A DNA stretch of 64,000 nt from Oscillospiraceae bacterium. Its GTDB lineage: Bacteria > Bacillota > Clostridia > Oscillospirales > Ruminococcaceae. Positions 1 through 64,000 of the stretch are shown here, piece by piece (the first letter of the stretch is position 1; each line of letters starts with the position of its first letter). The stretch is from positions 1 through 64,000 of the forward strand of contig SVMW01000005.1 in assembly GCA_015067215.1 (NCBI GenBank), given 5' to 3'. Below the pieces are notes generated by a model. That model worked only from the letters and a program-made list of their open reading frames with translations, searched no databases and was not told the origin of the DNA. The translations under genes were made by a program, and so were the position numbers.

Positions 1-84
1 ATTGAAATTCTCAAAGCACAGGGTGAAGACGCATACGTTCTCGGCAGCGTAGTGGACGGCGAAGAAGGTGTAATCTTATGTTAA
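1..84 (+). CDS. purM: Phosphoribosylformylglycinamidine cyclo-ligase (AIR synthase), 3' end only
   Basis: Only the last 27 codons are in the window, reading IEILKAQGEDAYVLGSVVDGEE and ending at TAA. The 'GEDAYVLGSV' ending followed by a glycine/glutamate-rich tail is typical of the PurM C-terminus, and the position directly before purN fits the usual purM-purN order. PurM closes the imidazole ring of AIR in purine synthesis. The stop codon overlaps the purN start by 7 bases, which suggests translational coupling. The identification rests on a short tail plus context, so it is probable and not certain. Confidence 0.75.
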   Translation: MEILKAQGEDAYVLGSVVDGEEGVILC

Positions 85-737
85 GAGTAGCAGCTTTTGT
101 TTCCGGCGGCGGCACAAACCTGCAGGCAATTATTGATGCACAGAATTCCGGCATTATACGCGATGCAAAAGTGGAACTGGTAATAAGCAATGTTGCAGGT
201 GCATACGCCCTTGAAAGAGCAGAAAAAGCAGGTATAAAAACTGCACTTATCCGCAAAAAGGATTTTGAAAACGCTGCACAGTGGGAAGAAGCCCTTGTAA
301 AAGAACTTAAGGACAATAAAATTGACCTTGTTGTGCTTGCAGGCTTTCTTTCAATTCTGTCAGAAAACTTTATAAAACAGTTCCCGAACAAAATCATCAA
401 TGTTCATCCGTCACTTATTCCAAGCTTTTGCGGTGACGGCATGTACGGTCTTAAAGTACACGAAGCAGCCCTGGCAAAGGGTGTTAAGGTTACAGGTGCA
501 ACAGTGCACTATGTAAATGAAATTGTTGACGGCGGCGAAATCATTGCGCAGAAAGCTGTTGAAGTGCTGCGCGGTGATACACCGGAGGTACTGCAGAAGC
601 GTGTTATGGAAAAGGCAGAATGGATTATCCTGCCAAGAGCAATCCAGACAATTGCGGAGGACGCAGCCCTTTCAGCAGCAGTTGAGGGTACAACCTGCAT
701 GAGAAGAAATCCTCATGCAACAGATGCATTACATTGA
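78..737 (+). CDS. purN: Phosphoribosylglycinamide formyltransferase (GAR transformylase)
   Basis: A 219-residue protein of normal PurN length (about 190-215 aa). It transfers a formyl group from 10-formyl-tetrahydrofolate to GAR in the third step of purine synthesis. The N-terminal 'VSGGGTNLQAI' phosphate-binding loop is present. So is the catalytic Asn/His motif 'NVHPSLIPSF' near residue 112 and the catalytic Asp in 'EIVDGGEII' near residue 155. The ATG overlaps the end of purM. The last 15 or so residues (after 'LSAAVEGTT') extend a little beyond the usual end. It sits in the purine operon, 53 bp before the IMP cyclohydrolase gene. Confidence 0.95.
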   Translation: MLRVAAFVSGGGTNLQAIIDAQNSGIIRDAKVELVISNVAGAYALERAEKAGIKTALIRKKDFENAAQWEEALVKELKDNKIDLVVLAGFLSILSENFIKQFPNKIINVHPSLIPSFCGDGMYGLKVHEAALAKGVKVTGATVHYVNEIVDGGEIIAQKAVEVLRGDTPEVLQKRVMEKAEWIILPRAIQTIAEDAALSAAVEGTTCMRRNPHATDALH

Positions 738-790
738 TTTTAATTAAAATAATTTAACCGTTTTACATTTAAGAAAAGGATTTGATTATT

Positions 791-1483
791 ATGAAAATAG
801 CAGAATATTTGCAGAGCAAAGAATACCCGGGCAGAGGCATTATGGTTGGCAAAACAGCTACAGACATCGTGATGGCATATTTCATCATGGGCCGCAGCGT
901 AAACAGCCAGAACAGAATTTTTGAAGAAACAGAAGACGGTATCCGCACAAAAGCTTTTGACGAAAGCAAAATGGTGGACCCAAGCCTTATCATCTATCAC
1001 CCTGTAAGAAAAGTTGGCGATGTAACAGTTGTTACAAACGGTGACCAGACAGATACAATCCGTGATTTCATGGTTAAAGGCGACAGCTTTGAAAACGCTC
1101 TCAGAACAAGAGAATTTGAACCTGACGGTCCAAACTGGACACCAAGAATTTCTGCCGCAGTAAATGCAGACGGTTCCTTCAAAATGTCCATTCTCAAATC
1201 CGACAAAGGCAACGAAAACCAGTGTCTGAGATATTTCTACGAATATGCAGCACCAATTGAAGGCGAAGCAAGAATTATCCACACATACAACGATAACGGC
1301 AACCCAATTCCATCTTTTGAAGGCGAGCCAAAAACAGTAACAGGTTTTGAAGGCACAATTGACGAAGTTACAGATATGCTGTGGAACAGCCTTAACGAAA
1401 CAAACAAGGTTAGCCTTTTTGTGCGTTTTGTAAACAGAACAACAGGCGAAACAACAACAAAAATTGTAAACAAAAACGTTTAA
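791..1483 (+). CDS. purO: IMP cyclohydrolase, PurO-type
   Basis: A 230-residue protein resembling the stand-alone IMP cyclohydrolase family (PF07826, first described as archaeal PurO). It closes FAICAR to IMP, the last step of the pathway. The N-terminus 'EYPGRGIMVGKTATD' and the stretch 'YFIMGRSVNSQNR' are the recognisable family features. The ORF track starts at a TTG at 782, but that codon is 1 bp from the AGGA ribosome binding site. The ATG at 791 is 10 bp away and is chosen here. It lies 23 bp before the AICAR transformylase gene, so both halves of what is PurH in most bacteria are separate neighbouring genes here. Confidence 0.85.
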   Translation: MKIAEYLQSKEYPGRGIMVGKTATDIVMAYFIMGRSVNSQNRIFEETEDGIRTKAFDESKMVDPSLIIYHPVRKVGDVTVVTNGDQTDTIRDFMVKGDSFENALRTREFEPDGPNWTPRISAAVNADGSFKMSILKSDKGNENQCLRYFYEYAAPIEGEARIIHTYNDNGNPIPSFEGEPKTVTGFEGTIDEVTDMLWNSLNETNKVSLFVRFVNRTTGETTTKIVNKNV

Positions 1484-1506
1484 TAATACATAAAGGAGTT
1501 TGCACA

Positions 1507-2679
1507 ATGACAGAACTTGAACTTAAATATGGCTGTAACCCTAACCAGAAACCTTCCCGTATCTTTATGAAAGAAGGCGAACTTCCAATCGAAGTTCTCA
1601 ACGGCAGACCGGGCTACATCAACTTTATGGACGCTCTCAACGGCTGGCAGCTTGTAAAAGAACTTAAAGCTGCAACAGGCCTGCCTGCAGCAACAAGCTT
1701 TAAACACGTTAGCCCTGCAGGTGCAGCTGTAGCTCAGCCACTTACAGATACACTCAAAAAAATCTACTTTGTAGAAGGTATGGAACTTACACCACTTGCT
1801 TCTGCTTATGCAAGAGCACGCGGCGCTGACAGAATGTCATCTTTTGGTGATTTTATTGCACTCAGCGATGTTTGTGATGCTGCAACAGCAAAAATCATTG
1901 CAAAAGAAGTTTCCGACGGCGTTATTGCTCCGGGCTACACAGATGAAGCTCTGGAAATCCTCAAAGGCAAACGCAAAGGCGGTTACAATGTAATCAAAAT
2001 TGACGAAAATTACGTTCCTGCACCTGTAGAAACAAAAGATATTTTTGGTATCACATTTGAACAGGGCAGAAACGAACTTAAAATCGACAAAGAATACTTC
2101 AACAACATCGTTACAGAAAACAAAGAACTTACAGATGCTGCAAAACGTGACCTTGCTATCGCAATGATCACACTTAAATACACACAGTCCAACAGTGTTT
2201 GCTATGTAAAAGACGGTCAGGCAATCGGTATCGGCGCAGGCCAGCAGTCCCGCGTACACTGCACACGTCTTGCAGGCCAGAAAGCTGACAACTGGTGGAT
2301 GCGCCAGCATGAAAAAGTGCTTAGCCTCCAGTTTGTTGAAGGCATCAGCCGTGCAAACCGCGACAACGCAATTGATGTTTACATCGGCGATGAATGTGAC
2401 GACGTTCTCCGTGACGGCACATGGGAAACAATCTTTGCAGTAAAACCTGAAAGACTTACAGCAGAAGAAAAACGTGCATGGCTTGACCAGATGAGCGGCG
2501 TTGCACTTGGCTCTGACGCATTCTTCCCATTTGGTGACAACATTGAAAGAGCTAAAAAATCCGGTGTTCAGTACATTGCTGAACCAGGCGGATCCATCCG
2601 TGATGACCAGGTTATCGAAACATGCAACAAATATGATATGGTTATGAGCTTTACAGGCATCAGACTGTTCCACCATTAA
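1507..2679 (+). CDS. purH: AICAR transformylase (phosphoribosylaminoimidazolecarboxamide formyltransferase), monofunctional
   Basis: A 390-residue protein matching only the formyltransferase half of bifunctional PurH, with no N-terminal MGS-like cyclohydrolase domain. It converts AICAR to FAICAR using 10-formyl-THF. The catalytic Lys-His pair is in 'FKHVSPAGAAV' near residues 67-77. The folate/substrate region 'YTQSNSVCYVKDGQAIGIGAGQQSRVHCT' is intact, and the chain ends in 'TGIRLFHH', the usual PurH C-terminus. The cyclohydrolase activity is supplied by the purO-type gene just upstream. A GGAGTTTGCACAATG ribosome binding site supports the ATG. The symbol purH is used for the transformylase domain only. 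Confidence 0.92.
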   Translation: MTELELKYGCNPNQKPSRIFMKEGELPIEVLNGRPGYINFMDALNGWQLVKELKAATGLPAATSFKHVSPAGAAVAQPLTDTLKKIYFVEGMELTPLASAYARARGADRMSSFGDFIALSDVCDAATAKIIAKEVSDGVIAPGYTDEALEILKGKRKGGYNVIKIDENYVPAPVETKDIFGITFEQGRNELKIDKEYFNNIVTENKELTDAAKRDLAIAMITLKYTQSNSVCYVKDGQAIGIGAGQQSRVHCTRLAGQKADNWWMRQHEKVLSLQFVEGISRANRDNAIDVYIGDECDDVLRDGTWETIFAVKPERLTAEEKRAWLDQMSGVALGSDAFFPFGDNIERAKKSGVQYIAEPGGSIRDDQVIETCNKYDMVMSFTGIRLFHH

Positions 2680-2895
2680 GTCGCTTTGCTCCTCATAGGG
2701 GGCTTATCCCCCTTCATGACGCATTTTTTCTCGACAAAGCGAGAAAAAATTTGCTGTCACCCCCTTAGATGAAATCGGTATATGCCATACGGCATACCGA
2801 TTGTATAAACTGTTAAAGTTACTGAATAACAACGGGCAGATAATATCCGCCCCTGTAACAAAAATTGTTACCATCCCACAAGGAGATAATAAATT
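2680..2895. repeat. Palindrome-rich spacer inside the purine operon
   Basis: A 216-bp gap in an otherwise tightly packed operon. It holds several inverted repeats. AGGGGG/CCCCCT lies at 2697-2713. The A/T-flanked hairpin TTTTTTCTCG/CGAGAAAAAA lies at 2724-2749. The pair TCGCTTTG (2681) and CAAAGCGA (2735) is in competition with the second. ATCGGTATATGCC/GGCATACCGAT lies at 2774-2801. GGGCAGAT/ATCCGCCC (one mismatch) lies at 2834-2852. GTAACAA/TTGTTAC lies at 2855-2871, just before the purD ribosome binding site. The first 90 bp look like an inserted repetitive element or a processing/attenuation site. No ORF of note is present. Confidence 0.6.
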
Positions 2896-4158
2896 ATGAA
2901 AATTTTAGTTGTTGGCGGCGGCGGCAGAGAACACGCAACAGTAAAAAGCCTTGCAAAAGAAGGCCGCGAACTGTTCTGTGCCCCTGGCAATGCAGGCATT
3001 GCAAACCTTGCAACCTGTGTTGACATAAAAACAAACGATATTGACGGCATTGTAAAATTTGCTGTTGAAAACAAAATAGACCTTGCAGTAGTAAGTCAGG
3101 ACGAACCGCTGGTGCTCGGCATGGTTGATGCTTTGCAGGCAGCAGGCATCCGTGCATTTGGTCCTAACAAGGCAGCTGCAATTATCGAAGGCAGCAAGGC
3201 TTTCTCTAAAGACCTTATGAAAAAATATGGTATTCCAACTGCTGCATACGAAAAATTTACAGAAGTTGAGCCTGCAATAGCTTATCTTGAAAAACAGAAC
3301 AGCTATCCTGCAGTTATCAAGGCAAGCGGTCTTGCACTTGGCAAAGGCGTTATCATTGCCGAAAACTTTGAAGATGCAAAAGCAGCTGTTGTCGAAATGC
3401 TGGAAGGCGGCAAATTCGGCGAAAGCGGCAGCGAAATTGTTATCGAAGAATTCCTCACAGGTACAGAGGTTTCGGTGCTTGCATTTACAGACGGCAAATG
3501 CGTAAAACCAATGATTTCCTCCAAAGACCACAAACGCGCATTTGATGACGACAAAGGTCTCAACACAGGTGGCATGGGTGTTATTGCACCAAACCCTGTT
3601 TATACAAAAGAAGTTGAAAAAGTTGCTTTCGAAAAAATCTTTATCCCTACAATGAATGCTATGAACGCTGAAGGCAGAACCTTTAAAGGGGTATTGTATT
3701 TTGGCCTTATCGTAACAGAGCAGGGACCAAAGGTTATCGAATACAACTGCCGTCTGGGCGACCCTGAAGCACAGGTTTGTCTGTCATTGCTTGAAACAGA
3801 CCTGCTTGAAATTATGAACGCTGTTATTGACGGCACACTGGAAAACGTTGAGTTCTCAAACAAAGAGGGCGGCGCAATCGTTGTTATGATGTGTTCCGGC
3901 GGATATCCTGAAGCTTATGCAAAGGGCAAGGAAATCACAGGCCTTAAAGCAGACGGACAGAATGACAGTTTCCACTACATCTTCCACTCCGGCACAGCTT
4001 TTAAAGATGGCAAATATGTATCAAACGGCGGCCGTGTGCTTGGCTTTGTATGCCTTGGTGACGATGTAAAAGACGCACAGGACAAGGTTTATGCAAACAT
4101 TGATAAGGTAAGCTTTGAAAACAGCTTCTACAGACATGATATAGGAGGTAAAAGATAA
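2896..4158 (+). CDS. purD: Phosphoribosylamine-glycine ligase (GAR synthetase)
   Basis: A 420-residue ATP-grasp enzyme of the normal PurD length. It joins phosphoribosylamine and glycine with ATP hydrolysis. The N-terminal 'MKILVVGGGGREHA' is diagnostic. The ATP-grasp regions 'VIKASGLALGKGVI' (about 138-151) and 'VIEEFLTGTEVSVLAF' (about 181-196) are visible, as are 'NTGGMGVIAPNP' and the metal-site region 'YNCRLGDPEAQ'. An AAGGAGATAATAAATTATG start is well placed. The TAA stop shares one base with the ATG of purL (TAATG), indicating coupled translation. Its promoter could be the long spacer upstream or read-through from purN. Confidence 0.97.
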   Translation: MKILVVGGGGREHATVKSLAKEGRELFCAPGNAGIANLATCVDIKTNDIDGIVKFAVENKIDLAVVSQDEPLVLGMVDALQAAGIRAFGPNKAAAIIEGSKAFSKDLMKKYGIPTAAYEKFTEVEPAIAYLEKQNSYPAVIKASGLALGKGVIIAENFEDAKAAVVEMLEGGKFGESGSEIVIEEFLTGTEVSVLAFTDGKCVKPMISSKDHKRAFDDDKGLNTGGMGVIAPNPVYTKEVEKVAFEKIFIPTMNAMNAEGRTFKGVLYFGLIVTEQGPKVIEYNCRLGDPEAQVCLSLLETDLLEIMNAVIDGTLENVEFSNKEGGAIVVMMCSGGYPEAYAKGKEITGLKADGQNDSFHYIFHSGTAFKDGKYVSNGGRVLGFVCLGDDVKDAQDKVYANIDKVSFENSFYRHDIGGKR

Positions 4159-7100
4159 TGGTATATCGTGTTTATGTTTCAAAAAAAGAAGGCTACAACA
4201 ACGAAGATAAAGGCGTTCTTGCTGATCTTCGCAACAACCTTGGTATCACAAGTGTAAAAAAGGTAAAAATCTTTAACAGATATGATGTGGAAAACATTGA
4301 AAAAGATGTTTTTGACAGCGCAGTTAAAAGCATTTTCTCCGAAATGCAGGTTGACGATACTTTCGATAAAATCAAACTTACAGACAGAACTTTTGCGGTA
4401 GAACTTCTCCCAGGTCAGTTTGACCAGCGTGCAGACTCTGCTCAGCAGTGTGTTCAGTTTGTAACAGCAGGTATGCGCCCTACAGTTAAATATGCTAAAG
4501 TTTACAAGCTGACAGGTGATATTTCTGCCGAAGAATTTGAAAGAATCAAAAAATACCTTGTTAACCCAGTGGAAAGCCGTGAAGCTTCCATGGAAAAACC
4601 AAAAACACTTAAAGAAGTATATCCTGTGCCTGAAAAAACACCTGTTTTTGAAGGCTTTATCGATATGACAGCAGCTGATTTTGAAGGCTTTGTAAAAGAA
4701 AACGGTCTTGCAATGGATGCAGACGACCTCCGTTTCTGTCACGAATATTTCAAAAATACAGAAAAGAGAAACCCAACACTGACAGAAATCAAGATGATTG
4801 ATACATACTGGTCAGACCACTGCCGTCATACAACATTTATGACACAGCTTAATGATATCGTTATTGAAGACGAAAATATCAAGGCAAGCTGGGATAAATA
4901 TCTTGAAATCAAAAACGAACTTTATCCTGCAGGCAACCGCCCTGTAACACTGATGGATCTCGCAACAATCGGTGCAAAATATTTAAAACGCACAGGCAAA
5001 CTTAAAAGCCTTGACGAAAGTGAAGAAATTAATGCCTGCAGTGTAAAAATTGATGTTACAATTGATGACCGCAAGGAAAAATGGCTGCTGATGTTCAAAA
5101 ATGAAACTCACAACCATCCAACAGAAATCGAACCATTCGGCGGTGCAGCAACCTGTCTTGGCGGTGCTATCCGTGACCCGCTCTCCGGCAGAAGCTATGT
5201 ATATCAGGCAATGAGATTTACAGGTGCAGGTGACCCTACAGTGCCTGTAAGTGCAACAATTGAAGGCAAACTGCCACAGATTAAAATCTGTCAGACAGCT
5301 GCAAGCGGCTATGCATCCTACGGCAACCAGATTGGTCTTGCTGCAGGTCATATTGAAGAATGCTACCACCCTGGCTTTGTTGCAAAACGTATGGAAGTTG
5401 GTGCTGTTGTAGGTGCTGCTCCTGCTAAAAATGTTGTTCGTAAGGAACCTGCAAACACAGACGTAGTTATTCTTCTTGGCGGCGCAACAGGCCGTGACGG
5501 CTGCGGCGGTGCAACAGGCTCCTCCAAAGCACACGATGTTTCTTCCCTTACCGAATGCGGTGCTGAAGTTCAGAAAGGCAACGCACCTGAAGAAAGAAAA
5601 ATCCAGAGACTGTTCCGTGACGGTACAGTGACAAGAATGATCAAACGCTGCAACGACTTTGGTGCAGGCGGTGTTTCTGTTGCTATCGGTGAACTTGCAG
5701 ACAGCCTGCTTATCAACCTTGACAAGGTGCCTAAGAAATACGAAGGTCTTACAGCAACAGAACTTGCAATCAGCGAAAGCCAGGAACGTATGGCTTGTGT
5801 AGTTGCTGCAAAAGACGCTAAAAAGTTTATTAAAGCGGCAGAAAAAGAAAATCTCTCTGCAGTTATCGTTGCGGAAGTTACAGATACAAACCGTCTGCAG
5901 ATGCTCAGCGAAGGCGAAATGATAGTTGACCTTGACCGCAACTTCCTTAACAGTGCAGGTGCAACAAAATATGCACAGGCAGCAATCACAAAACAGGGCC
6001 TTGTTGAAGAACCTGTTACAGAAGATGTATATGAAAAATGGGAAAAAATGGTAAGCGACCTCAACGTTTGTTCCCAGCGCGGTCTTGTGGAACGCTTTGA
6101 CTCCACAGTTGGCGGCGGTACAGTGCTTATGCCATTCGGCGGTGCACGTCAGCTTACACCTGCACAGGCAATGGCAGCACTTATCAACAGTCCAAAAGGC
6201 GAAGTGCACACAGCTTCCATTCTGGCACACGGTTTTGACCCATACCTTGCAACACAGAGCCCATACTATTCTGCATACTATGCAGTAATCCACTCTGCAG
6301 CAAAACTTGTTGCAGCAGGCGGCGATATCGGCAAAGCATGGATGAGTTTCCAGGAATACTTTGAAAAACTGCGTAAGGAACCTGTACGCTGGGGCAAACC
6401 TCTGGCAGCGCTCCTCGGCGGTCTTGAAGCACAGCTTGCCCTTGGCATTGGTGCAATCGGCGGTAAGGACAGTATGTCCGGTTCCTTTGAATCCATAGAT
6501 GTTCCGCCATCACTTATCAGCTTTGCCTGCGGTGTAGCAGAGGCAGAAAACATTATTTCTCCAGAGTTTAAATGTGTTGGCACATCCCTTTACCTTGTAG
6601 AACCTGAAAAGGATGCAAATGGCCTTTACAACCCTGAAAGCCTTGTAAAAACATATAAAGCACTGCAGAAAGCAATCAAAGACAAGAGAGTTATCTCTGC
6701 ATGGGCAGTTGGTTTTGGCGGTATTGCAGAAGCAGTAACAAAAATGAGCTTTGGTAATGCAATCGGTGCAAAACTTGATTCCAGACTTACAGCAGAAGAA
6801 CTGTTCAGCAAAAAATACGGTGCATTTGTGGTGGAAACAGACGGTCTGCTCCGTTTTGGCAGAAAAATCGGTACTACAATTGATAAGTATGTAATCGTAT
6901 ACAACCGCAGACATATCAAGCTTGACAAGCTGGAAAAAGCATGGGAAGCAAAACTTGAAGGCGTTTACCCAAGCAATACAGCTTTGCAGCCGGCAAAAGC
7001 AGTGGAAAACATCTGCTATGACTTTAAAGGCACAAGACCAAGCCCACTTATCAAAGTGGCTTCTCCAAAGGTTCTTATCCCTGTATTCCCGGGCACAAAC

Positions 7101-7862
7101 TGCGAATTTGACGTGGCAAGAGCATTTGACCGTGCAGGTGCAGACACAGAAATTTTTGTTGTTCGCAACAGAAAACCTGAAGAAGTTATGGAATCTGCAA
7201 AAGAACTTGCAAAACTTATCAAAACTGCAAACATCCTTGCAATTCCAGGCGGTTTCAGTGGCGGTGACGAACCTGACGGCAGTGCTAAATTTATCGTTTC
7301 ACTGTTCCGCAACCCACTTGTACAGGAACAGGTGCACGAACTGCTTAATAACCGTGACGGTCTTATGACAGGTATCTGCAATGGTTTCCAGGCAATTGTA
7401 AAACTTGGCCTTGTACCATATGGTAAAATTGTTGAACCAAGTGCTGATATCCCAACACTTACATTCAACTCCATTGCAAGACATCAGTCCCGCCTTACAC
7501 ACACACGCGTGGCATCCAATAAATCTCCTTGGCTTATGTACCACGAAGTTGGCGACTGTGTGACAGCAGCAACAAGCCACGGTGAAGGCAGATTTATTGC
7601 TCCAAAAGAAGTTGTTGACCAGCTTATTGCAAACGGTCAGGTTGCAACACAGTATGTTGATTTGAGCGGCAACGCAACAAGTGACATTATGTTCAACCCT
7701 AACAACTCTGTAATGGCTATTGAAGGTATCACAAGCCCTGACGGACGTGTATTCGGCAAAATGCTCCACGACGAACGCTGGTGCGACCGCAACTACAAGA
7801 ATGTTCCAAACAGCCGTGGTCTGGAAATGTTCCGCGGTGCAGTGGATTACTTCAAAAAATAA
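4158..7862 (+). CDS. purL: Phosphoribosylformylglycinamidine synthase, fused PurL/PurQ (large type)
   Basis: A 1234-residue FGAM synthase of the large single-chain type (about 1230-1300 aa) instead of separate PurS, PurL and PurQ subunits. It amidates FGAR using glutamine and ATP. The synthase core shows 'TYWSDHCRHTTF' near residue 212 (catalytic His) and 'KNETHNHPTEIEPFGGAATCLGG' near residue 311. The C-terminal class I glutaminase domain begins near residue 970 with 'VLIPVFPGTNCEFD' and has 'AIPGGFSGGDE' and the nucleophile Cys in 'TGICNGFQAI'. It overlaps purD by one base, carries an AGGAGGT ribosome binding site, and is followed by a strong terminator that ends the operon. Confidence 0.97.
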   Translation: MVYRVYVSKKEGYNNEDKGVLADLRNNLGITSVKKVKIFNRYDVENIEKDVFDSAVKSIFSEMQVDDTFDKIKLTDRTFAVELLPGQFDQRADSAQQCVQFVTAGMRPTVKYAKVYKLTGDISAEEFERIKKYLVNPVESREASMEKPKTLKEVYPVPEKTPVFEGFIDMTAADFEGFVKENGLAMDADDLRFCHEYFKNTEKRNPTLTEIKMIDTYWSDHCRHTTFMTQLNDIVIEDENIKASWDKYLEIKNELYPAGNRPVTLMDLATIGAKYLKRTGKLKSLDESEEINACSVKIDVTIDDRKEKWLLMFKNETHNHPTEIEPFGGAATCLGGAIRDPLSGRSYVYQAMRFTGAGDPTVPVSATIEGKLPQIKICQTAASGYASYGNQIGLAAGHIEECYHPGFVAKRMEVGAVVGAAPAKNVVRKEPANTDVVILLGGATGRDGCGGATGSSKAHDVSSLTECGAEVQKGNAPEERKIQRLFRDGTVTRMIKRCNDFGAGGVSVAIGELADSLLINLDKVPKKYEGLTATELAISESQERMACVVAAKDAKKFIKAAEKENLSAVIVAEVTDTNRLQMLSEGEMIVDLDRNFLNSAGATKYAQAAITKQGLVEEPVTEDVYEKWEKMVSDLNVCSQRGLVERFDSTVGGGTVLMPFGGARQLTPAQAMAALINSPKGEVHTASILAHGFDPYLATQSPYYSAYYAVIHSAAKLVAAGGDIGKAWMSFQEYFEKLRKEPVRWGKPLAALLGGLEAQLALGIGAIGGKDSMSGSFESIDVPPSLISFACGVAEAENIISPEFKCVGTSLYLVEPEKDANGLYNPESLVKTYKALQKAIKDKRVISAWAVGFGGIAEAVTKMSFGNAIGAKLDSRLTAEELFSKKYGAFVVETDGLLRFGRKIGTTIDKYVIVYNRRHIKLDKLEKAWEAKLEGVYPSNTALQPAKAVENICYDFKGTRPSPLIKVASPKVLIPVFPGTNCEFDVARAFDRAGADTEIFVVRNRKPEEVMESAKELAKLIKTANILAIPGGFSGGDEPDGSAKFIVSLFRNPLVQEQVHELLNNRDGLMTGICNGFQAIVKLGLVPYGKIVEPSADIPTLTFNSIARHQSRLTHTRVASNKSPWLMYHEVGDCVTAATSHGEGRFIAPKEVVDQLIANGQVATQYVDLSGNATSDIMFNPNNSVMAIEGITSPDGRVFGKMLHDERWCDRNYKNVPNSRGLEMFRGAVDYFKK

Positions 7863-7894
7863 TCAGAGCAATCTGCTGACCTGACTAAACATAA

Positions 7895-7930
7895 AAAAGC
7901 CCCTTCACAGAAAACTGTGAAGGGGCTTTT
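7895..7930. terminator. Rho-independent terminator after purL
   Basis: AAAAGCCCCTTCACAG - AAAA - CTGTGAAGGGGCTTTT is a perfect 16-bp stem with a tetraloop and T-tracts on both strands. It ends the purine operon and can also serve the converging minus-strand gene that ends at 7974. Confidence 0.95.
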
Positions 7931-7973
7931 GTGCGTAGAAAAATACCGTTGGTTTACCTGATGGTGTTTTTGT

Positions 7974-8973
7974 TTAAGATTTTGACCATTTGTTCTGTGT
8001 GGTGAAACTTACAATATAGAGCACACATTCCACAAGGATTTTTGCAAGGAATGCAGGAACGTGCAGGAAATCCACCAGCAGAGCCATAAGTGCCATGTTT
8101 GCAACCAGAATAAATACAGCAAGCTTGTAGTAGTTTATAATATTGTATTTTTCGCTGCTGCTTTTGAAAACAAGTTTTTTGTTGAGGGTGAAGTTGAACA
8201 GACTGCTTGCAACCCTTGCGGCAACAGTTGAAACAGCTGTGTTGCCGAGTAGAACATAGTAAAGCAGATTAAACAGCAGATAGTCAATAACAAAGCTTGC
8301 CACCGAAACCATCATAAAGGAAGGCAGGTTGGAGAAAAGAACGGAATAAATTTTAAGTCCGTCTTTTACAGGGTTAAAGTGGGACCCGCTGTTGTTGTCT
8401 ATGTATATGGTTTTTATAGGTTCTTCAATTATGCTGCTGAACAGTTTGCCTGAATAGATAAGCATTTCCATTTCGTACTCGTATCTGTCGCCCTTAAGCT
8501 GCAGCAGCTCTCTGCTGAGAGGAATACCTCTGAGACCTGTTCTGTGTATCCTGCAGGTCAATGGAATACATTATTTTGAACAGTTTGCGTGTAATGCTGT
8601 TGCCTGTCTTTGATTTAGGAGGCATCTGTGCAACATCGCGCATACCCATAATAAGACTTTCAGGGTTGGCGTTGAGTTTTTCTATAATGTTGCAGATGTC
8701 CTCAGGGCTGTGCTGCCCGTCGCTGTCAGCAGTAACAGCGGCATCATAGCCATTTTCAAGCATATATGCAAAGCCTGTCTTAAGGGCGGCACCTTTGCCT
8801 TTGTTTATTTCGTGGTGAAGCACAGTGCAGTTTAAACTGTCAAATATACCGGTGTTTTCTGTGCTGCCGTCATCAACCACAATAATATCAAGCTGATTGG
8901 AAACAAGTTTTTCTATAAGGGCTGTCAGCTTTTCGTCAGGCTGATAGCTTGGGATCAATACTCCGATTTTCAT
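7974..8973 (-). pseudogene. Polyprenyl-phosphate GT2 glycosyltransferase fused to GtrA-like membrane domain, frameshifted
   Basis: Two overlapping minus-strand ORFs make one protein of about 333 aa when joined. The first (from 8973) is a DPM1/UgtP-like GT2 domain with 'VVDDGSTE' and 'TADSDGQHSPEDI'. The second carries the end of that domain ('TGLRGIPLSRELLQL') and a GtrA-type domain of about four membrane helices. The reading frame breaks near 8540, where the sense strand reads GATACACAGAACAGGTCTCAGAGG. Deleting one A restores 'DTQTGLRGIP', the conserved motif of this family. Without it the first ORF ends in a meaningless 'NRSQRYSSQQRAAAA'. The gene would load a sugar onto polyprenyl phosphate and flip it. 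It may be a real inactivating +1 insertion or a sequencing error; there is no homopolymer that would explain slippage. Confidence 0.85.
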
Positions 8974-9006
8974 ATTTTTTCTCTCTGATTTTATTGGTTG
9001 TATAGT

Positions 9007-10848
9007 TTATTGTAAAAGTTCAACAACGGTAAGATTCCCGTTGGTTTTGTCTACTTTATAAAGCCCTTCGGTTATTATATCTGTACAGAACAGTTCCCTG
9101 TAATCTTCCACAAATTCAGGCAGTGCCTTGTGGAGAAATACATAGTCGCAGTTTTCTTTAAGATGCTGGCGTATTTCCTGTACGGTGTAAGGCAGCGGCC
9201 CTGCGGAATCTTCATAATACATTTCTCCGTCAGGGGAGAAGTTGTAAGGATAAAGAATTGAAACCGGTGTAAAGGCATACTGTGCATGAAGGCGGACAAG
9301 GTCTGCGGAACCGGGGGCCATATACAGCATTGTGCTGTCTGCAGGGCAATGTTTTGCAACAAGCTGGTTTTCCCAGTCGTAAATACCGCGGAAACTGTTT
9401 GCCCAGCCATTCATTTCGTTGTAATATGCAGCGTTATCCATAACGGCGGCAGGGCTTATGGCAATGCACAGGGCAACTACGGCAGGGACTGCCGCTTTAA
9501 AGCCTGATTTTGCAAGAAAATCATAAAGGAAGTATGCCATCACTATGGCTGCGCCTGCAGCAATGGTTGTAAGGTATCTGCCGAAGGAAGCAAGGGACAC
9601 TGCTTCGTACTGTGTAAAAGAGAACAGGTAGGAGAACAGCAGCCCGAAAGTGTATATAACCGATACGGTAAGCAATGTAACAGCTGCACCGAAAGAGGTT
9701 TTGTATCTGTCCTTTGCAGAAAGATAAACTGCTGTCAGAACAACAAAAGGAACAATAATTATAAGTAAAGGAGTTATGTTTATATGCAGTGAAAACACGC
9801 TGCTGCCGGTCAGGGCATCTGCAAAATTTGCAAGAGTCTGCTGACGATACTGCGGTGCTGTGCCGTTAAACAGAGCCATAACAGAATCAAAGGTTACTGA
9901 GTTGAACTGGAATTTTTCTTCCAGATGATGCAGTTTAACAAAAGCCGACCAGGAAAATTTTGAGGCAAGCAAAGCTGCAAAAGGCAGCAAAAGCTGTTTT
10001 ATAGCCGGTATAACAGGCTGATTTTCCCTGTGTGCAGACACAAACTGATACACAGCAAATATTATTGCAGAGCCTATGGCAAGGCCGAAGCCGGAGGCTT
10101 TAACAAGGGTTATAACCGCAAGGGCAAGTGAAAGTGAAACTGTGCTGAATATATCTTTTTCCGTGTCAAAGAATGTAATTATTATATAACCCCATATTAC
10201 ACCGACAAGCATATCCACATATGTGGAACGGAACACGCCGTTGTTTATGTAAAACATCAGTGAAAGGGAAAGCACAGTGCCTGCGCAAAGACCAAAAATG
10301 TTTCTGGCTTTTCTGAATGCAGGAAGAATAAAAGCAACAAGAAAAACGTTGGTTGCAAGAATCATGCGGCTTTCGTTGTAGCTGCGGCATATTTTAAGGA
10401 AAAAATATTCAAACAGACCCTGTGCAGGAGGATAGGTAAGAAAGGTTGCGGTGGTAGGTGCAAGATTGCCGAAATTGTTGTATAAAAACATGTTTTTTAC
10501 AACAAGTGCCCAATGGCTGAATTCGTCATATTCATAAATCATACTGCCGCGGCCTATGTACCAGAAATATGCAAAAACAGCTGCAAATACAAACATACCG
10601 CCAATGTTTGCAGGGGAAAGATTGAGTTTTCCTCTGCGGACGATAACTATGGCAGCAAAAGAGGCAAATGGCAGCGCCATAAGCAAATATGCGGCAATGT
10701 TCATTGCACCTGCAAAACCTGATATGTACAGCACAAGCACAATTATGCTTACAGCACAGGGCAATCCTTCCAGAAAAGACTTTTTAAAAAGTTCTGAAAC
10801 TGAAAAGGAAAGCAGAAATATTATTGAAAAGGTAAGAACAATACTCAT
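9007..10848 (-). CDS. Polytopic membrane protein, GT-C-type glycosyltransferase-like
   Basis: A 613-residue protein dominated by about 11-13 hydrophobic segments with a soluble C-terminal region (after about residue 470). This layout is typical of GT-C enzymes that use polyprenyl-phosphate sugars. An acidic loop motif 'YEYDEFSHWALVVKNM' lies in the first large loop near residue 110, where GT-C enzymes place their catalytic Asp/Glu. No exact family is claimed. The ORF track starts at 10860, but the ATG at 10848 has a TGAGG ribosome binding site 6-7 bp upstream and is preferred. It is followed after 33 bp by the GT2-GtrA gene, so the two probably form an operon in which that gene supplies the lipid-linked sugar. 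Confidence 0.7.
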   Translation of the reverse strand: MSIVLTFSIIFLLSFSVSELFKKSFLEGLPCAVSIIVLVLYISGFAGAMNIAAYLLMALPFASFAAIVIVRRGKLNLSPANIGGMFVFAAVFAYFWYIGRGSMIYEYDEFSHWALVVKNMFLYNNFGNLAPTTATFLTYPPAQGLFEYFFLKICRSYNESRMILATNVFLVAFILPAFRKARNIFGLCAGTVLSLSLMFYINNGVFRSTYVDMLVGVIWGYIIITFFDTEKDIFSTVSLSLALAVITLVKASGFGLAIGSAIIFAVYQFVSAHRENQPVIPAIKQLLLPFAALLASKFSWSAFVKLHHLEEKFQFNSVTFDSVMALFNGTAPQYRQQTLANFADALTGSSVFSLHINITPLLIIIVPFVVLTAVYLSAKDRYKTSFGAAVTLLTVSVIYTFGLLFSYLFSFTQYEAVSLASFGRYLTTIAAGAAIVMAYFLYDFLAKSGFKAAVPAVVALCIAISPAAVMDNAAYYNEMNGWANSFRGIYDWENQLVAKHCPADSTMLYMAPGSADLVRLHAQYAFTPVSILYPYNFSPDGEMYYEDSAGPLPYTVQEIRQHLKENCDYVFLHKALPEFVEDYRELFCTDIITEGLYKVDKTNGNLTVVELLQ

Positions 10849-10948
10849 TTCAAACCTCATTGAATTTTATATGCATAAAATGATATATAAATGGGGGACA
10901 GGTTAAAATGTTTTACCTGAAACGACAGACTGACATTATAAGAACAAA

Positions 10949-10980
10949 TTCAGCTGTCAAAAATTGTCTTGACAGCTGAA
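10949..10980 (-). terminator. Hairpin downstream of radical SAM gene
   Basis: TTCAGCTGTCAA - AAATTGTC - TTGACAGCTGAA is a perfect 12-bp stem located 37 bp after the stop of the minus-strand radical SAM gene. The T-tract on the minus strand is weak (TTTGTTCTT), so it may be a weak terminator or an mRNA-end stabiliser. Confidence 0.6.
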
Positions 10981-11017
10981 AGAATCGGACTTAATGATGA
11001 TACATTATTTTTAAAGG

Positions 11018-12001
11018 CTATTTAACCTTGAACAATGACTGTCTTGCCCCGTGGTTTGCTTCACGGTTATGTAATGTGTCGTCAACAGCATCCATACGCA
11101 GACCTGCGTCGATAAAGTCGCAGTATTTGCAGAAACTGTGGTTGCTGCGGGTGTCTCTGATAGCATGGCGCAGTGCACGGTATTCTTCGCTGTTCCATGC
11201 ATCGCGGAATGATGTTTTGGTAAGATCTCCCAGAGTGGTTGATTCAAAGTTGTCACAGCAACAAATGCCCATTCTGCCGTCAGGGAAAATAAACACGTCT
11301 GTGTATGGCATAAGGCAGGTTTCTTTAATTACTTTTTTAGCACTCTTTTTGTTAGGTGCACTGCCTGCACGGTTGGAAAGCACCGCTTTTGCATAACGCA
11401 TCTGAACAAGAAGTTCCACGTTTGCAAATTCGTCTTCGTGTGCTTTTGCGTATTCGTATATTTCCTTTACATTAGGGTGCAGTTTCATATCATCGCAGTA
11501 GTTGTTGATGATAAACTGGTTGATGTAAGGAATAATTTCCTTTACCTTTTCAAGTGTCAGCACAATGCCGTTGCTGGACAGGAAGATAAAGCAGTCCGGC
11601 AGTTTTTCACGGCAGTATTTGTGAAATTCCACAATGCGGTTGTCAAGGAAAGGTTCGTTGTTGCCGTAAAGGGTAAGATGTCCTTTGTAGCCCATTTCTG
11701 CAAGCTGGTCAATTATGCTGTAAAACAGCTCGCTGTCCATTTTCTGATAAGGGCGTTTTTCTGCATTTTTGTTTGCGGAACAGAAAGAGCAAGTTCCGTT
11801 GCAGCGGTTTATTGTCTCGAGGTTTACAACCAACGGCATAGGTGGCTGTTCGTCTCTCATAAAATAATCTATATATTCTTTCTGCAGTTTGTTTCTGCCG
11901 GTACGCTGTAATTTAAGGTAAGCGTCTGATGCAAGCATAGGGAAATATTTCTGCAGGTTCCAACCAATAATGCCACCGAAGTTATGATATCTAACTGACA
12001 T
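11018..12001 (-). CDS. Radical SAM protein with SPASM-like C-terminal cysteines
   Basis: A 327-residue protein. The [4Fe-4S]/SAM-binding motif is 'CNGTCSFC' (CX3CX2C) near residue 70, followed by 'GHLTLYGNNEPFLD', the usual GNEP-like strand of radical SAM barrels. The C-terminal third contains 'CLMPYTDVFIFPDGRMGICCCDN' and 'CKYCDF', the cysteine pattern of a SPASM/twitch domain binding extra iron-sulfur clusters. Such proteins modify peptides or sugars. Next to glycan genes a carbohydrate-related role is possible, but the substrate cannot be read from sequence. AGGAGGACAAT precedes the ATG. It is transcribed divergently from the GT87 gene and has its own promoter at 12031-12059. Confidence 0.85.
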   Translation of the reverse strand: MSVRYHNFGGIIGWNLQKYFPMLASDAYLKLQRTGRNKLQKEYIDYFMRDEQPPMPLVVNLETINRCNGTCSFCSANKNAEKRPYQKMDSELFYSIIDQLAEMGYKGHLTLYGNNEPFLDNRIVEFHKYCREKLPDCFIFLSSNGIVLTLEKVKEIIPYINQFIINNYCDDMKLHPNVKEIYEYAKAHEDEFANVELLVQMRYAKAVLSNRAGSAPNKKSAKKVIKETCLMPYTDVFIFPDGRMGICCCDNFESTTLGDLTKTSFRDAWNSEEYRALRHAIRDTRSNHSFCKYCDFIDAGLRMDAVDDTLHNREANHGARQSLFKVK

Positions 12002-12030
12002 ATTGTCCTCCTGAAATTTCGTTTTAAATA

Positions 12031-12059
12031 ATTATACCATCTTATTCAGTTTGTGACAA
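12031..12059 (-). promoter_or_regulatory. Sigma-A-type promoter for radical SAM gene
   Basis: On the minus strand TTGTCA (-35), a 17-bp spacer and TATAAT (-10) lie about 30 bp upstream of the radical SAM start. The rest of the 342-bp divergent region (12002-12343) holds no gene; on the plus strand TTGATT - 16 bp - TATAAT (12232-12259) is a plausible promoter for the GT87 gene. Confidence 0.7.
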
Positions 12060-12231
12060 TAGTTTACATTATCCATTGTTTTACGCACAGACAGTAAGTT
12101 TTCCGTGATAAAGTGAAAGATGTATACTGTGTTTGCATATGTTTCAGAAGCGGAGGAGGGAATAAAGGAAATGACTGCACAGACTGTCTCGCAGAAATAG
12201 AGATAATTGATGTTATAAGCCAAACATACTG

Positions 12232-12259
12232 TTGATTTGAGGCGAAAATGATGTATAAT
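12232..12259 (+). promoter_or_regulatory. Probable promoter for GT87-like gene
   Basis: TTGATT, a 16-bp spacer and TATAAT lie about 85 bp before the chosen ATG at 12344. The spacing and -10 are good, the -35 is moderate. It is read by eye only. Confidence 0.5.
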
Positions 12260-12343
12260 ATAATTGTGGTAATCTGTAAAAAAATTAATATCTTTTTTAA
12301 AATAGATTACTGTACTTGTAATAAAACAGCAAAGGGGAATAGG

Positions 12344-13579
12344 ATGAAAAAAACAGACCTGAAAAATCAGCTGACACAAAATGTCAGTTACTATTCCTTG
12401 TTTATTATCATAGAGTCCTGCATAGCAATATGGTTTGTAATGTTCAACCTTGCAAACAACGGTGTACCGCTGAATACACTTATGCTTGACCCTCCTGCCC
12501 AGCTTAACGACTATTTTATGCATTTCGGCTATGCATCGGCACCATTGGGGTCCAACATATATGAAATTTCCAACAATACAGTGTTTCCACCGTTTTCCTA
12601 CCTTATGTACGGCATTCTGGCAAGAATGACAGGTTATACTGCTGAAGACCCTGCAAATATACGTTCCCATTATAGAGTGGGCAACAACCTTACAATTTAT
12701 TTTATATTTACAATAATCTGCATATTCCTTATGGCTTATGCAATCAGCCTGTATATAAAGAAAAAAGGTTTTGTAAGTCAGGTGGTTTTTCCATGTGTGC
12801 TTATAGTTTCCTACCCGTTTGCTTTTTCCACCATTCAGCGGGGTAACTCGGTGCTTGTGGTGGCGGTTCTGTTAAGTATTGCTCTTGTGTGGCGCAATGA
12901 TGAATCGAAACTGAAACGGGAACTGGCTATGGTGCTTATAGCGGTCTGTGCAGGTTTGAAAATTTATCCTGCGCTGTTCGGACTGCTGTATATAAAGGAA
13001 AAAAGAATACCGGAAGCAATAAGACTGGTGTTTTATGGTGCGTTTGTGTTCTTTGCTCCGTTTGTGTTCTGGGGCGGTATAGACGGTTTTAAAATGTTTT
13101 TAAGCAGAGCGTTTACATTGAACACGGAAGTTCACCGCTGCACCTTCAGTGGGGTGTTCAATGCTGCGGTGGAAAAACTTGGGGGAACAGTAAACCCTGC
13201 AGTTACAAACATTGTCCTGCAGGCGTTCCTTGTTTTGTCGGTTGCAGCATTTTTCGTATGCAAGGAAAAATGGGGAGGCGTGCTGCTGCTTGCAAGCCTT
13301 ATGGCGGTTTATGTTTCTTCAGGCTGGATGTATACCTGCATATACATTCTGCCGGCATTGCTTATGTTCTTTGCCGAAACCAGCGGCAGGGAAGAAAAAA
13401 GCCTTGTTGACAGACTGACGGATATACTGGTGTTTGTTCTGTTTATTGTGGTGTTTTCCATACCATACAAGCTGGATTATATGTTTATATATGACACAAT
13501 TGTTTTTATTGACTGCATCTATATTGTAAAGTCAATAACAATGTTTGTTTATAGTTTTTTTCAGAAAAATAAAGCTTGA
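12344..13579 (+). CDS. GT87-like (DUF2029) polyprenyl-phosphate-sugar glycosyltransferase, membrane protein
   Basis: A 411-residue polytopic protein with about 10 hydrophobic segments. The segment 'RNDESKLKRELAMVLIAVCAGLKIYPALFGLLYIKEKR' near the middle matches the hallmark of GT87 (DUF2029) mannosyltransferase-like enzymes, in which 'KIYP' follows a helix. Members transfer a sugar from a polyprenyl-phosphate donor on the outer face of the membrane. The track's ORF starts at 12248, but the ATG at 12344 (MKKTDLKNQL) has an AAAGGGGAATAGG ribosome binding site and begins just before the first hydrophobic stretch, so it is preferred. It precedes the FAD oxidoreductase by 65 bp on the same strand. 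Confidence 0.75.
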   Translation: MKKTDLKNQLTQNVSYYSLFIIIESCIAIWFVMFNLANNGVPLNTLMLDPPAQLNDYFMHFGYASAPLGSNIYEISNNTVFPPFSYLMYGILARMTGYTAEDPANIRSHYRVGNNLTIYFIFTIICIFLMAYAISLYIKKKGFVSQVVFPCVLIVSYPFAFSTIQRGNSVLVVAVLLSIALVWRNDESKLKRELAMVLIAVCAGLKIYPALFGLLYIKEKRIPEAIRLVFYGAFVFFAPFVFWGGIDGFKMFLSRAFTLNTEVHRCTFSGVFNAAVEKLGGTVNPAVTNIVLQAFLVLSVAAFFVCKEKWGGVLLLASLMAVYVSSGWMYTCIYILPALLMFFAETSGREEKSLVDRLTDILVFVLFIVVFSIPYKLDYMFIYDTIVFIDCIYIVKSITMFVYSFFQKNKA

Positions 13580-13644
13580 TTTACTTCTGATGATGTTACA
13601 AAAATAGGAAGAGAGGAAAACAGGGAAACCTGTTGAGAAAAAGT

Positions 13645-15201
13645 ATGAAAAAAGTTTTGATTATAGGGGCAGGCCCTGCAGGGCTTACTGCGGCATACGA
13701 ACTGCTTGACAAATCTGATGAATTTGAAGTTGTTGTGTTTGAAGAAAGCGAACATTTTGGCGGTATTTCAAAAACAGTCAACTACAAAGGCAACCGTATG
13801 GATATGGGCGGTCACCGTTTCTTCTCAAAAGTGCCGGAAGTAAATGAATGGTGGGAAAAAATGCTGCCTACACAGGGCAGCCTGCCATATGATGATATTA
13901 TTCTTAACAGAGTTTCCAATGTTTCTGAAGGCGGCCCTGACCCTGAAAAAACAGACAGAGTAATGCTGAGAAGAAACCGTCTGTCAAGAATTTTCTTCAA
14001 CAATAAATTCTTTGATTACCCAATCTCTTTCAAACCTGAAACTTTTATCAATATGGGTCTTGGCACAACTATGGTTGTGGGTTTCAGCTATCTCAAGACA
14101 ATATTCTTTAAAAGAGAAGAAAAATCTCTTGAAGATTTCTACATAAACCGTTTTGGCAAAAAACTGTACTCCATGTTTTTTGAAAATTACACAGAAAACC
14201 TGTGGGGCCGTCACCCAAGCGAAATTTCTCCTGAATGGGGTGCACAGAGGGTTAAGGGCCTTTCCATAATGGCAATTCTCAAGGACATTTTTGGCAAGAT
14301 GTTCAAAAAGAAAAACCGTAAAGTTGAAACTTCTCTGATTGAAGAATTTGCATACCCTAAACTTGGCCCGGGCCAGCTGTGGGATGTTACTGCTGCAGAA
14401 TTTGAAAAAATGGGCGGCAAAATTATTAAAAATGCAAAGGTTGTAAACCTTATCAAGGACGAAAACAACAACCTTACAGGTATTGTATACGAAAAAGACG
14501 GCGAAAATGTAACAGTATGCGGCGATTATGTTATCTCCTCCATGCCTGTTAAAGACCTTGTTGAAGGCATGAACGATGTACCTGAAAACTGTGTGGAAAT
14601 TGCAAAAGGTCTGCCATACCGCGATTATATGACTGTTGGTGTGCTTGTGCCTAAACTCAACCTTGAAAACAAGACAAAAATTAAAACAATCGGCAATATT
14701 GTTCCTGACAACTGGGTTTATGTGCACGAAAGAAAGGTAAAAATGGGGCGTTTCCAGATTTACAATAACTGGTCACCATATATGGTTAAAGACATTCACA
14801 ACAATGTATGGGTTGGTCTTGAATATTTCTGTAACGAAGGTGACAGCCTGTGGTCAATGACAGATGATGAATTTGCAGCACTGGGCGTGAAGGAAATGGT
14901 TACACTTGGCCTCATCAGCGACACAGAATGTGTAATGGATTTCCATGTTGAAAGAGTTAAAAAAGCATATCCTGCTTATTTTGATACATATGACCGCATT
15001 GATGAGCTGAGAGAATACCTGGATACAATTCCAAACCTGTTCTGTGTAGGCCGCAACGGTCAGCACCGTTACAACAATATCGACCACAGTATGTGTACAT
15101 CCTTTGAAGCTGTAAAGAACATCATTTCAGGCGAAACAAGAAAAGACAATCTCTGGAATGTAAACACAGAAAAGGAATATCACGAAACATCAAACAAATA
15201 A
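13645..15201 (+). CDS. FAD/NAD(P)-binding oxidoreductase, UDP-galactopyranose-mutase/protoporphyrinogen-oxidase-like
   Basis: A 518-residue protein with a perfect N-terminal dinucleotide-binding fold '[18 protein letters not shown]' and '[18 protein letters not shown]', seen in a family of amine-oxidase-like flavoproteins that are frequent in polysaccharide clusters. The C-terminal FAD contact '[22 protein letters not shown]' is present. Related proteins include UDP-galactopyranose mutase, so a sugar-nucleotide isomerisation or oxidation for the nearby glycan is a reasonable inference, not proof. The TTG at 13633 has an AGGG 7 bp upstream and would add four residues; the ATG at 13645 is chosen because the Rossmann motif normally begins within 3-4 residues of the start. 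A terminator follows. Confidence 0.8.
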
Positions 15202-15208
15202 TATGCAA

Positions 15209-15247
15209 AAAATTATCCCACCTGATGGAAATCAGGTGGGATTTTTG
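15209..15247. terminator. Bidirectional terminator between converging genes
   Basis: ATCCCACCTGAT - GGAA - ATCAGGTGGGAT is a perfect 12-bp stem with TTTTTG on the plus side and a T-tract on the minus side. It ends both the FAD oxidoreductase transcript and the long minus-strand glycan operon. Confidence 0.93.
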
Positions 15248-15272
15248 TTGTGATTAAATTGTACCGCTTGGA

Positions 15273-16532
15273 TTATCCGATAATATCAAGCAGATTTTTT
15301 GCAACATTTTCAGGGATATTGCCGCTGTAAATTTCACTTACCTTGTCCCAGCTTACAGTCTGTGAAAGGTTGTTTTTTATAAAACTGTAAAGTTTTTCAG
15401 CAGTGGCATCACTGCTTTCTTCAAAGCAGAACGCCAGCGGGTATTTCTCCATATATTCAAGACAGGAACAGTCGCTTACAAGCTGTTGGTGAATTATCGG
15501 TTTGCCTGTTGCAAAATATTCAAAAATTTTGCTTGGAACCTGCAGCTTAAAGGTGTTGCCCATGTTGAGCAGGAAATCTGCTTTGTCAAGTACTGAAGGC
15601 ACCAGAGAGGCGTTGATGGAAGGAAAAATTCTGATATTGTCGGGGTAAAGTGCTGCAAAACTGTCCAGTGTTGCACTGGTGTGGGGACCTATAAAGGTTG
15701 CAACAATGTTTTTGTCCTTTTCCAGAATTTTGCCCAGACATTCAAGGAAGCATTTAGGACTGCGGTAGTTGTCATGGGTTGAACCGCAGAACACTATGTT
15801 TGTTTTTTCACTGTCAAAGGGCACCGGCAGGCTGCTGTGTGCGGCATCACCTTTTACAAGGGTAGGAAAAGGCGAAACAAAAATTTTATCGCAGAATTTT
15901 TTGTAATCATCGTGACAGGAGTATACACGTTTTAAGATATCGGTTGTGAAAATGCCGTCTGCTTTTGCGAAAAATTCAATTTCGTTATATTCGGGCGGAA
16001 TTGTCTCGTGCAGACCATAGGGGTCCAGCTGATAGATGTATTTTTTACACTGTGCCTTGGTGCCAAACACGCTGACAACCGAAATAAACGGGAATGTCAT
16101 GGCAACAGCGGCATCAACAGCATTTGCCTTACAGTAATCATCCACTGCCTTTATGGCGTAATTTTCAGGTATATCGTACTTATAAAGTTTTGAATAGCTG
16201 TATTTTATAACTGCTGCAGAAAAGGGGTGCATAAGCATAAAACGCATAACAGCAGCACCTCTTGGCATATCCGGATGGCTTTGAACATACTGTTCAAGGC
16301 GGTCACGGTGACGGTGCACAAAAGGCGGCGGGGTTATAAGTGCAATTTTATAATTTCCGTCTTCAGCTGTTTTTACAACGGTGCCTTGCGGGGCTGTGTT
16401 GACATGGATTGCAGCAAGGGTTACATTGTGCCCCTGCTTTGCAACCTCTCTGCACAGCCTTTTTGCAATGTTCACATTGGCATCGGTTGTTTTTCTGTCG
16501 TCTATATAACCACAAAAAATTAAAATATTCAT
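15273..16532 (-). CDS. GT-B fold glycosyltransferase (GT4-like), last gene of glycan operon
   Basis: A 419-residue protein starting 'MNILIFCGYIDDRKTTDAN'. The N-terminal Rossmann half has the usual 'AKQGHNVTLAA' strand. The C-terminal half carries 'NIVFCGSTHDNYRSPKCFLECL' and the donor-binding region 'LLNMGNTFKLQVPSKIFEYFATGKPIIH'. It is a clear paralogue of the genes at 27238 and 31533: all three share 'NIVFCG', 'NIGNT' and 'PSKIFEYFA.GKPII'. It would transfer a sugar from a nucleotide donor on the cytoplasmic side. Its donor and acceptor cannot be predicted. It ends the operon, directly before a terminator. Confidence 0.82.
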   Translation of the reverse strand: MNILIFCGYIDDRKTTDANVNIAKRLCREVAKQGHNVTLAAIHVNTAPQGTVVKTAEDGNYKIALITPPPFVHRHRDRLEQYVQSHPDMPRGAAVMRFMLMHPFSAAVIKYSYSKLYKYDIPENYAIKAVDDYCKANAVDAAVAMTFPFISVVSVFGTKAQCKKYIYQLDPYGLHETIPPEYNEIEFFAKADGIFTTDILKRVYSCHDDYKKFCDKIFVSPFPTLVKGDAAHSSLPVPFDSEKTNIVFCGSTHDNYRSPKCFLECLGKILEKDKNIVATFIGPHTSATLDSFAALYPDNIRIFPSINASLVPSVLDKADFLLNMGNTFKLQVPSKIFEYFATGKPIIHQQLVSDCSCLEYMEKYPLAFCFEESSDATAEKLYSFIKNNLSQTVSWDKVSEIYSGNIPENVAKNLLDIIG

Positions 16533-16585
16533 AAAAATACCTTTGAGTAACAGGTGGGTAAAACCACAGCCTGAAAATTTATATT

Positions 16586-17623
16586 TTAAATCATATCCCA
16601 GGTGAGAATGGTGTCTTCAGCAAGGTCTGTAAGAACTTTTCTGCCAATAACAATATCGATGTATCTTGGGTTGATGCCTGTGCCGGGACGTTTTGGCATA
16701 AGGTCTTTTTCGGTGATAACTTCGCCAGCTTTCATATCTCTTGTAAGCACAAGTGAGCGGCGTGCTTCTCTTCTTGGTGTCATTTCGCAAGGGAAAACAG
16801 TTTTTTCGCTGCTGCCCAAAGCTGCCATAAGCACATTGACATTGTCGCAGAATTTGCGGAAGTCGGCAGGGTCACCGGCATGGTAGTGGTCGTTGCCTGT
16901 AAGGTTTTTGTTGAGGGTAAAGTGTTTTTCGATAACATCTGCACCAAGCATCCATGCTGCTGTAAGAATTGCCATATTGTCATCAGGCATTGTGTGGTCA
17001 GAATAGCCTATCTGAATGTCAGGGAACACCTTTTTAAGTGTTTCAATTACACGCAGGTTTGCATTTTCGTTGATTGTAGGATAGGACAGAACACAGTGAA
17101 GCACACAGATGTTGTTGTTGCCTTCGCTTTTGATAAGGCGCACAGCTTCTTCAACTTCAGAAAGGTAAGCTGCACCTGCAGAGATATAGATTGGTTTGCC
17201 TTTTTTTGCAATGTGGCGGATAAAAGGTGTGTTGGAAAGGTCGGAAGAAGAAATTTTGTAGATATCCACCATGCTGTCAAGATAGTCAGCGGAATCGTAG
17301 TCGAAAGGTGTGGACATAAAATCTATGCCGATTTCTTTGCAGTAGTCACAGAGTTCCTGATAATCTTCCTTGTTGAAATGATCATGTTTTAAAAACAGAG
17401 CGTGCTGTGTTGGTGTTGGTTCCTTGGTTGTGTCCCAGTAAGCAGGTGAGTTTTTGGAAACAATAGTGTTTGCTTTGTAGGACTGGAATTTTGCTGCGTC
17501 ACAGCCCGATTCCTTTGCTGCTTTAACGTACATTTTAGCAGCTTCCATTGGGCTGATGCCAAGTTCTTTGGCTGTATCGTAAAAGTTTACGCCGATTTCG
17601 GCAATAAGATATGGTTTTTTCAT
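16586..17623 (-). CDS. Nonulosonic acid synthase (NeuB/PseI/LegI family)
   Basis: A 345-residue enzyme of the N-acetylneuraminate synthase family, which condenses a hexosamine derivative with phosphoenolpyruvate to a nine-carbon sugar. The TIM barrel shows 'LIAEIGVNF', 'AAKFQSYKA', 'DFMSTPFD', 'YKISSSDLSN', 'LHCVLSYPT' and the metal-site region 'IGYSDHT'. 'EKHFTLNKNLTGNDH' follows, and a C-terminal SAF/antifreeze-like domain (about 285-345, 'RSLVLTRDMKAGEVIT') completes the family layout. The gene 4.4 kb upstream in the same operon encodes a CMP-sugar synthetase/PseG-like fusion. This makes a pseudaminic- or legionaminic-type sugar more likely than plain sialic acid. Exact substrate is not resolved, so no symbol is given. 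Confidence 0.9.
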   Translation of the reverse strand: MKKPYLIAEIGVNFYDTAKELGISPMEAAKMYVKAAKESGCDAAKFQSYKANTIVSKNSPAYWDTTKEPTPTQHALFLKHDHFNKEDYQELCDYCKEIGIDFMSTPFDYDSADYLDSMVDIYKISSSDLSNTPFIRHIAKKGKPIYISAGAAYLSEVEEAVRLIKSEGNNNICVLHCVLSYPTINENANLRVIETLKKVFPDIQIGYSDHTMPDDNMAILTAAWMLGADVIEKHFTLNKNLTGNDHYHAGDPADFRKFCDNVNVLMAALGSSEKTVFPCEMTPRREARRSLVLTRDMKAGEVITEKDLMPKRPGTGINPRYIDIVIGRKVLTDLAEDTILTWDMI

Positions 17624-17677
17624 ATTGAAATCCTTTCTTTGTAACTTTGTTGACAGGGATGTTGTATTATAAACAGG

Positions 17678-18730
17678 TTAATTATTTATTACACCTTTTG
17701 ATTTAAGATAACTGTGCCACAATGAAATGGTGTTTTTTATGCCGATAATGCGGAACATAAGGCAGATTATGCCGCTTGCACCCTTTGGCAAAGGCAGTTT
17801 TTTAATTTTGCTGCCTGCAAGTTTTTCCACCATTTCAGCGGTGCGGAGAATTTCTTCCCTGCTTTTGCCGCTTTCGATAAGGTCAAAAAGGAAATTGCGG
17901 TAAAGGGAGTAAATCTCGGTTTTTTTGCTTTCGGCAAGAGCACGATATTTGTCGGAAAGATTCCAGAATTCAAGGTTGTTGTAGAAATCGTCATAATGAC
18001 AGATAATGCTCTTTATTGTCTTGTATGAGAAAACTGTGGAGATGGAGCCTTCCCTTGGCAGATAATACACAAAAGCGGAAACAGGCAGAATTGAAACTGT
18101 TTTTGCCTTTCGCAAAAGACGGAAAGCAAAATCGGCGTCTTCTCTGGCATAATAAACTGCCTGATAGGTGATGCCGTTGCGGGATATGAATTCATTTTTA
18201 ATGAATTTTGAGGAAGCTTCTGCCCTTACTTTGTTGTCAACCCACATCTGAATAGCGTATTCATCGTTTGTCAGCGGAGGATTGGCATATTCTGCAGGGG
18301 TAAAAGGTGCCTGAGGCATCCAGTCGTAAACGGTTCTGTTGCCTTTGAAGGTGTGGTCTTTGGTAAGTCCCATCTGAAGAATGTCAGGGTAATTATCTTC
18401 CACAATTTTAGCATATGCCTGCGGCAGCACGTTTTCGCACATTGTGTCATCACTGTCGATAAGATAGATGTATTTGCCCTGTGCGGCTTTTAAAAGTGCA
18501 TTTCTTGCGCTGGACGGACCGTCGTTTTCGCGTGTAATAACGGATATGCGGCTGTCCTTTGCAGCATAGGCGTTGAGAATGTCAACACTGTTGTCGGTGC
18601 TGCCGTCATCGACACAGATAAGTTCAAAGTCGTCAAAATTCTGTGCCAGAATGCTGTCAATGCAGTCACCTACCCACTTTGCTGTGTTGTAGACAGGTAT
18701 GCCTATTGAAAAGAAAGGTTGTTTGTTCAT
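17678..18730 (-). CDS. GT2 glycosyltransferase, tandem paralogue 4 of 4
   Basis: A 350-residue GT-A enzyme. The donor-binding 'ICVDDGSTDNS' near residue 39 and the metal motif 'YLIDSDDTMCENV' near residue 92 are intact. The C-terminal tail 'RIIGIKNTISLWHSYLKSKGVI' is shared with the three genes upstream (18815, 19833, 20912), so the four arose by tandem duplication. Each would add one sugar during assembly of the surface glycan; the variable middle part (about 130-280) probably sets acceptor choice. It lies 54 bp before the NeuB-type gene, same operon. Confidence 0.88.
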   Translation of the reverse strand: MNKQPFFSIGIPVYNTAKWVGDCIDSILAQNFDDFELICVDDGSTDNSVDILNAYAAKDSRISVITRENDGPSSARNALLKAAQGKYIYLIDSDDTMCENVLPQAYAKIVEDNYPDILQMGLTKDHTFKGNRTVYDWMPQAPFTPAEYANPPLTNDEYAIQMWVDNKVRAEASSKFIKNEFISRNGITYQAVYYAREDADFAFRLLRKAKTVSILPVSAFVYYLPREGSISTVFSYKTIKSIICHYDDFYNNLEFWNLSDKYRALAESKKTEIYSLYRNFLFDLIESGKSREEILRTAEMVEKLAGSKIKKLPLPKGASGIICLMFRIIGIKNTISLWHSYLKSKGVINN

Positions 18731-18814
18731 AAAAATCTCCGTAATGAAGGATTATTTACAGCAGGATATAAATTTGCTGCTCATAGTGCAGCAGTCATGG
18801 TGCTGAAATGGGTT

Positions 18815-19840
18815 TTATATAACACCTTTAAGTTTAAGATAATGGTAAAGCAGAACTGATGTTCGCTGCATTCCGATTATTCTGAAAAGCATGTGGAACA
18901 CACCGTTTACACCTTTTTCGGCAGGTAACTGTTTAATCTGCCTGCCAAACAGTTCTTCAATTATTCCAACGGCTTCAAGGGCTTCATCCTTTGAAAGTTC
19001 CCTGAAAACGGTAAGCGGATAATCGCGGTACTGTCTGTAAAATTCAGTTTCCCTGTCCTTTACTTTGTCCCGGATATTGTCGGAAAGTGCCCAGAACTGA
19101 ATGTTGTAATAGAAGTTTTTCCACTGTGTAAGCATGCTGCGGAAATATTTTGCACTCCACTTTGCAGAGGCAGAACCTTCCCTTGGCAGATAGTAGATAA
19201 AGGACTGAATGTCAGTGTAAACTATGCTGTCAATTTTGCGGTACAGCTGAAATGAAAAATCGCTGTCTTCAAAAGCAGTATATTCGTGACTGAATGTCAC
19301 ACCGCTGCGGTGCAGAAATTCTCTGCGGATAAATTTTGTGGCACTGAAGATGGAAAAACCGCGGTTGAGCCACATCATAACCACGCGCTCGTCTTTGGTG
19401 AGGGATTCATCAAAACATTCATCCCCCGGGTATGTCCAGCTGTACGGGAAAAATTCTCCGTTGGTTTTGCGGGCACAGCAGGTGTGCAGCACATCAGGAA
19501 AGTTGTTTTTGCACAAAATGTCGTATACCTGCGGCAACACGTTTTCGCACATGGTATCGTCACTGTCGATAACATATATGTATCTGCCCTGTGCGTTGTA
19601 AAAGATAGTGTTTCTTGCGCGGGATACACCGCCGTTTTCGCGGGAGATAACCCTGATGCGGTTGTCTTTGGAGGCATAACCGTTCAGCACTTCAAGACTG
19701 TTGTCGGTGCTGCCGTCATCCACACAGATAATTTCCATATCTTCAAACCCCTGACTTAAAATGCTGTCAAGGCAGTCTCCAACCCATTTTGCAGTGTTGT
19801 ATACGGGAAGGCCTATGGTGAAAAAAGGCTGGTTACTCAT
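18815..19840 (-). CDS. GT2 glycosyltransferase, tandem paralogue 3 of 4
   Basis: A 341-residue GT2 enzyme with 'ICVDDGSTDNSLEVL' and 'YVIDSDDTMCENV', closest in appearance to the gene downstream at 17678 (same 'SIL.Q.F.D.E.ICVDDGSTDNS' and 'DDTMCENVLPQ'). The track extends it to 19873, but the ATG at 19840 has an AAGGAG ribosome binding site 9 bp upstream and gives the same N-terminus (MSNQPFFTIGLPVYN) as its paralogues. With this start it overlaps the end of the upstream gene by 8 bp. Role: sugar transfer in glycan assembly; sugar not predictable. Confidence 0.87.
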   Translation of the reverse strand: MSNQPFFTIGLPVYNTAKWVGDCLDSILSQGFEDMEIICVDDGSTDNSLEVLNGYASKDNRIRVISRENGGVSRARNTIFYNAQGRYIYVIDSDDTMCENVLPQVYDILCKNNFPDVLHTCCARKTNGEFFPYSWTYPGDECFDESLTKDERVVMMWLNRGFSIFSATKFIRREFLHRSGVTFSHEYTAFEDSDFSFQLYRKIDSIVYTDIQSFIYYLPREGSASAKWSAKYFRSMLTQWKNFYYNIQFWALSDNIRDKVKDRETEFYRQYRDYPLTVFRELSKDEALEAVGIIEELFGRQIKQLPAEKGVNGVFHMLFRIIGMQRTSVLLYHYLKLKGVI

Positions 19841-20870
19841 CTGTGATGACTCCTTTTGATTTAAGATAACCATACATAAAGGATACGGTTTTTGTTATGC
19901 CGAAAATTCGGCACATAAGGTAAAGAATGGCGTTTCTGTTTAAAGGCAGAGGCACTTCTTTTATATAAGGGGTGATAAACTGTGCTATAACAGCACTTCT
20001 TTCCAGTGCAAATTCTCTGGTAATATCACCTTTAAGCTGTTCAAAACAGTAGTTGAGTTTATCTTTTATAAATTCTATACGTTTCTGTTCCACGCGTTTA
20101 CGGGTGGCGTCAGATAAATTCCAGAACTGTGTGTCTCTGAAAAGTTCCGATTCGTGGCACAGTGCAGTGTAGTAGGATTTGTGGGAAATATTGCTGGTTA
20201 TTGAACCTTCTCTGGGGTTAAAGTAGGTTATGGCACTGAAACTGCCGTAAGCCACGCTGTCAAGACAGCGGTAGCATCTCAGTGAAAAGTCAAAATCCTC
20301 ACTGATAATGTAACGGGTGTCAAAGGAAAGTCCGTTGGCGGTGATAAAGCTGTTTTTAAAAAACTTGCGGCATACAGACGGCATCAGTTTGCCGTTAAGC
20401 CACATAAGCACAGCGCGCTCATCCTTTGATATGTCTGCACCTAAAATTTCAGGGGCAGGGGAGGAATGGGGATATTCCTTGATTTCATCAAAGCGTTTTA
20501 CAGTGATGCCGACTTCCAGCATATCGGGATTGTTGTTTTTTATAATTGTATCGTAAGCATTCTGCAGTACATCGGTGTTCATGGTGTCATCACTGTCGAT
20601 AAAAAACAGATATTCACCATCTGCTGCATGCAGAACGGCATTGCGTGCGGTGGCAGGACCACCGTTTGCACGGGATATAACTTTTATTCTTGCATCTTTT
20701 GCAGCATAGCTGTTAAGTATACAGAGGCTTTTATCCTTTGAACCGTCATCTACGCAGATTATTTCAAAATTGTCAAAACCCTGACAGAGAATGCTGTCGA
20801 TGCATTCTCCAACCCATTTTTCGGTGTTGTAAACGGGAATACCCACTGTAAAAAATGGTTTGTTTTTCAT
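19833..20870 (-). CDS. GT2 glycosyltransferase, tandem paralogue 2 of 4
   Basis: A 345-residue GT2 enzyme starting 'MKNKPFFTVGIPVYNTEKW'. It has 'ICVDDGSKDKSLCIL' and 'FFIDSDDTMNTDV' and the common tail 'RIFGITKTVSFMYGYLKSKGVI'. The middle region differs most from paralogues 3 and 4, which suggests a different acceptor. GGGAGGTAAAAATG supplies the ribosome binding site. It is 41 bp after paralogue 1 and overlaps paralogue 3 by 8 bp, so translation of the pair is probably coupled. Confidence 0.87.
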   Translation of the reverse strand: MKNKPFFTVGIPVYNTEKWVGECIDSILCQGFDNFEIICVDDGSKDKSLCILNSYAAKDARIKVISRANGGPATARNAVLHAADGEYLFFIDSDDTMNTDVLQNAYDTIIKNNNPDMLEVGITVKRFDEIKEYPHSSPAPEILGADISKDERAVLMWLNGKLMPSVCRKFFKNSFITANGLSFDTRYIISEDFDFSLRCYRCLDSVAYGSFSAITYFNPREGSITSNISHKSYYTALCHESELFRDTQFWNLSDATRKRVEQKRIEFIKDKLNYCFEQLKGDITREFALERSAVIAQFITPYIKEVPLPLNRNAILYLMCRIFGITKTVSFMYGYLKSKGVITDE

Positions 20871-20911
20871 TTTTACCTCCCGGAAGTACCTGCTGGAATT
20901 TTTTGAAAGGA

Positions 20912-21949
20912 TTACTGTTTAAGCACAGCACCTTTCTTTTCAAGATAGGCATAAAGCCATCTGTAGGTTCTTTTAAGACCAAAGATGCGGTAAAGACGGA
21001 AGATAATTCCGTTGATGCCGCCTTCGGTTACAGGCAGGGAACATATATCTCTGCCAAAATATCCGTCCAACATATCAATCAGTCTGAAGCATTCTTCTTT
21101 AGGACGCTGCATTGCCATGCCCAATGTGCCGCTGCGCAGCTGACGCAGCAGGTCAAGGCGTTCTTTTTCAAGCTGCTGACGGGACCAGTCGGATATATCG
21201 TAAAATTCTATGTCATAATAAAATTCTGACCAACGGGACAAAACCCCTGCAACCGCTTTGTAGGACCAGTCTGTGGAAATGGATTTTTTGCGGTTTTTGT
21301 AGTAACGGAAGGCATAAAAATCTGCATATGCCATTGTGTCGGCCTTGCGGCAGAGGTTAAATGTGAAATCACTGTCTTCCTGTGCAAAAAGGCGTGGCAG
21401 AAATACAATGCCGTTATTGACAATAAGTTCGCGCTTTATGAACTTTGTCATAACCTGGTCAACGGTTTTTTTGCTAAGCCACATTCTTATCCAGCGTTCA
21501 TCCTTTGAAAAATCAGGGTTAAAGTATTCATCCCCGGGATAAACTGCAGGGCACAGGGTTTCCACACCATCTACCACACGGATAAAGCCTGTGTGCAGAA
21601 GGTCAGGAAAATTGTTTTTTTCAAGTTCTGCATATGCTTTTGCCAGAACTTCCTCACACATTGCATCATCGCTGTCCAAAACATAGATGTACCTGCCTTT
21701 AGCGGTGTAAAACATGGCATTTCTTGCGCTGGACGGGCCGTCGTTAGGGCGTGTGATGACGGTTATTCTGTCATCCTTTGCAGCGTATTCCCTTAAAACT
21801 TCAAGGCTGTTGTCGCTGCTGCCGTCATCTACAAAGATAATTTCAAAATCGGTAAAGCTCTGACTGTATATGCTGTCCATACATCTTTTGAGGTATGGAG
21901 AGGTGTTGTATACAGGAATACCAATACTGAAAAAAGGCTGTTTTTCCAT
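20912..21949 (-). CDS. GT2 glycosyltransferase, tandem paralogue 1 of 4
   Basis: A 345-residue GT2 enzyme starting 'MEKQPFFSIGIPVYNTSPYLKR'. It has 'IFVDDGSSDNSLEVL' and 'YVLDSDDAMCEEV', and the common tail in the form 'RIFGLKRTYRWLYAYLEKKGAV'. It is the most diverged of the four at the N-terminus ('SPYLKRCMDSIYSQS' where the others have 'KWVG.C.DSIL.Q'). It follows the CMP-sugar synthetase fusion gene by 100 bp, the longest gap in the operon; no terminator is visible in that gap. Confidence 0.87.
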   Translation of the reverse strand: MEKQPFFSIGIPVYNTSPYLKRCMDSIYSQSFTDFEIIFVDDGSSDNSLEVLREYAAKDDRITVITRPNDGPSSARNAMFYTAKGRYIYVLDSDDAMCEEVLAKAYAELEKNNFPDLLHTGFIRVVDGVETLCPAVYPGDEYFNPDFSKDERWIRMWLSKKTVDQVMTKFIKRELIVNNGIVFLPRLFAQEDSDFTFNLCRKADTMAYADFYAFRYYKNRKKSISTDWSYKAVAGVLSRWSEFYYDIEFYDISDWSRQQLEKERLDLLRQLRSGTLGMAMQRPKEECFRLIDMLDGYFGRDICSLPVTEGGINGIIFRLYRIFGLKRTYRWLYAYLEKKGAVLKQ

Positions 21950-22049
21950 AATAATCCTCTGAAATACATCAAGACAGGGGGCAGACAGAGAATAACAAAT
22001 GCCTGCGCAGCTGAATTGAATGTACTTTTGGTAATAAAACTAATAAAAA

Positions 22050-23654
22050 TTACAGATTGTTGATAAGACCTGTAACACGGCGTCTGCCACCGCGGAGGTC
22101 GTTTTTGATAAGTGTCTTGTGGTAATATTCTCGGCTTTCCTTATCCATTTCTGCAAGCATATTCAGGTTGGAGCGGATAATGCTGTCGGTTGGGTTTAAA
22201 CCAAGGTAGATAAAGCCGTTTTCGTGATTGATAAAGCCGTGGGCTTCTTCGCGCTGGTTTTGTGCCATTACCATACTTGGAATACCAAGCAAAGCAAGTT
22301 CATAGGCTGTTCTGCCGCGGCTTGTAACACCTACATCGCAGGAAGCCATAAGTTTTGGCATATTGCTTACGTCGTAGTAAACAGAGATGTGAGGATAGCT
22401 GTTGTATTCCATAAGCTGTTCCACATTCTGTTTTGCACGGCCCAGAACTACAGTGAAGTTGTATTTTTCGTATTCAGGTGCTTTGATGATATCGAGAATT
22501 CTGTCGGTGTAGTTCTGTGGGTCTGCACCGCCAAAACTGATAAATACATTTTTCACCTGGTCGTTGATTTCAATAGGGTCATACAGCATAAACATTTTTG
22601 CGGCAATGAAATATTTTTCACCGTTGTGGAAATGTTTGCTGGCAGGGTTATCGTTGAAAAGTGCATTGAACACAAGGTCGGCGTGGTATGCACCTTCGCC
22701 GTCATCTTCAAAGTTGACAATCTTTGCATCAGGCATTGCAGCACGCAAAGCTATCATATAGTCTATGGAAGTTGTAAGGATATCGTTGATAAAGATATCA
22801 TACTGTTTTTCCTTAAGGATGGTAAAAAGTTCGCCTATGCCGTTTACAGGGATAAGGTTGTGTGTGGTAGTGCCGAAAATTTCAGGGGAAGTCTGGTTGA
22901 TATCATAGTAGATGTCAGGCTTTGAATAAAATTCGTCACTCAGTTCCAGCGCTCTGTAAACATGGCCTGTTCCGCGTTTGTTGTTGCCGTTAACATAAAA
23001 ACCAATCTTTGTGCGTTTGAGCAGGAATTCGGCTGTTCTCAGGTCCTGAAAAGTGTCGATGTCAACTGCTTCATCTTCGCCGATTTCGAAAACCTCAACC
23101 TTTGCACCTATGCGGCTGTCTTCTTTAAGAGCACGTCTGTTTGTAACAACAAAGGCGCCTGTTTCGAGAAAGTTTGCAGGCAGATACTGACGGTTAAGGC
23201 GTTTTTCGTAGTTAGGCTTAACCTTGCCGTTTTCGTCAAGTCCCCAGGAAAGGTGTGGGGCATTGATGGCGGAAATAACAGTGTCCAGGTCGTTTTTTAT
23301 TGCGTGTTCAATGGCGTTGTCCAGAGTTTCCACCTTTAAAGTTGGGCTGGTTGGCTGCATTGTAACAATGTAATCAAACTCTCTGCCAAGAGAAGCGTCG
23401 TAGATAACACCGTCAAGAGTTGCCTTGCTGTCGCACAGGTGTGCTGCACGGTGATGGACGGTAACACCCATCTGTTCAGCGACAATTTCAACCTGAGGAG
23501 AGTCGGTTGTAACAACGATGTCGGTGATGTACTTTGAATTTTTTGCATTGGCAATAGCATAGGAAATAAGCGGTTTGCCATTGATAAGACGAATGTTTTT
23601 GTTTGGAATACCAACACTGCCTGCACGGGCAGGAATAACGGCTAAAATTTTCAT
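22050..23654 (-). CDS. Bifunctional CMP-nonulosonate synthetase / PseG-like UDP-sugar hydrolase fusion
   Basis: A 534-residue two-domain protein. Residues 1-220 are a CMP-sugar synthetase (NeuA/PseF family) with the CTP-binding 'IPARAGSVGIPNKNIR' and 'TMQPTSPTLKVE'. Residues 225-534 resemble PseG, the UDP-2,4-diacetamido-2,4,6-trideoxy-hexose hydrolase. They have 'GTGHVYRALELSDEF' near 238, 'ISFGGADPQNYTDRIL' near 380 and 'TSRGRTAYELALLGIPSMVMAQNQREEAHGF' near 460. PseG releases UDP before the NeuB-type condensation, and the synthetase activates the product afterwards. The fusion therefore brackets the NeuB step encoded downstream. The dehydratase, aminotransferase and N-acetyltransferase needed earlier are not in the window. 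Pseudaminic or legionaminic acid cannot be told apart here. Confidence 0.88.
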   Translation of the reverse strand: MKILAVIPARAGSVGIPNKNIRLINGKPLISYAIANAKNSKYITDIVVTTDSPQVEIVAEQMGVTVHHRAAHLCDSKATLDGVIYDASLGREFDYIVTMQPTSPTLKVETLDNAIEHAIKNDLDTVISAINAPHLSWGLDENGKVKPNYEKRLNRQYLPANFLETGAFVVTNRRALKEDSRIGAKVEVFEIGEDEAVDIDTFQDLRTAEFLLKRTKIGFYVNGNNKRGTGHVYRALELSDEFYSKPDIYYDINQTSPEIFGTTTHNLIPVNGIGELFTILKEKQYDIFINDILTTSIDYMIALRAAMPDAKIVNFEDDGEGAYHADLVFNALFNDNPASKHFHNGEKYFIAAKMFMLYDPIEINDQVKNVFISFGGADPQNYTDRILDIIKAPEYEKYNFTVVLGRAKQNVEQLMEYNSYPHISVYYDVSNMPKLMASCDVGVTSRGRTAYELALLGIPSMVMAQNQREEAHGFINHENGFIYLGLNPTDSIIRSNLNMLAEMDKESREYYHKTLIKNDLRGGRRRVTGLINNL

Positions 23655-23677
23655 AAATTAACTTCCTTTCGGAAAAT

Positions 23678-25048
23678 TTATCCTATAATAGTGCGGAATT
23701 TTGCAATAAGGGCGTCGATTTCTTCCTGGGAGGAAGCGTTTGTTTTTGTGCGGCCCTCGTAATATTTTTTAAGCTTTGCAAGGTTTTTGCGGTCAGGAAT
23801 TTCCTTGTCTCTGCGGTTGTTGAGCAGAGGGAAGTTCCAGGTGGTTGCCTTTGCAAGTTTTACAAGAAGAATGTTGGGGTAAGAGTTCCAGAATTTTATA
23901 TAGTTGTTTTCAAAAGCTCTTTCCTTTGCACAGTTGGTAGGGAAATAGTTTTTGCAGCTGTAGCTTGTGCTGTGGAAAGTTTCTTCCAGAACATCGCAGA
24001 GATTTTTATAAACAGGTGTTTCGCTCTGCATATAACATTCTGCGAATTTTGTTGTATCCAGCGGCTGATTAGGAGTATTTAAATCCATTTCAACAGTTGT
24101 TTTGAACTGGTCATAGGTTTTAACAGTTTCGCCGCCTTCAAAGAACGGATATGTCACGCGGTGATCAACAGGGACAGGTTCGAGAATAAATGCCTGCTTG
24201 CCTGCAGCATAAACTTCTGCTGCGGAGGTGCTTGTCCAGTTGTAAATTTTATCACAGTTGCTTATCCAGTGTTTTACAGGATATTTGGAGATGTAATAAA
24301 AGTTAGGGATTTCTTCGGCAAGTTTAAGCAGCACAGGGTTATCTGATTCGGACGGATGTGCGCGATAGATAAACTGATGGTCAGGATATTCCCTGCAGGC
24401 TGCACCAAACCAGTCAAGCACAGCTTTCTGACTGTCGATGGTGTTTTTTACAAACACATCGTTGAAATCTCCCGGTGCGGTGCCCATATTTTCCTTTGGC
24501 ATTGTTGCAATTGCAAAGGAGGATATGAACAGGCTGGTGGTTTTGTTTGTATCAAGCCCGAACTCACTGAAAAGTTCATCCCTGGTTTTTATAAATGGTC
24601 TGAACTCGTCACGGTAGAAGTCAAGGGAAATATAGCCGCATACTTTAAGAAATTCATCAGCTACATTATATTTTGCCATAAGGCGGTTTTTGGTGTTTTC
24701 TCCCCAGCAGATATGGCGTGTAACAAGGGCATCGCCGGCAAAATCCCAGCTGGTTGCGCCGTCAGCTTCGGCATAGCCGTTGCGCAGCACCTGTTCCCAC
24801 TGCAGGTTTACCACCTTGCGGAAACGGGAAGCGTGACGTGTAAAGAATTTGTAGGTGTCGGTTGTGTAACATGCAGAAACCACCAGCACCTCGGCGTCAT
24901 AGTCTTCAAAAGGGTTGTTAAGACAGGCCCAGGTGTTTAAAAATGCAACAGAAAAACCTCTGCGCTGGAGCTCTGCAGCAAGGAGAGTGATGTTTTCCAG
25001 TTCTCTGTTTTTAACTTCGTATACGAATAAAAAATCTGTTTTAATCAT
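23678..25048 (-). CDS. Surface carbohydrate biosynthesis protein, GT-B-like
   Basis: A 456-residue soluble protein. The segment 'YPDHQFIYRAHPSESDNPVLL' near 240 and 'WTSTSAAEVYAAGKQAFILEP' near 290 resemble the C-terminal donor half of a group of surface-polysaccharide proteins related to CDP-glycerol transferases and other GT-B enzymes. The N-terminal half ('DFLFVYEVKNRELENITLLAAELQRRGFSVAFLN') fits a first Rossmann domain. The start is 3 bp after the Wzt stop, so it is translationally linked to the exporter. It may add a terminal or modifying group before export. The family assignment is tentative. Confidence 0.6.
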   Translation of the reverse strand: MIKTDFLFVYEVKNRELENITLLAAELQRRGFSVAFLNTWACLNNPFEDYDAEVLVVSACYTTDTYKFFTRHASRFRKVVNLQWEQVLRNGYAEADGATSWDFAGDALVTRHICWGENTKNRLMAKYNVADEFLKVCGYISLDFYRDEFRPFIKTRDELFSEFGLDTNKTTSLFISSFAIATMPKENMGTAPGDFNDVFVKNTIDSQKAVLDWFGAACREYPDHQFIYRAHPSESDNPVLLKLAEEIPNFYYISKYPVKHWISNCDKIYNWTSTSAAEVYAAGKQAFILEPVPVDHRVTYPFFEGGETVKTYDQFKTTVEMDLNTPNQPLDTTKFAECYMQSETPVYKNLCDVLEETFHSTSYSCKNYFPTNCAKERAFENNYIKFWNSYPNILLVKLAKATTWNFPLLNNRRDKEIPDRKNLAKLKKYYEGRTKTNASSQEEIDALIAKFRTIIG

Positions 25049-25051
25049 AAA

Positions 25052-26323
25052 TTATTTAACCTGTACAATGTGAATAGGTTCCAGAACACTGTAGCCCCAG
25101 GAACCAGGGAACCATTTGATTGTCTGCTGGTTTTTGTTTTCTTCCACCTCAAAGCCGAAAGCATTGATAACATCATCGTGGTAAAGGTAACGTTCGGTAT
25201 CAACAAAACCCATGGATAAGTCGCCCATATATTTGCCCGGTGTGATGGTGGAAAGGTCAATTTCTATATCAACATGGCAGTTGTCGCCTTTGGTGATTTT
25301 AAACGGTTCAGAAAAGTATGTGCCGGTAAAGTTTACACCGGCATATTTCAGTGTGCAGCGGATAACCTCTTTGTCATAATCCTCAAAACAGTTGTAATGG
25401 ATACGCATTTTAAGCTTGTCAGGCACTGTGAAAACAAGGTTGTCGCGGTCAAGAATTTCGTAACCCAGCATTTTTGCTGTGTGTGTTGCAGCAGGGCTGC
25501 CGTTGGAAATTTCAGGGAATTTTCCGCCCATAGTCATGGAAATTGTTTCGTCGGAATAAACCTTGATAGCTTCTTCAACGTTGCCGTCATAGATGATTTT
25601 GCCCTCTTTGAGAACTATACATCTGGAGCAGAGCTGACGGATTGTTGCCATGTTGTGGCTTACATACAGAACTGTTTTGCCCTCTGTGTGAGCAGCTTCG
25701 TACATTTTTGTAAGACATTTTTTCTGGAATTTGATATCGCCAACAGCCAGAACTTCGTCCATAATCATAATGTCACTGTCAAGGTGTGCAGCAACGGAGA
25801 ATGCAAGTTTTACATACATACCGCTGGAATATCTTTTAACAGGTGTGTCAATAAAGTCGCGGCATTCGCTGAACTCGATAATCTGGTCCATTTTGGCATC
25901 AATTTCTTCCTTTTTCATGCCGAGGATAGTTCCGTTCATATATACATTTTCTCGGCCTGTGAGTTCAGGGTTGAAGCCGGTGCCAACCTCCAGCATACAG
26001 GCGATTTTGCCGCGGAGGGTAATGGAACCTTCGCTTGGCGCGGTGATGCGGGAGATAAGCTTGAGCATTGTGGATTTGCCTGCGCCGTTAACGCCGATAA
26101 CACCAACTGCTTCGCCCGGCATAACTGTAAGGTTTATGCCGTTGAGTGCCATAAAGGTCTGACCTTTGAGACGTTCTTCGCCAATGATGGAGTTAGGGTC
26201 TTCCTTGCCCTGAACTTTAGCCCAGAAGCTCTGCCAGTCAGCACGGAGAGTTGTGCCGCCTATAACACCCATACGATAGCGTTTTTTAAGATTTTTTATT
26301 TCAATAATAGGTTTTTGTTCCAT
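25052..26323 (-). CDS. wzt: ABC transporter ATPase for polysaccharide export, Wzt-type with C-terminal glycan-binding domain
   Basis: A 423-residue protein: an ATPase domain (about 1-260) and an extra C-terminal domain (about 285-423). The Walker A 'GVNGAGKSTMLKL', the signature 'VKRYSSGMYVKLAFSVA' and Walker B 'DIMIMDEVLAVGD' are complete. The N-terminal 'LKKRYRMG' plus a long insert before Walker A are typical of the O-antigen/teichoic-acid exporter group (Wzt, TagH). The C-terminal beta-rich domain is what Wzt uses to recognise the finished chain end. With the permease encoded just upstream it would export the lipid-linked glycan. The chain-terminating modification it might read is unknown; the 456-aa protein encoded next is a candidate. 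Confidence 0.92.
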   Translation of the reverse strand: MEQKPIIEIKNLKKRYRMGVIGGTTLRADWQSFWAKVQGKEDPNSIIGEERLKGQTFMALNGINLTVMPGEAVGVIGVNGAGKSTMLKLISRITAPSEGSITLRGKIACMLEVGTGFNPELTGRENVYMNGTILGMKKEEIDAKMDQIIEFSECRDFIDTPVKRYSSGMYVKLAFSVAAHLDSDIMIMDEVLAVGDIKFQKKCLTKMYEAAHTEGKTVLYVSHNMATIRQLCSRCIVLKEGKIIYDGNVEEAIKVYSDETISMTMGGKFPEISNGSPAATHTAKMLGYEILDRDNLVFTVPDKLKMRIHYNCFEDYDKEVIRCTLKYAGVNFTGTYFSEPFKITKGDNCHVDIEIDLSTITPGKYMGDLSMGFVDTERYLYHDDVINAFGFEVEENKNQQTIKWFPGSWGYSVLEPIHIVQVK

Positions 26324-26347
26324 TTTGTTTCCTCTTTTTGAGATGTA

Positions 26348-27187
26348 TTAAACTGTATCGATAAAGGTTTTTTCTACTTTGCTGAAAAGAACAAGGCCGA
26401 TAAAGGCAATAACCAGTGTCAGCACAATGGAGAAAATCCAGCTTTCCAGCATAAAGTGGCCGGAACCGAGAAATGCCCATTTGAAGTTGTTCATAACAGG
26501 TGTCATAGGGTTAATTGTAAGAAGTTTGTACATAAGGCCGTTTGTTGTGTCCATTGTGTAAACAACAGGTGTTACATACATCCACAGCTGTACTGCAAGA
26601 GGAAGCACATAAACAAAGTCACGGTATTTTGCACAAAGTGCAGAGGACACAAGCCCGATTGCCAGTGAAAGTATTGCTGTATGAAGAATAAACACAGGTG
26701 CAAGCAGCATTCTTGCAGAGAATGCAACATCTCCTTTTAATGCATATATGCCGAAAATCAGGATAAGAGCAACAAACTGGATAAGGAAGTTGATTACAGA
26801 ACTGATTGTCTGGGAGATAGGCACTGTAAGGCGGGGGAAGTAAATTTTGCCGTAAACAGCAGCGTTTGCACCAAAAATGTTGGAGTTGTTTGTGGTGTTG
26901 GTGCTGCAGAGATTCCACAGTGTGTTACCAGCCATATAAAACAGGAACTGAGGCACACCGTCGGTGGAAAGGCCTGCAAACTGACCAAAGATAAAGGTGA
27001 AGATGATACTTGTCACAAGCGGGTTGAGAACAAGCCATACAGGACCGAGAATAGTCTGCTTGTAAGCAATTTTAAAGTTTCTTGTTACAAAGTTTACAAT
27101 AAGGTCCTTGTATTCCAGGGTTTCCTTAAGGTCGAAATCAAGCCACTTGTTGCTGGCGGTGATAACAACTTCTTTTTTGTTTTCCAT
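26348..27187 (-). CDS. wzm: ABC transporter permease for polysaccharide export, Wzm/TagG-type
   Basis: A 279-residue ABC-2 family permease with an amphipathic N-terminus and six predicted membrane helices. The cytoplasmic segment 'YKDLIVNFVTRNFKIAYKQTILGPVWLVLNPL' is the usual N-terminal hallmark of this group, as is 'MAGNTLWNLCSTNTTNNSNIF'. It lies 24 bp before the ATPase gene and together they would form the exporter of the operon's glycan. Length and topology are normal. Confidence 0.92.
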   Translation of the reverse strand: MENKKEVVITASNKWLDFDLKETLEYKDLIVNFVTRNFKIAYKQTILGPVWLVLNPLVTSIIFTFIFGQFAGLSTDGVPQFLFYMAGNTLWNLCSTNTTNNSNIFGANAAVYGKIYFPRLTVPISQTISSVINFLIQFVALILIFGIYALKGDVAFSARMLLAPVFILHTAILSLAIGLVSSALCAKYRDFVYVLPLAVQLWMYVTPVVYTMDTTNGLMYKLLTINPMTPVMNNFKWAFLGSGHFMLESWIFSIVLTLVIAFIGLVLFSKVEKTFIDTV

Positions 27188-27237
27188 ATTTTTTCTCCGT
27201 TGATTTTTATATGTTTAATTTAAGTTTATTTTCATAA

Positions 27238-28512
27238 TTATATCTTATCAATTATATCACAGAATACATCTGTTGCATAGTTGAGTGTGCAGTTGTAAAA
27301 CAGCTTTTCAACCTCTTCAAAGGCTGTATGACTGCCTTTGCAATCTGCAAGGAACTGACAGAGAGCTGACGTGCTGTCACAGCTGCTGTTCCATTCTTCC
27401 AGGGTGACAGAACAGGGATATCGGCTGATGTATTCCCTTGCGGGACAGTTGTGGATTTTTTCCACATTGATAATCGGCTTGCCAAAAGCAAAGTAGTCGA
27501 AAATTTTGCTTGGCACCTGATTGTCATAAGTATTGCCGATGTTTATAAGCACATCGGCCTGTTCCATTGTGGCAAAGGCTTTTTCAAGAGGCACATTACC
27601 GTGGTGTACAACCCAGTCGTTTTCAGTCATAAAACGTCTGAGACTGTCGCTTTCGTTGCTGCCGAGAAAATGCAGTTTAAAACGGTCGCAGCCGCTTTTG
27701 CGCACAGCTGAAAGACTGTCCAGCAAAAACTGAGGGTTGCGGTAATCATCGTGAACAATGCCGCAGAACAGCAGATTTACAATGTCTTTATCAAAGCTGA
27801 ACACACAGTCCTGAGGGTTGTGTTCAGGCAGTTTTTTTACGTTAGGGAAATCCAGCGGCACCATTTTGTCAAGATATCTGCTGTATGACGGATGCTGGGA
27901 ATATTGCCTGTACAGAACAGGTGTGGTGATTATCTGCCGGCATTTTTCAAACAGGGAGGTTTCCTGTTCTGTATGCTGTGCGGCGAGGGGCTGCATAATG
28001 TCGGCACGGTGAAGCCCCCATGGGTCAAGCTGCCAGGCTATTACGGGGATATCCCATTTGTTCTGTGTAACAAGGGCAAAGTTTTGTATAAAAGGCATAT
28101 AGCTTACCACAATCATATCGGCTTTTTCTCTGTCGGCAAGCTGTTTAAGCTGTTTTGCATAGCTGTCGGCACAGTAAAGTTCTTTTTTGCCTATGTTGTA
28201 GCGGTAAAGCAGTGCGGCGGTGTAAACAGGGTGTGCAAAGTAAAATTTCTTTTTTGCCTGTTCCCTTGCAAGACCGCTGCTGCGTACAAAATTTTCCAGC
28301 GACAGAAAAGCCCTGTCACAGATGTGGGATGAATTTATGCGGACAAGTTTTAAACCGTCCTTGTTTTCGGTGCAGGCGTCATCAAAGTTTGAAAGGCCTG
28401 CAAAGATGCACCGGTGTCCTTTTTGGGCAAGGCTCTGTGCAACGTTGTATACAATTTTGTTGGTGGCGTGGAGCTGTTTGTCAAAATCCCCGGCCGCAAA
28501 AAGAATATTCAT
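27238..28512 (-). CDS. GT-B fold glycosyltransferase (GT4-like)
   Basis: A 424-residue paralogue of the genes at 15273 and 31533, starting 'MNILFAAGDFDKQLHATNKI'. It has 'VNLLFCGIVHDDYRNPQFLLDSL' and the donor-site region 'LINIGNTYDNQVPSKIFDYFAFGKPIINV'. It also has 'PVIAWQLDPWGLHRAD', matching 'KKYIYQLDPYGLHETI' of the 15273 protein, so these two are the closest pair. It would act in the cytoplasm on a nucleotide-sugar donor. It lies directly upstream of the exporter genes. Confidence 0.82.
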   Translation of the reverse strand: MNILFAAGDFDKQLHATNKIVYNVAQSLAQKGHRCIFAGLSNFDDACTENKDGLKLVRINSSHICDRAFLSLENFVRSSGLAREQAKKKFYFAHPVYTAALLYRYNIGKKELYCADSYAKQLKQLADREKADMIVVSYMPFIQNFALVTQNKWDIPVIAWQLDPWGLHRADIMQPLAAQHTEQETSLFEKCRQIITTPVLYRQYSQHPSYSRYLDKMVPLDFPNVKKLPEHNPQDCVFSFDKDIVNLLFCGIVHDDYRNPQFLLDSLSAVRKSGCDRFKLHFLGSNESDSLRRFMTENDWVVHHGNVPLEKAFATMEQADVLINIGNTYDNQVPSKIFDYFAFGKPIINVEKIHNCPAREYISRYPCSVTLEEWNSSCDSTSALCQFLADCKGSHTAFEEVEKLFYNCTLNYATDVFCDIIDKI

Positions 28513-28573
28513 AAAAGTTCTCCTGCAGAAACCCGCATAATATGTAAATGCTTATGCAGATGTGACAGAATAT

Positions 28574-29584
28574 TTATTTTTTGATTTTAAGGTATATCTG
28601 TGAAAGCACGCTTGGGACAACACAGTCAAAATGAGCAACATATCTGAGAGCGTTGCAGGTGATAAAAGCGTGGTTATTTGCAAATTCGGTAATGTGTTTT
28701 TTGTTTTTTACAAGTTTTTTGAGACGCTTAAGGTAGCTTATCTTTTTGGAAAGCGGCAGATTGTTGAAAAGTGCCATAACCATAAGGTCAACAAAAACAC
28801 TGTCGCGTATAATCCCGACACCTGAACAGTCAAAGCCGTTTTCGGTGGCAAATTTTTCCATGGCATCGAGATAAACAAGGTGTTCATCTATGGTTTTGTC
28901 AATCATTCGTTTGGAAATTGAGCCTTCCACCGAACGTCTCCAGCAGTAAAAGTGGCAGTTTTCAAGAATAACAGCCTTTTTGCAGACATTGGCAATGTGA
29001 AAGTTCATTTCCATATCTTCATAGATTGTGATTTTCGGGTCCAGCTCGTCTATAATCTGTTTGACAATTTCCGCCTTGTACAGCTTGTCGGTACGGCCGT
29101 AACTCCACTGGGAAGCAAACTGTCTGCCTGTGCGGAAATAATCTTTAAGAGCCTGTTGCTTAATCTGTTCTTCACTGAGTATTTCAAACTTGCGGTGAGA
29201 TGTTTTTTCTTTTCTTGAACCGTAAAAGTTAAGGTATTCGTATTCCACCAGATCAGCATCGTATTTTATAATGTTTTCCCTGAATATTTCAAAGGAATGA
29301 GGCAGGTACCAGTCATCACTGTCAAGAAATGCTATATATCTGCCGCAGGAGGCTTTTACACCGGTTATTACACCGCCGCGGGCACCGCCGCTGTTTTTCT
29401 GGTGGATAACCTTTATGCGTTCATCCTTTGATGCCCATATGTCACACAGCGTTCCGCTGTTGTCGGTAGAGCCGTCATCCACAAGAATGATTTCAAGGTT
29501 GGAATAGGTCTGGTCCACAAGACTCTGCACACATTCGTCGAGATATTCTTCCACATTGTAAACAGGGACGATAACACTGATCAT
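28574..29584 (-). CDS. GT2 glycosyltransferase
   Basis: A 336-residue GT-A enzyme, 'MISVIVPVYNVEEYLDECVQSL', with intact 'ILVDDGSTDNSGTLCD' and 'YIAFLDSDDWYLPHSF'. An unusual 'NSGGARGGVITGVKAS' takes the place of the common 'GG.S.ARN.G' loop, but the chemistry residues remain. The C-terminal half contains a basic, partly helical stretch ('LSKKISYLKRLKKLVKNKKH'). It belongs to the same large GT2 group as the gene at 32725. Likely role: one transfer step in glycan assembly. Ribosome binding site AAAGGATTGTTACT. Confidence 0.88.
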   Translation of the reverse strand: MISVIVPVYNVEEYLDECVQSLVDQTYSNLEIILVDDGSTDNSGTLCDIWASKDERIKVIHQKNSGGARGGVITGVKASCGRYIAFLDSDDWYLPHSFEIFRENIIKYDADLVEYEYLNFYGSRKEKTSHRKFEILSEEQIKQQALKDYFRTGRQFASQWSYGRTDKLYKAEIVKQIIDELDPKITIYEDMEMNFHIANVCKKAVILENCHFYCWRRSVEGSISKRMIDKTIDEHLVYLDAMEKFATENGFDCSGVGIIRDSVFVDLMVMALFNNLPLSKKISYLKRLKKLVKNKKHITEFANNHAFITCNALRYVAHFDCVVPSVLSQIYLKIKK

Positions 29585-29609
29585 AGTAACAATCCTTTCG
29601 GGGCAGGGT

Positions 29610-30575
29610 TTATTCTTTAAGCAGAGCCAGCAGCATTTTCCACTGGCGGAGTTTGTAAAGATGACTTGCTGCCTTGTTTTTTACGCCCGGCAGAGAGTCG
29701 AGATACATTGAAAGAGGGACATTGTCGGCAGAGGAGGAAACAGCTTCAAGGGCGGCAAAACGCTGTGCATTGTCATCATCACTCTGTGCTGCAATAAGCA
29801 TAAGATGACGGTAAAGCAGTTTCTGGTAATTTTCGCCGATTTCGCGGGAGGCAATGCTGTAAAGGCCTTTGGACTGCACAGCATCAATAAGTTTCTGTGA
29901 ATATTCCTTGGCCTGTGCAAGATATTCTGTTGTGCCGTTTAAAGCGGAAGGCTTTGTGCTGTAAAGCAGCAGAGAAACGCAGCGGATGTGGCCTGAAGCG
30001 GTAAAATAACGGCAGTTGAAAAGCTGGTCTGCCACCAGTGGTTTTGTCACATCAAAACGAAGGCTGCGGCTGTTTATTATTTGTGCGGAAAAAACTTTAT
30101 TTGCAATGGTGTCAAAACCAAGCCCTGTGCTGATGTATCTTGCAATGGTTTCGGTGTATTCATAACGGGTATACATATTGCCGTCGATAAATATTTTTCT
30201 GTGTTCTTCACCCTCTGTTTCTATTGCACACACCAGTAAATCCGGGGAATGTGCAGCAATTTCTGCCATGCATTTTTCTGCGGCTGCACTGTCAAAAATG
30301 CTGTCAGCCTGTGCAAACACAATATAGTCGCCCGTTGCGGCATCAAGACCTGCGTTTTTTGCAGCGGCATCACAGCTGCTGTCAGCATTTACAACACAGA
30401 TGCGGCTGTCCTTTGCGGCAAGGCTGTCACAAAGGGCAGTACAGCTTTCACCGCCGCAGTTTACAAGAATAATCTGCAGTTTTGCATATGTCTGGTTTAC
30501 AAGGCTGTCAATACAGCTGCCCAGCGGTTTTTCAGTATTGTGAACGGGAATTATAACGGAAAGAGTGCTCATCAT
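29610..30575 (-). CDS. GT2-fold protein with degenerate catalytic motifs
   Basis: A 321-residue protein that begins like any GT2 ('LSVIIPVHNTEKPLGSCIDSLVNQTYAKLQIILV') but then departs from the family. The donor motif 'DDGSTDNSG' reads 'NCGGESCTA', and the metal motif 'LDSDD' reads 'AQADS' ('YIVFAQADSIFD'). The rest of the chain is full length and in frame, so this is not simple decay. It may be an inactive partner of another transferase, or an enzyme using a different donor or metal mode. Its first ATG overlaps the stop of the upstream GT2 gene (ATGA); a second ATG three bases later is better spaced from AAGGAG. Confidence 0.8.
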   Translation of the reverse strand: MMSTLSVIIPVHNTEKPLGSCIDSLVNQTYAKLQIILVNCGGESCTALCDSLAAKDSRICVVNADSSCDAAAKNAGLDAATGDYIVFAQADSIFDSAAAEKCMAEIAAHSPDLLVCAIETEGEEHRKIFIDGNMYTRYEYTETIARYISTGLGFDTIANKVFSAQIINSRSLRFDVTKPLVADQLFNCRYFTASGHIRCVSLLLYSTKPSALNGTTEYLAQAKEYSQKLIDAVQSKGLYSIASREIGENYQKLLYRHLMLIAAQSDDDNAQRFAALEAVSSSADNVPLSMYLDSLPGVKNKAASHLYKLRQWKMLLALLKE

Positions 30576-31519
30576 TTTCTCCTTTTGTCTATTTCACATC
30601 GGAATAATCTGGCAACATAATAGGTCCACATATAAGGAATGTGGATATAGGAGTATGAAGGAACAAGGGAAAGTATTTTTTTGATATCGCCCACCCTTTT
30701 TGCAAGAATAAGTTCAAGACATGGCATAAAGCTCCAGGACGCAAAGGCGTATTTAAAGTTGAACTGAGGGAAACCATAGTCATGACAGGCATTAAGCACA
30801 TCAACCATATCTTCAAACTGTGAAACAGGGCCATGAGTAGAGGTATAACTCTGCTCTTTTTTTGTATCTCCCGCAACTCGGTAAACACTCATGACATCTC
30901 TGAGCACATACACATCTCCGTGCTTAAGTACAAGCATTGTGAGAGGAAAATCGGCAATGGAACGGTTGTGTGTTACAAAATTGTATTCCTTTTCGCCCAA
31001 GGCAGGGAAAAAGTTGCGGTGCATACAGGAGTTGTAAGGAAAAATTACACCTTTGGAAAGGTTTTTAAAGGTGACCATATCTTTCTGCGGATGCATATCG
31101 GCGGTGAAATAGTTGTATACCTTGCCGTTGTCGTCCACAATGTTTCTGCGGTGAGTAACACCTGCAAATTGGCTGTGGCTGTCAAGGAAGTCTGCCTGTT
31201 TCTGCAGCTTTTCATCGCTTATCCAGTAGTCATCGCCCTCAAGGGTTGTCACATATTCGCCTTTTGTCATGCAGAGAGCTTCGTACCAGTTGCGGCTTAT
31301 GCCAACGTTTTTGTCGCGCAGCACAAGGCGGATTCTGTCAGGGTGCTTCTGCTGATAGTCCTTTAAAATCTGCGGTGTTGTGTCCCTGCTGCAGTCATCG
31401 GAAATAATTATTTCGTAATCAAAATCAACCTTCTGGGACAACACGCTGTCCACAGCTTTTTTTATGTAGTTTTCCTGATTGTAACAGGTCATTATTACAG
31501 AAACTTTGATGTTACTCAT
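30572..31519 (-). CDS. GT2 glycosyltransferase
   Basis: A 315-residue GT2 enzyme of the 'MTCYNQENYIKKAVDSVLSQ' subgroup. The donor motif is 'IIISDDCSRDTT' and the metal motif is 'TLEGDDYWISDEKLQKQ', both typical of a subgroup found in many capsule and O-antigen clusters ('EGDDYW'). The middle contains 'ATFKNLSKGVIFPYNSCMHR'. Its stop overlaps the next gene's start, so the degenerate GT2-like protein downstream is probably made in step with it. Confidence 0.88.
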   Translation of the reverse strand: MSNIKVSVIMTCYNQENYIKKAVDSVLSQKVDFDYEIIISDDCSRDTTPQILKDYQQKHPDRIRLVLRDKNVGISRNWYEALCMTKGEYVTTLEGDDYWISDEKLQKQADFLDSHSQFAGVTHRRNIVDDNGKVYNYFTADMHPQKDMVTFKNLSKGVIFPYNSCMHRNFFPALGEKEYNFVTHNRSIADFPLTMLVLKHGDVYVLRDVMSVYRVAGDTKKEQSYTSTHGPVSQFEDMVDVLNACHDYGFPQFNFKYAFASWSFMPCLELILAKRVGDIKKILSLVPSYSYIHIPYMWTYYVARLFRCEIDKRRK

Positions 31520-31532
31520 TATGTAAAATCCT

Positions 31533-32714
31533 TTATAAGTTTATTGCATCTATAAGCTGCTGTGCCACATACTGCGGTGTGGCGTCAGCAAATTTATGCA
31601 GGATTTCCTCTTTGGAAACCTGCTTGTCACTTGCGACAAAACTGCTGAATTTTTCGATGTCGGTGCTGTCAATTTCTTTTTTTGTGTACAGGGCAAGGCT
31701 GTTGCCGTACTTTTCAAAATAAGGCAGGGACGGGCAGTTTTCTATCTGACACAGGTTAAGAACCCTCTTGCCGCTGGAAACACATTCCAGCACCTTGCTT
31801 GGCAGCATATTGTCAACAGTGTTGCCGATGTTTACAAGAATATCGGCTTCGCTTATGTATCTGCGGGCGGTGTCCTTATCCACTCTGCCTACAAGGGTTA
31901 CCTTTTCTTTTATAAAATCTGCATATTTTGCGTTGAATTCATCGCTGAACTTGCCGTAAACACCGCCTACGATGGTGATGTGAAGGTCGGGGTTCTGACT
32001 TTTTTTAACCAGTTCGTATAGATATTCAGGGCTGCGGATATCGGAATAAAGACTGCCGCAGAACAGAATGTTGGTTTTGGTTTTGTCCAGCAGCGGTGTG
32101 CTGTAAGCAGGTACATCGTCCACTATCATGCAGGGGAATTCCACAGAGGAAACATTGTCCTGAGGATAGTGGGGCTTGAGCAGTGCAGGCACGAAAATGT
32201 GGTGTGCGGCAGCAAATGCGGCCTGTTCCATCTTTTCGGTGCGGCTGTTTTTGAAGATATAATGCTTGGCGTAAGGGTCAAACATCATAATTATCTTTTT
32301 TGCTTTTATTTTTGCCTTGGCAAGGCCTTTGGCTGTGTAAAAAGGTGCAGAAAGGCTTACTGCGGCATCTATATTGTATTTTTTGCAGACAAATTCAATC
32401 TGTTTTTTATAAAAATGGCTTATAAGGTCGATATTGAACACCTTGAACACGCCGAGAAAGCTGAGAAAAGGGTGGGACAAAAGCAGCCCGAGTTTGCCTA
32501 AAGCCGATTTGCCGTTAAGTCCGAAGTAGATTTCTCTCACTTTGTCATCCCACGGATAGTAAAAGCAGAAATCGTTTGCATTTGATTTTTCAGGGTCATA
32601 GCCCAGATAAAAGATTTTGTGGTCTTTTTCAAGGCATTTCTCAAGGTTGTTTGCAAGGTTGATAATAGGGTCGCCTTTTGAATTAATCTTGTCGGCAACA
32701 AATAAAATGTTCAT
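31533..32714 (-). CDS. GT-B fold glycosyltransferase (GT4-like)
   Basis: A 393-residue protein, third member of the paralogous set with 15273 and 27238. It has 'TNILFCGSLYSDIRSPEYLYELV' and 'DILVNIGNTVDNMLPSKVLECVSSGKRVLNL'. It is the most diverged of the three: the 'F.YFA.GKPII' of the others reads 'LECVSSGKRVL'. The N-terminus 'MNILFVADKINSKGDPI' and the 'KKIIMMFDPYAKHYI' strand align with the other two. It lies 13 bp before the GT2 gene at 30572. Function: sugar transfer in the glycan operon, substrate unknown. Confidence 0.8.
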   Translation of the reverse strand: MNILFVADKINSKGDPIINLANNLEKCLEKDHKIFYLGYDPEKSNANDFCFYYPWDDKVREIYFGLNGKSALGKLGLLLSHPFLSFLGVFKVFNIDLISHFYKKQIEFVCKKYNIDAAVSLSAPFYTAKGLAKAKIKAKKIIMMFDPYAKHYIFKNSRTEKMEQAAFAAAHHIFVPALLKPHYPQDNVSSVEFPCMIVDDVPAYSTPLLDKTKTNILFCGSLYSDIRSPEYLYELVKKSQNPDLHITIVGGVYGKFSDEFNAKYADFIKEKVTLVGRVDKDTARRYISEADILVNIGNTVDNMLPSKVLECVSSGKRVLNLCQIENCPSLPYFEKYGNSLALYTKKEIDSTDIEKFSSFVASDKQVSKEEILHKFADATPQYVAQQLIDAINL

Positions 32715-32724
32715 ATTGCTTCCT

Positions 32725-33669
32725 TTACAGTTTGTTTAAAACAAATTTGAAATAAAGATACAGCACATAGGAGCAGATGCGTATGCCTGTTATTCTGCTT
32801 ACGGTGTGCACAAGTTTTACAATGCTTCCGCTGTCGTACTTAAGCAGCCACTTGTAGCTGAAAATTTTTGTGAAAACCGCTTTGTCAGCTTTTGCTATGT
32901 GTGCGTTGATAAGTACAGTGCAGTACTGGAAAGCAAGATAGCTGTTGAAAGCATCGGTGCGGTTTTCAAATTTTGAAAGCTTGTCCACAATGTACACAAG
33001 GTCATCAACGTGTTTTTTTGACACCGTTGTGGTTATGGAGTTGCTGCGAGCACGGTATACGAGGCAGGCGTCCTGATTGAAGGTGATTTTTTCTGCAAGC
33101 AGCAGAAGCCTTGCGCTGAATTCAATGTCCTCTGACAGCAGGCCTTTTTCGAAATAAAGGTCGTTTTCTGTTATGAGGGACCGCTTTATAAGCTTGGACC
33201 ATGCACTGGATGTATATATCTTGTTGTCCACCAGGTGCTGGATGGACGGGTTTGTTTCGTCTGTTGTGCACAGCGGTTCGGAATAGGTGCCGCTGGCATC
33301 GAAATATCTGCGGTAGTTGTAACACACAACATCGCTTGCAAGGCTGTGTGCCTGATTTACAAGAATTTCAATGTGGTTATCCTTTTCGTACCAGTCGTCG
33401 CTGTCAAGGTATAAAATCCATTCTCCTGTTGCGGCATTGGTACCGCAGTTGCGGGCATCGGCAAGGCCGCCGTTTGGTTTGTGGATAACCTTTATACGGC
33501 TGTCTGTACCTGCAAGTTCGTCACACAGATTGCCGCTGGAATCCTTTGAACCGTCGTCGACAAGAATGATTTCGATATCCTTATATGTCTGGTTTACAAC
33601 GCTTTCAACACATTGTCTGAGGTAGTTTTCCACATTGTAAACAGGAATTATAACAGAAACTGAAGACAT
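32725..33669 (-). CDS. GT2 glycosyltransferase
   Basis: A 314-residue canonical GT2 enzyme: 'SVSVIIPVYNVENYLRQCVESVVNQTYKDIEIILVDDGSKDSSG', 'GLADARNCGTNAATGEWILYLDSDDWYE'. The C-terminal third ends with 'RITGIRICSYVLYLYFKF', a hydrophobic tail resembling those of the four tandem GT2 proteins. Among the clean GT2 copies in this operon it is the one closest to the general capsule/teichoic GT2 pattern. It lies 16 bp after the DUF2304 gene. Confidence 0.9.
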   Translation of the reverse strand: MSSVSVIIPVYNVENYLRQCVESVVNQTYKDIEIILVDDGSKDSSGNLCDELAGTDSRIKVIHKPNGGLADARNCGTNAATGEWILYLDSDDWYEKDNHIEILVNQAHSLASDVVCYNYRRYFDASGTYSEPLCTTDETNPSIQHLVDNKIYTSSAWSKLIKRSLITENDLYFEKGLLSEDIEFSARLLLLAEKITFNQDACLVYRARSNSITTTVSKKHVDDLVYIVDKLSKFENRTDAFNSYLAFQYCTVLINAHIAKADKAVFTKIFSYKWLLKYDSGSIVKLVHTVSRITGIRICSYVLYLYFKFVLNKL

Positions 33670-33685
33670 GTTTTTCTCCTTATGG

Positions 33686-34048
33686 TTACTGTTTGTTGCT
33701 GTTTTGTTCGGTTTTGATTTTTTCGTTTATGGTGTTGTTGGTGATTGCCACCTGCTGTGCAAGTTCCTTCTGTTTGATGGTAAGACGACTTATTTTGAGG
33801 CTCATTGCAAACTGATTTACAATGAGGACAAAGATAATTACAACATAAACAAGGTTGATTGGTGCCTGAAAACCGAGAAACTGTGCAACGTGATATGCTG
33901 CATCAGGGAAAAGGCTGAGGATTACGAGAATTATTGTGAAGAAAATCCAGAAGAAGGTGTCTTCTATACGGACTGTGGATTTTCTTATAAGGCGCATGAT
34001 GAACAGAAAGGTAAATATGCTGCCGATTACTAACAGTATGTTAACCAT
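33686..34048 (-). CDS. DUF2304 family small membrane protein
   Basis: A 120-residue protein with three hydrophobic segments ('VNILLVIGSIFTFLFIMRLI', 'TFFWIFFTIILVILSLFPDAAYHVAQFLG', 'INLVYVVIIFVLIVNQFAMSLKI') and a charged coiled tail. The helices, 'RLIRKSTVRIEDTFFW' and 'LGFQAPINLVYVVIIF' are typical of DUF2304. This family is regularly encoded beside a DPM1-like polyprenyl-phosphate glycosyltransferase, as here (3 bp gap to 34052). It is thought to help lipid-linked sugar handling; the exact role is not known. Confidence 0.85.
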   Translation of the reverse strand: MVNILLVIGSIFTFLFIMRLIRKSTVRIEDTFFWIFFTIILVILSLFPDAAYHVAQFLGFQAPINLVYVVIIFVLIVNQFAMSLKISRLTIKQKELAQQVAITNNTINEKIKTEQNSNKQ

Positions 34049-34051
34049 ATA

Positions 34052-34747
34052 TTAAGACTCCTTTCTTTTTCTGAACCACTGGATGAGAATGATGGAAACA
34101 CCCATTTTGAACATATATTTTGCGGCATTGTAAGGGTTTAAATAACTTTCGCCTGCAGTTCTGTCTGCCATCTGCACCTGCACTTCGCTTATGGTAGCAC
34201 CGTTGCGCAGCAGGAAACTGATGGTGTCAGGTTCCGGAGCAAAGTTTGCATCGAGAGCAAATTCCTTTATCATCTTGCGGTTGAAAAGTCTCATGCCGCT
34301 GGTAGGGTCACATATGCGTTTGCCTGTGGTGAGTGTCATTGCCCAGCTTATAAGGTAGCTGCCCACCATTCGCATGCTTTTTGGTTTCTTTACAGTTACA
34401 AAGCGTGAACCGATAACGATATCGCTGTTTGTTTCCTTCATTTTGTCTATCATAGGCTGGATATAATCCGGCAGATGCTGGCCGTCTGCGTCAAACTGCA
34501 GCACAGCATCATAGCCATGCAGTTTTGCGTAGCGCAACCCTGTCTGGAATGCACCTGCAAGGCCAAGGTTTACAGGAAGGTCTATAAGGTTGTAGCCTCT
34601 TTCGCGGCATATGTCGGCGGTGATATCCTTTGAGCCGTCGTTAACCACAACATAGTCAAACTGAGGGTAGTTTTCGATAAGGTTGTCCACAACCCTTTCG
34701 ATATTGTCTTTTTCGTTGTAAGCAGGAATAACTATAAGTGTTTTCAT
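34052..34747 (-). CDS. DPM1-like polyprenyl-phosphate glycosyltransferase (GT2)
   Basis: A 231-residue short GT2 of the dolichol-phosphate mannosyltransferase type, without a membrane domain: 'LIVIPAYNEKDNIERVV', 'YVVVNDGSKDIT', 'LQFDADGQHLPDYI', 'ICDPTSGMRLFNRKMI'. It would transfer a hexose from UDP- or GDP-sugar to polyprenyl phosphate, giving the donor for GT-C enzymes such as those encoded at 9007 and 12344. The DUF2304 protein encoded directly downstream probably provides the membrane part. The end 'MFKMGVSIILIQWFRKRK' is a likely membrane contact. Confidence 0.9.
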   Translation of the reverse strand: MKTLIVIPAYNEKDNIERVVDNLIENYPQFDYVVVNDGSKDITADICRERGYNLIDLPVNLGLAGAFQTGLRYAKLHGYDAVLQFDADGQHLPDYIQPMIDKMKETNSDIVIGSRFVTVKKPKSMRMVGSYLISWAMTLTTGKRICDPTSGMRLFNRKMIKEFALDANFAPEPDTISFLLRNGATISEVQVQMADRTAGESYLNPYNAAKYMFKMGVSIILIQWFRKRKES

Positions 34748-34759
34748 ATTTATCCTCTT

Positions 34760-35896
34760 TTATTTTGTAAATTTATTTGCAATGTCAAGCAGGGCAGCAC
34801 AGGTGTTTGGCCATGTGAAGGTCTGCATAAGTTTTTCGTAAGCGTTACCGGTGCAGAAGCTGCGGTAGCTTTCGTAACCGATTGCTTTTGAGAGTGCAGC
34901 GGTCAGATTTTCCACCGTATTGTCACGGATAAGAATTCCGAGACTGTCATCAGAAATCATCTCTGCGGTGCCGCCTTTATCGGTTGCAATAAGCATTGTT
35001 TTGCAGGCAGCGGCTTCCAGCACTGTGGTAGGGAAGCCTTCGGGATAATCGGTGGGCAGACAGAAGATGTCGGCGGCTTTGTAAAGTCCGATAACTTCGT
35101 TGAAAGGCAAAGCACCGAGAACGCTGATTCTGTCGTTTTCTTTTTGCTTAACTTCGTCATACAAAGCGCCGGTGCCGGCTATTACAAGCTTTGCATTTGT
35201 GCCGGAGGGCAGGCTGCTGAAAGCCTCCACAAGCTTAAGCACACCTTTTTCTGCAATAAGGCGTGCAGCAAAAACCACAAGGATTTCGTCTTCAGTACAG
35301 CCGTATTTTTCCTTTGAAGAAGCGGGTATACCGCTGATGGCTTCAAGGTTTGCACAGTTGTAAAGTATGCCTGCATCGTCTATGCCGAAATGCCTGAGCC
35401 ACACGGCACACTGCTTTGAAACACCGTAAAAGCCTTTTACTCTTTTTCTGATATAATGTGCGGCAAAATGTTCGTACATATCGCCTATTCTGCCTATAAT
35501 GCCATCTCCCATAAGATGGCTTGTGGAGTGGTCGATTACTATTGCAGGCACCGAATGTTTGCGGCACAGATGTGCGGCGTAAATGCTGTTTATATAAAAG
35601 CGTGTCTGTATAACACAGAAATCAGGTTTGTTCTGTCGGAACCAGCTGTCAAAAGCGCGTTTTTCTGCCGAAGGTTTTATTACGGGAAAACGGCCGCCCA
35701 TGAGCATAAGGCAAGGCAGACGGAAAATTTCAATGCCGTCGGAATCTGTTTCTCTGAGAGGTACATTGTCGAGAGCAGAGGTGACAACGGCAACACTGTG
35801 CCCATTTTGGATAAGCTCTCTGGCGAGGGAGTTTGTATAGCGCTCAACACCGCCTACAGTAGGCAGATACTGGGCAGAAAAAATAACAAATTTCAC
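34760..35896 (-). CDS. GT4 family glycosyltransferase, first gene of glycan operon
   Basis: A 378-residue GT4 enzyme with the classical 'SAQYLPTVGGVERYTNSLARELIQNGHSV' N-terminus. The donor-site motif is 'FCLPTDYPEGFPTTVLEAAACKTMLIATDKGGTAEMI', with the EX7E glutamates in place ('EGFPTTVLE'). This family commonly adds the first or early sugars on a lipid carrier. The start codon is GTG with GGGAGG 7 bp upstream. It is the promoter-proximal gene of a 20.6-kb operon; the promoter is about 55 bp upstream. Confidence 0.9.
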   Translation of the reverse strand: MKFVIFSAQYLPTVGGVERYTNSLARELIQNGHSVAVVTSALDNVPLRETDSDGIEIFRLPCLMLMGGRFPVIKPSAEKRAFDSWFRQNKPDFCVIQTRFYINSIYAAHLCRKHSVPAIVIDHSTSHLMGDGIIGRIGDMYEHFAAHYIRKRVKGFYGVSKQCAVWLRHFGIDDAGILYNCANLEAISGIPASSKEKYGCTEDEILVVFAARLIAEKGVLKLVEAFSSLPSGTNAKLVIAGTGALYDEVKQKENDRISVLGALPFNEVIGLYKAADIFCLPTDYPEGFPTTVLEAAACKTMLIATDKGGTAEMISDDSLGILIRDNTVENLTAALSKAIGYESYRSFCTGNAYEKLMQTFTWPNTCAALLDIANKFTK

Positions 35897-35950
35897 TTTA
35901 AAACCTCCCTTAAGACACAGAAGACATAATTTTACATATTAAATCATCTT

Positions 35951-35980
35951 ATTATAGCATAAAAAGTACAGCATTGTCTA
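35951..35980 (-). promoter_or_regulatory. Promoter of the 19-gene glycan operon
   Basis: On the minus strand TAGACA (-35), an 18-bp spacer and TATAAT (-10) lie about 55 bp before the GTG at 35896. No other convincing promoter or terminator was seen in the operon down to the terminator at 15209, so this probably drives the whole cluster. Confidence 0.65.
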
Positions 35981-36001
35981 TAAATATAAAGAATTAATAA
36001 A

Positions 36002-36043
36002 AGCATAGGCTGTACTTCTGAATGTGCAAGTACAGCCTATGCT
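36002..36043. terminator. Long hairpin at glycan-operon / prophage border
   Basis: AGCATAGGCTGTACTT - 10 nt - AAGTACAGCCTATGCT, a perfect 16-bp stem just after the stop of the minus-strand ArpU-like gene. Minus-strand T residues downstream (TTTTATTAATTC) are moderate. It separates the phage-derived module from the glycan promoter. Confidence 0.75.
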
Positions 36044-36052
36044 ATGAGGTAT

Positions 36053-36475
36053 TTATATGTCTTTATGAACACCGTAACAGGTGTATATGTATTTTTCCAG
36101 CGCTTTCTGTGCACGGCGGTAAAGGCAGGAGCGGTCGGTATAGGTTTTTCTTGCAAGATTGTTTACTGTGTTGCGCTGACGGGCAACATAAAAACTGATA
36201 AGAATGTCCTTGTCTGCAGCGGTCAGGCTGTTGAGTGCGTTTTCTGTGCATAGGATTCTGAAGGTGACAAGGTTAAATTCCTTCTGCAAAACGGCAAGAC
36301 GGGAATAATGGTCGCTGTTGGCCTGTTCAAAAACTCGGTCAAATATTTCCACTGACTGTACATCCATCTCTGTCAGCATATTAATTTGACGTTTAAGATT
36401 TTCGGCACGGGCCTTTAAATGCGGTAAATTGCGTAAGTCATCTGCAGCCTGTTTTTTATAATCTTCAAATGCCAT
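36053..36475 (-). CDS. ArpU-like phage transcriptional regulator (sigma-70 region-4-like)
   Basis: A 140-residue protein with a helical N-terminus and a C-terminal part 'ALNSLTAADKDILISFYVARQRNTVNNLARKTYTDRSCLYRRAQKALEKYI'. That part resembles the DNA-binding region of ArpU/late-gene regulators of Firmicutes phages and sigma-factor region 4. In related phages such proteins turn on late transcription. The track start is a GTG at 36499; the ATG at 36475 has GGAGG 5 bp upstream and is chosen. It is divergent from the repressor and its promoter overlaps one of the two operators, so it is probably kept off by the repressor. The ArpU assignment is by pattern only. Confidence 0.65.
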   Translation of the reverse strand: MAFEDYKKQAADDLRNLPHLKARAENLKRQINMLTEMDVQSVEIFDRVFEQANSDHYSRLAVLQKEFNLVTFRILCTENALNSLTAADKDILISFYVARQRNTVNNLARKTYTDRSCLYRRAQKALEKYIYTCYGVHKDI

Positions 36476-36607
36476 AGGAGCCTCCTTTTTATTGGTCACA
36501 GCCAGTGTGTTGACCTGTGTATTAGGGTATAAAGAGTTTTGGTTGAGAATATTTGCGAACTGTCGGTGTGAGGTGTTTGTTTAGCAAAAGTTTCGTTTAC
36601 GCAATTT

Positions 36608-36659
36608 ATAATACCACCTATGGTTGTGTAAGTCAATAGAAAATACAACCGATAGTTGT
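36608..36659. promoter_or_regulatory. Two matching 15-bp repressor operators over a divergent promoter
   Basis: ACCACCTATGGTTGT (36613-36627) and ACAACCGATAGTTGT (36645-36659) are imperfect copies of one palindrome, centred 32 bp apart. On the minus strand TTGACT - 17 bp - TATTAT (36608-36636) forms a promoter for the ArpU-like gene, and the first operator covers its -10/spacer. The repressor gene begins about 100 bp to the right. This is the layout expected for a self-controlled phage switch. Confidence 0.75.
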
Positions 36660-36762
36660 CGAATTATGTAAAATAGGGATTGAAAGTTTCGTATAAGTAA
36701 TATTTATATTGTACTTAGCGAATATATGTTGTAATATAAAAGCATAGAGATGAGGTTCTGAT

Positions 36763-37362
36763 ATGAATGAAATGATTAAAAAACGAAGACGTGAACTTGA
36801 CATAACCCTTGAAGAAGTAGGGGATTATGTGGGGGTTTCCAAAACAACGGTGCAGCGCTGGGAAAGCGGAAATATTTCCAACATGCGGCGTGACAGGATA
36901 AAAAAGCTCAGCGAAATACTGCAGCTTGACCCTGATGTGCTGATTGGAATAAGCAGCGATAAAGAAAACGGCTTCAGCAAAATACCTGTTCTGGGCAGCG
37001 TGGCGGCTGGCCTGCCTGTTACTGCACAGGAGGATATTCTGGGGTACGAAGAAGTGCCTGCCCAATGGACAAAAAACGACGTGCTGTTTGCATTGAAAAT
37101 AAAAGGTGACAGTATGGAACCAAGAATTGTACAGGATGATGTTGTGGTGGTGCGCCAGCAAAACGATGTGGCAAGCGGTGAAACGGCTGTGGTTATGGTG
37201 GGGGATGAAGCCACCTGCAAAAAGGTTATAAAGCACAGCGAAGGAATTGCACTTGTGGCAAACAACCCGAAATATGAACCTATGTACTTTACACATGCTG
37301 AAACTGAACAGTTGCCTGTAAAAATACTGGGCAAGGTTATTGAACTCAGGGCAAAGTTTTAG
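36763..37362 (+). CDS. Phage repressor, XRE HTH plus S24 (LexA-like) self-cleavage domain
   Basis: A 199-residue repressor. Residues 1-60 are a Cro/CI-type HTH ('LEEVGDYVGVSKTTVQRWESGNI'). Residues 70-199 are a LexA/CI-type peptidase domain: cleavage site Ala82-Gly83 in 'GSVAAGLPV', nucleophile Ser117 in 'KGDSMEP', general base Lys153 in 'GDEATCKKV'. All three are intact, so RecA-triggered self-cleavage after DNA damage is expected. It would bind the paired operators upstream and control the ArpU-like gene and itself. Notably, the next gene is the small terminase; the early genes of a normal temperate phage are absent. Confidence 0.93.
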   Translation: MNEMIKKRRRELDITLEEVGDYVGVSKTTVQRWESGNISNMRRDRIKKLSEILQLDPDVLIGISSDKENGFSKIPVLGSVAAGLPVTAQEDILGYEEVPAQWTKNDVLFALKIKGDSMEPRIVQDDVVVVRQQNDVASGETAVVMVGDEATCKKVIKHSEGIALVANNPKYEPMYFTHAETEQLPVKILGKVIELRAKF

Positions 37363-37383
37363 AGTAATCACAAATATATAAAC

Positions 37384-37425
37384 AAGGACACTTGTGGTGT
37401 AAAAACCGCAGGTGTCCTTTTGCTT
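37384..37425 (+). terminator. Terminator after repressor gene
   Basis: AAGGACAC and GTGTCCTT enclose a 20-nt loop that can pair further (GG/CC), followed by TTGCTTTT. It lies 22 bp after the repressor stop and separates repressor transcription from the structural genes. Confidence 0.75.
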
Positions 37426-37559
37426 TTGAGGTATACGACGGGGTGCAGCTGCTGCATCAGCTGTGCAACATAACTGCATCATAAATGCGAACTTGTTGCA
37501 ACCCCACTGCAATACTTTTGGTGTTATGCTTTAACCGTACCGAAGAGGAGGAAAACAAG
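37426..37559 (+). other. Structured leader before terminase genes
   Basis: This 134-bp gap contains overlapping inverted and direct repeats: GGGGTGCA near 37440 against TGCAACCCC near 37497, CAGCTG twice (near 37446 and 37460), and repeated CTGCATCA. No promoter with a convincing -35/-10 pair was found. Position directly before the small terminase gene is where cos/pac sites or a late promoter often lie. The function is not established. Confidence 0.4.
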
Positions 37560-37823
37560 ATGAAAACAGCAGACAGAAAAAGCATTGGTTATGTGATGGA
37601 CAAGGCACTGAAGTCGCCGGTTACACAGCAGGTCAGGGATGAGATTGCCTCGGTGCTGGACGTGAACACCGACAGAATGACCGCACGGCAGGCAATTGTG
37701 TATGCACAGATTGCAAAGGCAATCAGGGGTGACAAGGCAGCCTTTGAAGCGGTAAGCAGTGTGGCGGCAGAGGCAACAGCTGCCGACAAAAGTTTTTGTG
37801 TGGAGGTGAAGGTAGTGGAATAA
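37560..37823 (+). CDS. Probable phage terminase small subunit
   Basis: An 87-residue protein, 'MKTADRKSIGYVMDKALKSPVTQQVRDEIASVLDVNTDRMTARQAIVYAQIAKAIRGDKAAFEAV'. Small proteins with this 'ARQAI...AIKGDKAAFE' pattern regularly precede large terminase genes in Firmicutes phages and are taken to be DNA-recognition subunits. The ATG at 37560 has GAGGAGG upstream and is preferred over the track start at 37485. The assignment rests mainly on position and pattern. It lies 21 bp before the AUA candidate start of the large subunit. Confidence 0.65.
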   Translation: MKTADRKSIGYVMDKALKSPVTQQVRDEIASVLDVNTDRMTARQAIVYAQIAKAIRGDKAAFEAVSSVAAEATAADKSFCVEVKVVE

Positions 37824-37844
37824 AGAAAAAGGGAGGTATGACAA

Positions 37845-39158
37845 ATACAGATAGAGATAACAAAAAAACAGCAGGAATTTATTGAAAGCACTGCAGATGA
37901 AGTGCTGTTCGGCGGCGCGGCAGGCGGCGGAAAAAGTTATGCACAGCTTATTGATGCCTTTCTGTATGCGGTGAAATATCCTTTTTCAAAACAGCTGATA
38001 CTGCGAAGAACACTGCCTGAACTTGAAAAAAGTTTAATACGTGTGTCACTGGGGCTGTTTGACAGCAGAATTTACAGGTACAATGCCTCAAAGCACACAG
38101 GCACATTTGCCAACGGAAGCATAATTGATTTCGGTTACTGCGACAGGGAAAACGATGTTTTCAGGTATCAGTCTGCGGAATATGATGTTATCCGTTTTGA
38201 CGAACTGACACATTTTACCGAGGATATGTATGTTTATCTTATAAGCCGTATACGAGGGGTAAATGACTATCCCAAGCAGATTAAAAGCTCCACAAATCCG
38301 GGAGGGGTGGGACACAGCTGGGTGAAGGCGAGGTTTATTGATGTTTGCAGCGGCGGTTTTTACAGTGACGAAAACGGAACCCGGCAGTTTATACCTGCAA
38401 AGGTAGGGGACAACAGTTTTCTGATGAAAAATGACAAAGGATACCTCAAAAGGCTTAAACGCCTGGGAGAAAAGGACCGCAGGGCACTTCTGTATGGCGA
38501 CTGGGATATTTTTGACGGACAGTATTTCGGCGAATTCCGCCGCAGCATACATGTGATAAAACCTTTTATAATTCCCGGCCACTGGAAAAGATATTTCACT
38601 ATGGACTACGGGCTGGACATGTTTGCAGGCTATTTTATTGCGGTGGACACCTTTGGCAAGGCGTATGTCTACAGAGAAATATACAAACCCAACCTGATTA
38701 TCAGCAAAGCGGCAAAGGAGATTATTGATGCGTCAGAAAAGGATGTATCGGTTTATTATGCACCGCCTGACCTGTATAACCGCAGGCAGGATACAGGCAA
38801 AAGTGTGGCGGAGATTTTTTCGGAATACGGAATTCTGCTGACCAAAAGTGAGAACAACCGCGTACAGGGATGGTACAACCTTAAGGAGTGGCTTATGCCT
38901 TATGAGGACGAAACCGGCGCCGTCACCGCGAACCTTGTGATTTTTGAAAACTGCACAAATCTTATCAGGACACTGCCTGCTCTGACGTATGACAGCACAA
39001 ATCCGAATGATGTGGCTGTAACCCCGCACGAAATAACCCATGCACCTGATGCACTGCGGTATTTTGTTGCAGGAAGGCCTGCACCTGCGGCTAAAGCTCA
39101 GCTGCAGGAAGACGAGGAAAACTACGACAGACAGCTGGAGAATTTTATTAATTTTTAA
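37845..39158 (+). CDS. terL: Phage terminase large subunit, non-standard start
   Basis: The packaging ATPase/nuclease. The frame has Walker A 'FGGAAGGGKSY', Walker B 'YDVIRFDELTHF', the nuclease aspartates in 'FTMDYGLDMF' and the late acidic 'THAPDALRYFV'. Homologous N-termini read like 'KQ.EFI....DEVLFGGAAGGGKS', and exactly this ('KKQQEFIESTADEVLFGG') is encoded upstream of the first usable GTG at 37902, back to a TGA at 37839. The only codons there that could start are AUA (37845, 8 bp after GGGAGG) or AUU. A GTG start at 37902 would put Walker A at residue 3 and lacks a ribosome binding site. AUA start is used here (437 aa). An alternative is a +1 shift in the A7 run from the ATG at 37838. 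Confidence 0.85.
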   Translation: MQIEITKKQQEFIESTADEVLFGGAAGGGKSYAQLIDAFLYAVKYPFSKQLILRRTLPELEKSLIRVSLGLFDSRIYRYNASKHTGTFANGSIIDFGYCDRENDVFRYQSAEYDVIRFDELTHFTEDMYVYLISRIRGVNDYPKQIKSSTNPGGVGHSWVKARFIDVCSGGFYSDENGTRQFIPAKVGDNSFLMKNDKGYLKRLKRLGEKDRRALLYGDWDIFDGQYFGEFRRSIHVIKPFIIPGHWKRYFTMDYGLDMFAGYFIAVDTFGKAYVYREIYKPNLIISKAAKEIIDASEKDVSVYYAPPDLYNRRQDTGKSVAEIFSEYGILLTKSENNRVQGWYNLKEWLMPYEDETGAVTANLVIFENCTNLIRTLPALTYDSTNPNDVAVTPHEITHAPDALRYFVAGRPAPAAKAQLQEDEENYDRQLENFINF

Positions 39159-39168
39159 AGGAGGAAAC

Positions 39169-39741
39169 ATGCTTTACAGATATCCTAAACAACAGGAAAA
39201 AACAGCGTATGAAACTATTGAAGGAAACAGAAGATATGATAATTATACAGGGGCAGACCTTCCGCCTGTACCGTATATTTATTCAGGGCAGGGCAGCACT
39301 GCGAAGCAGACAGCGGGCTCGTCAGGCAAGGTGAAAGCTGCAGTGAATACGGCAGCACAGCCTTCAGCGGAGGATGCTGCACAGGCAGCAAGACAGCAGA
39401 AGATTGACAGCATTAACACCCTGAAAAGCAGGGAGAAAAAATATCTCGGCAACAGCTATAATGCACAGCGTCTTGAGGCACAGAGCAACAATGACGATGC
39501 CATGAGAAGCCTGTATATCGCATATATGCAGGGAATAAAAAATATGCCACAGCAGACAGCTTTGTGGGGTGCGGGCGGCGAAATTGAAAGCCTTAAAACA
39601 CAGCACCGCCTCAATTATGAAGACAACCGTGCAAAACAGATAAGGGAATATAACGGGATACTGAGCGATATTCAGCAGCGTTATGACCGCGACCTGTGGG
39701 AGCTGGAGCAGAAATATCTGAAACAGCTTCTGAACCTTTAA
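39169..39741 (+). CDS. Phage virion-associated protein, unknown function
   Basis: A 190-residue hydrophilic protein, rich in Ala, Gln and Tyr. The N-terminal third is low-complexity ('YRYPKQQEKTAYETIEG...AAVNTAAQPSAEDAAQAARQQK') and the C-terminal two thirds are helical, likely coiled coil ('LKTQHRLNYEDNRAKQIREYNGILSDIQQRYDRDLWELEQKYLKQLLNL'). The ATG at 39169 has AAAGGAGG. In P22-like phages, proteins of this kind near the portal are internal or ejection proteins; that is only an analogy. I do not recognise a family. Confidence 0.75.
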   Translation: MLYRYPKQQEKTAYETIEGNRRYDNYTGADLPPVPYIYSGQGSTAKQTAGSSGKVKAAVNTAAQPSAEDAAQAARQQKIDSINTLKSREKKYLGNSYNAQRLEAQSNNDDAMRSLYIAYMQGIKNMPQQTALWGAGGEIESLKTQHRLNYEDNRAKQIREYNGILSDIQQRYDRDLWELEQKYLKQLLNL

Positions 39742-39753
39742 GGAGGTGAGTGT

Positions 39754-39924
39754 ATGGTTTTCTTTGCTGGAATTATAGTCGGCGCAGTAATAGGAGCCGT
39801 GTGCTACCGATATTTTTATACCCTTGAATGCAGCCGCAGTGAAGTTATATGCAACAGTGCAGAAAAAGACAGGGAAATGCACAAACAGCTGGAGAGACTT
39901 ATACGCTACGGCAATGATATGTAA
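39754..39924 (+). CDS. Small phage membrane protein (56 aa)
   Basis: Too short for the ORF track. 'MVFFAGIIVGAVIGAVCYRYFYTLECSRSEVICNSAEKDREMHKQLERLIRYGNDM' has one N-terminal membrane helix with GxxxG-type spacing and a charged tail. It starts with an excellent AGGAGGTGAG ribosome binding site 12 bp after the previous stop and ends 9 bp before the portal start, so it is a real operon member. Function unknown. Confidence 0.75.
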   Translation: MVFFAGIIVGAVIGAVCYRYFYTLECSRSEVICNSAEKDREMHKQLERLIRYGNDM

Positions 39925-39933
39925 GGAGGAAAA

Positions 39934-41403
39934 ATGAAAAACAGAAAACCTGACTGCCACAGCATATGGCAGGAATATCAGACAGACCTGGCGTACAAGA
40001 ATTCGCTGGATCTGTTTGAAAAAACAAAACAGCAGCAGAACTTTTTTCTGGGCAGGCAGTGGGAAGGGCTTAATGCTCCTGACCTGGAAAAACCTGTGCT
40101 CAACTTTGTGAAAAGGGTGGTCAACTATCTTATCAGTGTGCTTATGGTGAACGATGTTGCCATATCGCTTAAAGGCAGTTTCAGCGACGATATCACTGTA
40201 AGAGCAGTGGAAAAAGAGGTTGAGCAGATAAACGAAAACACAAAGTTTAAAGCCAAGCTTAAAAATATTATCAAGAACACCGCAATTGACGGTGACAGCG
40301 CAGTTTATGTAAGGTATGACCCTGACAAAAAGGCAGCGGTGAGTGAAATTATCTGCAACACCAATATTGTTTTCGGTGACAGAACCACCAACGAAGTGGA
40401 AAAACAGCCATATATCATTCTGGTAAAGCATATTGCAAGAACAGTGTTTGAAGATATGTACCCTGATACAGATGAAAGAGGAATTTACCATTTCGGCACA
40501 GCAGATGACACTGTTACGGTGCTTATCCGCTTTTACCGCAAAAATGGCACGGTGCATTTTATGCAGACAACTGAACACAATGTGCTGACGGACGAAACTG
40601 ACACAGGACAGAAACTGTACCCTGTTGCTTTTATGAACTGGGAGACAGTGAGGGATTCCTACCACGGCATAGGTGCGGTGGAAACCATTATCCCAAACCA
40701 GATTGCCGTCAACAAACTGTGGGCAATGGCGCTGTTGTATCAGAAGAACAATGCATTCCCGAAAGTGTTTATTGACAAGACAAAGCTGGATAAGTGGAAC
40801 TCTTCTCCCGGTGCGGTTATGGGGGTTATCGGCAACCCGAACGAGGTGGTTGCAACCAGCTTCAAGGCAAATGATATGTCGGCACAGCTGATGGGAATTG
40901 TGGAAAAAACTATAAGTTATACAAAGGATTTCATGGGAGCAAATGACGCCGCCCTGGGCAATGTAAACCCTACAAATACATCTGCGATTGTGGCACTGCA
41001 GAAAACCGCAGTTGCACCGCTGGAACTTCAGCGTATGTCGCTGTATCAGTTTGTGGAGGATTATGCCCGCATTGTGTATGACATTATTCGCACCCATTAC
41101 GGCATAAGAAAAACTGTAATTGATGATGAGGCGATTTATGTGGACTACCGCAATATAAACGATGATGCAACGCTGACAGTGAATATAGGGCCTTCGGAAT
41201 ACTGGAGTGAATCGGCACAGATACAGACACTGGACAACCTGTTTACAAAGGGCATTATTGACGACGCGGTGGTTTACCTTGAGAATCTGCCGGGCAGAGT
41301 GCTGCCAAACAAAAACAAGATTATTTCAGAAATCAAAGCGGCAAGATATCAGCTTGCGGGAAGAGATTTTTCGGAGGAGGTGACGGAGTATGAAACTTTG
41401 TAG
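39934..41403 (+). CDS. Phage portal protein
   Basis: A 489-residue protein in the usual portal position after the terminase. 'SLDLFEKTKQQQNFFLGRQWEGLNAPDLEKPVLNFVKRVVNYLISVLMVNDVAI' at the N-terminus and 'NWETVRDSYHGIGAVETIIPNQIAVNKLWAMALLYQKNNAFPKV' in the middle match the wing-stem pattern of P22-type and related portals: a small-molecule-like beta domain followed by helices. Length is in range for Firmicutes podo- and siphoviruses (450-550). The portal forms the dodecameric DNA entry ring of the head. Its end overlaps the next small gene by 14 bp. Confidence 0.85.
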   Translation: MKNRKPDCHSIWQEYQTDLAYKNSLDLFEKTKQQQNFFLGRQWEGLNAPDLEKPVLNFVKRVVNYLISVLMVNDVAISLKGSFSDDITVRAVEKEVEQINENTKFKAKLKNIIKNTAIDGDSAVYVRYDPDKKAAVSEIICNTNIVFGDRTTNEVEKQPYIILVKHIARTVFEDMYPDTDERGIYHFGTADDTVTVLIRFYRKNGTVHFMQTTEHNVLTDETDTGQKLYPVAFMNWETVRDSYHGIGAVETIIPNQIAVNKLWAMALLYQKNNAFPKVFIDKTKLDKWNSSPGAVMGVIGNPNEVVATSFKANDMSAQLMGIVEKTISYTKDFMGANDAALGNVNPTNTSAIVALQKTAVAPLELQRMSLYQFVEDYARIVYDIIRTHYGIRKTVIDDEAIYVDYRNINDDATLTVNIGPSEYWSESAQIQTLDNLFTKGIIDDAVVYLENLPGRVLPNKNKIISEIKAARYQLAGRDFSEEVTEYETL

Positions 41404-41581
41404 CTGTTCGGAACGGCCTCTTGGCATTGTTGACAGCAGGGTGGTTATGAAGGAAAACAAACCTTATCAGCTGCTGAGATTTGGATGCACTAACAAAAAG
41501 TGTGCCAAATATCACAATATTGTTGCAGAAAAGTATGTGAATCTGCTTGATAACACCGATACTTTTACGCTGGAAATTTAA
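41390..41581 (+). CDS. Small cysteine-rich phage protein, zinc-ribbon-like
   Basis: A 63-residue protein 'MKLCSCSERPLGIVDSRVVMKENKPYQLLRFGCTNKKCAKYHNIVAEKYVNLLDNTDTFTLEI' with two Cys pairs (CSC and CTNKKC) that could bind zinc. It overlaps the portal 3' end and has GGAGGTGACGGAGT before the ATG. Small zinc-ribbon proteins of unknown role are common between portal and scaffold genes in Firmicutes phages. Confidence 0.7.
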   Translation: MKLCSCSERPLGIVDSRVVMKENKPYQLLRFGCTNKKCAKYHNIVAEKYVNLLDNTDTFTLEI

Positions 41582-41618
41582 GACAAAAAATACATTTTAA
41601 ACTGAATAAATATGCAGG

Positions 41619-41650
41619 TTTTGCCCGTTTTGAAGGGCAAAGCATTTTTT
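41619..41650 (+). terminator. Intra-operon terminator-like hairpin before scaffold gene
   Basis: TTTGCCC - 8 nt - GGGCAAA followed by GCATTTTTT. It lies just upstream of the scaffold ribosome binding site, so it may lower or retain read-through before the high-copy head proteins. Confidence 0.6.
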
Positions 41651-41681
41651 GCACCATTTTTGGTGGGAAAGGAAATTTTTT

Positions 41682-42521
41682 ATGATAGAAAATACCATTT
41701 CTATAGATAACAGCAGCGACACTGAAGCAGAAAAAGTAAATGCATTATTGTTGCAGCACAACAAAGAAACTGCACAGCAGGACATAGGTGAAAACGAAGA
41801 AAGCGCAGTTGAAAAGGACTGCACAGACAACGGAAAAACACTGCCTGCCGGGCAGGAACCCGCAGAAGACGAACAGGAAAAACCATCCGAGGAAACTGTG
41901 GAACTTACGCTGTACGGAGAAAAGGTACAGCTGGCAAAAAGCCAGGCACTTGCAGCTGCCCAGAAGGGCATGGCTTTTGAACATATCAAAGGTCAGCTTT
42001 CGGCTGCAAAAAATGATGTAAGACTTAAAACGCTGGAGAATATTGCCGCGATGAAAGGGCAGACCATAGCTGCTTTTATCGGTGATTTGCAGCACAGGGC
42101 AATGGCGGATGACATTGCTGCAAAATACGGCGGCATTGAAAATGCCCCTACACAGGTGCTGAGTGAAGCGGTGAGAACACTGGAGCAGAGCCGGATTTCC
42201 CTTGAACAAAGGGAAGCACAGGCAAGACAGCACCATGTAAATCTTCAGCTTATGGAATTTCTGGAAAAAAACCCGGGTGTAAAAGAAATTCCGCAGGAGG
42301 TTATGCAGCTGGCAGAAAAAGGTGAAAATATTGCCCTTGCATACAGCCGTTTCAATGAAAACAGACTGGCGAAGGAACTGAGTGAAGCTAAAAGGGAGCT
42401 GGAAATGATTAAAAGCGAAGAAAAGGCAAAACGCAGCAGCACGCCGACAGCTATGAACTCAGGTGCCGCAAACGAAAGCAGAGAAAACGAATTTTTAAAA
42501 CTTATGAAAAGCACATGGTAA
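41682..42521 (+). CDS. Phage capsid scaffolding protein
   Basis: A 279-residue acidic, almost entirely helical protein directly before the capsid gene. It has a disordered acidic N-terminus ('ENTISIDNSSDTEAEKVNALL...EDEQEKPSEETVELTLYGEKVQL'), a long coiled-coil centre ('LSEAVRTLEQSRISLEQREAQARQHHVNLQLMEFLEKN') and a basic end ('KSEEKAKRSSTPTAMNSGAANESRENEFLKLMKS'). This is the layout of scaffolds that nucleate procapsids. The track start at 41649 is replaced by the ATG at 41682, which has AAAGGA upstream. Confidence 0.8.
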   Translation: MIENTISIDNSSDTEAEKVNALLLQHNKETAQQDIGENEESAVEKDCTDNGKTLPAGQEPAEDEQEKPSEETVELTLYGEKVQLAKSQALAAAQKGMAFEHIKGQLSAAKNDVRLKTLENIAAMKGQTIAAFIGDLQHRAMADDIAAKYGGIENAPTQVLSEAVRTLEQSRISLEQREAQARQHHVNLQLMEFLEKNPGVKEIPQEVMQLAEKGENIALAYSRFNENRLAKELSEAKRELEMIKSEEKAKRSSTPTAMNSGAANESRENEFLKLMKSTW

Positions 42522-42585
42522 AAAATGTGCAGAAAAACGTTGTTCCGTTTACATACAACGAAAAAAGAAAAGGAGAATTTGAAAT

Positions 42586-43635
42586 ATGTCAGAAACATAT
42601 AACATTAAATTTGATAAGGACCTCAGGGAAGGTTATCTCACAACCAGCCTTGTTGCTCCTCACCTTACAAACGAATACAGCTTTACAGGTGCAAAAACGG
42701 TAAAAATTTCCGCCCCTGTAACAGTGCCTATGAACGACTATGTGCGCAATGGCGCAAACCGTTACGGTGAACCTGTTGAACTTAAGGATGCTGTGCAGGA
42801 GATGACACTCACACAGGATAAAAGCTTTGCACTTACAATTGACAAAGGCAACAGCAGCGACAAAAACGACACAGAAAGCTTTGCAAAGAAAATGCTTGGC
42901 CTTCAGCTGGCAGAACGCGCTATTCCGGAATTTGACCGTTATGCCCTTGAAAAACTCAGCCACAAGGCAGGCAAAATTGCAGGCAACAGCGAAAAACTGA
43001 CAAAAGCCAATATTGTGGACAGAATTACAGACGGCACGGTTTACCTTGACGATGCAGAGGTTGCGCAGAATTCCCGCACATTGTTTGTCAATGCGGCAGG
43101 CTATAAATTGCTTAAACTTGCAGAAGAATTTACAAATATCGACCGTGTGGCAGAAAAATCTCTCACAAAAGGCGTGGTTGGCAAGTTTGACAATATGACG
43201 GTTGTAAAGGTGCCTAAAGGCCGCTGGCCACAGGGCGTAAACTTTATTATTGTGCAGAAAAACGCCGCAACAGCACCTACAAACATTCACGATGCAAAGG
43301 TGCACAAGGACCCTCCGGGCATCAGCGGCAACCTGCTTGAAGGCCGTAACTATTACGACTGTTTTGTAATTGCATCCCGCGCAAACGGTGTTTATGCGGA
43401 AATTGACACATCTGAAGCGGAAATCTGTGCAGCACCTGAAATTTCTGCTGCAGGTGCAATCACAAGTGCAACAGATAATGCACAGTTTAAATATACACTT
43501 GACGGCAGCGACCCGAGATATTCCACAACAGCAATTCAGGGCCAGCCTGAAAACGTGGCAGCAGGTACAGTTATCCGTGCCTATGCTTACAAAAGCGGTA
43601 TGTTTGATTCTGCTGTAAGTGAAAAGGCAATCTGA
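42586..43635 (+). CDS. Phage major capsid protein with C-terminal Ig-like (CHB_HEX-type) domain
   Basis: A 349-residue protein placed right after the scaffold. The first about 280 residues are the capsid body ('MSETYNIKFDKDLREGYLTTSLVAPHLTNEYSFTGAKTVKISAPVTVPMNDY', 'RTLFVNAAGYKLLKLAEEF'), which resembles HK97-fold capsids of P22/coat-5-like or N4 gp56-like groups. The last about 65 residues ('FKYTLDGSDPRYSTTA...GTVIRAYAYKSGMFDSAVSE') match the small Ig-like domain at the C-terminus of chitobiases, which here would decorate the capsid surface. A terminator-like hairpin follows. Confidence 0.85.
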   Translation: MSETYNIKFDKDLREGYLTTSLVAPHLTNEYSFTGAKTVKISAPVTVPMNDYVRNGANRYGEPVELKDAVQEMTLTQDKSFALTIDKGNSSDKNDTESFAKKMLGLQLAERAIPEFDRYALEKLSHKAGKIAGNSEKLTKANIVDRITDGTVYLDDAEVAQNSRTLFVNAAGYKLLKLAEEFTNIDRVAEKSLTKGVVGKFDNMTVVKVPKGRWPQGVNFIIVQKNAATAPTNIHDAKVHKDPPGISGNLLEGRNYYDCFVIASRANGVYAEIDTSEAEICAAPEISAAGAITSATDNAQFKYTLDGSDPRYSTTAIQGQPENVAAGTVIRAYAYKSGMFDSAVSEKAI

Positions 43636-43650
43636 TAGTTAATCCAGACA

Positions 43651-43684
43651 AAAATCCGCTGCAACCAATGCGGCGGATTTTTAA
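43651..43684 (+). terminator. Terminator-like hairpin after capsid gene
   Basis: AAATCCGC - 13 nt - GCGGATTTTTT, 16 bp after the capsid stop. It probably lets scaffold and capsid be made in excess over the tail genes. Confidence 0.8.
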
Positions 43685-43701
43685 AAAAGGAGGGAGTTTA
43701 T

Positions 43702-44061
43702 TTGACGGCAAAAGAAATTTACGAAAACGCGCTGGCACTCAGCCTGTCCCATATTGATGAGGAAGACGACCTGAGCTTTTTTGCAGTCAGACTTTTCAAC
43801 ATTATGCTGGCGGAACTGTTTGAAAACAACAACAGTCTGAGGATAAAAAAAGGTGAAAAACCACTGGTTCAGCCTGCAAAAATTGCATCGCTGGAGGAAG
43901 AAGTGAATTACGAAATACAGCTTTATGCACCTATGAGTTACGCTCTTGCATCAAAGCTGCTGCAGGCACAGGAAGAAACCAATCTTGCAGCAATTTACAA
44001 CAACCAGTATGTAACACTGCTCAGCATGGTTACACCTGCAGTGGAAATGGAGGTTGTGTAG
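43702..44061 (+). CDS. Phage head-tail connector-like protein
   Basis: A 119-residue, mostly helical protein ('AKEIYENALALSLSHIDEEDDLSFFAVRLFNIMLAELFENNNSLR...MSYALASKLLQAQEETNLAAIYNNQYVTLLSM'). Helical proteins of about 110-170 aa following the capsid gene usually bind the portal (P22 gp4 / HK97 gp6 role). The start codon is TTG with AGGAGG 9 bp upstream. Its stop is directly followed by the next ATG. Assignment by position and fold pattern. Confidence 0.65.
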   Translation: MTAKEIYENALALSLSHIDEEDDLSFFAVRLFNIMLAELFENNNSLRIKKGEKPLVQPAKIASLEEEVNYEIQLYAPMSYALASKLLQAQEETNLAAIYNNQYVTLLSMVTPAVEMEVV

Positions 44062-45924
44062 ATGGCAAGTCTCAACAAACTGATAATATCCACCTATGAA
44101 AATCTTAAAGGAGTGGATTTTTCCACACCTGAATCTCTGGTGGATAAAAACCGTTCTCCTTACTGCCTTAATCTTATGCCGGATGCAAGCGGAAACCCTG
44201 TGAAACGTCCGGGATGGAAGATGGCTTACAAATACAGCGAAAAAATCAACGGATTGTGGAGATGTACAGTTAACGGACAGAAGTACACCATCTGTCACTG
44301 TGCAGACAAAATCTATCATGTGGAAAAAAACAATCTGATGATAAGGGGGGTGGCTGACAGCAGAAGTTGTGGGTTTTATGCATTTGACGGGGAAAAGGAC
44401 CTGTTTTATATCCTTACATCGTCGGAATATCTGTGCTTTGACGGAAAATCCGTCACAAAGGTCAGCGACAATGCATATGTACCGCTGATTTCCATTGCAA
44501 AGTCGCCTGAAGGCGGCGGGGAAAGCTATGAAAGCATTAACTTTCTTACATCACGCAGGAGAGAAAACTTTATAGGCACCGACACGGCACTGGTATATCA
44601 GCTGGGTGCTGATGAAATAGAAGAGGTAATAAAAATTGAGGTGCTGCAGGCTGATGCAAGCAGAAAAACTCTGGAGGCAGATGTTGATTATACAGTGGAT
44701 AATGCACTGGGCAGAATCACCTTTGTTTCGGCACATCCTGCAGTTATCACAGGGCAGGACAACATTTTTGTAACCTATTCAAAACCTGTAGAGGGATACA
44801 GGGAAAAAATTGAAGGCTGTACTGTATGTACAATGTATGGCCTTGGGGGTGAAAACAGGGTGTTTATGAGCGGCAATCCGCTTTGTCCGCAGAAAGACTT
44901 CTGGAGTGATGTGTACAACCCGTTTTATTTCCCGGATCTTAACTATTCGGTTATAGGCAGCGGACAGACTGCCATTATGGGATATCTAAAACTGGGGGAT
45001 CAGCTGGGCATTGTAAAGGAAGGCAACGGACAGGATATTTCGCTGTATCTGCGCAGTGCATCGCTGGACGATGAGGGCAAAGCGGTTTTTACCGTACAGG
45101 GCGGCATAAGCGGCACAGGGGCAATATCGAAAAACTGTTTTGCACTTATAAATGATGAACCGCTGTATCTTTCGTCTACGGGAGTAATGGGGGTTGTAAA
45201 CAACACAATTACCTCTCAGCGTGTGGTGGTCAACCGTTCAGGGCAGATTGATGCAAGACTGCTTGCTGAGGAGAACCTGAGTGACGCGACAGGCTGTGTA
45301 TGGAAGGATTTTTACATAATTGCAGTCAACGGAAACTGTTATGTGCTGGATTCCCGCCAGATGGTTACACCGAAAGACGGAGACAGAAACTCCGGTTATG
45401 AGGCGTATTTCTGGAACAATGTGCCGGCAACATGTTTTGAGGTGGACAGGGATACCTTGTGGTTCGGCACTGCAGACGGACGCATATGCTTTTTCAAGGA
45501 TGAAGTTCTGGGCAGTGAGTGTTATTCCGATGACGGGCAGCCAATACACGCTGTGTGGAAAACACCTGTTGAAGACGAGGGCAGAATTGACCGTTTCAAA
45601 ACTTTGCAGAGAAAGGGCTGTCTTGTTACGCTGAGACCTTTTGCGGCGTCCAGCTGCAGTGTGTATATGAGCGTTGACGGCGGGGCAAAAAAACATGTGC
45701 AGAGCAAAACCCTGGATATTACGCCTATGTTTTCCAACGTGGATTTTGAAAGACTTACCTTTAACAACAATGCCAACCCGCAGGAAATATATTTTTATAC
45801 AAAAATGAAAAGGTATAAACGCATTCAGCTGATATTTGAAAACAATGTGGCAGGAGAAGGCTTTGGTATACAGAAAATCACCAAGCTTTACAAACTTGAA
45901 AACTACAGCAAAAACAGGAGGTAA
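44062..45924 (+). CDS. Phage tail/head-completion protein, P22 gp10-like beta-propeller
   Basis: A 620-residue protein rich in beta-structure. The start 'MASLNKLIISTYENLKGVDFSTPESLVDKNRSPYCLNLMPDASGNPVKRPGWKM' and repeated short strand motifs ('KYTICHCADKIYHV', 'CGFYAFDGEKDLFYI', 'EYLCFDGKSVTKV', 'CFALINDEPLYLSSTGVMGV', 'TGCVWKDFYIIAVNGNCYVL', 'TLWFGTADGRICFF') suggest a propeller like the packaged-DNA stabilisation protein gp10 of P22. With no tail tube or tape-measure gene nearby, this argues for a short-tailed (podovirus-like) particle. The family match is inferred from pattern and context. Confidence 0.65.
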   Translation: MASLNKLIISTYENLKGVDFSTPESLVDKNRSPYCLNLMPDASGNPVKRPGWKMAYKYSEKINGLWRCTVNGQKYTICHCADKIYHVEKNNLMIRGVADSRSCGFYAFDGEKDLFYILTSSEYLCFDGKSVTKVSDNAYVPLISIAKSPEGGGESYESINFLTSRRRENFIGTDTALVYQLGADEIEEVIKIEVLQADASRKTLEADVDYTVDNALGRITFVSAHPAVITGQDNIFVTYSKPVEGYREKIEGCTVCTMYGLGGENRVFMSGNPLCPQKDFWSDVYNPFYFPDLNYSVIGSGQTAIMGYLKLGDQLGIVKEGNGQDISLYLRSASLDDEGKAVFTVQGGISGTGAISKNCFALINDEPLYLSSTGVMGVVNNTITSQRVVVNRSGQIDARLLAEENLSDATGCVWKDFYIIAVNGNCYVLDSRQMVTPKDGDRNSGYEAYFWNNVPATCFEVDRDTLWFGTADGRICFFKDEVLGSECYSDDGQPIHAVWKTPVEDEGRIDRFKTLQRKGCLVTLRPFAASSCSVYMSVDGGAKKHVQSKTLDITPMFSNVDFERLTFNNNANPQEIYFYTKMKRYKRIQLIFENNVAGEGFGIQKITKLYKLENYSKNRR

Positions 45925-45927
45925 ATT

Positions 45928-46296
45928 ATGAAAATAACAGATGTTGAAATTGAAGCCCGCAATGTTAAAAGTGCACCTGACAAGCTTGCGGCAGAAGGTG
46001 AAATTTCCACAAGGGATATTAAACATATTTTTGATAATCTGCCTGAGTACATTGCAGAAAAACACAACGAACTGGTGAATTATCTGCTTAAAAACTACTA
46101 TGTCAAAAGTCAGGTAGAGGAGGTTGTGGACAAAAAGGCAGATGCTTTCAGCAAAGGTACAATGATAAAGGACGATTATGACACCAATGACAACGGCAGT
46201 GTGGACAACGCCGATAAGGTAAACGGTTTCTGGTTCAGTTTTACCGATGCTCTTGGCAACCCTACCTCTGAACCATATATTCACTGGTACGAATAA
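45928..46296 (+). CDS. Phage structural protein, unknown
   Basis: A 122-residue protein: a helical N-terminus ('ITDVEIEARNVKSAPDKLAAEGEISTRDIKHIFDNLPEYIAEKHNELVNYLLKNYYVKSQVEEVV') then 'DKKADAFSKGTMIKDDYDTNDNGSVDNADKVNGFWF'. A Ca-binding or dockerin-like 'DTNDNGSVDNADKV' stretch is present. The C-terminal 'NADKVNGFWFSFTDALGNP' resembles the knob linkers of tail-fibre and needle proteins. It starts with AGGAGG four bases after the previous gene. Function unknown; a P22 gp26-like needle is one option. Confidence 0.65.
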   Translation: MKITDVEIEARNVKSAPDKLAAEGEISTRDIKHIFDNLPEYIAEKHNELVNYLLKNYYVKSQVEEVVDKKADAFSKGTMIKDDYDTNDNGSVDNADKVNGFWFSFTDALGNPTSEPYIHWYE

Positions 46297-46313
46297 TGTA
46301 AAGAGGTGATTAT

Positions 46314-46493
46314 ATGGCAGCGGTACATAAAGCAATGCCTTTGGGTGCGGTTACAACAGGGGAAGGCAGCTGCGGCTGTGTAACTGTTGACGTGGTGGAA
46401 GAAAACAACCTGAGCCCTGTTCAGTCAGGGGCGGTGTATGCCCACGTTGCCGCACAGGTAGGCAATATTGAAATATTACTTGAAACGATATAA
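46314..46493 (+). CDS. Small phage protein (59 aa)
   Basis: Below the track cut-off. 'MAAVHKAMPLGAVTTGEGSCGCVTVDVVEENNLSPVQSGAVYAHVAAQVGNIEILLETI', preceded by AGAGGTGAT and ending 13 bp before the tail-fibre start. The 'NNLSPVQSGAVYAHVA.QVGNIE.LL' end is seen in short proteins next to tail-fibre genes of Firmicutes phages. Probably a fibre-associated protein; function unknown. Confidence 0.7.
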   Translation: MAAVHKAMPLGAVTTGEGSCGCVTVDVVEENNLSPVQSGAVYAHVAAQVGNIEILLETI

Positions 46494-46506
46494 AGGAGAA
46501 GGATAA

Positions 46507-47748
46507 ATGAGTGTATCAACACAGATAGAACGCCTGCAGGCGGACAGAAACACCATCAGAACCAAACTGATTGAACTTGGGCTTGTGCAGACGGGCGCCA
46601 ACCTGACTGCCTGTGCTGCAGCTATTGAAGGCGTGGTTAAACGTGGTGCTGTTGACGTTGAAATAAAAGAAGGTACAAGCTACACCATCCCTGCGGGGTA
46701 CCATAACGGCAGCGGTGTTGTAAAAGCAATAACCGATACTGCAGGCGAAGCGGAAAAATATAAAACACAGGCAAAAGGCCCGATTACACCAACCAAAAAG
46801 CAGCAAAGTATTACACCTGACGAAGGATATTATGCATTAAGTGCAGTTACCGTTGATGCAATCCCTGCAGAATATCAGGATGTATCCAGTGTTACTGCCA
46901 CAAAGGATGATGTGCTTGTAGGGAAAATTTTTGTAGACAGCCTTGGCAATATCATCACAGGTGAAATGTCAAACAATGGTGCAGCGGGAAAAACACTTGA
47001 TGTGACTACAATTTCCTACACCATTCCAAAAGGTTATCACAGCGGCACGGGCAAGGTTAACATTGTACTTGAGGAAAAAACTGTGGTGCCTAAAAAAACG
47101 GTGCAGACGATTACGCCGGCTGACGGCAAGGTTTTAAGCAAGGTGACGGTGAGTGCAATCCCTGATGAATACATCACCACCAATGATGCGGATGCGGTGG
47201 CGGCAGATATTCTTGCAGGCAAGACGGCATATGTGAATGGTGTGAAGGTAACCGGTGAAATGCTAAACAATGGCGCAGTTAACGAAAAGATAAGCAACCC
47301 TGGTTCATCACAGTTGCTTAATGGCGTAACATTTTCATACGCAATTCCAAAAGGCTACCATGACGGCAATGGTAAAGTTGAGGTTGTGGCGGAAACAGCA
47401 AGAATCACACCTGTAAAAGACCCTGACGGAAACAGCACAGTGTTGTTTCCAACAACTACTAATGGAGTAGGTGCCTTCTTTGACAAGGTAGTAGTAGAGT
47501 CTATCCCGCCTGAATACATCACCACCGATGATGCCGATGCAGTGGCAGCAAACCTGCTTAAAGACAAAACAGCCTATGTGGACGGCGTAAAGGTGACAGG
47601 CAGTATGCCGAACAACGGCAAGGTAACAGCAGCCATTGAAGGCCTTACAGCTGCCACATCAAGCTACACTATTCCTGCAGGTTATCACAACGGCAGCGGC
47701 ACAGTAAGCCTTACAGGTGATATTGAAGAAGCACTTGCGGCAATTTAA
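46507..47748 (+). CDS. Phage tail fibre protein with repeated modules
   Basis: A 413-residue protein: a short helical N-terminal anchor ('MSVSTQIERLQADRNTIRTKLIELGLVQTGANLTACAAAIEGV') then repeated modules. 'YTIPAGYHNGSGVV', 'YTIPKGYHSGTGKV', 'YAIPKGYHDGNGKV' and 'YTIPAGYHNGSGTV' occur four times, each followed by a segment that varies. Between them lie matching 'EYITT.DADAVAA..L..KTAYV.GVKVTG.M.NNG' units. Such repeats fold into fibre shafts. Its anchor resembles that of the next gene, so both fibres probably attach at the same site. Repeat number could vary between strains. Confidence 0.82.
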   Translation: MSVSTQIERLQADRNTIRTKLIELGLVQTGANLTACAAAIEGVVKRGAVDVEIKEGTSYTIPAGYHNGSGVVKAITDTAGEAEKYKTQAKGPITPTKKQQSITPDEGYYALSAVTVDAIPAEYQDVSSVTATKDDVLVGKIFVDSLGNIITGEMSNNGAAGKTLDVTTISYTIPKGYHSGTGKVNIVLEEKTVVPKKTVQTITPADGKVLSKVTVSAIPDEYITTNDADAVAADILAGKTAYVNGVKVTGEMLNNGAVNEKISNPGSSQLLNGVTFSYAIPKGYHDGNGKVEVVAETARITPVKDPDGNSTVLFPTTTNGVGAFFDKVVVESIPPEYITTDDADAVAANLLKDKTAYVDGVKVTGSMPNNGKVTAAIEGLTAATSSYTIPAGYHNGSGTVSLTGDIEEALAAI

Positions 47749-47760
47749 GGCGGTGATGCT

Positions 47761-50118
47761 ATGAGTATTCAGAGCGAAATCAACAGAATAAACAGCAATA
47801 TTGCCAGCACCTATTCCGCTTTGGAACAGCAGGGTGCGGCAATGCCTGCTGCCCTTAACAGCGATAACCTTGCGGCAACGGTGGCAACGCTCAGCAACGG
47901 CACAAAGGTTTATTATGTGGAAGGCACAGGCACAACAGCAGGTGTGTGGACAGGCTCAATTGACGGGCTGACAGCTTACTATGACGGCTTGGCTATCCTG
48001 TATAAAATCAACATTGCAGGGGCAACTGCAACAACACTTAATATCAATGGTTTGGGTGCAATCACCTGTCGCAGAAATGCAGGTGCTTTGACAACCCATG
48101 TTCCTGTAAACAGTGTAATTCTGCTGACATATACAACCATTGACGGAACAGGTTATTTCACCTGGGCAGACTATGACAGCAACACAAAGGTAACACAGGC
48201 TGCAGCAATCACAACAGCAGGTGAATATCCTGTAATGCTTGGTTACAGCACAGCCACAACAGCAGTTACCAATACACTGAAAAAGACAACAACATTAAAG
48301 TACAACCCAAGCACAAAGGTGCTGACAGCACCGACTGTTAAGGGTAACCTGACAGGCAATGCCGACACAGCAACAAAAGCCTCACAGGATGCAAATGGCA
48401 ACAATATTGCCGCAACCTATGCCACAAAAGCAGAAGTTGCAGAAAAAGCTGTGCCTGACTATGTTGTAACCGAAGCGGAAAGACTTGCCGCCCTTGTGCA
48501 GACAAGACAGGGTGAAAACACAATGACAATGATGTTCGGCAGTGATGTTCACCTGTCACTGACCAATGCAAACTCTGCACAGATGGTGGAAAGCGTAACC
48601 CATGCAGGACAGGCTATGGATATCCTTAAAAAGTCGGTTCATATTGACTTTTCGGCAATACTTGGCGACCTGATATGGGACGGGGACACAAACGAAGTGG
48701 GCACACAGACCATGAGAAAGGTACACAGCCTGCTGGGTGAACACGATTTCTGGACAGAGGGCAACCACGACTGTCAGTACAACGGTGAAACTATAACAAG
48801 ACAGCAGAAGTTTGCAAACACAGGCAAATGGAACGAAGGTGCGGTATATGACGGCGCAAACAGACTTGGCGGTTACTGCTACAGGGACTACAGCGCATAT
48901 AAAGTGAGGGTGATATGCCTTAACACCTGTGAGGATACAACAGGCGATATGACCATAAGCACGGCACAGCTTAACTGGCTTGCAGCGGCAATCAGCACAA
49001 TGGCTGACGGCTGGAAATGTATTCTTCTGTCACATCATCCCCTTAACTGGCTGGGTAACAGCACGGCTGTTATGAACACAGTTGCCACATATAAGGATAA
49101 AGTTCTGTGCAATATTCACGGGCACGCTCACTGTTACCTTGTGGCAGAACTTGGCACAACAGGGGTAAAGCGTATAACAATACCAAATATCAACTTTTAC
49201 CGCAACAACGAGTACGGCACAAATGGTGCAACGGAATACGGCGGTGTTGAAAATGGTGAAAGCACCACATACAACAAAACAGCAGACAGTGCAAATGACA
49301 CAGCTTTCTGTGTGCTTACCCTTGACCTTGACAATATGATTATCTACGCTGACCGCTACGGAGCAGGGTATGACAGGGTGATAAGTCTCGAAGCAGAACT
49401 TGAAACATTTACTGTTACAAATTCTCTCACAAAAACAAGCACCAGCAACAGTGCAACAACTGCAGTTGAAGGTTCGGGTTATACAGCTACACTTACTGCA
49501 GACAGCGGTTATGAATTAAGCACAGTTAAGGTAACAATGGGCGGTACAGATGTAACAAGCAGTGTATACAGCAATGGGAAAATCACTATTTCTTCCGTTA
49601 CAGGCGATATCGTTATTACAGCGGTATCTACCGAAGCAGTTGTGACACCAACATATACAAACCTTGTACCGACAAGCCTTGCTTCAGGCGGAGGCAGCGT
49701 TTACAACAGTACAGGTTATAAAAACGGTTACCGTCTGAACTCCAGTGGTACAGAAACGGCGCTGACTGGTGCAGCTTGTACAGGGTTTATACCATATAAC
49801 GACCAGGTTATCCGACTGTTCGGTTCAAAATCCAAATATCTGAGCGACACAGGCTGGTATATTCAGTGTTACGACAGTTCATTTGCACATAGTGGCGGTG
49901 TGGCAGGTTCGGGTATATCAGCTGACACCACATTTGCTGTGCACCCGATATTAAAAACAGCAGACGGCAGCAATGCGTATATGTGGACTATCGACCCGAA
50001 CAGTATTAGCAACGCAACAATCAAGAACTATCTGCTCAATGCTGTATATATCCGTATATCAGCACCAAGCTGTGCAGGCAGCGATATGATTGTTACATTT
50101 GACGAACCGATAGAATAA
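47761..50118 (+). CDS. Phage tail spike/fibre with metallophosphoesterase domain
   Basis: A 785-residue modular protein. Residues 1-45 are the anchor shared with the previous gene. Residues 50-245 are fibre-like beta structure. Residues 255-530 are a calcineurin-like metallophosphoesterase with all metal motifs: 'FGSDVH' (D262, H264), 'LGDLIWDG' (D303), 'GNHD' (N335, H336), 'SHHP' and 'GHAH'. Residues 545-625 are a repeat-type Ig/'InlB-B'-like module ('GSGYTATLTADSGYELSTVKVTMGGTDVTSSVY'), and 630-785 a beta-rich receptor-binding-like end. The enzyme could strip phosphates or phosphodiester groups from a surface polymer such as teichoic acid. Confidence 0.85.
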   Translation: MSIQSEINRINSNIASTYSALEQQGAAMPAALNSDNLAATVATLSNGTKVYYVEGTGTTAGVWTGSIDGLTAYYDGLAILYKINIAGATATTLNINGLGAITCRRNAGALTTHVPVNSVILLTYTTIDGTGYFTWADYDSNTKVTQAAAITTAGEYPVMLGYSTATTAVTNTLKKTTTLKYNPSTKVLTAPTVKGNLTGNADTATKASQDANGNNIAATYATKAEVAEKAVPDYVVTEAERLAALVQTRQGENTMTMMFGSDVHLSLTNANSAQMVESVTHAGQAMDILKKSVHIDFSAILGDLIWDGDTNEVGTQTMRKVHSLLGEHDFWTEGNHDCQYNGETITRQQKFANTGKWNEGAVYDGANRLGGYCYRDYSAYKVRVICLNTCEDTTGDMTISTAQLNWLAAAISTMADGWKCILLSHHPLNWLGNSTAVMNTVATYKDKVLCNIHGHAHCYLVAELGTTGVKRITIPNINFYRNNEYGTNGATEYGGVENGESTTYNKTADSANDTAFCVLTLDLDNMIIYADRYGAGYDRVISLEAELETFTVTNSLTKTSTSNSATTAVEGSGYTATLTADSGYELSTVKVTMGGTDVTSSVYSNGKITISSVTGDIVITAVSTEAVVTPTYTNLVPTSLASGGGSVYNSTGYKNGYRLNSSGTETALTGAACTGFIPYNDQVIRLFGSKSKYLSDTGWYIQCYDSSFAHSGGVAGSGISADTTFAVHPILKTADGSNAYMWTIDPNSISNATIKNYLLNAVYIRISAPSCAGSDMIVTFDEPIE

Positions 50119-50129
50119 GGAGGGATATT

Positions 50130-50543
50130 ATGGCAGAACATAAAGCAAGCAGACTGGGTATGGACCTTAAAACACAGCTTAAAATAAATGACGCATACAC
50201 AAGAGGTATGCGTCTTGTATGGGAAAACCCGTTTCCTGAACAACAGTTCAGCGCACTGACAGTTGGATGTGACACCACAGAAAACGACCTTGTTGCGGTA
50301 AAATATAAAACAGCATCCACCTATACAGGCGGGAATGCATATTATGTATTCGGCAGAACAGGGGATAAGCTGGAAATGACAGCCTTTGCAGCAAAGCTGA
50401 GAAAAAGAACGGTTGAATTTGCAATAGGCGGTGTTATTTTTTCGAACGGCGGTTACTCATCATTTGGCAGTGAAGCCATAACAGCGGACAACAACATGAT
50501 ATGTCCTCTTGCGGTATATGTTTACAAAGATTTTTTCAAGTAA
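50130..50543 (+). CDS. Small phage protein, unknown
   Basis: A 137-residue protein, 'MAEHKASRLGMDLKTQLKINDAYTRGMRLVWENPFPEQQFSALTVGCDTTENDLVAVKYKTASTYTGGNAYYVFGRTGD', of mixed alpha/beta character with a clear AGGAGG start 11 bp after the previous gene. Its place between spike and lysozyme fits a tail-tip or baseplate accessory protein. No family recognised. Confidence 0.75.
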   Translation: MAEHKASRLGMDLKTQLKINDAYTRGMRLVWENPFPEQQFSALTVGCDTTENDLVAVKYKTASTYTGGNAYYVFGRTGDKLEMTAFAAKLRKRTVEFAIGGVIFSNGGYSSFGSEAITADNNMICPLAVYVYKDFFK

Positions 50544-50555
50544 TGGGGAGGTACA

Positions 50556-51293
50556 ATGAATCTGAAGATTATTGATATATCCCGATATCAGCCGTCGGTT
50601 GATTATGCTCAGACGGTGCAGGACTGTGACGGGGTAATACTCCGCGCGGGACTTACATACTGGGGTGCACAGAATATGGGCAGGGACTCTTGCTTTGAAA
50701 AACATTATGAAGGTTTCAAGACTGTGGGATGTCCTGTAGGCGCATATTATTATTCTGCAGCAGACACTGTGCAGATGGCGGAAAAGGAAGCGGAATATTT
50801 TATATCTCTGCTTAAAGGAAAACAGTTTGAACTGCCTGTTTACTTTGATGTGGAAAACAACCAGCGTCAGGGCAGCCTGACAAAGGAACAGCTTACACAG
50901 ATTGTGGACGCATTCTGTTCGAGGATGGAAAAGGCAGGGTATTTTGTGGGGATATATGCTTCAACCAGCTGGCTTAAAAACAAAATGGACAGCGGTTATC
51001 TTGGCAAAAAATACACCTTGTGGAAAGCGGACTATCGTCTGCTGTATGACAAAAAAATCCCATGTCATATGCATCAGTACACATCATCAGGGGCGGTAAA
51101 AGGGATAAGCGGAAATGTGGATATTTCCCATTGTTATATGGATTTTGCATCGGTAATAACCGCAAAGGGATTTAATGGCTTTACGGGACAGACCGGGCTT
51201 AAAACTTTCACCGTCAAAGCACCGCAGAAGGAAATTTCCGCGTTTGTTGCAAAGGCAGAGGAAATGGAAATTAAAAATTATACAGTGACATAA
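50556..51293 (+). CDS. Phage endolysin, GH25 lysozyme
   Basis: A 245-residue muramidase. 'IIDISRYQPSVDYAQTVQDCDGVILRAG', 'VYFDVENN' (catalytic acid residues of GH25) and 'VGIYASTSWLKN', 'HQYTSSGAVKGISGNVDISHCYMD' are the family landmarks. There is no signal peptide, so it needs the holin encoded 54 bp downstream. The C-terminal 40 residues ('FTGQTGLKTFTVKAPQKEISAFVAKAEEMEIKNYTVT') may be a short cell-wall-binding or oligomerisation tail. It cleaves the peptidoglycan sugar backbone at release. Confidence 0.93.
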   Translation: MNLKIIDISRYQPSVDYAQTVQDCDGVILRAGLTYWGAQNMGRDSCFEKHYEGFKTVGCPVGAYYYSAADTVQMAEKEAEYFISLLKGKQFELPVYFDVENNQRQGSLTKEQLTQIVDAFCSRMEKAGYFVGIYASTSWLKNKMDSGYLGKKYTLWKADYRLLYDKKIPCHMHQYTSSGAVKGISGNVDISHCYMDFASVITAKGFNGFTGQTGLKTFTVKAPQKEISAFVAKAEEMEIKNYTVT

Positions 51294-51302
51294 ATTTGCA
51301 AC

Positions 51303-51330
51303 AGGGAGGCAAAGCCTGCCTCCCTTCTTT
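51303..51330 (+). terminator. Hairpin between endolysin and holin
   Basis: AGGGAGGCA - AAGCC - TGCCTCCCT is a perfect 9-bp stem with TCTTT after it, located in the 54-bp gap between lysozyme and holin. Probably a partial terminator or mRNA stabiliser. Confidence 0.75.
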
Positions 51331-51347
51331 AAAAGAAAGGAGGTACA

Positions 51348-51803
51348 ATGAAAGATATTGACAGAATAAAAATTGTGTTTATCACAGTGTTCACAGCGGT
51401 AAACACCGCCCTGGGCAGCCTTGCAGTACCTTTTTATCTGCTTGTTGTGACAAATATTATCGACTACGGTACAGGAATATGTGCATCTGTGTGCATGGGA
51501 GAAAAAATTTCCAGCGCAAAAGGGTTTAAGGGCATTGCAAAAAAAGTGTGCATGTGGCTGCTGGTACTTGTAGGTGCAATTGTGGATTATATGATGCTTG
51601 AGCTGTCTCATACACTGCATATTGAAACAGGCTTCGGCAGTCTGGTGGCTGTTGCGGTGGTGTTCTGGCTGCTTGCCAACGAACTTATTTCCATTCTGGA
51701 AAACATAGGGGACATAGGAGTACCGTTGCCTGCATTTTTAATGAAAATTCTGGAGATGATAAAAGAAAAAACCGAATATACTGCGGAAAATGAGCAGGAA
51801 TGA
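51348..51803 (+). CDS. Phage holin (TcdE / Holin_4_1-like)
   Basis: A 151-residue protein with four hydrophobic segments ('IVFITVFTAVNTALGSLAVPFYLLVVTNIIDYGTGICAS', 'KVCMWLLVLVGAIVDYMML', 'GSLVAVAVVFWLLANELISILENI') and 'SSAKGFKGIAKK', all features of the TcdE/Holin_4_1 family. It forms the membrane hole for endolysin release and is the last gene of the module. The C-terminal tail is charged ('MIKEKTEYTAENEQE'). RBS AAAGGAGGTACA. Confidence 0.93.
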   Translation: MKDIDRIKIVFITVFTAVNTALGSLAVPFYLLVVTNIIDYGTGICASVCMGEKISSAKGFKGIAKKVCMWLLVLVGAIVDYMMLELSHTLHIETGFGSLVAVAVVFWLLANELISILENIGDIGVPLPAFLMKILEMIKEKTEYTAENEQE

Positions 51804-51987
51804 CGGAATAAAGTGTGAAAAGATATTTATATTTTATAAACTGTCAGTCCGATTTTGCGGGATGCAGCGAATGCTCTTGTTCATACTGTTGTTTTTTATT
51901 GAACCAAAAAGAAAGATCAATCTTCTGTTTTTATTTGTATAAACATTTAATATGAACTGAATAAAATCTGTTTTATGGCAAATACTA

Positions 51988-52006
51988 TCTGCAGATATAC
52001 TGCAGA
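51988..52006 (+). promoter_or_regulatory. Inverted repeat before the mazF-like gene
   Basis: TCTGCAG - ATATA - CTGCAGA is a perfect 7-bp dyad ending where the ribosome binding site AGAAAGGA begins, 15 bp before the ATG. It could be an operator for the toxin (or its missing antitoxin) or a hairpin limiting translation. The rest of the 218-bp region 51804-52021 has no gene. Confidence 0.5.
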
Positions 52007-52021
52007 AAGGATTTGAAAAAT

Positions 52022-52369
52022 ATGGATATAAACCGTGGTGAAGTTTACTATGCTGATTTAAGCCCTGTAGTCGGCTGTGAACAGGGTGGTACACGCCCTG
52101 TGGTAATTGTGCAGAACAATGTGGGCAACCGACATTCCCCTACCGTTATTGCAGCGGCAATAACCTCCCGGCAGGACAAAACCAGCATGCCTACACACAT
52201 CAGCGTCAAAGGTGAAAGCTGCGGACTTGCCAAAGACAGCGTTGTGCTGCTGGAGCAGATAAGAACAATTGACAAGCAGCGCCTGCGGGAAAAAACAGGC
52301 AGACTGACAAATGAAGATATAAAAAAACTTAATATTGCACTGAATATAAGTTTCGGGCTTAACGAATAA
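52022..52369 (+). CDS. MazF/PemK-type mRNA-interferase-like toxin, no adjacent antitoxin
   Basis: A 115-residue protein of the PemK/MazF (EndoA) family. 'MDINRGEVYYADLSPVVGCEQGGTRPVVIVQNNVGNRHSPTVIAAAIT' has the signature 'RGEVYY.DL.P..G.EQGG.RP', with the catalytic Arg of 'GGTRPVVIVQN'. 'AKDSVVLLEQIRTIDKQRL' follows, with the expected Ser/Thr-Glu region. Members cleave single-stranded RNA at short motifs. A MazE/EndoAI gene normally sits directly upstream; here there is none within 218 bp. ATG at 52022 is preferred over TTG at 52013 on ribosome-site spacing. It is housed right after the phage module. Confidence 0.88.
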   Translation: MDINRGEVYYADLSPVVGCEQGGTRPVVIVQNNVGNRHSPTVIAAAITSRQDKTSMPTHISVKGESCGLAKDSVVLLEQIRTIDKQRLREKTGRLTNEDIKKLNIALNISFGLNE

Positions 52370-52400
52370 CTACTTAACATATTTAAAACAGAATTAATCC

Positions 52401-52433
52401 GGCGGGCTGTTGCACGGCATTGTGCAGCCCGCC
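52401..52433 (+). terminator. Hairpin after mazF-like gene
   Basis: GGCGGGCTGTTGCAC - GGCATT - GTGCAGCCCGCC, a strong GC-rich stem with two unpaired bases, about 30 bp after the stop. The T-tract is weak (GTTCTGTTT). Confidence 0.6.
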
Positions 52434-52485
52434 GTTCTGTTTGCAGACAAAGAAATTATACATTGCACAAAATCTATATCATTTG

Positions 52486-52515
52486 TTGACAATGCAAATG
52501 CAAAAAGAGTATATT
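52486..52515 (+). promoter_or_regulatory. Promoter for M18 aminopeptidase gene
   Basis: TTGACA (-35), an 18-bp spacer and TATATT (-10) lie about 45 bp before the ATG at 52560. It is one of the clearest promoter matches in the window. Confidence 0.7.
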
Positions 52516-52559
52516 TAAAACATATATAATTACCTTTAAAATGAGGATGTGAAACTATT

Positions 52560-53864
52560 ATGGACAACAGAGTGTCAAAAGGTCTTGTGGACTTTTTAAA
52601 TAACAGCCACAGCCATTTTCACGCAGTGGAAAATGTAAAAAAACAGCTTGTGGAAAACGGCTTTGCCGAAATCTGCGAAGGTGAAAAATGGAACGTTGAA
52701 AAGGGCGGAAAATATTTTGTAACCCGCAACGATTCTTCCCTTATTGCATTTAAAATTCCTGAAAATGAATATGTGGGCTTCAACATCGTGGCAAGCCACA
52801 GTGATTCTCCTTGCTTTAAAATCAAGGAAAAAGGGGAACTTGTGCAGGGTGAATATGTTTCCCTAAACACAGAGCGTTACGGCGGTATGATTATGTCCAC
52901 CTGGCTTGACCGCCCTTTGTCCGTTGCAGGCAGGGTCATGGTTAAAACCAAAAACGGTTTTGAATCAAAACTTGTGGATATTGACAAAAACCTGCTTATA
53001 ATACCTAACCTTGCAATACACATGGACCGCACAGCAAACGACGGCAAAAAGTTTAACCCGCAGAGCGATATGCTGCCGCTGTTTGGCGATTTGAGCCGCA
53101 AGGGTCAGTTTGAACAGGTGATTGCTGATGCTGCCGGTGTGGCAAAGGAAGATATAATTGCAAAAGATCTGTATCTTTACAATCGCGACAACGCCTGCTT
53201 TATGGGGCTTGAAGATGAGTTTATCGGCAGCGGCAGACTTGATGACCTGCAGTGTGTTTACACATCTATGGACGGCTTTATTCATGCAGGACATTCAGAT
53301 AGTATTGCGGTGCTGGCTGTGTTTGACAACGAAGAAGTTGGCAGCGAAACCAAACAGGGCGCGGCATCCACATTCCTTTTTAACACACTTACACGAATCA
53401 ACATCGTGCTTGGTTACGATGATGAAAAGTATATGATGGCACTGTGTCATTCCTTTATGATTTCTGCGGACAATGCACACTCAGTACATCCTAACAATAT
53501 GAGCATTGCGGACCCTACCAACCGTCCTTATATCAACAAAGGCGTGGTTGTTAAACACAATGCAAACCAGCGTTACACAACCGATGCAGTAAGCAATGCG
53601 GTGTTTAAACAGCTGGCAGAAAAAGCAGGTGCAGAACTGCAGCATTTTGCAAACCGCAGTGATATTCTTGGCGGCGGCACACTTGGCAATATTTCCAATA
53701 ACCGCGTGGCGCTCAACACAGTGGACATCGGTTTGCCTCAGTTTGCAATGCACTCCAGTTTTGAAACTGCAGGGGTAAAAGATACCGAAGATTTTGCAGC
53801 AATCTGCAAAGTGTTCTATGAATGTTCAGTAGTTAAAAACGGCAATAATTATACATTGAAATAA
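52560..53864 (+). CDS. M18 family aminopeptidase
   Basis: A 434-residue zinc aminopeptidase of normal length (about 430-460). The metal-binding and catalytic motifs are 'FNIVASHSDSPCF' near 81, 'RLDDLQ' with 'DNEEVGSETKQGA' near 258-275, and 'MISADNAHSVHPN' near 300, followed by the last metal His in the C-terminal 'GLPQFAMHSSFE'. The enzyme removes N-terminal residues, often acidic or neutral ones, in the cytoplasm. It has its own promoter and is followed 13 bp later by the ProC-like gene, so the two form a small operon closed by a terminator at 54676. No sign of truncation. Confidence 0.93.
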   Translation: MDNRVSKGLVDFLNNSHSHFHAVENVKKQLVENGFAEICEGEKWNVEKGGKYFVTRNDSSLIAFKIPENEYVGFNIVASHSDSPCFKIKEKGELVQGEYVSLNTERYGGMIMSTWLDRPLSVAGRVMVKTKNGFESKLVDIDKNLLIIPNLAIHMDRTANDGKKFNPQSDMLPLFGDLSRKGQFEQVIADAAGVAKEDIIAKDLYLYNRDNACFMGLEDEFIGSGRLDDLQCVYTSMDGFIHAGHSDSIAVLAVFDNEEVGSETKQGAASTFLFNTLTRINIVLGYDDEKYMMALCHSFMISADNAHSVHPNNMSIADPTNRPYINKGVVVKHNANQRYTTDAVSNAVFKQLAEKAGAELQHFANRSDILGGGTLGNISNNRVALNTVDIGLPQFAMHSSFETAGVKDTEDFAAICKVFYECSVVKNGNNYTLK

Positions 53865-53877
53865 AGGTGGTACGATT

Positions 53878-54660
53878 ATGAAAATAGGCGTTATCGGCAC
53901 AGGTGTTATCGCTTCCGCAATGGTTACAGGTTTCTGTGACTGGGAATGTGAACACGAATTTATTCTCTCTCCAAGAAATGCAGAAAAATCTGCAGCACTT
54001 GCGGCAAAATATCCAAACTGTACAGTAGCAAAAGACAACCAGGATGTATTGGATAATTGCGAAACAGTTATCCTTGCGGTTGTTCCACAGAAAGCGGAAG
54101 AAATTCTTTCTCCGCTGACTTTCCGCAAAGATCTCAAGGTTATCAGCCTTATCCCGGTGCTCGGCCTTGAAAAAATTGCCGAAATTATCGGTGAAACAGC
54201 AATTCTTGTGGACGTATTGCCACTGCCATTTATCCGTCAGCGTATCGGACCTGTGGTTATCAATCCGCCTTGCAAGGAAATTGAAGATCTTATCAGACCA
54301 CTCGGCGATCTGATTGCCCTTGAGGACAAAACCGAAATGGCTGCAATGAGAACAATAACAGCACTTATGAGCCCGTTTTATGAACTGTGTTATGCTGTTA
54401 CCGAATGGGGCATGGAAAACTCTCTGAGCGAACCTGCTTCCAAAATGTATACAACCAGCTTTTTCAAAGCTCTCAGCATTATGGCAAGCCAGACAGAAGA
54501 AGGCAAACTGAAGGAACTTGCTGAAGAAATGACACCGGGCGGTCTCAACTGGCAGGCAACCAACTATCTTAAAGACAACGATGCTTTCCACCACTGGCAG
54601 CTTGCACTTGATGCAATAATGGAACGCGTGACAGGTGTTAAAAAAGAAGACAGAAAATAA
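53878..54660 (+). CDS. Pyrroline-5-carboxylate reductase-family protein
   Basis: A 260-residue protein with the ProC layout: an N-terminal NAD(P)-binding fold 'MKIGVIGTGVIASAMVTGFC', 'VILAVVPQKAEEIL' and a C-terminal helical domain with 'EEMTPGGLNWQATNYL' (ProC proteins have 'TSPGGTT..A...L' here). ProC converts pyrroline-5-carboxylate to proline. The conserved 'TSPGGTT' is changed to 'MTPGGLN', so a related reductase with a different substrate is possible and no symbol is given. It is in an operon with the aminopeptidase. Confidence 0.8.
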   Translation: MKIGVIGTGVIASAMVTGFCDWECEHEFILSPRNAEKSAALAAKYPNCTVAKDNQDVLDNCETVILAVVPQKAEEILSPLTFRKDLKVISLIPVLGLEKIAEIIGETAILVDVLPLPFIRQRIGPVVINPPCKEIEDLIRPLGDLIALEDKTEMAAMRTITALMSPFYELCYAVTEWGMENSLSEPASKMYTTSFFKALSIMASQTEEGKLKELAEEMTPGGLNWQATNYLKDNDAFHHWQLALDAIMERVTGVKKEDRK

Positions 54661-54675
54661 TACTTATATATGATT

Positions 54676-54711
54676 AAAACCGCTTTCAGTATAAAACTGA
54701 AAGCGGTTTTT
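54676..54711 (+). terminator. Terminator after ProC-like gene
   Basis: AAAACCGCTTTCAG - TATAAAA - CTGAAAGCGGTTTTT is a perfect 14-bp stem with a T-tract. Confidence 0.95.
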
Positions 54712-54853
54712 GATTGCGTAATATGGTGCATATAATATGTTGTTGAGTTAAAAAAGGCGTAAAACGGTCGGTATAATTCAGAAAATGTAATTCTGAGCGG
54801 CGTCAGGATTTTCTGTGTTTTATCAGACCGACGGCAGCCTATGCTTTATATAT

Positions 54854-55849
54854 TTATTTTTTGTTCATAATTACCTTTGCAACAGCTTCCACTACAGCAT
54901 ATGCTACGCCTGCAACAGGCCAGATAATCCAGGTGCGGTGCCATGCAAAGCTTGTAAAGCTTATGTACAGGTAAATTGCAGTTATACTGCACCAGTAGAT
55001 TGTTGCAATAGGGTCAAGACGGCGTTTTGTCTGTTTTTCAATGTCAGAAAACTCACCTTCCTGCAAAAGTTTCTGATAACATCCGTGAACAATACCCACT
55101 TTTACAAACAGGAATACTGCAACGGCAATAAGCAGGAGCAATATATCCACAAGAATTGTATAGATGTAGTCTTCAAAGCCAAAGCCGCTGAAAATCATAA
55201 GAGGGACAACACCTGCAATGCAAAGAGTAACACCGATAGCTATTGAATATATATAAGTTTTTTCAAAAGCAGCTTTTTTCTTTTCAACAATTCCTTTTAC
55301 GCCGTATTCAAGGGTGATGGCGCTTTTTTCAAGAAAGTCCCATTTACCGGTCTGAAGTCCGCACACAATCAGCACGGCAACACCCATTGCAACTATCAGC
55401 AGCAGTATTGCAACGCCAATGCCGCCCATAACATCTTCATAAGGTGCATATTTTGCCATTTCTGATATACCGCCGAGAAAGATGAGCGGTATTGGTGAAA
55501 TGATGCACAGTGCAACGCCGAGGCCAAAAAATCCGGCCAGCCTTTCACACAGTGACATATATGTATTTGCATCTTCTAAAGTTACAAGCACGCTTTCGTC
55601 ATAATCATAGCTTGCTGCGGTTTCTCTTGTAGGATTTACAGGGAGCTCTGTTATATCGTCTTTTAAAAGATAGTCGGTGGACACACCAAAAATGGAACTC
55701 ATTTTTATTATCTTGTCAAGGTCGGGAATGGATAAACCGCTTTCCCATTTGCTTACCGACTGTCGGCTTACTGCCAGTTTGTCTGCCAGCTGTTCCTGGC
55801 TCCAGCCCTGCTGTTTTCTTAAAGCTATTATTTTATCTGCCAATATCAT
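54854..55849 (-). CDS. Membrane-anchored XRE-family transcriptional regulator
   Basis: A 331-residue protein. Residues 1-65 are an XRE HTH ('LRKQQGWSQEQLADKLAVSRQSVSKWESGLSIPDLDKII'). A linker is followed by six hydrophobic segments (from about residue 105: 'AGFFGLGVALCIISPIPLIFLGG', 'GVAILLLIVAMGVAVLIVCGL', 'YIYSIAIGVTLCIAGVVPLMIF', 'TILVDILLLLIAVAVFLFVKV', 'ATIYWCSITAIYLYISFT', 'IIWPVAGVAYAVVEAV'). Such one-component proteins are common in Clostridia and presumably sense membrane or envelope state. No ligand or target can be named. It is convergent with the ProC-like gene and divergent from the gene at 56121. Confidence 0.9.
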   Translation of the reverse strand: MILADKIIALRKQQGWSQEQLADKLAVSRQSVSKWESGLSIPDLDKIIKMSSIFGVSTDYLLKDDITELPVNPTRETAASYDYDESVLVTLEDANTYMSLCERLAGFFGLGVALCIISPIPLIFLGGISEMAKYAPYEDVMGGIGVAILLLIVAMGVAVLIVCGLQTGKWDFLEKSAITLEYGVKGIVEKKKAAFEKTYIYSIAIGVTLCIAGVVPLMIFSGFGFEDYIYTILVDILLLLIAVAVFLFVKVGIVHGCYQKLLQEGEFSDIEKQTKRRLDPIATIYWCSITAIYLYISFTSFAWHRTWIIWPVAGVAYAVVEAVAKVIMNKK

Positions 55850-56120
55850 AATATCTTCCTTTCGCTTTTTACAATAAAACCAATTGCGGAATGAAAGCTT
55901 TCTTTATGCCTTAATTATACCTGCAACCACACAAAAAAGCTACCAATCAGTCTTGGAAAAATGTAAACCGACGGTTGCAGCAAAACTTTTTGCGGTTGCA
56001 AAAGCGGTTTCACCTGTTGTTTTTATATTATACATCATTTGTTCATATGTTTAACACTGTTTTACAACATTTTTTGTTTATCATAAATTATATAATATAA
56101 AATATACAGGAGGCGACAAA
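55850..56120. other. Intergenic region between divergent genes 54854 and 56121
   Basis: 271 bp, AT-rich toward the plus-strand gene. It contains a repeated CGGTTGCA (near 55971 and 55995) that could be a binding site for the divergent XRE regulator. No clear -35/-10 pair with ideal spacing was found, and no ORF. Confidence 0.4.
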
Positions 56121-56789
56121 ATGAAAAACAAACCTGAAATGCCAAAGATTGAAAGCCGTCTAAGACACAATATTCTTGAAATGCCAAAATCCATATACGA
56201 AGCTTCGGGCATACTTGTGTATGGCAGACGTATCAAAAGCCTTGTTTTTACAACTGATATTGCAATTATCCGCAACTGCGATGCTGATGCTGTGCTGGCA
56301 GTTTATCCTTTTACACCTCAGCAGATTATAGGGGATGCAATTATACAGGCATCCTATGTTCCTGTTTTTTGTGGTGTTGGCGGCGGAATAACAAATGGTC
56401 AGCGTTCGGTAAACCTTGCCAAAGATGCCGAAATGCACGGTGCAATGGGGGTTGTTATGAATGCGCCGGTATCCAATGAGAATATCCGTATGGTGGCAGA
56501 GGAAATAGATGCTCCTGTAATTGTAACAGTGGTCAGCGCCGACACCGATATACAGGCACGCCTTGATGCAGGGGTGTCAATTCTCAACGTGGCAGGAGGA
56601 CCTGATACTCCTGAAATTGTGCGCAAAATCAGGGAAAAATTTCCTGATGTGCCAATTATGGCATCAGGCGGCAACACAGATGAATTTATCCGAAAAACTA
56701 TCGAGGCAGGTGCAAATGCAATTACATATACACCGCCTTCAACCAATGAATTGTTTAAAAAGCTTATGGCAAAATACAGGGAAAAATAA
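56121..56789 (+). CDS. TIM-barrel protein, often labelled 'hydrolase', function unknown
   Basis: A 222-residue alpha/beta-barrel protein. 'GDAIIQASYVPVFCGVGGGITNGQRSVNLAKDAEMHGAMGVVMNAPVSNENIRMV' and 'APVIVTVVSADTDIQARLDAGVSILNVAGGPDTPEIVRKIREKFPDVPIMASGGNTDEFIRKTIEAGANAITYTPPS' show the C-terminal phosphate-binding barrel end ('ASGGNT') seen in HisA/ThiE-like enzymes. Databases tend to call this Clostridia family 'hydrolase' without evidence. It stands alone, with an AGGAGGCGACAAA ribosome site. Substrate unknown. Confidence 0.75.
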   Translation: MKNKPEMPKIESRLRHNILEMPKSIYEASGILVYGRRIKSLVFTTDIAIIRNCDADAVLAVYPFTPQQIIGDAIIQASYVPVFCGVGGGITNGQRSVNLAKDAEMHGAMGVVMNAPVSNENIRMVAEEIDAPVIVTVVSADTDIQARLDAGVSILNVAGGPDTPEIVRKIREKFPDVPIMASGGNTDEFIRKTIEAGANAITYTPPSTNELFKKLMAKYREK

Positions 56790-56974
56790 AAAAGGTTGTC
56801 ACGAATTGTTCTGCAACAAAAAAGCCCGTCTTGCCGGTAACCTTACAACAGGAAAACATAAAACCGATTGCCAACGCAAAAAGGCAGCTGCGGTGCCATA
56901 AACATTTGCATTACATAAAACAGTGCTGCGTGTTTATTACTTGTGCCGGCACTTTTTGTGCATAAACAGACAAA

Positions 56975-57018
56975 AATGTACCCACCAAATCACTTTACGG
57001 TGTTTTGGTGGGCATTTT
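56975..57018 (-). terminator. Terminator of the nrdD operon
   Basis: On the minus strand CCCACCAAA - about 18 nt - TTTGGTGGG is followed by TACATTTTT. It lies 37 bp after the stop of the glycyl-radical gene, so nrdD and that gene probably form one transcript ending here. The rest of 56790-57054 has no gene. Confidence 0.85.
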
Positions 57019-57054
57019 AGTTTTCTTGCCGTGATGTCGCTTGACGGGCTTTTG

Positions 57055-57213
57055 TTATTTGTTTACAGGAGCATGTTTTACTCTGTCTCTTTCTTCAGCA
57101 CGTTTGCCGTCGTTAAAGCGGTCAACTGTACCAACAAGGTAACCTGTAATGCGGCGGATTCTTTCAAATTTAACGCCTTCGCCAACCATTTTTGTTTCTG
57201 GGTTATAGTTCAT
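57055..57213 (-). CDS. Stand-alone NrdD glycyl-radical domain (52 aa)
   Basis: Below the ORF-track cut-off. 'MNYNPETKMVGEGVKFERIRRITGYLVGTVDRFNDGKRAEERDRVKH', then a short tail. 'RRITGYL' matches the RVxGY glycyl-radical motif of class III ribonucleotide reductases, and 'DRFNDGKRAEERDRVKH' is the usual C-terminal end of NrdD. The nrdD gene upstream encodes a protein that ends without this motif. AAGGAGG lies 7 bp before the ATG, so it is expressed in its own right. The shared 'GEGV' (before 'PLEKLQ' in NrdD, before 'KFERIR' here) marks where the two would join. It probably carries the radical glycine for the truncated NrdD, as GrcA/YfiD does for pyruvate formate-lyase. Confidence 0.85.
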   Translation of the reverse strand: MNYNPETKMVGEGVKFERIRRITGYLVGTVDRFNDGKRAEERDRVKHAPVNK

Positions 57214-57368
57214 AATGTGCCTCCTTGTGTTATTGTCAGTTTTGTTGTATAAACCGGGATATCAACAGAACTGAAGGTAAGGACTGGTGCCCACATCAGT
57301 CCGGTGATGTTAAGTGATGCGGGCCGGTGTGGGCAGCGGCCCGTACAGAAATATATCTGAATGATTGA
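57214..57368 (-). ncRNA. Structured spacer between nrdD and the glycyl-radical gene
   Basis: A 155-bp gap with GC-rich complementary blocks in an interleaved (pseudoknot-like) order. GGGCC (57321-57325) pairs with GGCCC (57338-57342), and TGTGGGCA inside that loop (57328-57335) pairs with TGCCCACA (57288-57295). A small CATCA/TGATG hairpin lies between. On the sense strand it follows the nrdD stop. It may act on translation of the small gene, or be a riboswitch or processing site. No ORF. Confidence 0.5.
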
Positions 57369-59687
57369 TTAAATTTTGTTAGGAATTCTGTCAGCTTCTT
57401 CAAGCTGGTTGCCGCACTGGCCAAGTGTTGCAGCATTCAGGTGTTTGTAAAGGCCAAGTCTCTGCAGTTTTTCAAGCGGAACACCTTCACCGTCACGTCT
57501 GCCGCAGCGTGGGCAAACATCACCGATAATGCCGTTGTATCCGCAGACAGGGTCGCGGTCAACAGGGTGGTTGATTGCACCGTAGCCGATGCCTGCTTCC
57601 TTCATGCATCTTACAACAGCTTCAAATGCTTCAAGGTTCTGGCTTACATCGCCGTCAAGTTCAACATATGTGATGTGACCTGCATTTGTAAGTGCGTGGT
57701 AAGGTGCTTCGATGTTGATTTTATCGTAAGCGGAAATTTCATATGCAACAGGCACATGGAAACTGTTTGTGTAGTATTCCTTGTCTGTTACACCTTTGAT
57801 TTCGCCGAAACGTTTTTTGTCAATTCTTACAAAACGGCCGGACAAGCCTTCTGCAGGTGTTGCAAGGAGGGAGAAGTTGAGTTTATATCTTTCGCTGTAT
57901 TCGTCGAGAATTCTTCTCATAAAGCCGATAATTTCAAGACCTTTTTTCTGTGCCTCTTCGCTTTCGCCGTGGTGTTTGCCGTACAGTGCAGTCAGTGTTT
58001 CTGCAAGGCCGATAAAGCCAACGGAAAGAGTGCCGTGTTTGATTACTTCGCCTACTTCGTCATCAATGCCAAGTTTATCAGAGTCAATCCAAACGCCCTG
58101 ACCCATAAGGAACGGGAAGTTTCTTACACGTTTCTTTTTCTGTATTGCAAAGCGGTCCATAAGCTGTTTTGCACACAGGTCAAGATATTTTTTAAGGTTG
58201 CGGTAGAACAGGTCTTCGTCACCTTTTGCTTCAATAGCAAGTCTTGGCAGGTTGATGGAGGTAAAGGACAGGTTGCCACGGCCGTAAGTGATTTCGTTGT
58301 TAGGGTCATATGTGTTTGCAACAACACGTGTGCGGCAGCCCATGTAACCGATTTCTGTTCTTACATCATCAGGGTTGTAGTATTTAAGGTTGTATGGAGC
58401 ATCCTGGAATGAGAAGTTAGGGAACAGACGTTTAGCACTTACCTTGATAGCAAGCTGGAACAAATCGTAGTTTCTTTCGCCAGGGTTGTAGTTGATGCCT
58501 TCTTTTACACGGAAAATCTGAATAGGGAAGATTGGTGTTTCGCCGTGGCCAAGGCCTGCATCTGTTGCAAGGAGAACGTTTTTCATAACCATTCTGCCTT
58601 CATCAGATGTGTCCATACCATAGTTGATGGATGAGAACGGTGTCTGTGCACCTGCACGGGAATGCATTGTGTTCAGGTTGTGGATAAATGCTTCCATTGC
58701 CTGATATGTAGCCTTGTCAGTTTCATCTTCTGTTCTTGTAAGTGCAAAATGCTGTGCTTTTTCGGCATTTTCCGGGTCTTTTACAAGTTTTTTAAGTGCT
58801 TCCAGTTCAAGAGCAACATAAGTTTCATCAGGTGTGATTCTTGGCATTGCACCGCATTTTTCTGTAATTTCAGCGCTTATTTCTTTCAGCTGGTCATAGC
58901 TTACGCTTTCGCCGTAAACATCAAGCACCTTTGCAATGTTTTTAAGGTACAGTTTGCGGTATGTTTTTCTTACGCCGTCTGCAAGGCCGTAGTCAAAGTT
59001 TACAATACTCTGGCCGCCGTGCTGGTCGTTCTGGTTGGACTGAATTGCAATACAGGCCAGAGCGGAATAGCTCTGGATGTCGTTTGGTTCTCTCAGGAAA
59101 CCGTGACCTGTGCTGAAACCGCCTTTGAACAGCTTGATAAGGTCAATCTGACAGCAGGTCATTGTAAGAGCATAGAAGTCAAAGTCGTGAATATGGATGT
59201 AACCGTCACGGTGAGCTTCTGCCTGGTCAGGGCTGAGAAGAAACTTGAGGAAATAATCCTTTGCACTTTCACTGCCGTATTTAAGCATTGTGCCCATTGG
59301 TGTGTCACCGTCAATGTTTGCGTTTTCACGTTTAACGTCACTGTCCAAAGCATCGCTGAATGTGATTTCGTCAAAAACCTGAACAAGCTTTGTTTTTCTT
59401 TCACGGATTGTGTTGCGGCTTGCACGGTAAAGAATATATTTCTTTGCAACGTTGTCAAGGCCGCCGGCCATGAGCTCATGTTCCACCTGGTCCTGAATTT
59501 CTTCAACGCTTGGTGTGGATTTGCTGTTCTGGTTGTTGAAATATCTTTCAACGGATTCTGTTATCTCGTCAGCTTTGTCAAAGTCTGTGTTGCCGCTGGC
59601 TTCCATAGCTTTAAGGATAGCCATTTTAATTTTGTTGCGGTCGTAGATAACAACTCTGCCGTCGCGTTTGATAATACTTGTAAGCAT
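57369..59687 (-). CDS. nrdD: Anaerobic ribonucleoside-triphosphate reductase, large part lacking the glycyl-radical motif
   Basis: A 772-residue class III reductase from the ATG at 59687 (the track's 59771 start adds a segment without domain features). An N-terminal ATP-cone ('IIKRDGRVVIYDRNKIKMAILKAMEASG') is followed by the catalytic barrel ('HIHDFDFYALTMTCCQIDLIKLFKGG', 'NQNDQHGGQSIVNFD', 'RTEIGYMGCRTRVV'). The C-terminal zinc region is 'DRDPVCGYNGIIGDVCPRCGRRDGEG'. Canonical NrdD continues with RVxGY and the radical glycine; here the chain ends 'VPLEKLQRLGLYKHLNAATLGQCGNQLEEADRIPNKI' with no such motif. The missing motif is in the 52-aa gene downstream. nrdG is not in the window. Confidence 0.95.
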   Translation of the reverse strand: MLTSIIKRDGRVVIYDRNKIKMAILKAMEASGNTDFDKADEITESVERYFNNQNSKSTPSVEEIQDQVEHELMAGGLDNVAKKYILYRASRNTIRERKTKLVQVFDEITFSDALDSDVKRENANIDGDTPMGTMLKYGSESAKDYFLKFLLSPDQAEAHRDGYIHIHDFDFYALTMTCCQIDLIKLFKGGFSTGHGFLREPNDIQSYSALACIAIQSNQNDQHGGQSIVNFDYGLADGVRKTYRKLYLKNIAKVLDVYGESVSYDQLKEISAEITEKCGAMPRITPDETYVALELEALKKLVKDPENAEKAQHFALTRTEDETDKATYQAMEAFIHNLNTMHSRAGAQTPFSSINYGMDTSDEGRMVMKNVLLATDAGLGHGETPIFPIQIFRVKEGINYNPGERNYDLFQLAIKVSAKRLFPNFSFQDAPYNLKYYNPDDVRTEIGYMGCRTRVVANTYDPNNEITYGRGNLSFTSINLPRLAIEAKGDEDLFYRNLKKYLDLCAKQLMDRFAIQKKKRVRNFPFLMGQGVWIDSDKLGIDDEVGEVIKHGTLSVGFIGLAETLTALYGKHHGESEEAQKKGLEIIGFMRRILDEYSERYKLNFSLLATPAEGLSGRFVRIDKKRFGEIKGVTDKEYYTNSFHVPVAYEISAYDKINIEAPYHALTNAGHITYVELDGDVSQNLEAFEAVVRCMKEAGIGYGAINHPVDRDPVCGYNGIIGDVCPRCGRRDGEGVPLEKLQRLGLYKHLNAATLGQCGNQLEEADRIPNKI

Positions 59688-59752
59688 GGTTTTATGTTTC
59701 CTCTTTCCCCAAAATTTATAATTAAGATTTTTGATTGATAAGTTTAAAAATA

Positions 59753-59800
59753 CGACTAGATATTGTCGCATTAATTATTATACACTTCAATATCTTGTGT
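59753..59800 (-). promoter_or_regulatory. Tandem NrdR boxes upstream of nrdD
   Basis: CGACTAGATATTGTCG (59753-59768) and CTTCAATATCTTGTGT (59785-59800) match the NrdR consensus ACACWATATMTTGTGT at about 11 and 13 of 16 positions. Their starts are 32 bp apart, the usual three-helical-turn spacing of NrdR boxes. The second lies inside the promoter spacer, so NrdR with dATP should block nrdD transcription. Confidence 0.8.
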
Positions 59801-59805
59801 GTAAA
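59777..59805 (-). promoter_or_regulatory. nrdD promoter
   Basis: On the minus strand TTTACA (-35), a 17-bp spacer and TATAAT (-10), about 90 bp before the nrdD ATG. The NrdR box at 59785-59800 covers the spacer. Confidence 0.8.
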
Positions 59806-60063
59806 GTGCGGGGATGTATAATATATATAGAATTTGACACCTTTTTTTTAGTTATTTTTCTATACAAAAAAGGCTTGACAAATTTTTATGACAAAACAAA
59901 GGGGAAAAACTTGTTTTTTTAAATTGTTACAGAAAGATTGTGAAATAAAAGCCAAACTACTAATTTGAAACAATTTGTGAATTGTGCGGCTTTTTGCTTT
60001 TATAAATATGGCGTTTATGATAATATAGATATGGTTAAAACAAATTGTTCAAGGAGTTTACAG

Positions 60064-61887
60064 ATGAAAAAATTTCTGACCTTGTTTTTTACATCGGTTA
60101 TGGTGACAGTTTTTCTGGCATTTACCGCTTATGCTGAACAGACGGCAGAAAAACCTCAGCTTACCGACAATGCAAACAGCTGGCGTTACGAAAACGGCCA
60201 GCCGATAACCGACCCGTACGGAACACTTCTGCTGGCAGAGGATGCATACCACCCGAATGCCACACTTACGGGCATTGATGTCAGCAAACATCAGGGGGTT
60301 ATCGACTGGGAAAAAGTTAAGGCAGCGGGAATAGATTTTGCAATTATCCGCTGCGGTTATGCAGAAGATAAAGCAGAATATGACGATACAAGATGGCACT
60401 ACAATGCATCTGAATGTGAAAGACTGGGTATACCTTATGGCGTTTACCTTTATTCCTATGCATTCAATGTGGCGGAAGCAGAAAGTGAGGCAGACCATGT
60501 GCTGCGCCTTGTGGAAGGATACAATCCGTCACTGCCGATATACTATGACATGGAGGACAACTCCACTTTGCCTTATGACCATGTGGCAATGGCAAATGCA
60601 TTCTGTCAGAAAATAAGTGATGCGGGATATCCTGTGGGTATCTATGCAAGCAAATACTGGTGGCTTACATATCTTAAAGATCCAAGCCTTGATAAATGGT
60701 ACAGGTGGGTTGCACAGTGGAATACCGAATGCAACTACAACGGACGATATGAAATATGGCAGTATCACAACAAGGGTCGTGTTGACGGCATAAATACCGA
60801 TGTGGATATGAACTTTCTTATCGGATACCCTGAAGACCACGGCGTTGCGGCGGGTACACAGCTTTCGGGGGCATTGGCAGAAAACGGAATGCCGAAACTC
60901 AGCTGGAATGCTGTCAGCGGTGCAGTCGGATACAAGGTTTACCGTTCAGAGCGCCGCAACAGCGGATACACTGCAGTTGACACAACAGCAGCTGTATATA
61001 CCGACACAGCGGCCGGTATGGGCAAAACATACTACTACAAGGTAAAGGCTGTGTTCCCTAACGGAAGCATGAGCGGTTCCAGCAATATTGTGGAAATAAC
61101 CACAAGACTGGACACACCCGAAGTAACTGTGAGTGCAGATGCCTCCACAGGCAAACCGAAGCTCAGGTGGAACAGTATTAACAATGCTTACGGCTATGAA
61201 ATTTACCGCAAGGCAGCTGCCGAAAGGGAATATACCCTTAACGGAACTACAAAAGATACTTTTTTCACTGATACATCTGCACAGACAGGCACAATATATT
61301 ATTATCAGGTAAGGGCAGTGTACAGTGACAGCGAAGCTAAATCTTCTTTCAGCACGGCACAGAGTGTTGTGTGCAGGCTTCCTGCTGTAAATGTAAGAAT
61401 TTCTGTGTCAGACGGTGCAAAGCTCAGCTGGGCACCTGTGGAACAGGCAACGGGATATAATGTTTACCGTGCATCGGAATGGAATGGGGAATACAAGCTG
61501 ATAAAAACAACATCTGGCAACACATTTACCGATACATCGGGTACGGATACTGATTATTACAGGGTAGAGGCTGTTTACAAAAACAGCAGCGCAAACAGTG
61601 CCCGCTCGCTTATTACAGGCAGAAACTACAATCAGCCGAAAATTACCATAAAAACTACAAGCCTGACAGCGGAAGGCACAGCGGAAATAAGCTGGCCGCA
61701 GTCTGCTGCGGCAACAAGCTATGAGGTTTACTGCTCGGCAAGCCGCTACGGAAGTTACAAACCGGTTTGTGTCACATCAGGCACAAGCTTTGTCAACAGC
61801 GGTGCCGAAAACGGAAAGACATACTATTACCGCATAAAAGCGGTTTACTGCCCGAGAGCACTCCATACAGCAGCTGCTCTGCAATAA
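60064..61887 (+). CDS. Secreted GH25 lysozyme with four fibronectin-III-like repeats
   Basis: A 607-residue exported protein. Residues 1-22 are a signal peptide ('MKKFLTLFFTSVMVTVFLAFTAYA', cleavage after AYA). Residues about 75-265 are a GH25 muramidase ('TGIDVSKHQGVIDWEKVKAAGIDFAIIRCG', 'PIYYDMEDN', 'VGIYASKYWW', 'GRYEIWQYHNKGRVDGINTDVDMNF'). Four Fn3-like repeats follow ('PKLSWNAVSGAVGYKVYRSE', 'PKLRWNSINNAYGYEIYRKA', 'AKLSWAPVEQATGYNVYRAS', 'AEISWPQSAAATSYEVYCSA'), each ending 'YYY.VKAVY'. The track start is replaced by the ATG at 60064, which has AAGGAG and begins the signal peptide. It is a host wall-remodelling enzyme, different from the phage endolysin at 50556. The C-terminus ends just after the fourth repeat. 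Confidence 0.93.
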   Translation: MKKFLTLFFTSVMVTVFLAFTAYAEQTAEKPQLTDNANSWRYENGQPITDPYGTLLLAEDAYHPNATLTGIDVSKHQGVIDWEKVKAAGIDFAIIRCGYAEDKAEYDDTRWHYNASECERLGIPYGVYLYSYAFNVAEAESEADHVLRLVEGYNPSLPIYYDMEDNSTLPYDHVAMANAFCQKISDAGYPVGIYASKYWWLTYLKDPSLDKWYRWVAQWNTECNYNGRYEIWQYHNKGRVDGINTDVDMNFLIGYPEDHGVAAGTQLSGALAENGMPKLSWNAVSGAVGYKVYRSERRNSGYTAVDTTAAVYTDTAAGMGKTYYYKVKAVFPNGSMSGSSNIVEITTRLDTPEVTVSADASTGKPKLRWNSINNAYGYEIYRKAAAEREYTLNGTTKDTFFTDTSAQTGTIYYYQVRAVYSDSEAKSSFSTAQSVVCRLPAVNVRISVSDGAKLSWAPVEQATGYNVYRASEWNGEYKLIKTTSGNTFTDTSGTDTDYYRVEAVYKNSSANSARSLITGRNYNQPKITIKTTSLTAEGTAEISWPQSAAATSYEVYCSASRYGSYKPVCVTSGTSFVNSGAENGKTYYYRIKAVYCPRALHTAAALQ

Positions 61888-61908
61888 AGCAATATATAAA
61901 ATTTCACA

Positions 61909-61943
61909 AAAAAACTCCCGGCATATTATCTGCCGGGAGTTTT
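61909..61943. terminator. Bidirectional terminator
   Basis: AAAACTCCCGGCA - TATTATC - TGCCGGGAGTTTTG, a perfect 13-bp stem between converging genes, with T-tracts on both sides. Confidence 0.95.
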
Positions 61944-61970
61944 GTTTTTATCAGATAAAAAATGTTATTG

Positions 61971-63200
61971 TCAGCTTATGCTGTCAAGAATATCCTTCAT
62001 TCTCTTTGCAAGACCGGTTGCCTTTTCAACAGGCAGGGAACATACAGCCACACGGATACCTTTGTTTACCTGAACGGTAAAGATGTTGTTTTCCATCAGT
62101 ATTTCGTGATATTTTTCGCGTATGGAATTGTCTACCTTTATGGTGATGAAAAATCCTTCCTTGTAAGGGTACAAAGGCAGGTTGCAGTCGGCAGATTCTT
62201 TTACAAAGATGTCGCTGCGTGCCTTTAACAGTTTTATGTACCCTTCTTTTTCTGCCATAAATTCTGCTTTGTGGTTTTTAATTAAGTTTACAAAGTTGTG
62301 CATTGCACCGTTGTTTACATTGCTCCAGAGAGCTCTGGCGGATTTTTCAAACACAATTTCAGCCTGTCTTACACTTTCAGCATCTTTTGCGGCAATTACA
62401 GCAGCACCACAGCGCATACCGTAGCTTGTCAGTGTTTTGGAACAGCTGAAAGCAATGACAACCATCACATTTTCGCTTATCTTTTCAAAGTTTTTCATAT
62501 ACGCTCTTGAATTTTCAAGGTCGTAGGAATAGTCGATGTATGCTATATCATTGAGAATAATGCAAGGTGTGGTTTTGCCAACTTCGTTTAAAAAGCTGAT
62601 AAGCTGGGCCCATTCGGCATCAGTCATTGAATAGCCTGTAGGGTTATGGCAAGGGTCGTTTATTACAATGACAATGCGGTTCTGTTTACCTTTGAGGGCG
62701 TTTACCTGTGTCTTTATGCTTTCAAGGTTAAAATTGTCGTTTTCGTCAAACATATTGTACTGTACACAGCCAAGCTGTTTGTCCTTTGCCATAATGGCAT
62801 AGCTTGTCCAGGCAATGTCAGGTACAAGCACTGTTTCGCCTGTTTCCAGAAATTCGCCTATGCCAAGGCTTACAGCCCCTGTGCCACCGGGTGTTGCAAC
62901 AACACTGCTGTGAATTTCTGTGCCTTCCAGCACCCAGTCGGTGCAAAGGGAACGAAAATCAGGGTTGCCCATAAAACCGCTGGCATAGCCCGCCTTTTGT
63001 TTGGGGGTTACTTCGTCAAAACTTTTAAATACGCTTTCCATTGCAACAAGGTTGCCGTCTTCACTGTAAAGCGAACCGAGTGTTGCATCGGTAACGTTTT
63101 CTGCACCATACTGTTCCTTGGCGGCGACAGCTTTGCGTACAATGGTGAAAACTGTATCTACTATAGGGTTTTTGTCTGCACTGTTTTTAATAAAATTCAT
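61971..63200 (-). CDS. Class I/II pyridoxal-phosphate aminotransferase
   Basis: A 409-residue fold-type I aminotransferase. 'VATPGGTGAVSLGIGEFLETGETVLVPDIAWTSYAIM', 'VIVINDPCHNPTGYSMTDAEW', 'NDIAYIDYS' and the PLP lysine in 'FSCSKTLTSYGMRCGAAV' are the family landmarks; the late Arg is in 'KGIRVAVCSLP'. It is six bases from the chorismate mutase gene and faces aroB, so an aromatic amino acid aminotransferase (phenylpyruvate/hydroxyphenylpyruvate) is likely, though aspartate-type activity cannot be excluded. Confidence 0.9.
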   Translation of the reverse strand: MNFIKNSADKNPIVDTVFTIVRKAVAAKEQYGAENVTDATLGSLYSEDGNLVAMESVFKSFDEVTPKQKAGYASGFMGNPDFRSLCTDWVLEGTEIHSSVVATPGGTGAVSLGIGEFLETGETVLVPDIAWTSYAIMAKDKQLGCVQYNMFDENDNFNLESIKTQVNALKGKQNRIVIVINDPCHNPTGYSMTDAEWAQLISFLNEVGKTTPCIILNDIAYIDYSYDLENSRAYMKNFEKISENVMVVIAFSCSKTLTSYGMRCGAAVIAAKDAESVRQAEIVFEKSARALWSNVNNGAMHNFVNLIKNHKAEFMAEKEGYIKLLKARSDIFVKESADCNLPLYPYKEGFFITIKVDNSIREKYHEILMENNIFTVQVNKGIRVAVCSLPVEKATGLAKRMKDILDSIS

Positions 63201-63206
63201 ACTGTA

Positions 63207-63521
63207 TTACCTCCGCGGCACACTGTCAGGCGCCTGTTTTTTGCAGTTGCTGCTGTTTATAATATCCTGCTGGTACTCTTTGCTTATGCGCATCATCTGC
63301 ACAAGCATTTCCCTGTAATAAGGTTTAAGCTTTTCATCTTTTATCTTTGCAAGATTTTTTTCGATAACTTCTTTTTCCCTGTCACCGTCAAAAACAGGCA
63401 GATTGTTTTCCATTTTGAAAGCAACCACGTCTTCAACGGCGTGCATACGCTGTTCAAAATGCTGTGCAATATTTTCGTCACATACATTGATTGTCTGTCT
63501 TGCCTGCTCAAGTTTGTTCAC
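63207..63521 (-). CDS. Chorismate mutase (AroQ-type)
   Basis: A 104-residue all-helical protein 'MNKLEQARQTINVCDENIAQHFEQRMHAVEDVVAFKMENNLPVFDGDREKEVIEKNLAKI', matching AroQ chorismate mutases: 'R..I...D..I..LF..R' is present in the form 'ARQTINVCDENIAQHFEQRM', and 'K.....PVFD.DRE..V' follows. It rearranges chorismate to prephenate. The start is the GTG at 63521 with GGAGG 7 bp upstream; the track begins at 63539. It precedes the aminotransferase, which could finish phenylalanine/tyrosine synthesis. Confidence 0.9.
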   Translation of the reverse strand: MNKLEQARQTINVCDENIAQHFEQRMHAVEDVVAFKMENNLPVFDGDREKEVIEKNLAKIKDEKLKPYYREMLVQMMRISKEYQQDIINSSNCKKQAPDSVPRR

Positions 63522-63556
63522 AACAGCACCTCCCTGCAAAAGGATAATTTATTTAA

Positions 63557-63584
63557 AGTATATCACAATGTTCTGTAATAACAA
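63557..63584 (-). promoter_or_regulatory. Promoter of chorismate mutase / aminotransferase operon
   Basis: TTGTTA (-35), 16-bp spacer, TATACT (-10) on the minus strand, about 36 bp before the GTG. The -35 is moderate. Confidence 0.5.
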
Positions 63585-63735
63585 CCGATTTTTCAAAAAA
63601 ATATGCATCGCTGCCGTTATTACTTGATTTAATATATAAAAATATAGTAAACTAAAATATTATTAAAGAATAAATTTTCATATGTTATTTACAGCAGTTT
63701 ATACGGATACAGACAGGAAAAAAAGGAGGGGGATT

Positions 63736-64000
63736 ATGGAGTTTACAGTTAAACTTGCCGATGCACAAAGCCGTGTGATTATTGAAAAAGGCTGTCATGC
63801 CCGTCTGAAAGATTACTTCAGCCACACAGGCAGGGTTATGGTTATCAGCGACGACAATATCCCCGCCGGTTTAAAGGAAACTGTTTTAAATCAGTTTGAC
63901 GGTGCAATCCTGGCCGAAGTACCTCAGGGCGAAACAGCAAAAAGCTTTGAGGTTTACGGTAACCTGCTGACAACTCTGCTGGAAAACGGTTTTTCACGCA
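63736..64000 (+). CDS. aroB: 3-dehydroquinate synthase, N-terminal part (cut by window end)
   Basis: Eighty-eight codons of an open frame. 'MEFTVKLADAQSRVIIEKGCHARLKDYFSHTGRVMVISDDNIPAGLKETVLNQFDGAILAEVPQGETAKSFEVYGNLLTTLLENGFSR' follows the AroB N-terminus: 'VVTD.NV' becomes 'VISDDNI' and 'PQGE..K' carries the NAD-site region. It makes 3-dehydroquinate in the shikimate pathway and is divergent from chorismate mutase, so this is an aromatic synthesis locus that continues past the window. AAAAGGAGGG gives a strong ribosome site. Confidence 0.9.
   Translation, partial: MEFTVKLADAQSRVIIEKGCHARLKDYFSHTGRVMVISDDNIPAGLKETVLNQFDGAILAEVPQGETAKSFEVYGNLLTTLLENGFSR

Follow-up and report, generated by a model that had tools for sequence, protein, structure and literature searches.

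The gene at 22050-23654 encodes a CMP-nonulosonate synthetase fused to a predicted PseG-like hydrolase. Together with a gene for a NeuB-family synthase on the same strand it forms, on balance probably, a short pathway of two genes leading from what is most likely a household UDP-sugar to a CMP-activated nonulosonate (nonulosonic acid, NulO) or a close ulosonic acid. That this cassette, hereafter the module, makes a sialic-acid-like sugar we regard as very probable; its reactions, substrate and product we infer. The best explanation of the data presented below is that the module represents a new precursor specificity and not a broken pseudaminic (Pse) or legionaminic (Leg) acid pathway. The locus was studied in a 64,000-nucleotide stretch of DNA (the window) from a metagenome-assembled genome (MAG) of 1.80 Mb in 60 contigs, estimated as 82.85% complete and 2.96% contaminated, and was compared with fusion loci across bacteria and archaea.

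Results

Architecture of the fusion and its gene neighborhood

The fusion is encoded by an intact open reading frame with an ATG start and no internal stops (Table 1). Residues 5-124 match Pfam CTP_transf_3 (PF02348) at 84.6 bits, above the gathering cut-off of 22.6, while the NCBIfam PseF (TIGR03584) and PseG (TIGR03590) models match residues 4-213 at 109 bits and residues 216-472 at 107.1 bits, the latter over nearly the full model; both scores are far above chance and under the respective equivalog cut-offs of 205.7 and 153.55. Among solved chains, PpNeuA (9t4z, titled CMP-Kdn synthetase) and other CMP-sialate synthetases come closest to the N-terminal half, and the C-terminal half gives a profile match to PseG 3hbm with an E-value of 8e-15. 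An AlphaFold2 model built with 11 family members (mean pLDDT 86.7, pTM 0.63) resembles, by Foldseek, both NeuA-type CMP-NulO synthetase structures and Campylobacter jejuni PseG 3hbm, the latter with a TM-score of 0.76 by target length and an rmsd of 3.4, and thus predicts a PseG-like fold. The intact reading frame, the profile matches, the model and the recurrence described below bear out the preliminary description of the gene as a fusion of these two domains, and an assembly accident is not a credible origin since full-length homologues recur: of 199 family genomes, 11 carry one, counting the host, and a scan of GTDB genome contigs yielded about 39 more named carriers.

Table 1. Features of the glycan locus in the window and of the second NulO locus on host contig C21
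Feature	Position	Strand	Basis
NeuB-family NulO synthase with C-terminal SAF domain, module clade	16586..17623	-	PF03102 260 bits; PF08666 46 bits; tree; motifs
Four tandem GT2-type glycosyltransferase paralogues, 345-352 aa	17678-18730, 18815-19873, 19833-20870, 20912-21949	-	between fusion and NeuB
Fusion gene, 534 aa	22050..23654	-	CMP-NulO synthetase domain, residues ~1-213; PseG-like domain, residues ~216-534
C-terminal PseG-like UDP-sugar hydrolase domain (predicted)	22053..23009	-	TIGR03590, 3hbm profile match, motif count
N-terminal CMP-NulO synthetase (CTP_transf_3) domain	23016..23654	-	PF02348, PseF matches; nearest solved chains 9t4z, NeuA
TIGR04396 "surface carbohydrate biosynthesis protein", candidate partner	23678..25048	-	164.6 bits, cut-off 125
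Wzt/TagH-like ABC exporter ATPase	25052..26323	-	profile match
Wzm-like ABC exporter permease	26348..27187	-	profile match
LegB (TIGR04180)	C21		508.3 bits, cut-off 475
LegC (TIGR04181)	C21		487.6 bits, cut-off 420
NeuC	C21		403.9 bits, cut-off 235.9
NeuB	C21		491.5 bits, cut-off 399.65
NeuA-like, two Gfo/Idh-type oxidoreductases, PtmE/LegX-like CBS-nucleotidyltransferase	C21		named from sequence reading, no curated match

The NeuB gene that had been assigned to the same operon does lie in the fusion's gene run and on its strand, with four GT2 genes in between, the first of which, the one scanned, matches PF00535. Its product carries the PF03102 and SAF domains in that order, has B. subtilis SpsE (1vli) as its nearest solved structure, and scores under both curated cut-offs, with 297.5 bits against 399.65 for NnaB (TIGR03569) and 239.7 against 340.25 for PseI (TIGR03586). 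In the sister genome G185 (L035), of the same genus, fusion and NeuB are adjacent and the four GT2 genes are absent between them; relative to that genome, the quartet at 17678-21949 appears as a local tandem expansion or insertion. Upstream of the fusion, again on the same strand, are the TIGR04396 gene and a Wzt/Wzm-type ABC exporter. A gene similar in appearance to the former stands by the Leg locus of contig C21 (L013:14967-16289, forward strand), and the TIGR04396 family may have a link to NulO glycans.

Among the long open reading frames of the window, read as translations and in part also scanned with profiles, none was recognised as encoding a dehydratase, aminotransferase, acetyltransferase or hydrolysing epimerase for Pse, Leg or Neu synthesis, in agreement with the initial reading that the early steps are missing there. 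Loss of such genes at a contig edge can be rejected: the glycan genes are internal to the window, with purine genes on one side and a phage-like block on the other, and most other loci are without early genes as well. The phage-like block itself (~37900-51800, forward strand) comprises terminase-, portal-, capsid- and tail-like reading frames and, within it, a lysozyme-like one (50556-51293), all named from their translations.

A conserved active-site change in the PseG-like domain

Alignment of 50 fusions to 3hbm, a set in which L044 and L096 are near-duplicates and L099, with no reading frame called, is absent, places a histidine at the position of PseG His17 (residue 231 of the fusion) in every sequence. 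The Asp76-His77-Tyr78 motif of PseG, kept as Asp-His-Tyr in all three stand-alone PseGs compared, 3hbm included, is in turn replaced by Asp-x-Leu in 50/50 fusions, with an asparagine before the aspartate in nearly all of them. Rangarajan et al. reportedly described in 2009 that His17 of PseG is catalytic and that Tyr78 lies in the active site. Retention of the former with substitution of the latter by leucine fits, but does not prove, a domain in which the reaction is kept and the sugar is changed; such a difference in substrate is an indirect reading of one active-site motif.

The domain is GT-B-like, and the Aerococcus kribbianus fusion gives a weak match to Pfam Glyco_tran_28_C, so the C-terminal half could instead be some GT-B enzyme, for instance a transferase, that uses the CMP-sugar or UDP-sugars as substrate, with the substrate of NeuB coming from scavenged or catabolic ManNAc or mannose. 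The Serratia marcescens KL1 and KL2 loci lend this some color: neuA and neuB are the sole sialic acid genes recognised there, neuB is needed, and the strains yield both Kdn and Neu5Ac (PMC9000132). We nevertheless consider such a role quite unlikely, as the PseG profile matches over nearly its full length, PseG is the best structural match for this half of the protein, the His17 position is invariant, and neither GlcNAc 2-epimerase nor NanE is found in any of the 11 fusion-carrying family genomes.

Recurrence of fusion and NeuB as a two-gene module

Beyond the family, carriers of the fusion include Lachnospiraceae, Eubacterium, A. kribbianus, Pseudomonas alcaligenes, a Porticoccus, Flavobacteriales, Methanobrevibacter, Methanohalophilus and Methanocalculus, so that the module spans Bacillota, Bacteroidota, Pseudomonadota and archaea. 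A NeuB akin to that of the window is present in 48 of 50 distinct fusion loci, and in 42 of them it lies on the same strand and at most 350 nt from the fusion. In a tree of 85 NeuB sequences, 47 module NeuBs make up one side of a branch with moderate support (90/78; 87% of bootstrap trees), and the NeuB of contig C21 falls outside this clade; the motif HC[VIM]LxYP is found in 47/47 module NeuBs and in none of the 38 others. Within the literature covered, which was partial, we found no paper describing the fusion.

Several loci depart from or extend this arrangement. L074 holds an intact, full-length fusion with neither NeuB nor polysaccharide genes adjoining. One protein of ~455 aa with no match in Pfam (e.g., L092:15315-16679) occurs near the module at 11 loci from both archaea and bacteria (L089, L090, L092, L095, L097, L098, L099, L102-L104 and L109) and is a candidate transferase or partner. 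Directly downstream of the G185 module (L035:12502-18488) are a second TIGR04396-like gene and genes for a 291-aa NeuB-like, a 392-aa NeuA-like and a CBS-nucleotidyltransferase-like protein; this short NeuB-like form clusters with those of L046 and L049, which likewise have a NeuA-like protein of ~390 aa as neighbour, and the arrangement looks like another NulO-related operon type.

The solitary fusion of L074 and the four GT2 genes that split the pair in the window might be taken to mark the module as a remnant, part of a NulO pathway that arrived by transfer and has ceased to function in this lineage. This is very improbable: the two genes have stayed intact, here as in dozens of lineages, and their motifs are kept across bacteria and archaea.

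Early pathway genes in module-carrying genomes

Genes for the early steps are scarce around the module. At a distance of up to ~10 kb from the fusion, six of 50 loci have a DegT aminotransferase, five a dehydratase of PseB/CapE/PglF type scoring >100 bits, and one a NeuC/WecB-type enzyme. The clearest case in which diamino-sugar genes may feed the module is a Flavobacteriales locus (L093:6962-12680), where DegT and a PglF-type dehydratase lie directly upstream of fusion and NeuB.

Genome-wide searches, in every one of which the control genomes gave a positive signal, extend this picture. No true DegT is present in the module carriers G078 (100% complete, seven contigs), G069 (97%), G084 (97%), G092 (91%) and G189 (83%), where the apparent matches of 42-54 bits are in fact Cys/Met-metabolism, class V and Orn/Lys/Arg decarboxylase enzymes. 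The same holds for three cultured organisms: A. kribbianus, whose best match is a class I/II aminotransferase; Methanohalophilus euhalobius, in which no DegT was established, the best match again being class I/II and a second, weaker one (42.8 bits) having no assignment; and P. alcaligenes RU38D, with no DegT match at all. Six of these eight DegT-less genomes also lack NeuC/WecB. The corresponding Epimerase_2 family is absent from eight of 10 family genomes and from A. kribbianus; P. alcaligenes and Methanohalophilus do have members of it and could arrive at ManNAc by that means, and a route to ManNAc through GlcNAc 2-epimerase or NanE is rejected for the 11 family genomes, as noted above. Furthermore, PseB does not exceed its cut-off in any of these 11, and PseC is found in none of the genomes tested, leaving them without the PseB and PseC that the pseudaminic acid pathway requires. 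It is important to note that most module genomes are MAGs, that the completeness figures are those of the family genomes, and that some module genomes do contain DegT and dehydratase genes.

To our knowledge, every 4-aminotransferase that serves in making Pse, Leg or bacillosamine belongs to the DegT family, and in the DegT-less genomes the precursor therefore cannot carry this amino group by any familiar route. In light of these results, the earlier view that the rest of the pathway is missing holds insofar as early genes are absent at most loci and DegT is absent from whole genomes, but what it presented as a gap is the normal state of the module and not a local loss.

A second nonulosonate locus in the host

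The preliminary description suggested looking for the early genes elsewhere in the genome, and a search recovered LegB and LegC on contig C21, in a near-complete legionaminic-type locus with its own NeuC, NeuB and NeuA-like genes (Table 1). No LegH acetyltransferase was recognised on the part of C21 examined; a NeuD-family gene below cut-off lies on C57, a PglF-type dehydratase on C1, and the host's DegT complement consists of LegC and one weak match. Contamination is an unlikely source of the C21 LegB and LegC because G185, which shares the genus and carries the fusion, has a LegC homologue.

These findings open the way for a reading in which the module carries out the late steps of a Leg- or Pse-type pathway, with LegB and LegC from C21 or the C1 dehydratase supplying a UDP- or GDP-2,4-diacetamido sugar. 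The LegC homologue of G185 and the dehydratase and DegT genes beside the module in L093 are in keeping with it, as are the requirement for B. subtilis SpsG in UDP-linked Leg synthesis (PMC7439481) and the use of sps genes to find PseG in Clostridium (PMC13317340). We judge it unlikely, if the most serious competitor. Since the C21 locus has its own NeuC, NeuB and NeuA-like genes, its LegB and LegC need not serve the fusion; moreover, eight module genomes have no DegT whatsoever, one well-supported NeuB subclade mixes DegT-containing (G080, G117) with DegT-less (G078, G084) genomes, and PseG Tyr78 is replaced in every fusion aligned. The choice originally posed, between early genes located elsewhere and another precursor, can accordingly be narrowed: the host does have a dehydratase and an aminotransferase on C21, and the comparison across genomes, in which the module goes without early genes at most loci and in DegT-less genomes, favors another precursor.

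Discussion

A model for the module

We propose that the PseG-like domain would convert a UDP-sugar to free sugar and UDP, that the module NeuB would condense the free sugar with phosphoenolpyruvate to a nonulosonate, and that the N-terminal domain of the fusion would activate the latter with CTP to the CMP-nonulosonate, from which the glycosyltransferases of the locus could transfer the NulO to an ABC-exported surface glycan; polysialyltransferase-type genes (PF07388) are found in the module loci of G078 and A. kribbianus (L041 and L112). The UDP-sugar would most likely be a household one and not a Pse or Leg precursor, with UDP-GlcNAc first in line, ahead of UDP-GalNAc or a UDP-hexose. UDP-GlcNAc takes this place because it is universal and because, on stereochemical reasoning, the L-altro substrate of PseI shares its C2 configuration with D-glucosamine. 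As an alternative within the same proposal, hydrolysis could be accompanied by 2-epimerisation to ManNAc, giving Neu5Ac. More broadly, and more tentatively, bacteria and archaea may share a two-gene route to a NulO that falls outside the Neu, Pse and Leg series, leading directly from a household UDP-sugar such as UDP-GlcNAc by way of a PseG-like hydrolase that has a new specificity and is fused to the CMP-activating enzyme.

Comparison with known systems

The closest parallel is the B. subtilis sps system for CMP-legionaminic acid, in which SpsE, SpsF and SpsG, along with SpsC, SpsD and SpsM, have been reported as needed for UDP-linked Leg synthesis and transfer (PMC7439481). It has the same three late activities, of NeuB, NeuA and PseG type, and likewise uses UDP-linked precursors, but SpsF and SpsG are separate genes, whereas the module has a fusion, its own NeuB clade and the Tyr78 change. 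B. subtilis also requires SpsC, SpsD and SpsM, which have no counterparts at most module loci, and in eight module genomes DegT is absent altogether. With the Campylobacter and Helicobacter Pse pathway (PseB-C-H-G-I-F) the module shares PseG- and PseF-type domains and the histidine at the His17 position; it differs in scoring below the PseF, PseG and PseI cut-offs, in having DxL for DHY78, and in the genomes tested, which are without PseC and without PseB over its cut-off. The C21 Leg pathway (LegB, LegC, NeuC/LegG, NeuB, NeuA-like, PtmE-like) is predicted to serve NulO synthesis in the same cell, yet it relies on a NeuC-type hydrolysing epimerase and on a NeuB from outside the module clade.

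Two further systems resemble the module in economy of genes or in domain fusion. The S. marcescens KL1 and KL2 loci show that two-gene NulO loci with no early genes recognised can be functional, although the Serratia NeuB has a sugar phosphate isomerase domain in addition, and a PseG-like domain has not been described there. In Leptospira interrogans, too, two NulO pathway steps are fused, but the NeuB-phosphatase protein joins a different pair of steps and has a complete Leg cluster alongside (PMC3438082).

Implications

Scoring NulO capacity by early genes (PseB/C, LegB/C, NeuC) would call organisms that have the module alone incapable or incomplete, among them gut Lachnospiraceae and strains of Aerococcus, Pseudomonas and Methanohalophilus. 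If the module works as proposed, its carriers can make a NulO, possibly of an undescribed kind, and NulOs carried by surface glycans are relevant to charge, to recognition by the immune system and to the adsorption of phages.
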